From: a virus
Strand: one strand, 5' to 3'
DNA length: 39,489 bases
IMG/VR virus record: IMGVR_UViG_3300036980_000098
Span: 1-39,489 of that record
Shown: positions 1 through 39,489 of the stretch, one piece after another
Position numbering within the stretch: position 1 is the first letter of the stretch
Layout of the letters: every line of letters begins with the position of its first letter
Position numbers and translations under genes: made by a program
Notes under the pieces: generated by a model
Database searches by the model: none
What the model saw: only the letters and a program-made list of their open reading frames with translations
What the model was told of the DNA's origin: nothing

Positions 1-32
1 CTAAATCTTGGCAAGGAATGGCTGGAGAGTGA

Positions 33-260
33 GCATCCATGCGGGTTTGAGGGGGTACTGGCCTTCCTACCTAGTTTTTCCCCACATCAAAAGCAAACTA
101 AAAAAATTTTTCTTTTTCAAAAGAAAAAAGAAAAAAGAAAAAAGAAAAAAGAAAAAAGACGAAAAAAGTGTGCTTATATATAAATCTCTTTTAATAGATA
201 TATATATATGGGTAGCAAAGCCGGTTCCCCCTAGACGCTAGCATCCATGCGGGTTAGAGG
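33..260. repeat. 20-bp direct repeat flanking the AT-rich block (33-52 and 241-260)
   Basis: GCATCCATGCGGGTTTGAGG at 33-52 recurs with one mismatch at 241-260, and the two copies bracket the low-complexity block. Each copy includes the small palindrome GCATCCATGC-like core. The role is unknown. Confidence 0.6.
119..167. repeat. Tandem AAAAAAG heptamer repeat
   Basis: Five to six nearly perfect copies of a 7-bp A-rich unit make a polypurine tract on the + strand. Such tracts are slippage-prone. This one also creates the lysine-rich open frame at 8-241, which I do not regard as a gene. Confidence 0.8.
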
Positions 261-587
261 CCGACGCTTGACAACCTTTATTTGGGATTGTTGAAAAATG
301 AAAACTCTAAATTGTATGTAACAGTTTATTTTGTGTAAGATTGGCATTTTAGCCTTAAGGGGCTGGGCGTTTCCGACCAGTGTTAGAGTTTTTCGCGGTG
401 AAAAAGGCGTTCGATTGTGTGCGTGGGTTGGCGATAGTGTGCCGCGACGATTAAGAGCGCCACGCGAAAGGGTACGTGTTCGATGTTCAGAAGGTGCGTG
501 AGGTATGAAATTATTTGAGTGTGCATAGTTTGGAAAGTGTGCCGTGATGTCACAGATTTTTTGTGCGAAGTGTAGGGGCATGCGAAA

Positions 588-615
588 GAGCCCTCACGCG
601 TTAACGTGAGGGCTC
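588..615 (-). terminator. Hairpin terminator candidate after the leftward genes
   Basis: A perfect 11-bp stem (GAGCCCTCACG paired with CGTGAGGGCTC) surrounds a 6-nt loop, 22 bp beyond the stop codon of the leftward gene at 638. On the minus strand it is followed by only a short T run (CTCTTTCG). It is a plausible intrinsic terminator or RNA-stabilising hairpin for the leftward transcript. Confidence 0.6.
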
Positions 616-637
616 AGAGGGGTGAGGGGTGTGGGGC

Positions 638-904
638 TTAGTCCGTGCCGTAGGCGGATGGGATGTCACGGCCTGAATGGGCGCACGTTAAGGGCTCACC
701 CTCCCAATGGATGAACGCGTCCACAGCTTGCCAGTCGCGGCACGTGCCGGGGTGTTGCATGGCGCGCCTAATGAGTCGGTAGTTTTCTCTCGCACTCTGT
801 GCGTCGATAACTTCGCCGTCCACCATGAGGAGGGCCATTTGATAGCCCCCCGGCCATGCATAGCCGCCTGAACGGACGAAGTTTTTAAGGGTGTCGATTT
901 CCAT
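638..904 (-). CDS. Small conserved phage protein, function unknown
   Basis: An 88-residue protein. The N-terminus (MEIDTLKNFVRSGGYAWPGG) resembles a small protein family that I recall from many tailed phages, with an aromatic-rich core, a Tyr-Arg-Leu-Ile helix, a central Trp-x-x-Val-Asp-x-x-x-x-Trp segment and a C-terminal SAYG. Relatives as I remember them carry a CxxC-type pair near the C-terminus (C-D-H-C). Here only one cysteine of that pair remains (CAHSG), so any zinc site would be degraded. It is the last gene of the leftward cluster, 33 bp after the membrane peptide at 938-1006 and just before the hairpin at 588-615. The spacer upstream contains a perfect palindrome (917-932). The gene call is good; the function is unknown. 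Confidence 0.7.
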   Translation of the reverse strand: MEIDTLKNFVRSGGYAWPGGYQMALLMVDGEVIDAQSARENYRLIRRAMQHPGTCRDWQAVDAFIHWEGEPLTCAHSGRDIPSAYGTD

Positions 905-916
905 GATGTATCCAAT

Positions 917-932
917 GGGGGCACGTGCCCCC
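917..932. repeat. Perfect 16-bp palindrome between two leftward genes
   Basis: GGGGGCACGTGCCCCC is its own reverse complement and lies directly upstream of the start codon of the 88-residue protein. It could be an operator or an RNA hairpin affecting translation. It has no T tract, so it is unlikely to be a terminator. Confidence 0.6.
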
Positions 933-937
933 GAGGG

Positions 938-1006
938 TTAAAAGTAGAGGGCGAAAACGAGCCCGAAGGTCACGCCTAGAACGATAGCGAATGCGACCTG
1001 TCTCAT
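938..1006 (-). CDS. 22-residue single-span membrane peptide
   Basis: This tiny frame starts with an ATGA overlap on the stop codon of the upstream leftward gene (ATG at 1006-1004, TGA at 1005-1003), typical of translational coupling. The product begins Met-Arg-Gln and is then almost entirely hydrophobic (VAFAIVLGVTFGLVFALYF), long enough for one transmembrane helix with a short positively charged N-terminus. No family can be assigned at this length. Phage genomes often hide such peptides, which can act in lysis, superinfection exclusion or membrane-associated replication, but nothing here selects among these. The evidence is the coupling and the clean membrane-helix composition. A chance frame is the main alternative. 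Confidence 0.5.
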   Translation of the reverse strand: MRQVAFAIVLGVTFGLVFALYF

Positions 1007-1557
1007 GCTGCGGCTTTCATCAATGCGAAGGCTTTTGAGAGGGCTTTGTTCGCAAGATTACGATCCATCCCGTAAGTTTGAATGAGTTGCGCCATTGCCG
1101 CTACTTGCTCAGGGGTGGCCTCAGGGGTTTCGTCCTTTACTTCTTCCGTTGCACCCTCCTCAGCGGCGCCCTCCTCAGCGGCGCCCTCCTCAGCGGCGCC
1201 CTCCTCTGCGGCTTCGACTGCCGCAGCATGGGCGGAAGTTTCGCCCACAATGGCACGCACCATGCGGGACAATTTTGCAGCGGCACGATCCCTCAGGGTC
1301 TTATCGGCCCCGGACATTACAACGCGCCCCGTGCTTTGTTTCTTCAGAACCACGCCGTAAAACGACGCAACGTGTGGCAACAAAATTTCTGCGACTGCTT
1401 CGGGGCTTTGCCCCTGAAAACTCGCACCCCATTTTTCGACAAAATGATCGGCGGTTTCGACCGCACGTAAGCAAGCGTGCACGGCGCCCCGCAAGTCTTT
1501 TGATGATTCGGTCTCGGACATAGCTGCGCAGTGTGCGAAGTAGGGTGATGTGCTCAT
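1003..1557 (-). CDS. Hypothetical phage protein with an Ala-Glu-Glu-Gly repeat
   Basis: A 184-residue acidic protein. I chose the ATG at 1557-1555 because GGAG lies 7 nt upstream on the minus strand; the frame stays open upstream but has no better site. Residues ~1-100 look like a folded helical domain. A linker follows with about four copies of the unit AAEEG, then a Pro-Glu-Thr stretch, and a final helical segment (PEQVAAMAQLIQTYGM) that may be a small C-terminal domain. It heads the leftward cluster and is transcribed away from the control region at 1558-2346. An inverted repeat (1590-1606) lies between its ribosome-binding site and any upstream promoter. I do not recognise the family. Confidence 0.65.
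   Translation of the reverse strand: MSTSPYFAHCAAMSETESSKDLRGAVHACLRAVETADHFVEKWGASFQGQSPEAVAEILLPHVASFYGVVLKKQSTGRVVMSGADKTLRDRAAAKLSRMVRAIVGETSAHAAAVEAAEEGAAEEGAAEEGAAEEGATEEVKDETPEATPEQVAAMAQLIQTYGMDRNLANKALSKAFALMKAAA
1151..1215. repeat. 15-bp in-frame tandem repeat inside the leftward gene
   Basis: About four near-identical copies of the 15-bp unit CCTCCTCAGCGGCGC encode the AAEEG linker on the minus strand. The copies are identical at nearly all bases, suggesting recent expansion by slippage. Confidence 0.8.
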
Positions 1558-1589
1558 GTGATTCTCCGGGTTCAGGTTGTCTAGAAAAG

Positions 1590-1606
1590 TGTGACTAGGT
1601 GTCACA
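1590..1606. promoter_or_regulatory. Operator-like inverted repeat upstream of a leftward gene
   Basis: TGTGAC-N5-GTCACA is a perfect 6-bp dyad about 33 bp upstream of the leftward start at 1557. Half-sites resemble TGTGA/TCACA, but they are spaced 7 rather than the 6 bp expected for CRP. I therefore call it only a candidate operator. Confidence 0.4.
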
Positions 1607-1655
1607 GTTTCGAAGTGTCGGGGGCTGTTCAATCTGATACGCATTCGATGTGCGT

Positions 1656-1673
1656 GCGGGGGATAAACCCCGC
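1656..1673. repeat. GC-rich 6-bp-stem hairpin
   Basis: GCGGGG and CCCCGC flank the loop GATAAA. No T tract follows on either strand. It lies in the leader of the leftward gene and could affect its mRNA. Confidence 0.45.
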
Positions 1674-1836
1674 CAATCACCACGCGCCCCCGCTAACACT
1701 TCAAAACCGTTGCAACATGAGACAGATTCTATGACGAAATTAAACTGTTGTGTGATGTTTATTTACCACATCGAATAAATAGTTCGTGACCCTTTTCACG
1801 GATTACACAGCGAGTGGCAGAGCTAAGCCCGATTGC

Positions 1837-1920
1837 ACAGTTAGCTAATTAGCTAAATGCCTAAATGCCTACATAGCTAATGGCCTAAGCATACAGTTAG
1901 CTAATTAGCTAAATGCCTAA
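1837..1920. repeat. Duplicated 28-bp element with a perfect 16-bp palindrome
   Basis: The same 28 bp occurs at 1837-1864 and 1893-1920. Its core TTAGCTAATTAGCTAA is a perfect palindrome. Between the copies are further fragments of the same words (AAATGCCT, TAGCTAAT, GGCCTAAG). The identical copies, with starts 56 bp apart, suit a multi-site operator or origin-type iteron array. Confidence 0.75.
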
Positions 1921-1979
1921 GCCCGTCTCAGCGTCAAGCGAGCGCAGAGCGGCAGAGCAATTCCAGCCAATCGGCCCAG

Positions 1980-2035
1980 GCGCGACCCCACCGTACCGGC
2001 ACCCCCCGCTGTATGACGAGGGCTAGGGGTCGCGC
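1980..2035. repeat. 10-bp perfect inverted repeat with a 36-nt spacer
   Basis: GCGCGACCCC at 1980-1989 pairs with GGGGTCGCGC at 2026-2035. The spacer is C-rich on its left half. It lies about 360 bp upstream of the small terminase gene and could be part of a packaging site or a long stem-loop. Confidence 0.6.
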
Positions 2036-2066
2036 GGGAAACAGTATTTCACAACCACGCTGCGCA

Positions 2067-2192
2067 GTTATGCCAATTTAAGTAAGATAGCAGCCAGGCA
2101 CGTTATGCTAATTTAAGCACCACCCCCTATAAAAAATTTAGCGACGCATTGTTATGCCTTTTTAGCTAATGCCCTTGCGGTTCGCGTTATGC
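2067..2192. repeat. Four GTTATGC boxes spaced 35, 49 and 35 bp
   Basis: The heptamer GTTATGC occurs at 2067, 2102, 2151 and 2186. The first two copies extend to a shared GTTATGCyAATTTAAG, where y is C or T. The symmetric spacing suggests protein-binding sites. Confidence 0.6.
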
Positions 2193-2246
2193 TCTTGAGG
2201 TTGCGCTTTGAATAATTAGACCCCCCACCCCCACTATAAAAATTTT
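2121..2246 (+). promoter_or_regulatory. Two similar CACCCC...TATAAAAATTT boxes (possible promoters)
   Basis: CACCCCCTATAAAAAATTTA at 2121-2140 and a close relative at 2226-2246 combine a C run with a TATAAA box. TATAAA resembles a -10 element, but no good -35 box lies at the usual distance. They may be promoters for a phage-specific polymerase or factor. This is inference from the repetition and position only. Confidence 0.35.
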
Positions 2247-2282
2247 GCACAACCTTTTGTAAAACTTTAGACAGCCCAAAAC

Positions 2283-2309
2283 AAAAAAACCCGCTTGAAA
2301 CCAAGCGGG
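2283..2309 (-). terminator. Intrinsic terminator read on the minus strand
   Basis: CCCGCTTG-AAAC-CAAGCGGG (2290-2309) forms an 8-bp stem. On the minus strand it is followed by seven T residues (A run at 2283-2289), the classical intrinsic terminator layout for leftward transcription. No leftward gene lies to its right, so it may block antisense transcription of the packaging genes from entering the control region. Confidence 0.6.
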
Positions 2310-2346
2310 CAATGGAGGAGGTTCAGACAAAACTAACAGGAGAGAG

Positions 2347-2427
2347 ATGTGCGCAAAGCGCAAAGTAAATGTACACTGCGACCAACGAGAAGGCAAATAT
2401 GTCATCTACGCATACGCAAATGTTTGA
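2347..2427 (+). CDS. 26-residue leader peptide candidate overlapping the small terminase
   Basis: This short frame has the best ribosome-binding site near here (AGGAGAG just before ATG at 2347). It reads Met-Cys-Ala-Lys-Arg-Lys at the start and ends in YVIYAYANV before TGA at 2425-2427. It overlaps the first 29 bases of the small terminase gene in another frame. The likely role, if any, is translational coupling: ribosomes terminating inside the terminase start region could raise its expression. The alternative is that the site serves the terminase start at 2369 or 2399 at an unusual distance. No similarity recognised. Confidence 0.4.
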   Translation: MCAKRKVNVHCDQREGKYVIYAYANV

Positions 2428-3037
2428 GAACTTGGTGCAATTCGAGCCTGAAATATCACCAGCAGGCAACTTCACTCCTATAGATCAGGTAGGCGCTTCT
2501 ACTATGCTCGACGCTCAATTAGAGACGGCAGCATGGCTTGAAGACCTCGGAGTCCCCTCAGACAAAGACGTAGACGACAAACAGCAAACCAAAGCCGCAC
2601 GGACAGCCTTCACCGCGCTTAATTTCGATCTCAGCAGCGCAACGCAGAAGCAAGCCCTTGCCGCTATAAAGACGCCTGCCGCAGTGCAGCACCTCACAGG
2701 AATGCTGACGGCCTATGACTGGGACTTCATCCATCAGGCCAAGGAACTGCGCGGCTACGCTGTAGCAAAGATTGTTGAAGAGACAACCAACCCCAACGCT
2801 AACATCCGGCTGAAAGCCTTGCAGATGCTTGGCAACGTGACGGAGGTTGCACTCTTTACTGAGCGCGTGGAAGTCACCAAGAAGGACGCCAGCGAAGAAG
2901 AGATCGAGAAGCGCTTGCGCGAGCGCTTGGCTAAGTTCATCACCAACATCCCGTCCAGCGCCACGCCAGCAGAAGTTATTGACGTGAAGTCCATCGACGC
3001 TGAGATCGGTCAAGTCGTAGAGCGCCGGGATGCTTGA
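2399..3037 (+). CDS. terS: Terminase small subunit
   Basis: The DNA-recognition subunit of the packaging motor: it binds the packaging site and loads the large terminase. The 212-residue protein has a variable acidic N-terminal part (~1-85), a predicted helical core, and a segment containing LRGYAVAKIVEETTNPNANI, then KALQMLGNV and ALFTERVEV, matching the small terminase pattern I know from podovirus-like phages. A charged helix (EEEIEKRLRERL) and short tail follow. I chose ATG 2399 because AGAAGG lies just upstream; an in-frame ATG at 2369 would add ten residues (MYTATNEKAN) but lacks a close site. The gene overlaps the large terminase by 8 bp. Identification rests on this similarity and the position directly before the large subunit. 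Confidence 0.8.
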   Translation: MSSTHTQMFENLVQFEPEISPAGNFTPIDQVGASTMLDAQLETAAWLEDLGVPSDKDVDDKQQTKAARTAFTALNFDLSSATQKQALAAIKTPAAVQHLTGMLTAYDWDFIHQAKELRGYAVAKIVEETTNPNANIRLKALQMLGNVTEVALFTERVEVTKKDASEEEIEKRLRERLAKFITNIPSSATPAEVIDVKSIDAEIGQVVERRDA

Positions 3038-6000
3038 GGAACTCTCATCAGAGGCGATAGCCGCTTTGGTGGCAAACCTGCCCAGCATGCCGTTGGCAGA
3101 GAAGGAAGCCTTGCTGAGCGAGTTGGAAACGCTTGAGCACAAGAAGCTCTTAAAGCGCTGCCGTGACGATTTTCTGACGTTCTGCGCCCACCTATACCCT
3201 GAGTGGAAAGAAGGCCCCCACCACCGCTATATGAAGCCGTTGCTGCACAAAGTGCGGGACGGTGAAGAGACGCGGCTGACGGTTAGTATGCCCCCACGCT
3301 TCGGGAAACAACTAGACCATGACACTCCGATTTTGACCCAGAACCGGGGATGGGTGCGGCACGGAGCTCTGGTCATTGGCGACAAGGTGTTCCATCCCAG
3401 TGGCCTGTCTACAGATGTTGTTGGGCTTAGTGACGAGCAAACGCAGGACTGTGAAGTAGAGACGTTCGACGGGGCGGTTATCCGCTGCCATGAAAACCAC
3501 GAGTGGACGGTGTACGACCGCGCCAACGCTAAGTGGCGTACCGTCGAAACGAAGTTTTTTGAAAAGCAGAAGCTCTTGTCGGGGGAGCGAGCGCGTTTTC
3601 AACTACCGCTAGTGCATGCTTTGCAGTTTCCCGATGCGGATCTACCGCTGGATCCGTACTTCCTTGGTGCTTGGTTAGGTGACGGACGATCTTCGGCAAC
3701 GGATATTTGTGGCGCCGAGGACGACCTTGTGCGGATTGTTGAGCGTATACCGCACGAAAAAGGGTCACGGTGGGTGCATAAAGATACGGGGGTTGTTCAC
3801 CAAAACTTTGTTGGGGTGGTTAAAGCGTTGCGGGCTATTGGCGTGTTGAACAACAAACACATCCCCACGCTGTACATGCACGCCAGCGAGAGACAGCGCC
3901 GGGAGCTTTTAGCCGGTTTAGTTGATACAGACGGAACGCAGGACAAAACGGGGCGAATCCATTTTGGTGGGCTTAGCGAAAGACTTGTGCGAGATGTGGC
4001 CGAGCTAGCACGCAGTTTCGGATACCGCGTGGGCGTGATACAAGTTCCGCAAGATATGCGCGAACGCGAGATTAAAGCTACAGCCCCAACATGGCGATGC
4101 TGTTGGACGCCACATGACGGGCAAGGCGGAGGGACGCTGCCTCGCAAAAAAGCACATCGCGTACGGGGTAGACGCCAGATCGGCATTAAAGCGGTTCGTC
4201 GGGTAGCACCATCAAATGGGCGTTGTATACAGGTGGCTAGTGGAGACGGGTTGTATTTGGCGGGTACACACCTCACACCAACGCACAATTCCGAGACGAT
4301 CGCCTACATGTTTGTGGCGTGGTACTTGGGGCACTTGCCTAGTCATCACATTATGATGGCCACCCACACGGCAGCGCTCTCCGCTGACTTTGGGCGTAAG
4401 GTGCGCAACCTGCTCGACACAAAAGCGTACCGGGAGATATTCCCCAACACCACCGTCTCTAAAGACAAGAGCGCGGCAGACAACTGGACGACGACTGCGG
4501 GCGGCAAGTATCTGGCCATCGGTATCGGCGCTAACGTAGCCGGGCACGGCGCCCACCTTCTGGTGGTCGATGACTTGTGTATCCATAAAAACTCAATAGT
4601 CCACACCCCGCATGGCGATGTCCCTGCACACAGCGTACTTGTTGGCGACTACTTGCTGGGAGAAGCCGGCTGGCAGCAGGTGATTAGAAAAACCACGTCC
4701 GAACACGCGACTTCCGTGCGCATTGATGGGTTATGGATGTCCAACGAGCACCCTGTGTGGACGTTTAATGCCGGATGGCAACGCGCCAGCGCAGTTAATT
4801 TAGGGGATGTGTTACGGACGACTACGTTTTGGTGTAAAATCAAGTCCTCAATCTTAAGAGGGCTCGAAAATGTCACGACATCCAAAACTGTACGAAGCGT
4901 TCAAGCGAGAGTACAACATTTGGGCAATGATGAAACAGCGGTGCAACAACCCCAAGGCCGCCAACTACATCAACTATGGCGCGGTGGGGATCAAGGTGTG
5001 TCCAGAGTTCGAGACGTTTTCGGAGTTTTTGCGACTTCTTGGCCCCGCGCCATCAATCAAACATACGCTGGATCGCATCGACAACGCGCTGGGGTACACA
5101 GTGCAGAATTGCCGTTGGGCAGACGTGGAGACGCAGCAGAACAACCGAACGAACGGGGTTCATTTTGCGTACCAGGGGAAGATGCTGTCATCACCGCAGT
5201 TGGCGAGGATTGCAGGCATACCGACAGCGAGAATGGAGCATCGGCTAAAGGTGCTCAAAATGGCGGTAGAAGACGCAATGGCGTTGCCGAAGCAGAGTTG
5301 GGTGCAGCGCCCCGTAAGACAGAGGACTTTGGATGGGGTGTTGGTGCAGCAGTTCGCCTCTTTGTCCTCAGCAGCAGATTACGCCATGCAGCAGCAGTGG
5401 CCAAGAACAACCCGCCGAAAGGACGGGGTTGTGCAAAACAGTACGCCGCTGGACTACGATGGGTACAAGAATCTTTTGTACGCGGCGTTGAAGGCATCGC
5501 GGCATGCTTGGGGGTTCTTATGGGAGTACGTAGAGTCTCCCGAGTCGAGCATATAGACACTGCGGGGCAGTTTGTTAACTTTGAAGTTCGGGGGGATAAC
5601 ACCTTCTTTGCGCAGGGTATCCTCACGCACAACTGTTCTGAGCAAGCCGTTTTATCAAATCCCGACGCGGCGTTTGCCACCGCTTGGGAATACATACAGG
5701 TGGGCCCTCTGCAGCGCTTGATGCCCGGCGGCAAAATAGTAATGATCGGCACACGCTGGGGTAAGAAGGATCCGATCGGCAGGGCGCTGGCCTGGGCAGA
5801 GAACAACCCCAACAGCACGCCTTGGACTGAAGTGCGGTTCCCGGCCATCCTGCCGTCTGGCAAGAGCTTGTGGCCTGAGCAGTGGCCCGTGGATCAGTTG
5901 CTGGCAAAGAAGGCCGGTATGCAGCCCCAGTTCTGGGCCGCTCAGTACATGCAGGAGCCCACGTCCGAGGAGGGCGCCATCCTCAAGCGCGAGTGGTGGC

Positions 6001-6596
6001 AGATATGGGAGAAGGACGACCCGCCCGATGTGGAGTTTGTGATCCAGGTTTGGGATACGGCGCACGACACGAAGAGTCATAATGACTTCAGCGCCTGTAT
6101 TACATGGGGTGTGTGGTTCAACGAAGAGACCAGCCGCCATGAGATCATCATGCTCAACGCGGTCAAGGGGCGTTGGGAGTTCCCGCAGCTCAAGCAAAAG
6201 GCGCTGGACGAGTACAAGGAGTGGCAGCCCGAGTGTCTGCTGATCGAGAAGAAGGCCGCCGGCGCCCCGCTCATCCAAGAGCTTCGTCAGATGGATTTGA
6301 TCGTGGAGGAGTACAGCCCGTCACGCGCAGGCGCAGGTGTGTCCAACGACAAGAGAGCGCGAGTTAACTCGGTGGCACCGATGTTCTTTGATAAAGTTGT
6401 CTGGGCGCCAGATCACCGCTGGGCGTTCGAGGTGATAAATGAATGTGCGGAGTTTCCCCACGGCGAGCACGACGATTTCGTCGACGTATGCGCTATGGCC
6501 CTGGCGCGCTATAGACGCGGGGGCTTTGTGTCGCTATCGTCTGACCGCAAAGATGAGCCGCAGTTATTTCGCCGGCGCTCTGCTGCCTACTATTAA
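3030..6596 (+). CDS. terL: Terminase large subunit interrupted by two inteins
   Basis: The ATP-driven packaging motor and headful or cos nuclease. The 1188-residue precursor loses two inteins (residues 94-420 and 517-868), leaving about 509 residues, a normal large terminase length. In the exteins, the N-terminal helical part is followed by Walker A (SMPPRFGK | SE, split by intein 1) and Walker B (HLLVVDD, then L | C, split by intein 2). The coupling motif region GGKIVMIGTRWG comes next. The RNase H-like nuclease has VWDTAHDT, LLIEKKAAG and EHDDFVDVCAMAL carrying the usual acidic residues. The start overlaps terS by 8 bp, implying coupling. The motor cannot work until both inteins splice, since each sits in an ATP-binding motif. 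A complete HNH nuclease gene lies in another frame inside intein 2. Confidence 0.93.
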   Translation: MLEELSSEAIAALVANLPSMPLAEKEALLSELETLEHKKLLKRCRDDFLTFCAHLYPEWKEGPHHRYMKPLLHKVRDGEETRLTVSMPPRFGKQLDHDTPILTQNRGWVRHGALVIGDKVFHPSGLSTDVVGLSDEQTQDCEVETFDGAVIRCHENHEWTVYDRANAKWRTVETKFFEKQKLLSGERARFQLPLVHALQFPDADLPLDPYFLGAWLGDGRSSATDICGAEDDLVRIVERIPHEKGSRWVHKDTGVVHQNFVGVVKALRAIGVLNNKHIPTLYMHASERQRRELLAGLVDTDGTQDKTGRIHFGGLSERLVRDVAELARSFGYRVGVIQVPQDMREREIKATAPTWRCCWTPHDGQGGGTLPRKKAHRVRGRRQIGIKAVRRVAPSNGRCIQVASGDGLYLAGTHLTPTHNSETIAYMFVAWYLGHLPSHHIMMATHTAALSADFGRKVRNLLDTKAYREIFPNTTVSKDKSAADNWTTTAGGKYLAIGIGANVAGHGAHLLVVDDLCIHKNSIVHTPHGDVPAHSVLVGDYLLGEAGWQQVIRKTTSEHATSVRIDGLWMSNEHPVWTFNAGWQRASAVNLGDVLRTTTFWCKIKSSILRGLENVTTSKTVRSVQARVQHLGNDETAVQQPQGRQLHQLWRGGDQGVSRVRDVFGVFATSWPRAINQTYAGSHRQRAGVHSAELPLGRRGDAAEQPNERGSFCVPGEDAVITAVGEDCRHTDSENGASAKGAQNGGRRRNGVAEAELGAAPRKTEDFGWGVGAAVRLFVLSSRLRHAAAVAKNNPPKGRGCAKQYAAGLRWVQESFVRGVEGIAACLGVLMGVRRVSRVEHIDTAGQFVNFEVRGDNTFFAQGILTHNCSEQAVLSNPDAAFATAWEYIQVGPLQRLMPGGKIVMIGTRWGKKDPIGRALAWAENNPNSTPWTEVRFPAILPSGKSLWPEQWPVDQLLAKKAGMQPQFWAAQYMQEPTSEEGAILKREWWQIWEKDDPPDVEFVIQVWDTAHDTKSHNDFSACITWGVWFNEETSRHEIIMLNAVKGRWEFPQLKQKALDEYKEWQPECLLIEKKAAGAPLIQELRQMDLIVEEYSPSRAGAGVSNDKRARVNSVAPMFFDKVVWAPDHRWAFEVINECAEFPHGEHDDFVDVCAMALARYRRGGFVSLSSDRKDEPQLFRRRSAAYY
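3309..4289 (+). other. Intein 1 (Walker A site) with LAGLIDADG endonuclease domain
   Basis: Residues 94-420 of the terminase precursor, 327 residues. Excision joins FGK to SET and restores the Walker A lysine-serine pair. Splicing blocks are visible: block A QLDHDTPILT, block B around HENHEW, and a C-terminal block ending GTHLTPTHN with penultimate His and terminal Asn, followed by Ser as +1 nucleophile. Between them are two dodecapeptide motifs, LGAWLGDG and LAGLVDTDG, marking an in-frame LAGLIDADG homing endonuclease with both acidic catalytic residues. The first residue is Gln rather than the usual Cys or Ser, so the first acyl-shift step cannot follow the canonical route. Whether it splices needs testing. 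Confidence 0.9.
4812..4840 (+). promoter_or_regulatory. Promoter candidate inside intein 2 for the nested nuclease
   Basis: TTACGG (4812-4817), a 17-bp spacer and TAAAAT (4835-4840) form a sigma70-like pair 30 bp before the nested ATG. Boxes match the consensus only partly, so this is a candidate. Confidence 0.4.
4870..5556 (+). CDS. HNH-type homing endonuclease nested out of frame in intein 2
   Basis: A 228-residue protein starting at ATG 4870 with AAGAGGG 7 nt upstream. Residues ~15-95 match the His-Me finger homing nuclease family I recall from phages, with pattern W-x-x-M-K-Q-R-C-N-N-P, Y-x-x-Y-G-x-x-G-I-x-V-C, then HTLDRIDN (His65, Asp68, Asp71), a conserved NCRW (Asn80) and QQNNR. Residues ~100-135 (LSSPQLARIAGIPTARMEHR) look like a helix-turn-helix that reads DNA. 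It should cut an intein-free terL allele and so spread intein 2. The gene occupies exactly the usual endonuclease slot of the intein but in the +1 frame. It stops at 5556, just inside the C-terminal splicing block. Translation must start internally; it is not a fusion part. Confidence 0.88.
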   Translation: MSRHPKLYEAFKREYNIWAMMKQRCNNPKAANYINYGAVGIKVCPEFETFSEFLRLLGPAPSIKHTLDRIDNALGYTVQNCRWADVETQQNNRTNGVHFAYQGKMLSSPQLARIAGIPTARMEHRLKVLKMAVEDAMALPKQSWVQRPVRQRTLDGVLVQQFASLSSAADYAMQQQWPRTTRRKDGVVQNSTPLDYDGYKNLLYAALKASRHAWGFLWEYVESPESSI

Positions 6597-6604
6597 GGAT
6601 CCTT

Positions 6605-9091
6605 ATGGCTACCAATTTCATGGACAAGGGCCTGTACCAAGCCCCCCAAGGTCTAGAGCAAGAAGAAGCGGAACCGATCGAGATTGAGATCGTTGATCCC
6701 GAAGAAGTCTCCATCCACGCTGGAGGTCTAGACCTCACCATTACGCCCAAAGAGCCCAGTGCGGAAGACTTCAACGCCAACCTCGCCGAATATATGGACG
6801 CGGGCAAGATGCAGGCGCTGGCCTCTGAGCTGGACTCAGACATTCAGAACGACCGCAGCAGCCGCAAGGACTGGGAGCAAGCCTACGTCGACGGCTTGAA
6901 GCTGCTAGGTCTTAAGTATGAGGAGCGCACAGAGCCCTGGAACGGTGCCTGCGGCGTGTTCCACCCCATGATCACTGAGGCAGTGGTGCGGTTCCAAAGC
7001 GAGATGATCACCGAGACGTTCCCGGCAGCAGGCCCAGTCAAGGCCAAGATCATCGGTAAAGAAACGCCTGAGAAGAAAGCGTCTGCTGCGCGCGTCGTCG
7101 ACGACATGAACTACCAGTTGACCGAGCGCATGCAGGAGTTCAGGCCAGAGCACGAGAGAATGCTGTGGAACCTGCCGGCAGCAGGCAGTGCGTTCAAGAA
7201 AGTGTACTTTGACCCCAGTTTAGACCGTCAAATCTCGATTTTTATCCCCGCAGAAGACATTTTGCTGCCCTACGGCGTGACCGATGCACGCTCGTCGTAC
7301 CGCGTAACGCACGTTATGCGCAAGACAAAAAACGAAATTTTGAAGCTCCAGCAGGCTACTTTCTACTGCGAAACCGATATCGGCGAGCCAGAACACACCA
7401 AAGACGACATCCAGAAGGCCAAAGACAGCGAGACCGGCTTCAGCGACATCAACGACGAGCGGTTCGTACTGTATGAGTGCTGCGTTGACCTCGACTTGCC
7501 CGGATTCGAGGACGAGGAAGACGGTGAGCCCACCGGCATTGCCCTGCCTTACGTCATCACGCTCATCCGTGGCACGAACACCGTGCTGGCCATCCGCCGG
7601 AACTGGAAAGAAGAAGACGAACTCAAGCTCAAGCGTCAACACTTCGTCCAGTACAACTACATCCCCGGCTTCGGCCCCTACGGCTTCGGCTTGTTCCATC
7701 TGATCGGCGGCTTCGCCAAGTCGGCAACCTCCATCATGCGCCAGTTGGTGGACGCAGGCACGCTGTCTAACCTGCCCGGTGGTCTGAAGTCTCGCGGTCT
7801 GCGCATCAAGGGTGACGATACTCCGATCGCTCCAGGCGAGTGGCGCGACGTGGACGTCGGCTCTGGCGCCATGCGCGACAGCATCCTGCCCCTGCCGTAT
7901 AAAGAGCCAAGCGGCACGCTGTACAACCTGCTCAACACCATCGTTGAAGAAGGCCGTCGCTTCGCAGCTACCGCCGACATGCAGGTCAGCGACATGTCAG
8001 CCCAGGCGCCGGTGGGTACCACCCTGGCACTGCTGGAGCGCCAGCTCAAGGTCATGACGGCCGTGCAGGCACGGGTTCACTACGCGCTCAAGCAAGAGCT
8101 GGGTCTGATCAAGGACATCATCGCTGACTACGCCGATGAGGACTACAGCTACGAGCCTGAGACCGGCCGCCAGAGCGCTCGCAAAGAGGACTTCAAGCAT
8201 GTCGATATCATCCCGGTGTCCGACCCGAACGCGTCCACGCTGGCACAGCGCGTCGTACAGTACCAAGCCGTCATCCAGCTCGCCCAGAGCGCGCCACAGA
8301 TATACGACCTGCCCCAGTTGCACCGAGGCATGCTGGAGGTTCTGGGCATCAAGAACCCCGAGAAGCTAGTCGCGCTGCCGGACGATCAGAAGCCCGTTGA
8401 CCCCGTGACCGAGAACATGTTCGTGCTCAAGGGCAAGCCCCTCAAGGCGTTCATTCACCAAGATCACGAAGCACACATCCAGGTACACACCGCGATGATG
8501 CAGGATCCCGTGGTTCAGAAGCTGATGGGGCAGAACCCCCAGGCGCAGGCCATGTTTGGAGCCATCCAAGCACACATCGCCGAGCACGTTGGCTATGGCT
8601 ACCGCCAGAAGATCGAGCAACAGCTTGGTATGGCCCTGCCGCCAGAAGACGAGAAGCTGCCACCAGAAGTTGAGATCGCCATGTCCGGCATGATGGCCCA
8701 GGCTGCCCAGCAGGTGCTGCAGCAGAACCAAGCAATGGCTGCACAACAGCAAGCCCAGCAACAAGCCCAGGATCCTGTGCTGCAGATGCAGCAGCAAGAA
8801 CTGCAGCTCCGCTCCCGCGAGCTGGACATCAAGGAAAAGCAGATGCAGGTCAACGCGGCTGCCGAGTCCGATCGCATCGACATCGAGCGCGAGAAGATGG
8901 AGAACACGTCCGAACTCAACATGCTCAAGATCAGCAAGGACGTCGAGCACAAACAGCAGAGTCGGCAAGACCAGCAACAACGCGAAGGCGTGCGCATGGG
9001 GATCGACATTGCCAAGAGCAAGCAACAGGCCGCTGCGCAAGCGCGTCAAGCCGCCATGCAGAGCCAACAGAAGAAACCTACTGAGGAGTAA
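6605..9091 (+). CDS. Portal protein
   Basis: The dodecameric portal forms the unique head vertex through which the terminase pumps DNA. The 828-residue product has an acidic N-terminus (~1-60), a core recognisable by segments such as EPWNGACGVFHPMITEAVVR, GPYGFGLFHLIGG and DMQVSDMSAQAPVGTTLALLE, and a long Gln- and Ala-rich helical tail (~690-828, for example QQQAQQQAQDPVLQMQQQEL). That tail recalls the C-terminal barrel of long P22-type portals. Start ATG 6605 has AAGGA upstream and lies 8 bp after the terminase stop. The stop overlaps the next start (TAATG). Order terS, terL, portal is standard, so the assignment is firm. Confidence 0.9.
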   Translation: MATNFMDKGLYQAPQGLEQEEAEPIEIEIVDPEEVSIHAGGLDLTITPKEPSAEDFNANLAEYMDAGKMQALASELDSDIQNDRSSRKDWEQAYVDGLKLLGLKYEERTEPWNGACGVFHPMITEAVVRFQSEMITETFPAAGPVKAKIIGKETPEKKASAARVVDDMNYQLTERMQEFRPEHERMLWNLPAAGSAFKKVYFDPSLDRQISIFIPAEDILLPYGVTDARSSYRVTHVMRKTKNEILKLQQATFYCETDIGEPEHTKDDIQKAKDSETGFSDINDERFVLYECCVDLDLPGFEDEEDGEPTGIALPYVITLIRGTNTVLAIRRNWKEEDELKLKRQHFVQYNYIPGFGPYGFGLFHLIGGFAKSATSIMRQLVDAGTLSNLPGGLKSRGLRIKGDDTPIAPGEWRDVDVGSGAMRDSILPLPYKEPSGTLYNLLNTIVEEGRRFAATADMQVSDMSAQAPVGTTLALLERQLKVMTAVQARVHYALKQELGLIKDIIADYADEDYSYEPETGRQSARKEDFKHVDIIPVSDPNASTLAQRVVQYQAVIQLAQSAPQIYDLPQLHRGMLEVLGIKNPEKLVALPDDQKPVDPVTENMFVLKGKPLKAFIHQDHEAHIQVHTAMMQDPVVQKLMGQNPQAQAMFGAIQAHIAEHVGYGYRQKIEQQLGMALPPEDEKLPPEVEIAMSGMMAQAAQQVLQQNQAMAAQQQAQQQAQDPVLQMQQQELQLRSRELDIKEKQMQVNAAAESDRIDIEREKMENTSELNMLKISKDVEHKQQSRQDQQQREGVRMGIDIAKSKQQAAAQARQAAMQSQQKKPTEE

Positions 9092-9294
9092 TGTCCGTCA
9101 TGATGAAAGACTTCGCCCGCGTACTGCGCGATAAGCTACGCACGGACATGAATAACTACGCTGACGACCTCTCGGGAGGGGGTTGTCGGTCGTTTGACGA
9201 ATATCAGAAACTCTGCGGCGTGATTCAGGGCCTAGCGATCGCGGAATCCCATTTATTGGCCTTGCTAGAGAAAGTCGAGCAATCAGATGAGTAA
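9091..9294 (+). CDS. Small conserved phage protein between portal and GroES-like gene
   Basis: A 67-residue, mostly helical protein (FARVLRDKLRTDMNNYADDL, then GVIQGLAIAESHLLALLEKV). Its ATG overlaps the portal stop codon (TAATG) and its stop overlaps the next gene by 8 bp, so it is surely translated with its neighbours. Similar short proteins occur at this place in related podovirus-like genomes as far as I remember, but no function is known to me. Length and helicity would suit a head assembly accessory or a small adaptor. That is inference. Confidence 0.75.
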   Translation: MSVMMKDFARVLRDKLRTDMNNYADDLSGGGCRSFDEYQKLCGVIQGLAIAESHLLALLEKVEQSDE

Positions 9295-9715
9295 TATCAT
9301 TCTGCCCCCAGGTGTCAGCCTGCCCGAACCGATTCAACCCATCGACAAGCCGGAAGATGCTCCGCAAGAGCAAAAGGCCACGCAGGTTCCCCAACCTACA
9401 GGCTACAAGCTGCTGTGCGTAGTTCCTGATGTTTCAGACAAGTTTGAAAATTCCTCGATCGTCAAGGCCGAGTCTTTCATGAAGTCTGAAGAGCATGCGA
9501 CGACCGTGATGTTCGTGTTGAAGGTAGGCCCCGACGCATATAAGGATGCAGCCAAGTTCCCTTCCGGCGCGTGGTGTAAGGAAGGCGACTTCGTACTTGT
9601 TCGAACCTACTCTGGCACCCGGTTCAAGATATACGGCAAAGAGTTCCGTCTGCTCAACGATGACCAGATCGACGCTGTTGTGGACGACCCTCGCGGCATC
9701 AGCCGCGCTGCATAA
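9287..9715 (+). CDS. GroES-like co-chaperonin
   Basis: A 142-residue protein with a disordered Pro-rich N-terminus (~1-40) and a GroES-like beta-barrel. The segment GYKLLCVVPDVSDKFENSSI corresponds to the start of the barrel, TVMFVLKVGPDAYKDAAKFP to the conserved V-x-x-V-G region, and CKEGDFVLVRTYSGTRFKIY to the last strands. It probably forms a ring that caps the host GroEL and helps fold the major capsid protein, as T4 gp31 does; the position before scaffold and capsid genes supports that. Compared with GroES it has a longer N-terminus, and the mobile loop that touches GroEL cannot be delimited by eye. Confidence 0.8.
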   Translation: MSNIILPPGVSLPEPIQPIDKPEDAPQEQKATQVPQPTGYKLLCVVPDVSDKFENSSIVKAESFMKSEEHATTVMFVLKVGPDAYKDAAKFPSGAWCKEGDFVLVRTYSGTRFKIYGKEFRLLNDDQIDAVVDDPRGISRAA

Positions 9716-9724
9716 GGAGCTACC

Positions 9725-10663
9725 ATGACTGAAGAATACAAGTTCCCGGATGAAGAAGACAAGAAGGTCTCCGTTGAAGCGGATGATTCCTTTGAGGTCG
9801 AGATCGTTGACGACACTCCTGCAAAAGACCGTGGCCGCAAGCCGCTGGATCGTGAAGTTAGTGATCCGTCTGATGATGAGCTGGAGGCGTACTCCGACGG
9901 CGTCAAGAAGCGCATCAAAGAGCTTACGCATGCACGACATGATGAGCGCCGTGCCAAAGAAACGACCCAGCGCGAGAAGCAAGAACTCGAACGGATCGCC
10001 CAAGCGCTGATTGACGAGAACCGTCGACTCAAGACCCAGTACAACGAAGGCGCCAAGCAGTACGCCGAGACTGCCAGCTCCGCCGCAGAGATGGAGCTGG
10101 ATAACGCACGTAAGAAACTGAAGGCCGCGCACGAGGCTTTTGATACTGATGCGATTATTTCGGCTCAGGAAGAAATGTCGGATGCCAAACTACGTCTTCA
10201 ACAGGCTAGATATGCAAAGCAGGTTGCTTTACAGCCTCAAGAAGAAGTGGTACAAATCCCTCAACAAGTGCAACAGGCACCCCAAGTCGATGACAAGACT
10301 CTGCGCTGGCAGGCAAGAAACCAGTGGTTTGGGGCTTCTGGGCATGAGGAAATGACCAGCTTCTCACTAGGGCTGCATCAAAAACTAGTGAATTCGGGGG
10401 TTGACCCTCGCTCTGATGAGTACTTCGAGCAAATTGATGCTCGCATGCGTTCGGTGTTTTCGGATTTCTTTGGCTCGGACAATACCCAAAAGTCCGGTGA
10501 TGTATCCAAGCGGCCAGCAACCGTCGTGGCGCCGGGGACTCGCTCCACTGGTGCAAGAAAGATTCAGCTTACGTCCACGCAAGTCGCGTTGGCACGCAAG
10601 TTCGGTCTTACCCCACAGCAATACGCGGCTGAAATCGCAAAAATGGAGAAATCAAATGGCTGA
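9725..10663 (+). CDS. Capsid scaffolding protein
   Basis: 312 residues. A very acidic N-terminus (EDKKVSVEADDSFEVEIVDD) is followed by a long charged coiled coil (~55-165, for example RIKELTHARHDERRAKETTQ), a Gln/Pro-rich linker (QEEVVQIPQQVQQAPQVD), and a C-terminal region ending in a basic helix (TSTQVALARKFGLTPQQYAA). This build is typical of scaffolding proteins, which template the procapsid and leave before DNA packaging; the C-terminal helix usually touches the coat protein. It has AAGGAG before ATG 9725 and sits between portal and major capsid genes. The overlap with the next gene is 8 bp. Confidence 0.8.
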   Translation: MTEEYKFPDEEDKKVSVEADDSFEVEIVDDTPAKDRGRKPLDREVSDPSDDELEAYSDGVKKRIKELTHARHDERRAKETTQREKQELERIAQALIDENRRLKTQYNEGAKQYAETASSAAEMELDNARKKLKAAHEAFDTDAIISAQEEMSDAKLRLQQARYAKQVALQPQEEVVQIPQQVQQAPQVDDKTLRWQARNQWFGASGHEEMTSFSLGLHQKLVNSGVDPRSDEYFEQIDARMRSVFSDFFGSDNTQKSGDVSKRPATVVAPGTRSTGARKIQLTSTQVALARKFGLTPQQYAAEIAKMEKSNG

Positions 10664-11108
10664 AGCAACTTCCCGCACACCCCGTGATCTGGCATCACGC
10701 GAAAAAACTGCTCGTATGGTGTACACACCCCCGAGTACCTTGCCTGACCCTACCCCTGAGCCTGGGTATGTGTATCGCTGGGTAGCGACGCACGTTCTGG
10801 GACAGGCTGATCCTACCAACGTGTCTAAGAAGTTGCGCGAAGGTTGGGAACCGGTCAAGGCGTCTGACCACCCTGAACTGATGTTGCTTGGCAGCAAGAC
10901 AGGAAACGTCGAAATCGGCGGCCTCATGCTCTGCAAGATGGCCAAAGAACGTGCGCAAGCCCGTGACGCTTACTACGCCAACCAAGCACAAGCGCAGGTG
11001 GACTCAGTCGACAACAACTTTATGCGAAACAACGATCCTCGTATGCCGCTGTTCTCGGAGAAGAAGTCTTCGACCAGCCGTGGCGGGGGTTTTGGTTCTG
11101 GTACTTAA
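10656..11108 (+). CDS. Conserved phage structural protein
   Basis: 150 residues from ATG 10656, which has GGAG upstream and overlaps the scaffold gene by 8 bp; the frame is open further upstream inside the scaffold gene but that is shadow sequence. Recognisable segments are PEPGYVYRWVATHVLGQADP, SKKLREGWEPVKASDHPEL and FMRNNDPRMPLFSEKK, ending in a glycine-rich tail. I recall proteins with this pattern beside capsid genes of many podovirus-like phages, usually annotated as virion or hypothetical proteins. The role is probably in the head; it may be a minor capsid or cement component. Confidence 0.75.
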   Translation: MAEATSRTPRDLASREKTARMVYTPPSTLPDPTPEPGYVYRWVATHVLGQADPTNVSKKLREGWEPVKASDHPELMLLGSKTGNVEIGGLMLCKMAKERAQARDAYYANQAQAQVDSVDNNFMRNNDPRMPLFSEKKSSTSRGGGFGSGT

Positions 11109-11121
11109 CTAGGAGTCTTAT

Positions 11122-11745
11122 ATGGCCGCATCGCTTTCTCCCTACGGGCTTAAGCCCGTAAATTTGATTGGTGGGCAGTCCTTCGCTGGTTCTACCCGCG
11201 AAATCAAGCTGTCTACCAACAACTCCGCCGCTATTTTCAACGGCGACGTTATCCAGTTGTCTTCCGCTGGCAACCCTGCCGCCTTGGCAGCTACCCCCAC
11301 CGCCGGCACCACCAGCGGTATTGTCGGTGTTTGCCTGGGTGTGCGCTATGTGAGTCCCGCCACCAAGCAGCCCGCCTTCGCTCAGTTCTTGCCTGCCAAC
11401 GCAATCACCGGCGGTTATACCGACGTGTTCCTCGTTGTTGCTGACGATCCTGATCTGGTGTTCCAAGTTCAAGGTACGGCTGCCTTCGGCTCGCTGACCA
11501 ACGGCGCCGCTGGCGCAGTCGGCAAGAACGCTGCTCTGGGCTTCTCCACTTCCGGTAGCACTGCTACTGGCAACTCGGGCGTTAACATTGTTGTCGGTAC
11601 CAACGGTGCTTCTTTGGCACTGACCGCCACCTTGGCAATGCGCGTTGTTGGCGTGGTTGCTGGCACTGAGACTGATGCCTACCCAGAACTCCTGGTTAAG
11701 TTCAATCTTGGTACGCACTCGTACTACCTCGCCACCGGCGTCTAA
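11122..11745 (+). CDS. Capsid decoration-type structural protein
   Basis: 207 residues, starting MAASLSPYGLKPVNLIGGQ after AGGAG. It is rich in Gly, Ala, Thr and Val and predicted mostly beta-stranded, with motifs like STREIKLSTNNSAAIFNGDV and VVADDPDLVFQVQGTAAFG that I know from proteins directly before the major capsid gene in many aquatic phages. A likely role is capsid surface decoration or a second coat protein. The two genes share strong ribosome-binding sites, suggesting high expression. There are no cleavage or membrane features. Family-level assignment is good; the exact role is inferred from position. Confidence 0.75.
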   Translation: MAASLSPYGLKPVNLIGGQSFAGSTREIKLSTNNSAAIFNGDVIQLSSAGNPAALAATPTAGTTSGIVGVCLGVRYVSPATKQPAFAQFLPANAITGGYTDVFLVVADDPDLVFQVQGTAAFGSLTNGAAGAVGKNAALGFSTSGSTATGNSGVNIVVGTNGASLALTATLAMRVVGVVAGTETDAYPELLVKFNLGTHSYYLATGV

Positions 11746-11755
11746 GGAGTAAATA

Positions 11756-12688
11756 ATGGCTATTTCACGCGCACAACTGCTTAAAGAACTCCTGCCCGGC
11801 TTGAACGCCTTGTTCGGCTTGGAGTACGCTCGCTACGGCGAAGAGCACAAGGAGATCTACGACATCGAGAAATCGGAACGTAGCTTTGAAGAAGAAACCA
11901 AGCTCGCCGGTTTCGGCGCTGCTCCGGTGAAGAACGAAGGCGCTGCCATTGCTTATGACAATGCGCAGGAAGCTTTCACCGCTCGCTACACCCACGAGAC
12001 CATCGCTCTGGGCTTCTCCATCACTGAAGAAGCAGTGGAAGACAATCTGTATGACAGCCTGTCTGCCCGCTACACCAAGGCTCTGGCCCGTGGTATGGCT
12101 TACACCAAGCAAGTCAAGGCGGCTTCCGTTCTGAACAATGCGTTCAGCGGCAGCTTCCTGGGCGGCGATGGCGTATCCCTGTGCGGCGTCAACTCCAGCA
12201 GCACCCGTGTTGGTCACCCCCTGGTCAACGGCGCTGTTAACTTCAACAGCCCCGCCACTGGCGTGGACTTGAATGAGACTTCCCTGGAAGCTGCAATCAT
12301 CCAAATCGCTGCCTGGACTGACGAGCGTGGTCTGCTGATCGCTGCCAAGCCACGTAAGCTGGTTATCCCCCCAGCGTACATGTTCGTTGCCAAGCGTCTG
12401 ATGGACACGGAACTGCGCGTCTCGACCACTGATAACGATATCAACGCTATCAAACAGTTGGGCGCCATTCCGGAAGGCTACTGCGTCAACCACTTCTTGA
12501 CCGACGTGAACGGCTGGTTCTTGCTGACCGACGTGCCTAACGGCTTGAAGCACTTTGAGCGTATGGGCATGACGACCTCCATGGATGGCGACTTTGATAC
12601 CGGTAACGTGCGTTACAAGGCTCGTGAACGGTACAGTTTCGGCTGGTCAGATGCGCTCGGAATTTGGGGCTCGGCCGGTTCGACATGA
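11756..12688 (+). CDS. Major capsid protein
   Basis: 310 residues with the pattern of the Mu gpT-like branch of HK97-fold coat proteins: LLPGLNALFGLEYARYGEEH at the N-terminus, GAPV-like loop (GFGAAPVKNEGAAIAYDNAQ), RYTHETIALGFSITEEAVED, LARGMAYTKQ, PRKLVIPPAYMFVAKRLMDT, and a C-terminal KARERYSFGWSDALGIWGS. It forms the icosahedral shell after scaffold-directed assembly. It has AAGGAG before ATG 11756 and is followed 22 bp later by a strong terminator, as expected for the most abundant transcript. No N-terminal cleavage domain is evident at this length. Confidence 0.88.
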   Translation: MAISRAQLLKELLPGLNALFGLEYARYGEEHKEIYDIEKSERSFEEETKLAGFGAAPVKNEGAAIAYDNAQEAFTARYTHETIALGFSITEEAVEDNLYDSLSARYTKALARGMAYTKQVKAASVLNNAFSGSFLGGDGVSLCGVNSSSTRVGHPLVNGAVNFNSPATGVDLNETSLEAAIIQIAAWTDERGLLIAAKPRKLVIPPAYMFVAKRLMDTELRVSTTDNDINAIKQLGAIPEGYCVNHFLTDVNGWFLLTDVPNGLKHFERMGMTTSMDGDFDTGNVRYKARERYSFGWSDALGIWGSAGST

Positions 12689-12710
12689 TAAGTCCTTGAT
12701 TTTTAAGGCA

Positions 12711-12736
12711 AAAAGAGGGCTTCGGCCCTCTTTTTT
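12711..12736 (+). terminator. Strong intrinsic terminator after the major capsid gene
   Basis: AAAAGAGGGC-TTCG-GCCCTCTTTT is a 10-bp stem with a stable TTCG tetraloop and a run of six T. It ends the packaging and head transcript, so downstream genes need read-through or their own promoters. Confidence 0.9.
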
Positions 12737-12746
12737 ATTTTTTGTT

Positions 12747-12774
12747 TTGTTACAAGGCAAAAGAGTGTTATTCT
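12747..12774 (+). promoter_or_regulatory. Promoter candidate for the first GIY-YIG gene
   Basis: TTGTTA (12747-12752), a 16-bp spacer and TATTCT (12769-12774) preceded by an extended TG form a plausible sigma70 promoter just after the terminator and about 34 bp before the nuclease start. Confidence 0.45.
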
Positions 12775-12807
12775 TCAGACACCATCAACTCTCTACTGCT
12801 TAGTAAC

Positions 12808-13560
12808 ATGGCTGTTATCTACCGCATCACGAACATGACAAACAACTACTACTACATCGGTAGTGCGGAGTCTTTTGCCCGAAGAGAGTGGCAACACAAG
12901 TACGACCTTAAGCGTGGGGCACATAAAAACCCGCACTTGCAAGCGGCTTGGAACAAGTACGGTGCAGACGCGTTTGTTTTTGAGGTTATTGAGGACGTTC
13001 CTAGTGGTGTAAACCCACTACAGATAGAAGACACATGGCTCGTGCAGTGCGTCGGTAAACCAGAGTGTTACAACATCAACGCTTGTGCAGAGTCTCCCCG
13101 TTCTGGCATGGTGCTTTCTGCAGAGAGTAGAGAAAAGGTGAGCCTTAATCGTAAAGGTAAGGCCGCCGGTAAAGAGCACTATCGGTACGGTAAAACACTG
13201 TCGGACGAGGTCAAAGCCAAAATAGGCGCAACCCAAAAAGGCAAAGCCAAAGCGTCTGGGCGCAAGGTCAGTGAGGAGGGGCTTGCTAAGATCAAAGCCA
13301 ACATCGAGGCCGGTCGTAGCCATATGCATTGGCTAGGGAAACAGCACACGGAGGATGCCAAGGCGAAGATGTCTCGACCTGTTGTGGCAGTCAGTCCTAC
13401 GGCTGTTGAGACGGTGTACGCCAGCATAACGGCGCTTCGGGATGCGCTAGGACTCAAGCCGCCAACTGTGAATCGGGCGCTGAAATCGGGCGAGCCGCTT
13501 ACCAGAGGGAAGTTTGCTGGGTGGAAATTCGCATATGTTGCCTCTACCGAGCCCGCATGA
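12808..13560 (+). CDS. Freestanding GIY-YIG homing endonuclease
   Basis: 250 residues from ATG 12808 (the frame is open from 12742 but those residues look unlike the family). The N-terminal catalytic domain has VIYRI (3-7), YYIG (15-18), Arg26, Glu74 in IEDTW and Asn89 in CYNIN, the same layout as I-TevI. Residues ~110-195 hold NUMOD3-like repeats (for example SAESREKVSLNRKGK and SDEVKAKIGATQKGK). The C-terminus (ALRDALGLKPPTVNRALKSG, then GKFAGWKF) is a NUMOD1-like helix-turn-helix that binds DNA. It probably cuts the homologous locus in competing phages so that the gene is copied in. It is inserted between the capsid terminator and the next structural gene, with no strong ribosome-binding site. 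Confidence 0.9.
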   Translation: MAVIYRITNMTNNYYYIGSAESFARREWQHKYDLKRGAHKNPHLQAAWNKYGADAFVFEVIEDVPSGVNPLQIEDTWLVQCVGKPECYNINACAESPRSGMVLSAESREKVSLNRKGKAAGKEHYRYGKTLSDEVKAKIGATQKGKAKASGRKVSEEGLAKIKANIEAGRSHMHWLGKQHTEDAKAKMSRPVVAVSPTAVETVYASITALRDALGLKPPTVNRALKSGEPLTRGKFAGWKFAYVASTEPA

Positions 13561-13652
13561 TATAACCCTGTAACCCCGGGGATTCCGGCGAGTCTGACAG
13601 TCCCGGCTGACGACATGCAGGCAGATTCGCTTAACTCGCATGTGAGAACATC
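13561..13652 (+). other. GC-rich spacer between nuclease and next structural gene
   Basis: 92 bp containing the palindrome CCCCGGGG and paired CCGG words (CCGGCGAGTCTGACAGTCCC) that could fold into a hairpin. It may be the original leader of the downstream gene, displaced from the capsid terminator by the nuclease insertion. No clear promoter is visible. Confidence 0.4.
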
Positions 13653-14126
13653 ATGAGCTTTTCTACATTTTCCGGCCCGATCCGTTCTGGTACCGTGCGC
13701 GAAGGCGCTGGCCGCAATACTGGCCTTGTTACCCTTGCACAGTCCTATGACACGGGCGACCTCACCGGCGCAGTTGTCGGCAGTGTTGACACCGCCGTAA
13801 TCATCATCCCCAAGGGTTCGCAGGTTCTCGACATCATCGTAGACCAGGTTGTTGCCGCTACCGCTGGCACGACCGCTATTTCTGTTGGTAACGCCTCTGG
13901 CGGCGCGCAGTTGATGGCGTCTGTTACCACCACTGCTGGTGGTCGTTTCCGTGGCACCGCTACTGCCACAACCCAACTGGCTTGGCAAACCTCCACCACG
14001 GCTGACACGACGGTTTATGTGCGCGTTACGGTTGCCACTGCTACGTTGACTGCCGGCCGAGCCATCGTCACGGTTGTCTACGCTCAACGTGCAGACAACG
14101 GTGCTCAGAACCCCGCTAGCGCTTAA
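13653..14126 (+). CDS. Structural protein, beta-rich and Thr/Ala-rich
   Basis: 157 residues starting MSFSTFSGPIRSGTVREGAG. The sequence is dominated by Thr, Ala, Val and Gly with alternating beta-strand patterns (DTAVIIIPKGSQVLDIIVDQ, TVYVRVTVATATL). I recognise it as a common protein downstream of the capsid gene in related phages, but no experimental role is known to me; a capsid or head fibre component is likely. The ribosome-binding site is weak (TGAGAA). It precedes another beta-rich protein by 13 bp. Confidence 0.7.
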   Translation: MSFSTFSGPIRSGTVREGAGRNTGLVTLAQSYDTGDLTGAVVGSVDTAVIIIPKGSQVLDIIVDQVVAATAGTTAISVGNASGGAQLMASVTTTAGGRFRGTATATTQLAWQTSTTADTTVYVRVTVATATLTAGRAIVTVVYAQRADNGAQNPASA

Positions 14127-14139
14127 TTAGGAGCCGGTA

Positions 14140-14394
14140 ATGGCAAAGACTAACTACAGCCCGACGTTCCCCATGTACCCGGGCGGGGCAGTCAGCATTA
14201 CGCCAAGCGACACCGTCAATCTGACCAACCCGGCGGTTGTTTACGCCGGGGTTGCGGGGAACGTGCGTGTGTTGACAGCGCAGGGCGACGATGTGACGTT
14301 TATTGGCGTTTTGGCTGGTGGCGTAGTTCCTGTGCAGGTCATTCGGGTTTTTGCAACAAGCACTACGGCGACGTCGTTAGTGGGGATTTACTAA
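14140..14394 (+). CDS. Small beta-rich virion protein
   Basis: 84 residues, starting MAKTNYSPTFPMYPGGAVSI after AGGAG. It looks like one compact beta domain: TVNLTNPAVVYAGVAGNVRV followed by VTFIGVLAGGVVPVQVIRVF and an ending in LVGIY. Such short proteins are typical spike, plug or decoration subunits, and this type recurs in related phages as far as I remember. It has no signal peptide or membrane segment. The role is inferred only from position among structural genes. Confidence 0.7.
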   Translation: MAKTNYSPTFPMYPGGAVSITPSDTVNLTNPAVVYAGVAGNVRVLTAQGDDVTFIGVLAGGVVPVQVIRVFATSTTATSLVGIY

Positions 14395-14395
14395 A

Positions 14396-15643
14396 ATGTC
14401 CTTTGGCTTCGGGTTCGGTTTTCCCAGACGGGTTGGAGCAGCGCTTCGTGCGGCACTGGACTTCAACTTTCTCAGTGGGTTGCTTGATCCGAGGATCACC
14501 TTCACTCGGGCCAGTACCGGAACGTATGTAAACAGCTCCGGGGTGCTTACAAGTGCTGCAATTGGTACCCCACGCTTCGACTACGACCCTGTGACTCTGG
14601 CAGCCAAGGGGCTGCTGATTGAGGAGCAGAGGACGAATTTGGCACTAAACTCAGGCGATGCATTAAGTGGTGGGGCTGGTGGCGTGGTCGTTGCTAATCA
14701 GATTACGGCACCTGACGGCAGCTTGGCTGATTTCTTTCAAGAGGACACAAGTAGTGTTGAGCATTATTCGGGTGACAGAACTGCGACCGTTACTGCTGGA
14801 ACCACATATACATGGTCGTTTTATGCCAAGATTGGGTTGACAGGAGAGGCCCGGCGTGTGTACGTGAGAACTGCTCTTCAAGGCGCAGGAAGTGTTGTTT
14901 TCGATCTTGAAACAGGTAGCAGTACTGTAATTGCATCAGTTGTCTCTTCCGGCATTAGTTCTGCTGGAAATGGCTGGTTTCGTTGCTGGATTGTGTACAC
15001 ACCAACCGGCACCGGGGTGGCTGTGTTTCGTCAGCAATTAGCACAAGGCGACAACCCTGTTTACACAGGTAACGGCACCTCAGGCCTATTTTTCTGGGGC
15101 GCTCAACTGGAAGTTGGAGCATTCCCCACCAGCTACATCCCCACCACCACAACCGCCCTCACTCGCGCAGCAGATGTTGCAAGCGTTACGGGGTCGAACT
15201 TCTCTAGTTGGTATAACCAAGCGGAGGGGACTCTGTTTGCTGAGTTTGGGCCATACGGGAATGGTGGAGTTGGAAAAAATCCAGGCATTGCGCGGATGGA
15301 TGACAGCTCCTCCAACAACATGATACGGTTTTTTGCCGGATCAACTGTTTCCCCTGTTTTTCAAGTAACTGCCAGTACGGTTACCCAAGCATATTTAGGC
15401 ACAGGCACAATTACTCCAACAAGCATTTCTAAAATTGCAGGAGCGTATAAAACCGATGATTTTGCTCGGTCTGTAAACGGCGCTACTGCGACAACCGATT
15501 TAGCAGGCACAGCCCCAGTTGTTAATAGAATGCTGCTTGGAAGTGGTCTGGTTGGTGTCAATGAACTCAACGGCCACATCCGCTCATTCAAGTACTACAA
15601 CACCCGCCTGAGCAACGACCAACTGCAGGCCATTACAGCATGA
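14396..15643 (+). CDS. Virion protein with concanavalin-like or carbohydrate-binding domain
   Basis: 415 residues. After a Gly/Phe-rich start (MSFGFGFGFPRRVGAALRAA) come FTRASTGTYVNSSGVL and GLLIEEQRTNL, a carbohydrate-binding-like sandwich ending with the hallmark FFWGAQLEVGAFPTSYIPTT, and a second LamG/concanavalin-like half (GTLFAEFGPYG to GHIRSFKYYNTRLSNDQLQA). Proteins with this pattern are widespread in phages as surface or head fibre proteins that may touch host or environmental glycans. The start lies 1 bp after the previous stop and the end overlaps the next gene (ATGA). Confidence 0.75.
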   Translation: MSFGFGFGFPRRVGAALRAALDFNFLSGLLDPRITFTRASTGTYVNSSGVLTSAAIGTPRFDYDPVTLAAKGLLIEEQRTNLALNSGDALSGGAGGVVVANQITAPDGSLADFFQEDTSSVEHYSGDRTATVTAGTTYTWSFYAKIGLTGEARRVYVRTALQGAGSVVFDLETGSSTVIASVVSSGISSAGNGWFRCWIVYTPTGTGVAVFRQQLAQGDNPVYTGNGTSGLFFWGAQLEVGAFPTSYIPTTTTALTRAADVASVTGSNFSSWYNQAEGTLFAEFGPYGNGGVGKNPGIARMDDSSSNNMIRFFAGSTVSPVFQVTASTVTQAYLGTGTITPTSISKIAGAYKTDDFARSVNGATATTDLAGTAPVVNRMLLGSGLVGVNELNGHIRSFKYYNTRLSNDQLQAITA

Positions 15644-15915
15644 TCGACTACTTCTTAAAGTTCAGCAGTAAAGAAGATGCCGAGTCCGTCTTGTTTGACA
15701 AGACAGATGACGGCTTAGTGCTGCGTTTTCAAGGAACAATTGCAGTAGTTGGAAAAGTGTACGCGCCCACAGGTAAGATCACTAAAGGTGTTGACGGCGA
15801 CGTTCCTGAGATGCTTGCCGTAGCTGGCTGGCACGTCAACTACCGGGGCGAAGAAGCGGAATCGCTGGCGAAATATCAGGTTTTTCCCACAACGCCAGTC
15901 CAAGGATGGGCATAA
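15640..15915 (+). CDS. Conserved small phage protein
   Basis: 91 residues, coupled by ATGA to the fibre-like protein upstream and by TAATG to the next gene. Segments MIDYFLKFSSKEDAESVL and AVAGWHVNYRGEEAESLAKY with a final PTTPVQGWA resemble a family I have seen beside phage tail or head fibre genes. It could be a chaperone or an attachment cap for the preceding fibre-like protein. That is inference from gene order; no catalytic motif is visible. Confidence 0.7.
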   Translation: MIDYFLKFSSKEDAESVLFDKTDDGLVLRFQGTIAVVGKVYAPTGKITKGVDGDVPEMLAVAGWHVNYRGEEAESLAKYQVFPTTPVQGWA

Positions 15916-16187
15916 TGGCAACAAAACCTGTATCACTAGCGGTCGGTCGAGGAGAGAAGCTCCCGGTCAGCAAAGGCGCAGGTCTCACGGCAAAAGGTCG
16001 TGCGAAGTACAACGCGGCCACAGGTTCCAACCTCAAAGCACCCGCGCCAAATCCTAAAACAGCAAAAGACGCTGCCCGAAGAAAATCCTTTTGTGCCCGT
16101 ATGGGGTCTGCCCCCGGCCCGATGAAAGACGAACAAGGTCGTCCTACACGTAAAGCGGCGAGCCTCAAACGGTGGAATTGCAAATGA
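15915..16187 (+). CDS. Basic phage protein of the DUF6321 type
   Basis: 90 residues from ATG 15915 (TAATG overlap). The pattern GAGLTAKGRAKYNAATGSNL, then KAPAPNPKTAKDAARRKSFC and a C-terminal RKAASLKRWNCK matches a small Lys/Arg-rich family common in tailed phages, which I recall as DUF6321. Two conserved cysteines (in SFCARM and WNCK) could bind metal or form a disulphide. The function is unknown; the basic charge suggests binding to nucleic acid. The stop overlaps the next gene's ATG (ATGA). Confidence 0.7.
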   Translation: MATKPVSLAVGRGEKLPVSKGAGLTAKGRAKYNAATGSNLKAPAPNPKTAKDAARRKSFCARMGSAPGPMKDEQGRPTRKAASLKRWNCK

Positions 16188-16384
16188 GTACGCATGTCGA
16201 CGAAACCACAAAGCATGTGGTTGACGTAGTTTCAGTTGTAACCGTTGTGGGGACACTCGTGGATAAACTACCTGCGATTGCTGCCATGTTTACAATTGTT
16301 TGGACAGTCATCCGCATTTGGGAGACCGAGACTGTTCAGGCGGTGGTTCGCAGGCTTCGATCAAAAAATGGCTCGAAAGAGTAG
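16184..16384 (+). CDS. Putative holin (class II type)
   Basis: 66 residues from ATG 16184 (ATGA overlap). A polar N-terminus (MSTHVDETTKH) is followed by two hydrophobic stretches (VVDVVSVVTVVGTLVDKL and PAIAAMFTIVWTVIRIW) and a basic C-terminal tail (VVRRLRSKNGSKE). This topology and the pattern match small phage holins usually annotated as T7-like class II. It would form membrane holes that release the muramidase encoded at 22482. Two further membrane proteins near the muramidase are alternative holins, so which one times lysis is open. Confidence 0.65.
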   Translation: MSTHVDETTKHVVDVVSVVTVVGTLVDKLPAIAAMFTIVWTVIRIWETETVQAVVRRLRSKNGSKE

Positions 16385-16393
16385 GAGAAGCAA

Positions 16394-16714
16394 TTGCCTT
16401 CTTCATCAACTAAGCAGCACAATTTCATGGCGGCCATCGCGCACAGCCCCGAATTCGCAAAGAAGGCGGGTGTCCCGATGTCTGTTGGTAAAGATTTCGT
16501 CAAGGCCGATAAGGCACAGAAAGGTACTACTATGGCTACCAAAGGAAAAATGCCCCCCTTCATGGGTAAAGCGTCCAAGGCTGAAGAAGCCAAGGAAATG
16601 AAAACGATGAAGAAGAAACCCACCGCAAAGTATGCTCGTGGCGGTGGCATCGAGACCAAAGGCAAGACCAAAGGCAAGATGGTCACGATGGCCGGCAGCA
16701 AGCGCGGCTGCTAA
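16394..16714 (+). CDS. Small basic phage protein with TTG start
   Basis: 106 residues. The start is TTG at 16394, placed 6 nt after AGGAG, ten bases after the holin stop; no ATG is equally well placed. The N-terminal half (KQHNFMAAIAHSPEFAKKAG, VPMSVGKDFVKADKAQKG) matches a small family common in phages. The C-terminal half is Lys- and Gly-rich with YARGGGIETKGKTKGKM. Strong positive charge suggests contact with DNA or RNA inside the virion or cell; no function is established as far as I know. It belongs to a set of four such proteins here (16394, 16721, 18719, 18879). Confidence 0.7.
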   Translation: MPSSSTKQHNFMAAIAHSPEFAKKAGVPMSVGKDFVKADKAQKGTTMATKGKMPPFMGKASKAEEAKEMKTMKKKPTAKYARGGGIETKGKTKGKMVTMAGSKRGC

Positions 16715-16720
16715 GTAATC

Positions 16721-16963
16721 ATGAGGGCGTCCAGGGGTATGGGGGCCATCTCCCCCAGCAAAATGCCGAAGGCAAAGAAGATCACCCGCACGGACTATCC
16801 CGAGTCGGTGGACTCCTACGCGCAAGGCGGCTTGTATGAGAACATCAACGCAAAGCGCAAGCGCATTGCGGCGGGTTCTGGTGAGAAGATGCGCAAGCCC
16901 GGCACCCCTGGTGCGCCCACAGCAGCCGCGTTCAAAGCGTCTGCAAAGACTGCTAAAAGGTAA
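16721..16963 (+). CDS. Small basic phage protein
   Basis: 80 residues, rich in Lys and Arg, with the conserved-looking middle YAQGGLYENINAKRKRIAAG, then SGEKMRKPGTPGAPTAAAFK and a Lys-rich end. I have seen the same pattern in several phages next to adaptor genes. The start is uncertain: ATG 16721 has no Shine-Dalgarno site, while ATG 16739 (MGAISPSKMPKAKK) resembles relatives as I recall them but has AGGGG very close. The function is unknown. Positive charge again points to nucleic acid or the acidic surface of a structural partner. Confidence 0.65.
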   Translation: MRASRGMGAISPSKMPKAKKITRTDYPESVDSYAQGGLYENINAKRKRIAAGSGEKMRKPGTPGAPTAAAFKASAKTAKR

Positions 16964-16965
16964 GT

Positions 16966-17658
16966 ATGGCCACGTCCGGTACCACCGCATTCAACTTAGA
17001 CTTAACGGAAATTATCGAGGAAGCCTTCGAACGGTGCGGTTCTGAGTTAAGATCGGGATACGATCTTAAAACGGCGCGGCGGTCTCTCAATCTCCTGTTT
17101 GCCGACTTTGCCAATCGCGGCGTAAACATGTGGACGATCGAGCAGGGCTCCCAAGTCCTGACACCCGGTACAGCCACCTACACGTTGCCAGCAGATACTG
17201 TGGACTTGTTAGAGCATGTGATCCGTACAGGGGCAGGCGTAGCATCTACGCAAGCCGACTTGACGATCACGCGCATCAGCGTCTCGACCTACGCCACGAT
17301 CCCGAACAAGCTGCAACAAGCGCGGCCCATCCAGATATACATTGATCGGCAAACCGCTGCGCCTACGTTCACGGTATGGCCAACGCCTGATGCGAGCCAA
17401 ACGTATACGGTGGTGTACTGGCGCCTTCGGCGCACCCAGGATGCCGGTGATGGGGTTAACACGATGGACGTGCCGTTCAGGTTTTTGCCCGCGATGGTGG
17501 CCGGTCTTGCGTACTATCTGGCGCTGAAGGTTCCTGGCGGTGCAGAGCGCTTACCCATCCTCAAGGCGCAATACGACGAAGCGTGGGACTTGGCAAGTTC
17601 GGAAGACCGTGAAAAGGCTGCAGTTCGCTTTGTGCCACGACAGCAGTTCATCAACTGA
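16966..17658 (+). CDS. Head-to-tail adaptor protein
   Basis: 230 residues starting MATSGTTAFNLDLTEIIEEA. Segments FERCGSELRSGYDLKTARRS, LNLLFADFANRGVNMWTIEQ and TYTLPADTVDLLEHVIRT match the adaptor proteins (P22 gp4 / T7 gp11-like in role) that dock under the portal and start the short tail. The C-terminal half has a beta part (PTFTVWPTPDASQTYTVVYW) and a helical end. ATG 16966 follows AAAGG, 2 bp after the previous stop. The gene is followed almost immediately (1 bp) by a GIY-YIG nuclease gene. Confidence 0.75.
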   Translation: MATSGTTAFNLDLTEIIEEAFERCGSELRSGYDLKTARRSLNLLFADFANRGVNMWTIEQGSQVLTPGTATYTLPADTVDLLEHVIRTGAGVASTQADLTITRISVSTYATIPNKLQQARPIQIYIDRQTAAPTFTVWPTPDASQTYTVVYWRLRRTQDAGDGVNTMDVPFRFLPAMVAGLAYYLALKVPGGAERLPILKAQYDEAWDLASSEDREKAAVRFVPRQQFIN

Positions 17659-17659
17659 C

Positions 17660-18328
17660 ATGGGCACAATGGAACACTGCTCGGGCGTGTACACAATCCA
17701 GCACGTAGAGTCTGGAAAGAAGTACATCGGGTCAGCACGGTTGTTTCGACGCCGGTTCGCACAGCACCGCACGGCGCTTAGGGGTGGGTACCACCAAAAC
17801 AAACATCTACAAGCCGTGTGGAACAAACATGGTGAAACGGCGTTTAAGTTTAGCGTGACGCTTGTGTGCTCTCCAGAAGACATGCAGGACTACGAACAGC
17901 TACTAATAGACGGGTTTCAGCCAGAATACAACCAGTCAAAAAGCGCGTATTCTGGAATCCCTGTCGGCGCAACTTGCTCCGATGACCACAAACGTAAAGT
18001 GGGTGCGGCCTCAGTTAAGGCATGGGCGCAAGCGGATTACCGAGAGAAGGTGACTGCGGCGATACGCCAGTCTATGACAGCGGATGAAAAGATTAAACGC
18101 GTAGAGCGTTCGCGTCGGCTTTGGGCTAACCCAGACTACCGGGAAAAGGCAGTGGCTTCACGCAAAGGTAAAGCCTACAGCGCTGGCTACGTGTGTACTC
18201 CGGAACAGGTCTTAAACAGAAAACGTGCCGCCCGTATTTCGCACATTAAGCGCAAGCACGGCGACAGCTGGGCCGTAGAATACGCCAAATGGTACCCTGA
18301 GTTTGCGGGAGACGTAGATGGGAAATAG
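17660..18328 (+). CDS. Second freestanding GIY-YIG homing endonuclease
   Basis: 222 residues from ATG 17660; ATG 17669 is an alternative. Catalytic residues are intact: GVY (9-11), KYIG (21-24), Arg31 or Arg32 in FRRRF, Glu79 in YEQLL and Asn91 in EYNQS. The rest is a basic DNA-binding region with several short helical repeats (for example DDHKRKVGAASVKAWAQ and NPDYREKAVASRKGK). It shares the I-TevI-like catalytic layout with the nuclease at 12808, including HLQAxWNKxG. It fills the gap between adaptor gene and zinc-ribbon protein, overlapping the latter by 11 bp, with no strong ribosome-binding site. It probably homes into intact versions of this junction. Confidence 0.9.
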   Translation: MGTMEHCSGVYTIQHVESGKKYIGSARLFRRRFAQHRTALRGGYHQNKHLQAVWNKHGETAFKFSVTLVCSPEDMQDYEQLLIDGFQPEYNQSKSAYSGIPVGATCSDDHKRKVGAASVKAWAQADYREKVTAAIRQSMTADEKIKRVERSRRLWANPDYREKAVASRKGKAYSAGYVCTPEQVLNRKRAARISHIKRKHGDSWAVEYAKWYPEFAGDVDGK

Positions 18329-18707
18329 GTTCTCCTCCGGTAAAAATAGCATAAGCGAGTGCGATCGGTGCGGATTCCGATTCAAGCTAAAACTGTTGAG
18401 AAGTCTGGTTGTTAAGACCAAGAACATCAACATGCTGGTCTGCCGCTCGTGTTATGACCCAGATCATCCGCAGTTGCAGTTGGGGATGTACCCTGTAGAT
18501 GATCCGCAAGGGGTTCGCAACCCTCGTCCTGATAGAAGCTACGTCACATCCGGCGTGCTCAGTAACGGCCTCATTGGTGAAGGCAGCCGCATATTCCAGT
18601 GGGGCTGGGCACCAGTCGGTGGCGGTAATAGCGCAATCGACGGCAATACGTCTAATTCCTTGGTTGGTCAAGGAATTGTTGGTACAGTCTCAGTAATCAC
18701 TACGTGA
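18318..18707 (+). CDS. Zinc-ribbon-containing structural protein
   Basis: 129 residues. Two CxxC pairs (CDRCG at residues ~15-19 and CRSCY at ~42-46) form an obvious zinc ribbon, followed by DPDHPQLQLGMYPVDDPQG and RNPRPD, a pattern I recognise from podovirus-like virion modules. The C-terminal part is Gly/Ser-rich and probably extended. It may be a small structural or tail-associated component in which zinc only stabilises the fold. The start at 18318 lies inside the end of the nuclease gene (11 bp overlap), with GGGAG upstream. This suggests the nuclease inserted right before it without destroying its ribosome-binding site. Confidence 0.72.
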   Translation: MGNRFSSGKNSISECDRCGFRFKLKLLRSLVVKTKNINMLVCRSCYDPDHPQLQLGMYPVDDPQGVRNPRPDRSYVTSGVLSNGLIGEGSRIFQWGWAPVGGGNSAIDGNTSNSLVGQGIVGTVSVITT

Positions 18708-18718
18708 AGGAGCCAGTC

Positions 18719-18877
18719 ATGGCAACTACTAAACAGCCAACCGCAAAATCCGGCGATAAGATGGCTCCGCAAGATGGCGGCGCCAAGCTGGGCGGTAACC
18801 CTGGCAAGCGCGGCATTGACATGCTCAAGATGGGTCGCGGTCAGGCGAAGATCGCCGCTCAGAAACGCGGAGGCTGA
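18719..18877 (+). CDS. 52-residue Lys/Gly-rich phage protein
   Basis: A short gene with an excellent ribosome-binding site (AAGGAG, 7 nt before ATG 18719). The product starts MATTKQPTAKSGDKMAPQDG and ends in a basic segment MLKMGRGQAKIAAQKRGG. It is highly positively charged and probably disordered. Its stop (TGA 18875-18877) is followed after one base by the next ATG. Similar tiny basic proteins recur in such phage genomes. The function is unknown to me; DNA or RNA binding is the simplest guess. Confidence 0.7.
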   Translation: MATTKQPTAKSGDKMAPQDGGAKLGGNPGKRGIDMLKMGRGQAKIAAQKRGG

Positions 18878-18878
18878 T

Positions 18879-19079
18879 ATGGCCGCCTACCGTACCCCTA
18901 AAGCATCAACCCCGGCGGTTGTTGAGAGCAAGACCGCAAAGCAGTATCTGCGCGACACACCCGTGGTTGTAGCCGGCAACCGAAGCGCTGAGTACAAAGC
19001 CACCAAGACGGACGGCATTCAGATTCGCGGATGCGGTGCAGCTACCAAAGGCAAGATGGCACGCGGCCCTATGGCCTGA
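18879..19079 (+). CDS. 66-residue small basic phage protein
   Basis: Start ATG 18879 lies one base after the previous stop, with GGAGG inside that gene's last codons, so the two are coupled. The product reads MAAYRTPKASTPAVVESKTA at the start, has a central VVVAGNRSAEYKATKTDG, and ends in GCGAATKGKMARGPMA. The frame is open further upstream (from 18774), but that part overlaps the previous gene and looks like shadow. It is basic and probably partly disordered. The final KGKMARGPMA resembles the tails of the other small basic proteins in this region. Confidence 0.7.
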   Translation: MAAYRTPKASTPAVVESKTAKQYLRDTPVVVAGNRSAEYKATKTDGIQIRGCGAATKGKMARGPMA

Positions 19080-19085
19080 TAACTT

Positions 19086-19742
19086 ATGAACTACGCTACG
19101 CTGTCTGCGACCATCAGTAGCTATTTGCAGAACTACGAGACAGACTTCGTAGCGAACATTCCTACGTTTGTTAAGCAAGCGGAACAACGCATCTACAACT
19201 CGGTGCAGTTCCCTTCGCTGCGTAAGTATTTTTCGGGCAATCTGACGGGCGGGAGTCCGTACCTCAATGCGCCGAATGACTTCTTGGCGCCCTACGCGCT
19301 TGCTGTTGTGGATGACACTGGTCGGTATAACTTCCTGCTCAACAAGGACGTTAACTTCATTCGTGAGGCTTACCCGACGGTATCAAGCACGGGGCTGCCG
19401 AAGTACTACGCGCTGTACGGGCCACAGACCGTGGCCACTACGGAGTTGCAGTTGATCTTTGGCCCGACACCGACCTCGGCCTACGCCATCGAGCTTAACT
19501 ACTTCTTCTACCCAGAGTCGATCGTTACGGCCTCTACAACGTGGCTTGGGGATAACTTCGACACGGTGCTGCTGTACGGATGTCTGGTCGAAGCGTACAC
19601 GTTCCTCAAGGGTGAGGCTGACTTGCTGGCGCTCTACGACGGCAAGTACAAGGAAGCTCTGGCAATGGCCAAACGCCTGGGGGATGGTATGGAGCGTCAA
19701 GACGCCTACCGTTCTGGGCAGTATCGACAGCCGGTAAACTGA
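19086..19742 (+). CDS. Tail/adaptor protein of the DUF6682 type
   Basis: 218 residues with MNYATLSATISSYLQNYETD, FVKQAEQRIYNSVQFPSLRK and LPKYYALYGPQ at the front. The end is alpha-helical (VEAYTFLKGEADLLALYDGK, YKEALAMAKRLGD). I know this pattern from phage adaptor or tail-entry proteins, recalled as DUF6682. It likely forms a ring of the head-tail connector below the adaptor at 16966. It follows the small basic protein by 6 bp and precedes the next gene by 1 bp. Confidence 0.7.
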   Translation: MNYATLSATISSYLQNYETDFVANIPTFVKQAEQRIYNSVQFPSLRKYFSGNLTGGSPYLNAPNDFLAPYALAVVDDTGRYNFLLNKDVNFIREAYPTVSSTGLPKYYALYGPQTVATTELQLIFGPTPTSAYAIELNYFFYPESIVTASTTWLGDNFDTVLLYGCLVEAYTFLKGEADLLALYDGKYKEALAMAKRLGDGMERQDAYRSGQYRQPVN

Positions 19743-19743
19743 C

Positions 19744-20160
19744 ATGGCGCTTACGCAAACCCTCGTTACCAGCTTCAAAAAAGAGAGCTGGCAAGCCATT
19801 CACAACCTGGAAACAGACGTGCTTAAGATCGCCCTGTACACAGGCGCGGCCACACTTAGTGCGAGCACAACGGCTTACACCGTGACGGGCGAGACGACGG
19901 GGCCTGGGTACACCGCAGGCGGCAATACGCTGACAGGCGCTACGCTCACGACGGACGGGACAACCGCCTACGTTGACTTTGCGGATACGGCCTGGACTGG
20001 GGCTAACTTCACGGCGCGCGGCGCGCTGATTTACAACTCCAGCAAGGCCAACCGCGCAATTGCCGTTCTAGACTTCGGCGCCGACAAGACCGCGATCAAC
20101 ACATTCACGATTCAGATGCCGGCAAACGGTGCTAGTACGGCGCTGTTGCGGTTTGCTTAA
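19744..20160 (+). CDS. Beta-rich structural protein
   Basis: 138 residues. A helical start (MALTQTLVTSFKKESWQAIH) leads into LETDVLKIALYTGAATLSAS and a Thr/Gly-rich beta region with AYVDFADTAWTGANFTARGA and ALIYNSSKANRAIAVLDFG. This pattern occurs widely in phage structural modules, often annotated as a hypothetical or tail-associated protein. The role may be a tail or capsid surface component. It lies 1 bp after the DUF6682-type gene and before the fibre gene. Confidence 0.7.
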   Translation: MALTQTLVTSFKKESWQAIHNLETDVLKIALYTGAATLSASTTAYTVTGETTGPGYTAGGNTLTGATLTTDGTTAYVDFADTAWTGANFTARGALIYNSSKANRAIAVLDFGADKTAINTFTIQMPANGASTALLRFA

Positions 20161-20193
20161 TAAGCCTGCGTACCGGGCACACAAGGAGGCGTC

Positions 20194-21399
20194 ATGCCTA
20201 GTTCATACACACCATCGTTACGCTTGACGCTGCCCGTTACGGGCGAGCTTGCCGGTTCCTGGGGGTCTACGGTCAACACGGGTGTGACGTCTCTGGCTGA
20301 AGCGGCGATTGCGGGCACTTCTGCGGTGGCCATGACGGATGCTGCCTACACGCTGACGACGGCGAATGGTGCGACTGACCAAGCGCGGAGCATGTTCATC
20401 ACGCTGACTGGGACGTTGACGGTCTCGCGTAACGTGATCTGCCCGGCGGTCTCCAAGCTCTACGTGGTGACGAACAGCACCACTGGCAGCCAGAACATCG
20501 TGTTCAAAACGTCGGCAGGCGCAGGCATCACGATCGCCAACGGTCAGCGGAAGATGGTGTATTGCAACGGCACGGACGTGCTGGATGCAACGACGAGCTT
20601 CACGTCGATTATTTTTGATGCGGGCACGGTCAGCGCACCTTCGATCACGTTTGCAGGCAGCACCAACACAGGCTTCTGGCGTCCAGCGGTGTCCACTGTC
20701 GCCCTGAGCACTGCGGGATCTGAACGACTTCGCGTAGACAGTAGCGGCAACCTCGGGGTCGGTACATCAAGCCCGGTGTCGAAACTGCATGTAGCAGGCG
20801 ACATCCAGCAGGATAACGCAAACTACCTCAAGGGTAAGTTGGCAGCCGGTACGGTAACGCGCCTCTTTGGATTGAATGCATCTGATGCTTTGTACATAGG
20901 CTCAATTGATGCAAACCATACAGGCGGCACACTGTTCGTCAAGAACGGTGCTACGCAGATGACGCTGGATGCCTCCGGCAACCTCGGGATTGGTACGGCA
21001 GCGCCGGCGGCAAAACTCGAAGTTGCGCATGACGGCTTTTCTCGTTTGCGTTTTACGCCTGTGCTTGGAGGCGTAGGTACTGAAGCGGTCATCAGTCAAT
21101 CAACATCTTCTCCACGCGATGGGGCGGATCTTCGGATAGATGTTACAGGCGCTGGCGGAAACACCACTGTCAATTTGAAGTTCTCGAATAACGGGACGAC
21201 AAATATGACGTTGAACTCCTCCGGCAACCTCGGGATTGGGACAGCCACCTTTGGTACTTCAGCAGCCAAAGTCATCGGCATGGCCAACGCAACGGCGCCA
21301 ACAACGAGCCCAGCGGGTATGGGTCAGCTCTACGTAGAAGCGGGTGCTCTCAAGTTCCGAGGCTCATCGGGCACCGTCACAACCATTGCTCCGGCTTAA
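20194..21399 (+). CDS. Tail fibre protein
   Basis: 401 residues with a perfect AAGGAGG before ATG 20194. The N-terminal domain (LRLTLPVTGELAGSWGSTVN to KMVYCNGTDVLDATTSF) is the conserved attachment type seen in many phage fibres. After it comes a shaft with repeated modules of the form DSSGNLGVGTSSP, DASGNLGIGTAAP and NSSGNLGIGTATF, each starting a KLxVxxD-like turn, typical of trimeric beta-helical fibres. It should bind the host surface. No C-terminal chaperone or peptidase domain is apparent, so the receptor-binding tip may be short or supplied by another protein. Confidence 0.8.
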   Translation: MPSSYTPSLRLTLPVTGELAGSWGSTVNTGVTSLAEAAIAGTSAVAMTDAAYTLTTANGATDQARSMFITLTGTLTVSRNVICPAVSKLYVVTNSTTGSQNIVFKTSAGAGITIANGQRKMVYCNGTDVLDATTSFTSIIFDAGTVSAPSITFAGSTNTGFWRPAVSTVALSTAGSERLRVDSSGNLGVGTSSPVSKLHVAGDIQQDNANYLKGKLAAGTVTRLFGLNASDALYIGSIDANHTGGTLFVKNGATQMTLDASGNLGIGTAAPAAKLEVAHDGFSRLRFTPVLGGVGTEAVISQSTSSPRDGADLRIDVTGAGGNTTVNLKFSNNGTTNMTLNSSGNLGIGTATFGTSAAKVIGMANATAPTTSPAGMGQLYVEAGALKFRGSSGTVTTIAPA

Positions 21400-21408
21400 G
21401 GAACACGC

Positions 21409-21645
21409 ATGAACCTCCCACAACTCCCCCAAGACAAAGCCAACCACCTGATCTACGGGTTGGTGATCTTCATCCTCGTGCATTTCTTCTTCGGCGTGGT
21501 TGCGGGCTTGCTGGCGGTCACCGTGGTTGCTGTGGCTAAAGAGGTCTACGACAAGGTATCAAACAAGGGCAACCCAGAACTGCTGGACGCTTTGGCGACA
21601 ATTGCAGGCGCCGTCCTCGGCGCTCTTGCAACCGCACGGATTTAA
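21409..21645 (+). CDS. Small membrane protein, possible lysis protein
   Basis: 78 residues: DKANHLIYGLVIFILVHFFF and GVVAGLLAVTVVAVAKEVYD form two membrane segments, and DALATIAGAVLGALATARI a third hydrophobic stretch. The pattern with conserved D-K-x-N-H and A-K-E-x-Y-D recurs in phages near lysis genes. It starts after AAGGAA, 7 bp behind the fibre gene. A holin or antiholin role is possible because the muramidase lies about 1 kb downstream, but the charged residues inside the segments are also compatible with a membrane enzyme-like fold (YfiM/DUF2279-like). Membrane location is secure; function is not. Confidence 0.65.
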   Translation: MNLPQLPQDKANHLIYGLVIFILVHFFFGVVAGLLAVTVVAVAKEVYDKVSNKGNPELLDALATIAGAVLGALATARI

Positions 21646-21656
21646 CGAAGGCACTT

Positions 21657-22016
21657 ATGGGTCACGAAATCATCGCCATCCTCTTCCTCTCGCGGGACAT
21701 CGCGCACCGGGAACACTTAAGGACAACGTCCTACGCTGCGCACATCGCGCTGCAAGAGTTCTATGAGGGCGTCATTGAGTCCGCCGATAAGCTGGCAGAA
21801 GTCTGCCAAGGCCGTCACGGGATGATGAAGCCGGTTCCTTACCTGGAGCCTGAAGGCGAGCCCAACGTGGCCGACGAACTTGAGTACCAGATGGACGAGA
21901 TCGAGAGCGTTCGGTACAAAGCCTTTGACAAGACCGACACGCCAATCCAGAACATTGTGGACGAGATCGTGGCCCTGTACCTGCACACGCTCTTCAAGCT
22001 CCGCCGGTTTAAGTAG
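21657..22016 (+). CDS. Helical phage protein of the DUF5856 type
   Basis: 119 residues, nearly all helical: LFLSRDIAHREHLRTTSYAA, HIALQEFYEGVIESADKLAE, then CQGRHG and a C-terminal helix IQNIVDEIVALYLHTLFKLR. The spacing of His and Glu residues suggests a four-helix, ferritin- or Dps-like bundle, which I recall as DUF5856 in phages. Whether it binds metal is unclear; the candidate ligands include His18 and Glu19 in AHREHL and Glu35 in EFYEG. It sits inside the lysis region between two membrane proteins. The function is unknown. Confidence 0.65.
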   Translation: MGHEIIAILFLSRDIAHREHLRTTSYAAHIALQEFYEGVIESADKLAEVCQGRHGMMKPVPYLEPEGEPNVADELEYQMDEIESVRYKAFDKTDTPIQNIVDEIVALYLHTLFKLRRFK

Positions 22017-22024
22017 GAGGCCCC

Positions 22025-22492
22025 ATGTTAAGCGCACTTATTTCATTCCTTGGCGGCTCGTTTGCCCGCGCCATATGGGGCGAGATCTCGTCCTTCATCA
22101 ACAAGCGCCAAGACAACGCACACGAGTTGGAAATGCTGCGCTTGCAAAGCGATATCGACGACCGCACTCACACACGCAATCAAGAGACGCTGCAACTGCA
22201 AGCCCAGCTCGGCATTAAAGTCATCGAAGCGCAGTCCCAGGCGATGGTGGATAAAACCGATGCTGATGCGTTTGGCGCGGCGATGGCCCGTGCTTTTGCA
22301 CCGACCGGCTACTCTGTAGTGGACATCTGGAACGGCGTTGTGCGGCCAGCAGCCGCTACGATCGCGCTGACCCTGTGGGTGTGTAAGCTGGTCTCACAGA
22401 ACTTCCAGATGGCTGACTGGGACATGGAGCTGGTAGGCGCCATCCTCGGGTTCTTCTTCGCTGACCGGAGCTTGGGAAAACGTGGACGGTGA
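22025..22492 (+). CDS. Putative holin with C-terminal membrane segments
   Basis: 155 residues after a strong AGGAGG. An N-terminal hydrophobic stretch (MLSALISFLGGSFARAIWGE) is followed by a charged coiled coil (~25-85, HELEMLRLQSDIDDRTHT) and two more hydrophobic helices (PAAATIALTLWVCKLV, ELVGAILGFFFADRSLGK). This arrangement matches the three-span holins of phages and gene transfer agents. It overlaps the muramidase gene by 11 bp in another frame, typical for a holin-endolysin pair. It is therefore the best holin candidate here. Confidence 0.72.
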   Translation: MLSALISFLGGSFARAIWGEISSFINKRQDNAHELEMLRLQSDIDDRTHTRNQETLQLQAQLGIKVIEAQSQAMVDKTDADAFGAAMARAFAPTGYSVVDIWNGVVRPAAATIALTLWVCKLVSQNFQMADWDMELVGAILGFFFADRSLGKRGR

Positions 22493-22937
22493 GCCGCAAC
22501 TGATCATCGCTGCGGGCCTGTGCAGGCGCTTTGAAGGGCTGTTTTTGAAGCCATATTTGTGCCCGGCCAATGTGGCGACGATCGGCTTCGGATCCACGCG
22601 GTATGCGAACGGGACACGGGTTACGCTGAGTGACCCGGCAATTACCAAGCAACGCGCAGAAGAACTGCTGATGCACGAGCTTCGTTCCGTGCAGCCGAGG
22701 GTGTTGAGTCTTTGCCCAGTCCTTAAAGACTGGGGGCCTGGGGCGATTGCTGCGATATTGGATTTTGCTTTCAACCTCGGTACTGGTAACCTGCAATCAT
22801 CCACGCTGCGCAAGAAAATCAACGCAAACGATCCAGAAGCCGCAAAACAAGAACTGCGTAAATGGGTTCGAGGCGGTGGTCGGGTGCTTCCAGGATTGGT
22901 TAGTCGCCGGGCTGCAGAAGCCGCACTATTGGGGTAG
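22482..22937 (+). CDS. Endolysin, T4-type muramidase (GH24)
   Basis: 151 residues from GTG 22482. It cuts the beta-1,4 bond between N-acetylmuramic acid and N-acetylglucosamine. The catalytic triad spacing Glu-x8-Cys-x5-Thr is visible (Glu18 in RRFEGLFLKPY, Cys27, Thr33 in VATIGFGST); Cys replaces the Asp of T4 lysozyme, as in many lambdoid relatives. The structural core AILDFAFNLGTGNLQSSTLR and C-terminal RKWVRGGGRVLPGLVSRRAA are standard. There is no signal peptide or SAR segment, so release depends on a holin, most likely the overlapping gene upstream. No spanin gene was recognised nearby. Confidence 0.88.
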   Translation: MDGEPQLIIAAGLCRRFEGLFLKPYLCPANVATIGFGSTRYANGTRVTLSDPAITKQRAEELLMHELRSVQPRVLSLCPVLKDWGPGAIAAILDFAFNLGTGNLQSSTLRKKINANDPEAAKQELRKWVRGGGRVLPGLVSRRAAEAALLG

Positions 22938-22942
22938 AAACA

Positions 22943-25099
22943 GTGACCATTCAAAAACTGCTATTCAAGCCGGGCATCAACCGCGACAACACGGCGCTCA
23001 CTGCTAAGGGCGGGTGGTTTGAGTGCGACAAGATCCGCTTCCGATCAGGCGTGCCCGAGAAGATCGGCGGCTGGACACGCGACTTCACCGTTACCGAAGA
23101 GCCCCTCAAGCCGACTAACAACGGGTCGTTCTGGGGCGTTGGGCGCTGGATGTTCACATGGCAGACGCTGGCCGGTATTACCCCGATCGCCTACGGCACC
23201 AACTCCAAGCTGTACCTGCAGACCGGCACGGGTGGGGCAATCACCGACATCACGCCACTGCGCTACACCACCAAGGCAGGCGACGTCACGTTCACGGCTG
23301 ACACGATCGGCCTGACGGCCATCGTCACGGTCAACTGCACGAACCACGGCTGTATCGTAGGCGACTTCGTGACCTTCTCAGGCGCTGTTGGGTTGGGGGG
23401 TGCGATCACGGCCACGGTGCTGAACTCCGAGTTCCTCGTAACGACAATCACCACCAACACGTTCACCATCAACGTGGGCGTCAATGCGACGGTGGCCGAT
23501 ACGGGCACAGGCGGAGCGGGCGTTATTGGGTATTTTCAGACGCATGCAGGCCCGACCTACACCCTCCCCGCTGCCGGCTGGGGTACAAATGCTTGGGGCG
23601 ACGGTTCTTGGGGCAACACTGCATCCAACTACGCCAGCTCAAACGCGCAACTGTGGAGCGGGTGTAACTACGGCGAAGCACTGATCTCGAATCCCCGGTA
23701 CTCGGGGCTCTACATCTGGTCGCCTGATCCGGGTAACCCCGCGCTGATTAACCGCGCCACGCTGCTTACGCAGCAAGCGTTTACCGTTACAAACGCTAAC
23801 CCCGGCGTCATCACGCTGACAACGGCGCTCGAAGAAAACACGACATTCGTTGCAACAACCAACGGGGCGCTGCCGACCAATTTGGTTCCCGGCACTACGT
23901 ACTACTTAGTTAACGTGTCTGGGTTGACGGCGAACTTTGCAGCGACATTTGCTGGCGCCCCGATAAACACTACTGCGGGTACCCAAACGGGTACTCACGC
24001 ACTGACCGTTGCCGATTGCCCGACCGTGTGTACACACGCCACTGTGTCTGATGGTTCGCGGTTCATTCTGACTTTTGGCGTCAACGACTACAACGCGAGT
24101 GTGCGTGACCCCATGCTGGTGCGGTGGTCAGACCAAGAGAACTACAACATCTGGACTCCGGCCATCACTAATCAGGCTGGCAGCTTCCGACTCAGCCGGG
24201 GTAGCGAGATCCAGACATCGCAACAAACACGTCAAGAAGTCTTGGTGTGGACGGATGCCGCGCTGTACTCCATGCAGTACCTTGGCCCGCCGTATGTCTG
24301 GAAGTTCGACATCCTGGCCGACAACATCTCAATCGCCTCGCCCAACTCGACGGCAGTGGCCAACAACATCACGTACTGGATGGGCGTAGACAAGTTCTAC
24401 ATCTACTCGGGCCGGGTGGAGTCCTTGAGCTGCACGCTTCGGCAGTACATCTTTGGCGATCTGAACCTGAGCCAGCGCTACCAGTTCTTTGCCGGTACCA
24501 ATGAAGGGTTCCACGAAATCTGGTGGTTCTACTGCTCTGCGAACTCCACCACGATCGACCGCTACGCTATTTACAACTACCTCGAAGGCGTGTGGGCGTA
24601 TGGCAATCTAGCTCGTACTGCTTGGCTTGACTCGCCGTATCTCGCTGCGCCTATCGCGTTGAACTACGATGGCCAGATCCTGTACCACGAGAACGGCAAC
24701 GACGACGGATCGACGAACCCACCCTCCCCACTGGCGGCCTACGTGCAATCCGCCGACTTTGACATCGGTGAGGGCGACCACTACGCATACGTTGATTCAC
24801 TCATTCCGGACGTTTGTTTTGACGGCTCAACCGCCGTGTCTCCGGAGATAACGCTGACTGTTAAACCTCGGCAGAACCCAGGCGCTGCTTACAACGCTGC
24901 GCCGTCAAACCCCGATGTGGCCAGCGTCAACGACTACTCTGTGCAGAACAACTACCTCGTGCAGCGGTTCACTGAGTTCGTTTATGTGCGGGTTCGCGGG
25001 CGGCAGATGGCGTTCAAGGTGGAGTCCACCGCGCTGGGTACAACGTGGCAGATGGGCGCGACGCGCATCAACATCCGTCCTGATGGGCGCAGGAGATAA
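22943..25099 (+). CDS. Tail hub / DNA-stabilising protein (P22 gp10-like role)
   Basis: 718 residues from GTG 22943, 5 bp after the muramidase stop. The start TIQKLLFKPGINRDNTAL, then GGWFECDKIRFRSGVPEKIG and FWGVGRWMFTW, are hallmarks of the beta-propeller tail hub or packaged-DNA-stabilising proteins that close the portal in short-tailed phages. The middle contains a Thr/Gly-rich inserted beta region (~110-200, NHGCIVGDFVTFSGAVG). The later part carries DPMLVRWSDQENYNIWTP, LVWTDAALYSMQYLGPPYVW and IYNYLEGVWAYG. It should bind below the adaptor ring and fix fibres. Confidence 0.78.
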   Translation: MTIQKLLFKPGINRDNTALTAKGGWFECDKIRFRSGVPEKIGGWTRDFTVTEEPLKPTNNGSFWGVGRWMFTWQTLAGITPIAYGTNSKLYLQTGTGGAITDITPLRYTTKAGDVTFTADTIGLTAIVTVNCTNHGCIVGDFVTFSGAVGLGGAITATVLNSEFLVTTITTNTFTINVGVNATVADTGTGGAGVIGYFQTHAGPTYTLPAAGWGTNAWGDGSWGNTASNYASSNAQLWSGCNYGEALISNPRYSGLYIWSPDPGNPALINRATLLTQQAFTVTNANPGVITLTTALEENTTFVATTNGALPTNLVPGTTYYLVNVSGLTANFAATFAGAPINTTAGTQTGTHALTVADCPTVCTHATVSDGSRFILTFGVNDYNASVRDPMLVRWSDQENYNIWTPAITNQAGSFRLSRGSEIQTSQQTRQEVLVWTDAALYSMQYLGPPYVWKFDILADNISIASPNSTAVANNITYWMGVDKFYIYSGRVESLSCTLRQYIFGDLNLSQRYQFFAGTNEGFHEIWWFYCSANSTTIDRYAIYNYLEGVWAYGNLARTAWLDSPYLAAPIALNYDGQILYHENGNDDGSTNPPSPLAAYVQSADFDIGEGDHYAYVDSLIPDVCFDGSTAVSPEITLTVKPRQNPGAAYNAAPSNPDVASVNDYSVQNNYLVQRFTEFVYVRVRGRQMAFKVESTALGTTWQMGATRINIRPDGRRR

Positions 25100-25101
25100 C
25101 T

Positions 25102-26475
25102 ATGACATCTCTAATCGTCACGTCGGAGTACCCCATCAACCAAGTGGTGGCACCTCGGCTGCCTTCCGCCCCAGGCGAGTACGACTCGCGCTATCAAGAG
25201 CAGTTCGCCAATGTTTTGCGGCTGTACTTCAGGCAACTCGACAACATCTTAGGACAACTCGTGGCTGCTAACACGTCTATACCCATCACTTTCAATAGCA
25301 CGAGTCTTGATGCTTTCGGGCGGCTCCAAGTCAGCCAGCCCTACACGCTCTTTGATAGTCAGAATCGGTACGCAGTCGACAATCAGTTCGACACGTCTAC
25401 TGCAACAGGCGGGACGACGACATATCTGCCAAACGAGTCGTCAGTTCAGCTAAATGTAACCACGTCGTCTGGATCCTCGGTTGTTCGTCAGACGTTCCGC
25501 AACTTCCCGTATCAGCCCGGAAAAGGGTTGATGCTGATGGCCACATTCGTCATGAATGCGGCCAAGACGGGGTTGCGGCAGCGCGTGGGCTACTTCAGCA
25601 CGCAGAACGGCGTGTTCTTCCAGCAGGCGGATTCCACCAAGTCCTTTGTGCTGCGCTCCTACATTAGTGGCGCCACTTCCGATGCGCGCACGGTCACTCA
25701 AGCGAACTGGAACGGCGACAAGCTAGATGGCACGGGTGCCAGCGGCATTGTGCTCGATGCGTCCAAGGCGCAGATTCTGTGGATGGACTTTGAGTGGCTT
25801 GGCGTTGGCTCTGTACGTTGCGGTTTTATCATCGACGGGCAGTTCATTCTGTGCCACACATTCCAGAACGCCAACAGCATCTCTACGGTCTACATGACCA
25901 CGGCCATCCTCCCCGTCCGGTACGAGATCACCAACACCGCCGCTACTGCGACCGCATCCAGCATGCGCCAGATCTGCTCAACCGTGCTTTCTGACGGGGG
26001 CTATGAGCAGACATCTATTGAGCATATGGCTCGGCGCACGTCTGTGCCAGCAGGAAACTTCATCACAACCGCGTTCTATCCGTTGGCGTCTATCCGAATT
26101 GCCTCAACCGCTTTGGGCGCTGTCGTTATCCCCATCAGCTACGATTTCTTGCCGACAACGGTGGATAACTACGAAGTCGCGTTGATCAAGAACACCACGC
26201 TTACGGGCGCAGTCTGGGCAGCGTCAGCCACTGATGCAAACGTCGAGGTGGACTACACCGCCACGGCAGCAACTGGCGGCACGATCGTTTCTAGCGGATA
26301 CACCTCGGGCAAGTCCGGGAGAATCCCGCTAAACAGCACAAGCCCGTACAACTGGGATTTGCAACTTGGCGTGTCTTTGGCGGGTGTGAGCGACACTTAC
26401 ACCTTATGCGCACGGACACTTGCCAGTACTGGTGGCGGATGGGGCGCAATGTCGTTCTACGACCTCACACAGTAA
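25102..26475 (+). CDS. Tail-associated structural protein, possible receptor-binding
   Basis: 457 residues, with AGGAG before ATG 25102. The N-terminal YDSRYQEQFANVLRLYFRQL is a helical segment common in proteins that follow the tail hub in podovirus-like genomes. The remainder is beta-rich: NRYAVDNQFDTSTATGGTTT, GYFSTQNGVFFQQADSTKSF, AQILWMDFEWLGVGSVRCGF and IRIASTALGAVVIPISYDFL. It resembles phage surface fibre or capsid-fibre proteins in composition, but I cannot name the fold. It may act with the fibre at 20194. It is the last gene before a short noncoding gap holding a promoter-like TTGACA. Confidence 0.65.
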   Translation: MTSLIVTSEYPINQVVAPRLPSAPGEYDSRYQEQFANVLRLYFRQLDNILGQLVAANTSIPITFNSTSLDAFGRLQVSQPYTLFDSQNRYAVDNQFDTSTATGGTTTYLPNESSVQLNVTTSSGSSVVRQTFRNFPYQPGKGLMLMATFVMNAAKTGLRQRVGYFSTQNGVFFQQADSTKSFVLRSYISGATSDARTVTQANWNGDKLDGTGASGIVLDASKAQILWMDFEWLGVGSVRCGFIIDGQFILCHTFQNANSISTVYMTTAILPVRYEITNTAATATASSMRQICSTVLSDGGYEQTSIEHMARRTSVPAGNFITTAFYPLASIRIASTALGAVVIPISYDFLPTTVDNYEVALIKNTTLTGAVWAASATDANVEVDYTATAATGGTIVSSGYTSGKSGRIPLNSTSPYNWDLQLGVSLAGVSDTYTLCARTLASTGGGWGAMSFYDLTQ

Positions 26476-26483
26476 CTTTGCCC

Positions 26484-26512
26484 TTGACACCCGACATGCT
26501 AAACTTTAACAA
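26484..26512 (+). promoter_or_regulatory. Promoter candidate before the ejection protein genes
   Basis: A consensus TTGACA at 26484-26489 lies in the 58-bp gap before the gene at 26534. The -10 is poor: TTTAAC, TTAACA or TAACAA at 15, 16 or 17 bp. It could start a transcript for the internal virion proteins. Confidence 0.35.
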
Positions 26513-26533
26513 CCCCTTTTCTGCGAGGCACCC

Positions 26534-28726
26534 ATGAGCCTTCAAGCTGCTGCACAACATCTTGCGTCTAGAGGGAGGGGTGAAGACTCGTTGCTCGTCC
26601 ACATGACCCCCGGAGAAGTTCACGGACTTCAATCCTTGGCGATGTCGCACGGCGGCAGTCTGACGCGCAATCCTGACACTGGTTTGCCTGAAGCGGGGTT
26701 TTTGAAGAACATACTCCCCACGCTGATCGGCTTGGGCTTAGCCATGACGGGCGTTGGTGCTCCTGTTGCGGCAGCCCTCGGTGCCGGTGCAGGCGCTCTG
26801 ACCAACAAAGAAAATCCCTTGATGGGCGCCATTGCTGGCGGCCTGGGTGCATACGGTGGCGCAAGTCTTGGCGCTGGGTTGCAGTCGGCAGGCTCCGCTG
26901 CGATCGCTCCACCTGCGGTTTTGGAAACGGTGAGCCCCGAGTTGGCAGCAAACACCGCCGGTATAGAGTTGGTGAGCCCCGAACTGCCGGCAGCCCTTCC
27001 AGAAGTGGGCCAAGGTATGGAGAACTGGACACAAGCTGCGCCTGCCGCAAAGCCGTCTTTCTTGCAAAGCGTTGATGCTGCCGCTCAAAATCCGTCCCAG
27101 TTCATGAAGGCAATGGGCGGCGGATCCAAAGCGATGCAAGCAGGAATGATGGCTGCAGCGCCGGTTATCATGGCTCCGCCCGAACCGTTTGGGTTGCCCG
27201 ATGGTGCTGATTCTGAAGGCACCCGCTACACATACGACCCCGGCTACACGGGCGGCGTGTACGAACCCGGTTCTGACTACACCGGCCAGAAGCGCTATTT
27301 TCGCCCCAAGTACACACCTCTTGCACAAGGCGGGCTCGTAAGTTTGGCCGGCGGCGGGCGCGTCGTCATGGAGCAAATAGCCGCAAAAGAGGCGGCAAAC
27401 AAGGCTGCGTACAATGCGGCCTTCGCACAAGCAGGACAGCCTGTTCCCACGGGACGCCAAGTACAAGCTCCAGTACAAGCTCCAGTACAAGCTCCAGTAC
27501 AAGCTCCAGTACAAGCTCCAGTACAAGCTCCAGTACAAGCTCCAGTACAAGCTCCAGTACAAGCTCCAGTACAAGCTCCCGTGCAATCGTCTCCAGAAGT
27601 CGCAGAACTGACCGCACGCAATGCCGCTGAACAAGGCTTTACACAAATCGCAAAACCTATTGGCGGCTTGGGGGCGATCGGATTCGGGGCATGGAACACT
27701 GCTGCGCAACGCGACCCCAGCATTAATGCCGCTTTTCCGCCCGGAACAACGGACATTTTGAACAAGTTCGGCACGCCCAATGCGGGTGGCCTAATTCGGA
27801 GTTTTGCCCCCCCTGCCGCACAGCCAGCGGCTGCACAGCCAGCGGCTGCACCTGTGCAACCGACAAGTTACGGACGTTATGCAAGCGGCCCGGCCAGAGG
27901 CATGAGCGGTGCTAGTGCGGACGCAATGATGTACCTCTCGGGGATGTCACCGCTGTCCAGCTCAAGAATGTCTCCTGACTACGCCCAGCAGTACGGCGTA
28001 CCTGAAGGCGAACGCCGTGTGTCGACGATGCCTGTTTCTCCTCGCGTAGGCGCCCCGTCCACATCGAAAAGACCGTTGACGTTGGACGAAATGGTGCAGT
28101 CCAACGCGCCTAAAGCTGCTGAAACTGCAAAAGCGGAAGGTAATGCTTGGCTTGATGCGCAAGCGCAGCGATCGGACCTTATGCCTGCGGCCCGCACATA
28201 TCTGACGGCAAACCCTGATGTACTGGCTGCGGCTGAAAAAAGCGGGCTATCGCCACAAAATTTTGCGTGGTCGCACTACGTCAATTACGGTCGAAGTGAA
28301 AATCGTCCCGAGGGGTTGGCGTTTGAAGACGCAATGATAGCCGAGAGTAACCGACGAGAGGCAGGCGGCGGCGGTGGCAACAAAGCAGGTGGCCAATTGC
28401 GTACAGGCGGGTTCGTTGTTCCTGCCGACGTTGTTTCTGCACTCGGCAACGGCAGCACGGACGCCGGCCTTGAAGCACTCATGCGCAAGTACAACGCGCA
28501 GCCTATCGACGGCCCTGGTGACGGCATGAGCGACTCGATTCCCACCACCATTGAAGGTAAACAGAAGGCGCGTGTGGCCCGAGGCGAAGCGTATTTGTCT
28601 CCTGAGCAAGTTCAGCGTGCGGGCGGTACCAAAAAGCTGTACGCTATGCTCGACCGGATTCGCCAGAACGCACACGGTAAAACGACACAGCAGCGCCAGA
28701 TCAACCCCAACAAGGCGATGGGATGA
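26534..28726 (+). CDS. Large virion-associated protein with VQAP repeats
   Basis: 730 residues after GAGG. The N-terminus (DSLLVHMTPGEVHGLQSLAM, SHGGSLTRNPDTGLPEAGFL) is known from phage internal proteins. A hydrophobic Ala/Gly-rich stretch (~57-135) could span or insert into a membrane. Residues ~310-350 are ten copies of the tetrapeptide PVQA. Later come a motif resembling YLTANPDVLAAA...HYVNYG, as in surface-protein repeats, and the phage-specific C-terminal GGFVVPADVVSALGNGS, GDGMSDSIPTTIEGKQKARV and VARGEAYLSPEQV. It is probably ejected with or before DNA, or part of the tail tip. It overlaps the next gene by ATGA. Confidence 0.65.
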   Translation: MSLQAAAQHLASRGRGEDSLLVHMTPGEVHGLQSLAMSHGGSLTRNPDTGLPEAGFLKNILPTLIGLGLAMTGVGAPVAAALGAGAGALTNKENPLMGAIAGGLGAYGGASLGAGLQSAGSAAIAPPAVLETVSPELAANTAGIELVSPELPAALPEVGQGMENWTQAAPAAKPSFLQSVDAAAQNPSQFMKAMGGGSKAMQAGMMAAAPVIMAPPEPFGLPDGADSEGTRYTYDPGYTGGVYEPGSDYTGQKRYFRPKYTPLAQGGLVSLAGGGRVVMEQIAAKEAANKAAYNAAFAQAGQPVPTGRQVQAPVQAPVQAPVQAPVQAPVQAPVQAPVQAPVQAPVQAPVQSSPEVAELTARNAAEQGFTQIAKPIGGLGAIGFGAWNTAAQRDPSINAAFPPGTTDILNKFGTPNAGGLIRSFAPPAAQPAAAQPAAAPVQPTSYGRYASGPARGMSGASADAMMYLSGMSPLSSSRMSPDYAQQYGVPEGERRVSTMPVSPRVGAPSTSKRPLTLDEMVQSNAPKAAETAKAEGNAWLDAQAQRSDLMPAARTYLTANPDVLAAAEKSGLSPQNFAWSHYVNYGRSENRPEGLAFEDAMIAESNRREAGGGGGNKAGGQLRTGGFVVPADVVSALGNGSTDAGLEALMRKYNAQPIDGPGDGMSDSIPTTIEGKQKARVARGEAYLSPEQVQRAGGTKKLYAMLDRIRQNAHGKTTQQRQINPNKAMG
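27461..27580 (+). repeat. Ten tandem copies of a 12-bp unit
   Basis: The unit GTACAAGCTCCA is repeated ten times without a break; only the last copy differs, by one base. It encodes (VQAP)n in the large virion protein. Near-perfect DNA identity, including third codon positions, points to recent slippage expansion, and the copy number is likely variable. Confidence 0.92.
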
Positions 28727-29127
28727 AAGTTCAGCACGTACCGATCGAGTGGGTGCCACAGACGTGGCCCCTCGTTGAAAAGTACATCGCTGACGCGCTC
28801 GAGTACGCCAAAGGGGAATACACCCCGGAGCATATTCAGGTGCTGTTGACTACGGGGCAGCGTCTGCTTATTGTGGCAACAGAAAATGCAGTAATTCACG
28901 GATGTGCAGTGTTAGAGCTGTTCAACCGCCCCACTCAACGAGTCGCGCATATAACGGCCATTGGTGGAAAATTGATATCAAGCAGAGACACCGTGATGCA
29001 ACTAAAAATGCTGGTGGCCTCATTCGGCGCAACTTCTTTGGAAGGCGCGGCTCGGGAATCTGTTGCACGTCTATGGAGACGGTACGGATTTGAAGAGAAA
29101 TACAGAATCGTAGGGGTGCAATTATGA
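28723..29127 (+). CDS. GNAT-like phage protein
   Basis: 134 residues, coupled by ATGA to both neighbours. The sequence starts MKVQHVPIEWVPQTWPLVEK and has beta strands (RLLIVATENAVIHGCAVLEL, RVAHITAIGGKLISSRDT). The end is GAARESVARLWRRYGFEEKY, where the G-F after an Arg-rich helix resembles the C-terminal part of the acetyltransferase (GNAT) fold. The acetyl-CoA loop (Q/R-x-x-G-x-G/A) is not evident, so it may be a degenerate or purely structural version. Proteins of this kind commonly sit between ejection proteins in podovirus-like genomes. The role is unknown. Confidence 0.65.
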   Translation: MKVQHVPIEWVPQTWPLVEKYIADALEYAKGEYTPEHIQVLLTTGQRLLIVATENAVIHGCAVLELFNRPTQRVAHITAIGGKLISSRDTVMQLKMLVASFGATSLEGAARESVARLWRRYGFEEKYRIVGVQL

Positions 29128-30827
29128 GCGGTAGCGGAGGCGGTGGTCAAACCGCAACTTCATATCAAACCAACATTCCTGAGTACGCGCAAAAGCCTTT
29201 TGAGCGGGTGGTCGGTCAGGCGGAAGCCGTCGCTAACGCGCCGTATCAACCGTACACCGGCGAGCGGGCAGCACAGTTCACGCCCATGCAGCAGCAGGCG
29301 TTCCAGGCGGCACAAAACCAGCAGATAGCACCTCAACTAGGGGTTGCATCAAACATTGCCCAGGCGGCATCGTTGCGCGGTTTGGGGCAGCAATACCAGC
29401 CTAGCCAGTTTTTTGCGCAACAGATTCGCCCCGGTCAGATCGGTGCACAGCAAGTAAACGCCGGACAGTTCGGGTTTGAGCGCGTAGGTGGTGGCCCACA
29501 AGTACAAGCCGCCAGCATTACCCCAGGCCAGATGGGTTTCGAGCGCGTAGGTGGCGGCCCACAAGTACAGGCTGACCGGATTTCTGGGGGCCAGATTGGT
29601 TTTGAGCGCGTTGGCGCAGGCCAAGTCGGAACGCAAGGCTTCACTGAACCCGGAGCCGCCGAAGCGTACATGTCTCCGTACATGCAGAACGTGGTCAATA
29701 CCCAGCAACGCGAAGCACAGCGTCAGGCAGATATTGCGCGTACTCAGCGTGGTGCCCAGGCTGTCGGTGCTGGTGCTTTTGGCGGGTCTCGTCAAGCCAT
29801 CATGGAGGCGGAAGCCGCGCGTAATCTGGCGCAGCAGAAGGGCGATATCCAGTCCCAAGGGCTGCAGTCGGCTTACCAGCAAGCCCAGTCCATGTTCACG
29901 TCCGATCAGGCGCGAGCGCTGCAGGCCCAGCAAGCCAACCAACAAGCGATGATGCAGGCCCAGCAGGCCAACCAACAAGCGGGTCTTACCACGGGCCAAG
30001 TTGGGTTGCAGTCTTACATGCAAGCGCAGCAAGCTAACCAGCAGGCGGCCATGCAAGCGGCACTTGCCAACCAGCAAGAAGCACAGCGTGCGGCTCTGGC
30101 TAATCAGCAGGCTGGACTTACTACCGGGCAAACAAACCTGCAGACCATGATGCAGGCCCAGCAAGCCAATCAGCAGTACGGTATGCAAGCGCAGCTCGCC
30201 AACCAGCAAGAAGCACAGCGTGCGGCTCTGGCCAACCAGCAGGCAGGTCTTACTACGGGTCAAGCGGGTCTTGGCGCGTACATGCAGGCGCAGCAGCTCA
30301 ATCAGCAAGCGGGGTTGACGGCGGGACAGGCGAATCTGCAAGCCCAGATGCAGGCGCAGCAGCAGAACCAACAAGCGGGGCTTGAAGCCCAACGCTTGTC
30401 TGAGCAGTCTCGCCAGTACGGCGCGGGGTTCGGGCAGCAGGGTTTGCAAACAGCGCTTCAAGGCGCGGGGCAGCTTGGGCAGCTTGGCTCGCAGCAGTTC
30501 GGTCAAGAGCAAGGCATCATGGGGCAGCAGGCAGCCTTCGGCGGCTTCCAACAGCAACAGGTTCAAGACATCCTCAACAAGCAGTACGCTGACTTTACGG
30601 CTGAACGCAATTACCCGTCTCAACAGCTCGGGTTCATATCAGACATCTTGCGCGGTACGCAAGGCACTACGCGGACAATGTACGAACAGCAGCCGTCGAT
30701 GCTGCAGAACTTGGCGGGGTTGGGAGCCGGCGCTTATGGCGTGAGCAAGATGGTTGGGATGGCCAAGGGTGGTGCAGTGAAATCTGCGGGGCTTGCTGAG
30801 TTGGCCTTGTCTCGGATGAAGGGGTAA
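29124..30827 (+). CDS. Gln/Ala-rich internal virion (ejection) protein
   Basis: 567 residues. The N-terminus SGGGGQTATSYQTNIPEYAQ and the segments AYMSPYMQNVVNTQQREAQR and GAGAFGGSRQAIMEAEAARN are typical of phage internal proteins. Residues ~112-170 contain three repeats of GFERVGGGPQVQA type. Residues ~270-430 form a long repetitive array of units like QAQQANQQAGLTTGQ, probably one extended helix. The C-terminus has a short Gly/Ala-rich hydrophobic helix (LAGLGAGAYGVSKMVGMAKG). Such proteins are ejected into the periplasm or membrane to make a DNA conduit. It follows by ATGA and precedes the next gene by 2 bp. Confidence 0.68.
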   Translation: MSGSGGGGQTATSYQTNIPEYAQKPFERVVGQAEAVANAPYQPYTGERAAQFTPMQQQAFQAAQNQQIAPQLGVASNIAQAASLRGLGQQYQPSQFFAQQIRPGQIGAQQVNAGQFGFERVGGGPQVQAASITPGQMGFERVGGGPQVQADRISGGQIGFERVGAGQVGTQGFTEPGAAEAYMSPYMQNVVNTQQREAQRQADIARTQRGAQAVGAGAFGGSRQAIMEAEAARNLAQQKGDIQSQGLQSAYQQAQSMFTSDQARALQAQQANQQAMMQAQQANQQAGLTTGQVGLQSYMQAQQANQQAAMQAALANQQEAQRAALANQQAGLTTGQTNLQTMMQAQQANQQYGMQAQLANQQEAQRAALANQQAGLTTGQAGLGAYMQAQQLNQQAGLTAGQANLQAQMQAQQQNQQAGLEAQRLSEQSRQYGAGFGQQGLQTALQGAGQLGQLGSQQFGQEQGIMGQQAAFGGFQQQQVQDILNKQYADFTAERNYPSQQLGFISDILRGTQGTTRTMYEQQPSMLQNLAGLGAGAYGVSKMVGMAKGGAVKSAGLAELALSRMKG

Positions 30828-30829
30828 AA

Positions 30830-32551
30830 ATGATTAACGCGAACCAAATCACCTCACGTCTTCGGATGATGAGCGATCAGGAACTGCAACGCTTCGCTGA
30901 GATGCACAAGCAGGATCCGTACATGTTCCCCCTGGCGTTCAACGAGAGCAATATGCGCAAAGAGATGCGCTCCGCTCCCCAAGGACAAGGCGCGGCTCCC
31001 CAGGCGCCAGTGAACCAGCAAGCCTTGGCTGCGATGCAGCCCGCGCAGTTGCCTGAAGACCAGGGTATTGGTGCGCTGAACCCCAACATGCAGTTTGCTG
31101 ATGGCGGTCTGGTGTCGTTTGCTGGCGGTGGCGAGTCCACAGTCGGCCCGTACTCTCGCGCAGACGATCGTGATTTCGGCACTGGCGGTGTTGCCTACGC
31201 TGATGGCGGAGCGATTCGTTTTCAGAACCGAGGCAGCGTGCCTAGTGCATACGGTGAATACTGGCCAGAAGACGTGTTCGCACCTTCTAAGCGCCGGCAC
31301 TGGACAGCGCCAAACCCTGTTCGCGACACGCCGATTGTTGGTGAAGAAGCGATTAGAAAACTCCCCTACGCCCGCTCCATGCAGACGACTGACGAGATGC
31401 GAAGAGCCCGCGAAAACGAGAAGGAGCCGTGGACAGATGATGCCGAACGCTTAAAGCTGCTTGCAGCCGCGCCTCCCGCACCGGATAGGCCGGGGACTGA
31501 TGGGCCATCCGTAAACAAACACCCGCTTCCAGGCAACTACGCAACACGTACCGATGGTTCCGGTGCAGGCGGTGTTCCTATACCAACGATGTCCGGCGGC
31601 CCTGGCGTAGCGCGTGCTCCTGCCGCAGCCGTTGCCCCTCGCCCTCCTGTTGCAGCGGCTGTTCCTGGCGGATTGCCTCCTGTTGGAGAGGACTACCGAT
31701 CTGCTCCTGCGATCGAAAAGATGTTTGGTAAGTACGTTACGGCTGCGGAAACGGAGGCTCAGAAGCGTATTGAGGAGTACCAGAAGGATCGCCCCGCACC
31801 TGAGACCTTTGCCGAACAAAAAGCGCTGCTGGAAGAAAACCGCGCGGATGTGGAAAAAGAGTCTCGCATGAACGAGGGTTTGGCGTGGCTGACGTTTGCG
31901 TCTAGGGTTGTGCAGCCTGGGAAAAACACTATCCAGGCACTCGTCGAAGGCGCTTCTGCAGGCGGTGAGCAATACGCCCGCGCTCAGAAAGACCTCAAGA
32001 AGGCTGAGAAAGAACGCAAGATGGGTCTGGCAGCATTGGCTCAAGCAGAACGTGCTGAGAAACGCAACGATTACGACAAAGTGGAGATGTACAAACAGCA
32101 AGCCATGCAACGTGCAGATAAAGCACGCGATGCTTCTGTCTTGGCACTTTCCCACGCGACAGGCAAGGATACAGAGATTGCAGCGCAGCGTATGGATAAC
32201 GCCTTAAGGATCGCATCCCAAGAAAGAATGGCGGCGGAGCAAAATGCGGCAAATCTTGAAGCGGCTAAGCTCGCTGGGCAGTACCGTATCGACGCGGCAA
32301 ACATCAGCGTTGGCGGTAGAGACGAACGCACACAGCAAGCCCTTGATGCTAGATTTTTGACAGACCTAGCGAAACAGTGGAATGATCCTGGACAACGCTT
32401 CCAAATCGGGACGCAGTATCCGGGGGTTAAGAGCTGGGAAGACTTCGTTAAAGTAAAAAGGTTCGAGCTTCAAAAAGCACAAAACATCACGGGGGGCAAA
32501 GGCGGTGCTAGCCCTATGACGCCCACAGGCGTTCGTGAAGAAGACGACTAA
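30830..32551 (+). CDS. Internal virion protein
   Basis: 573 residues, AAGGGG 5 nt before ATG 30830. The N-terminus (SRLRMMSDQELQRFAEMHKQ) is helical. FADGGLVSFAGGG and YADGGAIRFQNRG are the short Ala-Asp-Gly-Gly motifs that recur in phage internal proteins and are often found before cleavable or membrane-active parts. A Pro/Ala-rich linker (~245-280) leads into a long charged coiled coil (~295-480, KTVAA-free but rich in Glu, Lys and Ala, such as RAQKDLKKAEKERKMGLAAL) and a C-terminal segment. It probably assembles with the giant protein downstream in the head core. The assignment rests on composition and order. Confidence 0.65.
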   Translation: MINANQITSRLRMMSDQELQRFAEMHKQDPYMFPLAFNESNMRKEMRSAPQGQGAAPQAPVNQQALAAMQPAQLPEDQGIGALNPNMQFADGGLVSFAGGGESTVGPYSRADDRDFGTGGVAYADGGAIRFQNRGSVPSAYGEYWPEDVFAPSKRRHWTAPNPVRDTPIVGEEAIRKLPYARSMQTTDEMRRARENEKEPWTDDAERLKLLAAAPPAPDRPGTDGPSVNKHPLPGNYATRTDGSGAGGVPIPTMSGGPGVARAPAAAVAPRPPVAAAVPGGLPPVGEDYRSAPAIEKMFGKYVTAAETEAQKRIEEYQKDRPAPETFAEQKALLEENRADVEKESRMNEGLAWLTFASRVVQPGKNTIQALVEGASAGGEQYARAQKDLKKAEKERKMGLAALAQAERAEKRNDYDKVEMYKQQAMQRADKARDASVLALSHATGKDTEIAAQRMDNALRIASQERMAAEQNAANLEAAKLAGQYRIDAANISVGGRDERTQQALDARFLTDLAKQWNDPGQRFQIGTQYPGVKSWEDFVKVKRFELQKAQNITGGKGGASPMTPTGVREEDD

Positions 32552-32564
32552 TACGTAGTTTTAC

Positions 32565-32579
32565 AGCCCCTTGGGGGCT
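32565..32579 (+). repeat. Short hairpin between two ejection protein genes
   Basis: AGCCCC-TTG-GGGGCT makes a 6-bp stem in the 52-bp gap. No T run follows, so it is more likely an RNA stability or processing element than a terminator. Confidence 0.4.
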
Positions 32580-32603
32580 AATACACAGCTAAGGACGACA
32601 TCC

Positions 32604-35600
32604 ATGCCTATCTACAGTTTTAAGGCCCCCAATGGGCGCACTTATACGGTTAAAGCCCCTAAAAATGCCTCTCCGGATGACGTCCTTGCACAAGCAGAGT
32701 ACCAGTACTACACCGATCAAACACCCGTAGAAGACACCTCTGGCCTCGCCGCCGCTGCAAGCGCGGGGTTCAGTCGTTTGAAAGGTGAAGGGGCGCTGAC
32801 TTTAGGCAAGATGGGCTTGATGGGCCTGCCCGAAGCGGAGAAGTACTACAAGGAACAGGAAGCAGCCGCTGCACAGCGGTTCACGCCTACGCAGGATGAC
32901 TGGTCTACATCCCCCTGGCTGAAGTTTAAAGAGACGCTGGGCGGCTCGCTGCCCTATATGGCGGCACCAATAGTGGCCGGTGCTGCGGCAGCCACGTTGC
33001 CTGTGTCTGGAGCTTTGTCGGCTGCAGCGCTGGGTGCTTTGGGTGCTGGCGCAGTGTCTACCGGACAGTTCACCGGCTCGAACTTGGCTCGGCAAATGGA
33101 TACCGGCAAGACGCTGGAAGAAGCCGATCTCGGTAAAGCTGCGTTGACTGCCGTTCCGCAGGCAGCGCTTGATACAGCCGCTATGTTCTTGGCTCCCGGA
33201 CTCGGGAAGCTGTTGGGCGCAGCAGGCCGGGAAGTCACGGAAGCGAGCGCTAAAGCGCTGGCTAACCAGACGCTGAAACAGGTGGCATTGGACTACACAA
33301 AAGCCACTGGTAAGGCTATGACGGTCGAGGGGCTAACAGAATCGGCACAGCAGCTTCTGGAACGCGCTCAAGCCGGGTTGGATATCAGTGACCCTGCAGC
33401 CCGTAAAGAGTACCTGGAGAGTCTCCAAGGCGGCGCCGCGTTGGCCTTTGTCTTAGGCCCCTTCGGTCGTATGGCTGACCGCAGCGGTATCAAAGCACAG
33501 GGCAAAGCACTCGAAACGAAGCGCCTGGGTGAAGAACAAGCGGCTGCCGAGGCTAAACAAGCCGAAGAACAAGCGGTCGCCGACGCTGCCAAAGCCGAGG
33601 CTGACGCAGCGGAAGCGGAGCGCAAGCAGCAGCCTGAGTACCTTCGGGAACTAAACACGCAGTACCAAGCGCTGGAGCGGGAAAAGCAGACGCTGCCGAA
33701 GATAGAAAAGCCCAAGAAGGTCAAGGACGCCTCTGCTGAACAGGAGCTTGCGTATGAAGACGCGCTGAAGACTTACGAAGCAGCCGTAGCGGCCAAAAAG
33801 GATTTTATTGAGCGTTACAAGCCCGTCAAGCAAGAGTACAAAGACCGGTTCAAGGATATCCAGGCGCTGCAAGTAGCAGACCAGACGCAAGAGGCGTTGC
33901 AAGGTGGTGCTGGCCCAATGGCGCAGCCTATGCTGCCAGGGTTTGAACTTGGCGCTGCACAACCCGGCGCTGCTGAGCAGCTTGCGGCTGAACAAGAGAA
34001 GCAACAGTACTTCGAACAGCCTGCGGAAGTTGCCCCAGCACCGGCCACCTTGACGCCTACACAGCAGCGCGTAGAGCTGATGCAGCAACGGGACACGCTC
34101 GCTAAAGCGTACACCGAGATCTCTGGACGGGCGATGAAGAGTGCCGTCCCCGAAGAGCAACGCGCCCTGTTCAATCAGGCCGTGCAGGTCAAGACAGCGC
34201 TGGTAGAAGCCGATGCCCAGCTCAAGAAGATTGGCGGTAAATTGCCTACGCTTGACGCGCTGCAAAAGAAAGAGGTGGAACTCACCAACCTCGCAGAAAA
34301 AGCCAAGACAGCGCCACAGAAACAGGCGGTACTGGGCAAGCTCGTAGAGGTTCGTCAGCAGATCGCCACCTTTGCAGCGCCTACCGTTGAAGGCCAAGGC
34401 ACACTAGCGTTTAAGCCCACTGCTCAGGAGATTGCGGCTGACAAAACTGCGCGTGCTGAACGCCAGAAACAAGAAGCGCTGGAAGGCGGCGCCGGGCCGA
34501 TGCAGCAGACGCTTATTCCCGGTTTAACGGAGCCCGTGCTCCCCACGCGCAAGTTTGATGTTGAGGCCGAGGCTGAACCAACAGCGTTTGATACGCAGGA
34601 AGAAGCCCGCAAGCTGTCGATAATGGCGGATCGCAAAGAGGCTCTTTTTAAAAAGCAAGAAGCGGTTGTTGCCGACCTCGATGACAAGGCTGCTGCAGCC
34701 CCGTTTGGGGCGTATGCGGAAGTCCGTAAAGCGGCCGATGCCGAGCGGAAAAAAGCGGATGCGCTGCGTCAAGAAGTTGATGCTGTGCGCAAGCAAGTGG
34801 AGGATATAAACGCCCAAGCAGCCGTCCTGCCGGAAAAAACGGAAGACATGCAACGGGCGGGTATTGAAAAGAAAATAGCGCAAGCCCAGCGCCGGTTTGA
34901 AAGAGCGCAAGCCGTCGGCGATCGTGAAATGGCGGACGCTGAGTACGCAAAGGTCTTAAAACTTCAAGAAAAACTTGCGGAGTTTCCGCAGGTCAACCTT
35001 GAACAAGGCGCAGCCGTGCTGCAAGCATACGAAACCGCGCTGGCGGAGAAGATTGCCGCAGGACGTGAGCAGTCGGTTGAAGGGCAGCGTAAAGCCGATG
35101 TTGCGATGGCAAAGGCCAAGGCCGATATCCAAGCACTGATGGGTACGTCCGAGACCGCCCCGCTGGTTCAAGAAGCCCGTGTTGGCAAGCAGCAAGATAT
35201 CGCGCAACAGCGGCGCGAGGTTGCGCAGTTTGAGGCCGAAGGCCCAGGCGCTGTGACACCGAAGATGCCTGCAGCCAAGCAAACGAACGACCTTCGACAG
35301 GCGCTTCAAGACATATCTCGGTTTGAAGACGAGAGCCCGTCGGTATTCACATCTGCCGCCGATGATGCCAGAGCCGAAGCGCTGCTCAAATCAATCACCC
35401 AGTCTCGCAACGCTATGAAGCAACGTGTGGCTGCAGCGAATGCCTCAACAAGAGGTCTCCGGCCATTAAACACTGCGGTTGAACGCGCTGCTACGGCAGC
35501 GAAGGCATCGCCTGTAGAAGAGAAAGCGGCTCCCGCCGCAGCGCCTGCACCAAAAGCCCCTCAGACCCCTGTAGAAAAACGAGAAGCCGCCAAACAAGCC

Positions 35601-37775
35601 GTGGCGGATCGGCAGGCAGCCACAAAAAAAGCTGTTGAAGAAAAACGGACTGCGGCCCAACGTAAACAGCCGAAAAAAGCAGCACCAGCACCAGCACCAG
35701 CACCAGCACCAGCACCAGCACCCACATCCGTTAAAGCCGACGTAGACAAAGCCAAAGCCGATGTACGAACGGCGTTGCAAGCACAGCCCGATCTGTTCGA
35801 TGACGCTAAATTCGACTCCGATACAGACACAGACAACGATGTCGCCCTGCGTGAGAACAACGACCTCTACGACGCTTTCCCGACCAACTTGATAAGCCCT
35901 GATGGGGTATCGGCAGCGGAAGACGGGAATTTTACGGGGTTGCTTGAAGCTATCGGGGAGAGTTCTACGCCTTTCAACCGGAAGCTGGTAAAGAGCCTCC
36001 AAGAGACGCTTAAGGCAGTGGGCCGTCGTCCTAAGCTGATCCTTGTTGAGAACCTCAAAGATAAGGGCGTTAACGTAGCGGGTCTCTACGACCCTGTTAA
36101 GAACCGTATCTACATCGACAACCGCTCGATGCACGAGGAGACAGTACTGCACGAGGCGGTTCACGCAGTGACCCTGGGCGTGCTTCGCGCAGACCCAAAC
36201 ACCCTCACCGCAGAGCAACGCGCTGCCCGCTCTGAGCTGGAGTCCCTGTACGCCAATCTCAAAGACGACCCCGCCTTTGCCAGAGAATACGGCAAGAAGA
36301 ACGTCGAAGAGTTCGTCGCTGAACTCATGACAAACGCGAATCTGCGAGAAAAAATCGACGCTGTTAAGCCGGGCTTCTTGCAGCGCTTCTATCAAGCCAT
36401 CATGCGCATGCTGGGCATGGAGCCAAAGAGCCTGTCTGAACAAGCGATGGCTTCAGCGTTCAAGATATTTCAGCCGCCTAGTCCTATGGCCAAAGACTCG
36501 GTGATGCTGCCGTCCATCATGCGCGGTGTGTTCCCTGGCACCAAGGCCGTACCCTCGCAAAATGTGGCTCAAGGTACCGTCGACACGGTCAACGCGCTGG
36601 TGGGTAGAACCGGTGGGGACAAGATCACCGCCTCCGCGATGGGTTTACGGATGCGCACACGGATTGCCGACAGTTGGGCGCCTATCGAAGCGTTGCTCAA
36701 GCTCGGTGTATCCAAGGGCAAAGTGGCGGCTGCCCAGGCGCTACAACTGCGTCTCCTGATGCGCGTGTCTGATGACACCAGCCGCTTGACCCAGTTGTCT
36801 CTCACTACCGGCCCCGCCAAGATCAAGCGCAATGCTGACGGCGTAAAAACCATTCAAGGCCAAACCGGTGGTCCTAGCGCGCTCAAGATTGCCGAGGCAT
36901 TGAAAGGCTCCAAGCTCGGCAATGCGCATTTTGTGGAAGACCTGTTCACAACTTGGCTGGCTATCCTTCGCGCAGAGCGTGACGGTATTGGGTATGAGAA
37001 GCTGAACTACGGCAAAGACAAAGAGGGTAATCTGCGTCTCGACGCCGAGAAGGCCAAGGGCGTCAAGGCTACTGTTGAGTCCGACCCTGATACCAAGAAA
37101 GCGTTCGCGGATGCCCGCGACATCTACCGGCAGTACAACCGAGAGCTTCTGCAGATGTACGTTGACTCCGGCATGATGGCGCAGTCGAAAGCCGATGCGT
37201 TGATTGCTGGCGACTACGTTCCGTATTACCGCATTGACAAGGGTCTTGTGCAGCTCTTCGTCGGTGGAAGCAAACCAGTCACCATCGGCAGCATCATCGA
37301 CCAGCCGCAGCTCAAGGAGCTTGTCGGTGGTGAAGACAAGATCCTGCCGATCTTCTCCGGCATGGTGCAGAACACCTCGCTGCTCGTTCGCTCGGCTGTA
37401 CGCAATATGCAGACCAAAGACGTCGGCAACTTGTTGCAAGACCTGGGCATGGCCAAGATCATCCAAGGCGAAGGCCCACGCGATGTCTTCACGGCCCGGT
37501 TTAACGACAAGGGTGTGCAGCACTACGTCCGTCTTGATGAAGAAGCGTTCCCCGAAGGTATCCCGGCAGACGTCGTCATCATGGGCATGCAAGGCATCAA
37601 GACCGCTATACCTACAGGTGTACGGATGATGGGCATCCCGGCAAACTTGCTACGCAAGGGTATTACGCGCTTGCCAACCTACGCTTATCGGCAGCTTATT
37701 CGCGATCCGATCCACGCGTACATGACCACTGGCGGTGACTTCTCAGCAGTACTTGATACGTACCGCGAGCCTTAA
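32604..37775 (+). CDS. Giant ejection-type virion protein, N-terminal part
   Basis: 1723 residues from ATG 32604 (AAGGA 8 nt upstream; an in-frame TTG at 32571 is less likely). Residues 1-40 (YSFKAPNGRTYTVKAPKNAS) are a small domain seen at the front of phage injection proteins. Residues ~115-175 are Ala/Gly-rich and hydrophobic. Residues ~300-1050 form a very long Ala/Glu/Lys/Gln coiled coil ending in an Ala-Pro repeat (~1030-1045). A zincin-like site follows: VLHEAVHAVTL (His1183, Glu1184, His1187) and VEEFVAEL (~1234-1241) as a possible third ligand. The protein stops abruptly with TYREP, and its sequence continues in the +1 frame (37735-39096). Likely job: transfer into the host with optional wall- or protein-cutting activity. 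Confidence 0.78.
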   Translation: MPIYSFKAPNGRTYTVKAPKNASPDDVLAQAEYQYYTDQTPVEDTSGLAAAASAGFSRLKGEGALTLGKMGLMGLPEAEKYYKEQEAAAAQRFTPTQDDWSTSPWLKFKETLGGSLPYMAAPIVAGAAAATLPVSGALSAAALGALGAGAVSTGQFTGSNLARQMDTGKTLEEADLGKAALTAVPQAALDTAAMFLAPGLGKLLGAAGREVTEASAKALANQTLKQVALDYTKATGKAMTVEGLTESAQQLLERAQAGLDISDPAARKEYLESLQGGAALAFVLGPFGRMADRSGIKAQGKALETKRLGEEQAAAEAKQAEEQAVADAAKAEADAAEAERKQQPEYLRELNTQYQALEREKQTLPKIEKPKKVKDASAEQELAYEDALKTYEAAVAAKKDFIERYKPVKQEYKDRFKDIQALQVADQTQEALQGGAGPMAQPMLPGFELGAAQPGAAEQLAAEQEKQQYFEQPAEVAPAPATLTPTQQRVELMQQRDTLAKAYTEISGRAMKSAVPEEQRALFNQAVQVKTALVEADAQLKKIGGKLPTLDALQKKEVELTNLAEKAKTAPQKQAVLGKLVEVRQQIATFAAPTVEGQGTLAFKPTAQEIAADKTARAERQKQEALEGGAGPMQQTLIPGLTEPVLPTRKFDVEAEAEPTAFDTQEEARKLSIMADRKEALFKKQEAVVADLDDKAAAAPFGAYAEVRKAADAERKKADALRQEVDAVRKQVEDINAQAAVLPEKTEDMQRAGIEKKIAQAQRRFERAQAVGDREMADAEYAKVLKLQEKLAEFPQVNLEQGAAVLQAYETALAEKIAAGREQSVEGQRKADVAMAKAKADIQALMGTSETAPLVQEARVGKQQDIAQQRREVAQFEAEGPGAVTPKMPAAKQTNDLRQALQDISRFEDESPSVFTSAADDARAEALLKSITQSRNAMKQRVAAANASTRGLRPLNTAVERAATAAKASPVEEKAAPAAAPAPKAPQTPVEKREAAKQAVADRQAATKKAVEEKRTAAQRKQPKKAAPAPAPAPAPAPAPTSVKADVDKAKADVRTALQAQPDLFDDAKFDSDTDTDNDVALRENNDLYDAFPTNLISPDGVSAAEDGNFTGLLEAIGESSTPFNRKLVKSLQETLKAVGRRPKLILVENLKDKGVNVAGLYDPVKNRIYIDNRSMHEETVLHEAVHAVTLGVLRADPNTLTAEQRAARSELESLYANLKDDPAFAREYGKKNVEEFVAELMTNANLREKIDAVKPGFLQRFYQAIMRMLGMEPKSLSEQAMASAFKIFQPPSPMAKDSVMLPSIMRGVFPGTKAVPSQNVAQGTVDTVNALVGRTGGDKITASAMGLRMRTRIADSWAPIEALLKLGVSKGKVAAAQALQLRLLMRVSDDTSRLTQLSLTTGPAKIKRNADGVKTIQGQTGGPSALKIAEALKGSKLGNAHFVEDLFTTWLAILRAERDGIGYEKLNYGKDKEGNLRLDAEKAKGVKATVESDPDTKKAFADARDIYRQYNRELLQMYVDSGMMAQSKADALIAGDYVPYYRIDKGLVQLFVGGSKPVTIGSIIDQPQLKELVGGEDKILPIFSGMVQNTSLLVRSAVRNMQTKDVGNLLQDLGMAKIIQGEGPRDVFTARFNDKGVQHYVRLDEEAFPEGIPADVVIMGMQGIKTAIPTGVRMMGIPANLLRKGITRLPTYAYRQLIRDPIHAYMTTGGDFSAVLDTYREP
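35688..35723 (+). repeat. GCACCA hexamer tandem repeat (Ala-Pro linker)
   Basis: About six perfect copies of a 6-bp unit encode an Ala-Pro rod between the coiled coil and the metallopeptidase-like half of the giant virion protein. Confidence 0.85.
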
Positions 37776-39096
37776 ACAGGCCGGTGCGATCAGCAGCGAC
37801 ATCTACGCGGGCAGCCAAGAAGACGTGGCCAACATGCTGCGGGATGTGACCGCAGGTAAGAGCGGGTGGGGCTTCAACGGCATCATGGCCAAGCTCGACA
37901 CCCTGGGGTTGAAGGCCGATGCTGCCACTCGTGCCGCGCTGTACAACAACTTCCGTAAGAATGGCATGTCGCACCTCGAAGCAGTGCTTGGCGCCGCAGA
38001 GTCCATGAACTTCTCCCGTCGCGGCACATCGGCTAGCCTGCACTGGCTCTCCACGATGATCCCGTTCTTCAACTCGCAGATCCAGGGTCTGGATGCGGTC
38101 TATCGTGCGGCTGTGACTGGCGACACGACGTTCCAAGAAAAGCTGGACGCCCGCGCCAAGCTCTGGAAACGCGGCGCCTTGATGTTCGGGATGACCTTCG
38201 CTTACGCTGCGCTGATGCAGGATGATGAGGCATACAAAACCGCCACACCGCTGGAACGTGCGCAGTCTTGGTTCCTGCGTATCCCTGGTATTGACGAGCC
38301 GCTGCGTATCCCGATCCCGTTCGAGCCCGGTCTTGCGTTCAAAGTCATCCCCGAGATGATCTTCAACACGGCGGCTGGTGACACCAAGGCACGCGATGCC
38401 CTGGACGCCTTCGGCAAGATGCTCGCAATGTCGCAGCCAATCGGTCTGCCCGCAGGCGTCAAACCCCTTATTGAGCTGGCATCCAACTACAACTTCTACA
38501 CTGACGCCCCCATCATTTCCCAGCGGGAAGCGGGCTTGACCACGGATCAGCAGTTCCGCACTAACACCACGGAGCTGGCAAAGCTCTTGGGTAAAACCGG
38601 ACTGGTCTCCCCCGTAAGCGTTGACCACTTGATTCGCGGCTACACGGGCGGCCTGGGGATATTGCTTGCCAGCATGGCCAACTACCCTCTGCGCCCATTG
38701 GTCAGCCCCAACGCCACAGATAAACCTGCACGGGCGCTCAGTGAGATGCCGGCTATCGGGTCGTTGTTCCAGCCTGCTACGGGCCGGGGCATTGTGGACG
38801 CGGCATTCAAGGACGTCGAGGGGTTCCGCAAAGCGGCAGGGACATATCAAGCCCTGCTCAAATCGGGCAACCGCGCAGATGCCGCAGCCTTCGCTGACAA
38901 ACACGCCCGCGAGATCGCGCTGAACTCTACAGGCGGAGCCTTCCGGCAGCAGATGGGTGAGTTGGCAGCGCTGCGACGCCAGATCGAAATGGCGCCTGGG
39001 ATGTCTTCAGAGCAGAAGCAAGCGCAACTCAAGAGCGTCAAGGATATGCAGATCCAGCTAGCAACGATGATCCGGAAGATGTCTAGCGCACCCTGA
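37735..39096 (+). CDS. Giant ejection protein, C-terminal part in the +1 frame
   Basis: This frame continues the upstream giant protein: joining TYRE to LKQAGAISSDIYAGSQED gives the continuous sequence expected from relatives as I remember them. Its only early start is a GTG at 37735 without a Shine-Dalgarno site, so independent translation is doubtful. Recognisable parts include GKSGWGFNGIMAKLDTLGLK, MSHLEAVLGAAESMNFSRRG, SLHWLSTMIPFFNSQIQGLD and a membrane-like helix LMFGMTFAYAALM. The helical C-terminus ends at TGA 39094-39096. Removing one C at 37770-37771 restores one frame. Either a natural or sequencing indel or a programmed +1 shift at CCT TAA explains the break. Confidence 0.7.
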   Translation: MTSQQYLIRTASLKQAGAISSDIYAGSQEDVANMLRDVTAGKSGWGFNGIMAKLDTLGLKADAATRAALYNNFRKNGMSHLEAVLGAAESMNFSRRGTSASLHWLSTMIPFFNSQIQGLDAVYRAAVTGDTTFQEKLDARAKLWKRGALMFGMTFAYAALMQDDEAYKTATPLERAQSWFLRIPGIDEPLRIPIPFEPGLAFKVIPEMIFNTAAGDTKARDALDAFGKMLAMSQPIGLPAGVKPLIELASNYNFYTDAPIISQREAGLTTDQQFRTNTTELAKLLGKTGLVSPVSVDHLIRGYTGGLGILLASMANYPLRPLVSPNATDKPARALSEMPAIGSLFQPATGRGIVDAAFKDVEGFRKAAGTYQALLKSGNRADAAAFADKHAREIALNSTGGAFRQQMGELAALRRQIEMAPGMSSEQKQAQLKSVKDMQIQLATMIRKMSSAP

Positions 39097-39114
39097 AGAA
39101 CCACAGACCGAACC

Positions 39115-39140
39115 GGCCACCGCACACCCCTGCGGTGGCC
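39115..39140. repeat. 10-bp hairpin after the last rightward gene
   Basis: GGCCACCGCA-N6-TGCGGTGGCC is a perfect stem 18 bp behind the stop codon. There is no T tract directly after it, but another T run follows at 39190-39195. It could stabilise the 3' end or act with the next element. Confidence 0.6.
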
Positions 39141-39166
39141 TCGGCCTCAACACCGTGGTGAAGCGC

Positions 39167-39195
39167 TGCGCGTAACCCGAGCAAGCGCATTTTTT
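39167..39195 (+). terminator. Weak terminator candidate at the convergent junction
   Basis: TGCGC (39167-39171) and GCGCA (39185-39189) can pair and are followed by six T. The stem is short. It lies between the convergent gene ends at 39096 and 39240. Confidence 0.4.
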
Positions 39196-39204
39196 CTGTG
39201 TCCA

Positions 39205-39228
39205 GGCAGGGTACAAAAAACCCCTGCC
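39205..39228. repeat. 7-bp hairpin with an A-rich loop in the convergent gap
   Basis: GGCAGGG and CCCTGCC flank a 10-nt loop containing six A. On the minus strand the loop is T-rich and lies just beyond the leftward gene's stop. It may assist termination. Confidence 0.35.
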
Positions 39229-39239
39229 CGGGCAACACT

Positions 39240-39489
39240 TCACTCCACGGAAATCGTACCCTCTCCATCAAGCAGCTCCTTCGGGACACTGATCTGCATC
39301 ACCTTCACGCGCATCGCGGGGCCGTCCGTCTTGGCCAGCATGTCTTTGCGCAGGTACTGAATGCGGAACTGCTGTGGGCCTTTCTGCATGTTCTCCAACT
39401 GACGCTTGAAGTCCGTGTAGCCAAAGCTCATTGACGAACAGTGCCGACGCAGCAGTGACTCCTCCACAAAGTACTCGACGTAGTTGCTG
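39240..39489 (-). CDS. C-terminal end of a leftward phage gene (partial)
   Basis: The frame is open from the right edge to TGA at 39242-39240, giving at least 82 residues. The sequence SNYVEYFVEESLLRRHCSSM, then SFGYTDFKRQLENMQKGPQQ, FRIQYLRKDMLAKTDGP and MRVKVMQISVPKEL, reads like a real conserved protein: well balanced, with alternating helices and strands. I recall similar short proteins in phage early regions but know no function. The start lies outside the window. Its opposite direction marks the border between the virion module and another, probably early or replication, region. Confidence 0.65.
   Translation of the reverse strand, partial: SNYVEYFVEESLLRRHCSSMSFGYTDFKRQLENMQKGPQQFRIQYLRKDMLAKTDGPAMRVKVMQISVPKELLDGEGTISVE

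Follow-up and report, generated by a model that had tools for sequence, protein, structure and literature searches.

What role can be assigned to a palindromic repeat that lies between divergent genes in one virus and is replaced by other sequence in the nearest relatives of that virus? The window analyzed here is the whole of a virus record of 39,489 bases, and its positions 1837–1920 hold a repeat block that a first-pass annotation had read as a cooperative operator or origin iteron. This palindromic repeat is the form that a rapidly changing repeat patch takes in one lineage. Of greater interest is a conserved core element (GACCCCACCGTACC) 60 bp to the right of the block, which is common to many uncultured phages before the packaging genes and may mark where DNA packaging starts.

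An octamer array between divergent genes

The 28-bp duplication described in the first-pass annotation is present as ACAGTTAGCTAATTAGCTAAATGCCTAA exactly at 1837–1864 and 1893–1920 (56 bp start to start), and the 16-bp palindrome at its center, TTAGCTAATTAGCTAA, lies exactly at 1841–1856 and 1897–1912. Both belong to a degenerate tandem array in an 8-bp register (1841–1920, not assigned to a strand), the ten units of which read, in order, TTAGCTAA, TTAGCTAA, ATGCCTAA, ATGCCTAC, ATAGCTAA, TGGCCTAA, GCATACAG, TTAGCTAA, TTAGCTAA, and ATGCCTAA. The spacing of 56 bp is thus seven units of 8 bp, and the 16-bp palindrome exists because the palindromic octamer TTAGCTAA stands in two head-to-tail copies. 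Allowing up to three mismatches, TTAGCTAATTAGCTAA was matched four times in the window as compared to 0.07 expected. The octamer TTAGCTAA occurs five times (0.37 expected), with all five copies inside the intergenic region, four in the array and one in the last of three iterons described below. Within the intergenic stretch used for repeat statistics (1684–2368, 685 bp), the longest non-overlapping exact repeat with copies up to 200 bp apart was 28 nt, while 300 Markov copies reached a maximum of 13. By mismatch scan, Markov copies, and octamer count, the array is far from chance, in agreement with the earlier statement that it is not chance AT-rich DNA. Its head-to-tail tandem units, apparent in the octamer register and in the TRF rows, are those of a minisatellite (variable number tandem repeat, VNTR). 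A short 8-bp repeat remnant on the plus strand at 1940–1958 (GAGCGGCA ×2.5) resembles an array of CGGCAGAG ×5.2 found in the relative L004. Other tandem arrays of the window are AAAAGAA ×5.9 at 119–159, near the contig end, and a perfect AGTACAAGCTCC ×10 at 27460–27579 inside an open reading frame (ORF). A known RNA element was rejected (no Rfam match at gathering score), as were a tRNA-linked site (no tRNA gene) and a phage known by its DNA (no match for 1–12000 in a near search or 1700–2300 in a distant one). A host search in genome contigs returned two distant MAG matches at 43–44% identity.

The block is noncoding and lies between divergent genes, as had been described, with the left ORF on the minus strand and a terminase-small-subunit-like (TerS) ORF on the plus strand. 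The left gene (1003–1557, minus strand) occupies an ORF of 1003–1683 with a likelier start at ATG 1557 behind GGAGAA, and yielded no PHROG match and no Pfam match above cut-off. The TerS-like gene (2369–3037, plus strand) has a likely start at ATG 2420, or 2399. Its identity is weakly supported, by position, by the PHROG matches of relatives, and by a BFVD fold match: the PHROG terminase-small-subunit family matches 24 of 49 members at E values up to 0.1 (best 4e-4), and four BFVD matches were found at E ≤ 0.001, one of them named TerS (E 6e-4), while the best (E 5e-10) is unnamed. The window's own protein showed no PHROG match under E 0.01, a sub-threshold HEAT_2 match only in Pfam, and no tblastn match among annotated phage records. 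Two structure models were made (pLDDT 57.6, poor, and 70.8), and no fold match in the PDB was found at E ≤ 0.001. The large terminase gene follows (3030–6596, plus strand; PHROG terminase large subunit, E 1.2e-84; Pfam Terminase_6C) and is itself followed by portal and structural genes. Its frame carries two intein-like insertions, after Walker A-like and Walker B-like stretches, the first with sub-threshold LAGLIDADG matches; L003, L004, and L005 have no such insertion, L009 has one at the first site, and L010 has one elsewhere, approximately 38 residues into the C-terminal piece. Further along, the window encodes a GroES-like co-chaperonin (9287–9715), two ORFs that resemble homing endonucleases (12742–13560 and 17540–18328; matches to PHROG families of homing endonucleases, one of which is called GIY-YIG), and, at 21657–22016, a small protein whose match is a family labeled "starvation-inducible transcriptional regulator."

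The repeat slot is hypervariable among close relatives

A TerS search of viral contigs found 26 loci, six of which were aligned with the window across the repeat slot: L003, L004, L005, and L007 (TerS 98–99% identical to that of the window), L009 (82%), and L010 (80%). The region upstream of TerS was also read by eye in 17 loci. In the seven aligned sequences the flanks align while the contents of the slot differ. L004 carries (GCACA)×14.4 followed by (CGGCAGAG)×5.2, L005 carries (GCAGA)×28.4, and L007 carries (GCACA)×23.4 followed by an 11-mer ×10.8; L003 and L010 share a CCAAG/GCCAA pentamer at ×15–17, and L009 combines a 13-mer with a 10-mer. Thus, among phages with 98–99% TerS identity and conserved flanks, the palindrome array is replaced by AGCAC, AGCAG, or CCAAG pentamers, 8-mers, and 11-mers. 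The same unit can also differ in copy number (CCAAG, 15.2 versus 16.8; GCACA, 14.4 versus 23.4), so that both copy number and composition vary between close relatives in this between-phage comparison, as in a minisatellite. Head-to-tail short units of varying copy number are what the slot shares with minisatellites; it differs from them in that phages 98–99% identical in the next gene have entirely different units, in sequence as well as in length. The sequence of L010 is like L003 left of and within the array and like L009 to the right of the core, a pattern suggestive of recombination there.

A left array was detected in 12 of 126 scanned loci, ten of them in the TerS neighborhood of the window (including L011, L027, and L128, which were added by hand and whose core is not exact) and two of them short (L193 and L236, 2.8 copies). 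A lower detection threshold added a few more short left arrays, e.g., in L127, L129, L130, and L142, of up to 3.5 copies. In a TerS tree of 49 rows, where the window row represents its 98–99% relatives, the five array-bearing rows form one group (one change, support 77/84), with L027 on a long branch. The slot is a hypervariable minisatellite, with long arrays seen only in the TerS clade of the window. Eleven of the 12 left-array units of this clade hold AGC (3.7 expected), an observation made post hoc in related sequences and not used as evidence.

The first-pass annotation had staked its reading on finding the same element at the same place in related phages. The exact palindrome is present in one of the seven aligned sequences: it is gone from L004, L005, and L007, with flanks conserved, and from L009, and L003 and L010 retain one imperfect TTAGCTAC-T/C-NAGCTAA word ahead of their pentamers. 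Its 22-mer was found in no other viral contig of the scan (from which the window's own record may have been absent). The sequence conservation in close relatives that an operator would have is thus not seen, and this search tells largely against the element as proposed. Given its replacement in close relatives and the absence of its 22-mer from the other contigs, the exact palindrome cannot act as an operator that is both essential and sequence-specific. A conserved operator was accordingly rejected, and annotation of the palindrome by itself as an operator is unwarranted, whether the locus serves packaging or replication.

A conserved core, a second box, and iterons

The core, a candidate packaging (or origin) signal, consists of GCGCGACCCCACCGTACC and a C-rich tail (1980–2007, plus strand). 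GCGCGACCCCACCGTACC is exact in all seven aligned sequences and was found in 25 contigs of the scan, and a scan with GACCCCACCGTACCCCCA gave at least 120 stretches. Altogether, 138 core-bearing loci were examined (the window plus 25 plus 112), some of which are near-copies from different samples. The large terminase lies downstream and on the same strand as the core in 129 of 130 testable loci, eight of the 138 being too short to be scored, and alignment to the terminase begins 0.5–1.9 kb from the core. The sole testable exception, L171 (a contig of 55,360 bp), has its terminase on the opposite side and pointing away from the core, and its second box is unrecognizable. Across these loci, identity to the C-terminal piece of the window's large terminase ranges from 42%, with a median of 54%. 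Since conservation of the core is forced by the search in the core-bearing set, it was tested instead from the TerS side. A 16-mer core at up to three mismatches was present in 40 of 63 TerS-retrieved loci, as compared to approximately 0.3 expected from shuffles, and missing from 23; the 63 are those of 80 with at least 600 bp upstream, and they are related and so do not represent independent events.

A second box, box B (AACAGTATTTCACAACC; 2040–2056, plus strand), was read from the sequence 56 bp from the G of GACCCC and was used in no search. Among 90 distinct core sequences, the pattern AACA[CG]T[AG][TA]T occurs in 49, at +55 in 43 and at +56 in six (shuffled control, 0.4%), and is unmatched in 41, although several of 25 printed sequences show a variant near that place. 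The core is single-copy in 11 of 12 matching records (the other has an extra two-mismatch match), with four of those 16 records lacking a match, and likewise in the ten matching records of a set of 13. Characterized relatives examined were Phage DSL-LC04 and HMO-2011, together with the terminase regions of Pelagibacter phages HTVC023P and HTVC027P and Planktothrix phage Pag-Yong1. A core 18-mer at up to three mismatches was absent from DSL-LC04 1–50000 and HMO-2011 30001–55282, and a second core 18-mer at up to four mismatches was absent from the whole of both and from the 11-kb terminase regions of the other three. Short-consensus matches in phage records (five Streptomyces phage, E 0.6; one fecal, E 0.7) were taken as chance, and a literature search limited to open-access papers found no description of the core element.

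Between box B and TerS, the clade of the window carries direct repeats of GTTATGCCAATTTAAGTAAG approximately 35 bp apart. In the window, three such iterons were read from the sequence (2067–2171, plus strand): GTTATGCCAATTTAAGTAAG at 2067, a variant at 2102, and GTTATGCCTTTTTAGCTAATG at 2151. Iterons were not recognized outside this clade. A C-rich then AT-rich box, GAATAATTAGACCCCCCACCCCCACTATAAAAATTTT, follows (2210–2247, plus strand), the first part of which is invariant in the seven aligned sequences. An [AG]TGTACACT element near the TerS start (2369–2377) is kept in relatives, though the likely protein start is downstream, and is possibly a promoter element. On the minus strand, the C-rich boxes at 1980–2007 and 2220–2235 present G runs that might form G-quadruplexes.

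The iterons share words with the left array. The octamer TTAGCTAA occurs once, at the iteron, in G001, G002, and the L005 contig; L010 has one further copy in the slot, and L007 and L009 have none. From this distribution over array and iteron, the array resembles an amplified set of words from the control region itself. An iteron-type control region is a reasonable description of the locus, because the array is beyond chance and TTAGCTAA recurs in the right-hand iteron; to that extent the first-pass reading of operator or iteron is supported, whereas its exact palindrome has been replaced in relatives with 98–99% TerS identity. The same distribution bears on the proposal that the array is a functionless slippage product, left beside the core by an accident of one lineage. 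Complete replacement of its sequence between close relatives and the restriction of long arrays to one TerS clade would both suit a neutral array, but TTAGCTAA, otherwise absent from the window, recurs in a conserved iteron, and each of the nine further clade members with sufficient sequence has an array of some kind in the slot. We regard neutrality as improbable.

Comparably improbable is a divergent promoter or operator, in which the core and box B would be read by a phage regulator or RNA polymerase, with the palindromic array serving as a cooperative operator of the left or late genes. Divergent genes on both sides, palindromic octamers, and the conserved TGTACACT-type element at the TerS start are consistent with such an arrangement. 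Its difficulties are the loss of the palindrome beside conserved flanks described above, a promoter scan of 1–3100 that gave two sites (2.3 expected) with none in the array, a left gene with no known regulator domain above cut-off, and a nearest left ORF (at least 100 aa) that is on the minus strand in only 81 of 106 loci.

Packaging site or replication origin

The reading that best explains these observations, though we hold it tentatively and as somewhat short of probable, is that the repeat is a slippage-driven, fast-evolving patch on the outer side of a cos- or pac-like packaging site upstream of the terminase genes. The block of core, box B, and iterons would be the DNA-packaging control site: TerS would bind the iterons, much as it binds the R sites in lambda cosB, and the large subunit would be positioned by the core/box B block for cutting of DNA concatemers. 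The left array, on the outer side and near the would-be other chromosome end, would arise and turn over by replication slippage and unequal recombination and would tolerate complete replacement. It would be at most an accessory patch or spacer, in which the exact palindrome would have no required sequence-specific role. Phages that differ in their arrays nevertheless have TerS proteins of 98–99% identity, which makes it unlikely that TerS requires a particular sequence in the array as its site.

The main rival, possible but unlikely in our estimate, is a replication origin, where an initiator would bind the core, box B, and the iterons, the AT-richer DNA at 2069–2290 would unwind, and the left array would be an accessory iteron patch. 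Iterons beside AT-richer DNA (GC 0.40 at 2069–2290 versus 0.56 for the window) are what an origin has, and 12 of 13 large genomes have divergent genes on either side of the core, the exception being G017, the genome of L171. The strand-composition check suggested in the first-pass annotation was ambiguous: the cumulative GC-skew minimum lies no more than 2.3 kb from the core in five of the 13 (G003, G004, G015, G019, and G020, including the two largest amplitudes) and elsewhere in eight. This pattern is compatible with an origin and is confounded with coding strand. In G001, skew rises at 42–50 kb, over approximately 8 kb of mostly leftward genes beside the core, and the minimum is therefore 8 kb away. 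Against an origin, no initiator gene was recognized beside the core by PHROG or Pfam, and an origin does not require the near-strict terminase linkage.

Packaging is favored over an origin because of that near-strict linkage and a layout that follows lambda-type cos, a likeness of layout rather than membership. As in cos, the core stands just upstream of a putative small-terminase gene, the TerS-like gene lying between core and large terminase in the clade of the window, and the iterons of this clade are candidate sites placed between core and TerS, where cos has its TerS-binding repeats. Several points count against packaging: the lack of physical ends or a shared contig-end position at the core, the orientation of L171, the 23 of 63 TerS loci without the core, the 41 of 90 sequences without the box B pattern, the characterized relatives that lack the core, the weak TerS assignment, and the limitation of iterons to one clade. 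Retention of an element at this junction is also what a divergent promoter or an origin would produce.

Contig ends were considered as well. Genome ends were not detected at the core, and large contigs carry it at scattered internal positions. Read by eye within a 500-bp margin on either side of the core, 16 contigs end on the left (1 to 456 bp away; nine within 162 bp) and three on the right, with no shared position. The left excess may reflect a bias of the viral collection toward late-gene fragments or be a weak sign of ends. Three large contigs have an exact 127-base end overlap, as in circular assemblies; circularized or concatemer assemblies would hide ends. The lack of fixed ends at the core neither proves nor excludes cos or pac.

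Comparison with known systems

The arrangement is reminiscent of several known systems. In lambda-type cos, cosQ and cosN are conserved between relatives and cosB, with its repeated TerS sites, is variable (PMC4669245). The likeness is twofold: the order relative to terS is conserved block, repeated sites, and small-subunit gene, and in both systems the block is common to relatives while the repeated sites vary (PMC4669245). At the present core, in contrast to lambda cos, no genome end or cohesive overhang was seen, and the likeness is one of layout. Lambda is not known to carry a hypervariable satellite beside cosQ.

Iteron-type origins of plasmids and phages have short direct repeats beside an AT-richer stretch, as the window does at its divergent junction. 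They differ from it in that its neighbor is TerS-like rather than a recognized initiator, its array is not conserved, and the skew minimum is near in only five of 13 genomes. In herpesviruses, the terminal a-sequence places pac motifs with C/G runs next to tandem arrays of varying copy number, and the C-rich core beside a varying tandem array bears some resemblance to this.

Implications

A bolder proposal, which we consider speculative and rather doubtful, is that a large group of uncultured phages uses a packaging-start element (a C-rich core joined at a distance of 55 bp by a second box) of a kind not known among cos and pac sites, and that in one clade terminal cleavage and repair keep writing new tandem repeats beside it while the terminase genes stay near-identical. 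If the locus were instead an origin, the core tag would locate the start of replication. If the core is a packaging start, it would supply a sequence tag for terminase recognition in uncultured phages (contigs of approximately 55–68 kb) and would allow their genomes to be oriented and their ends placed, and the adjacent repeat slot would preserve a natural history of slippage or of the processing of DNA ends.
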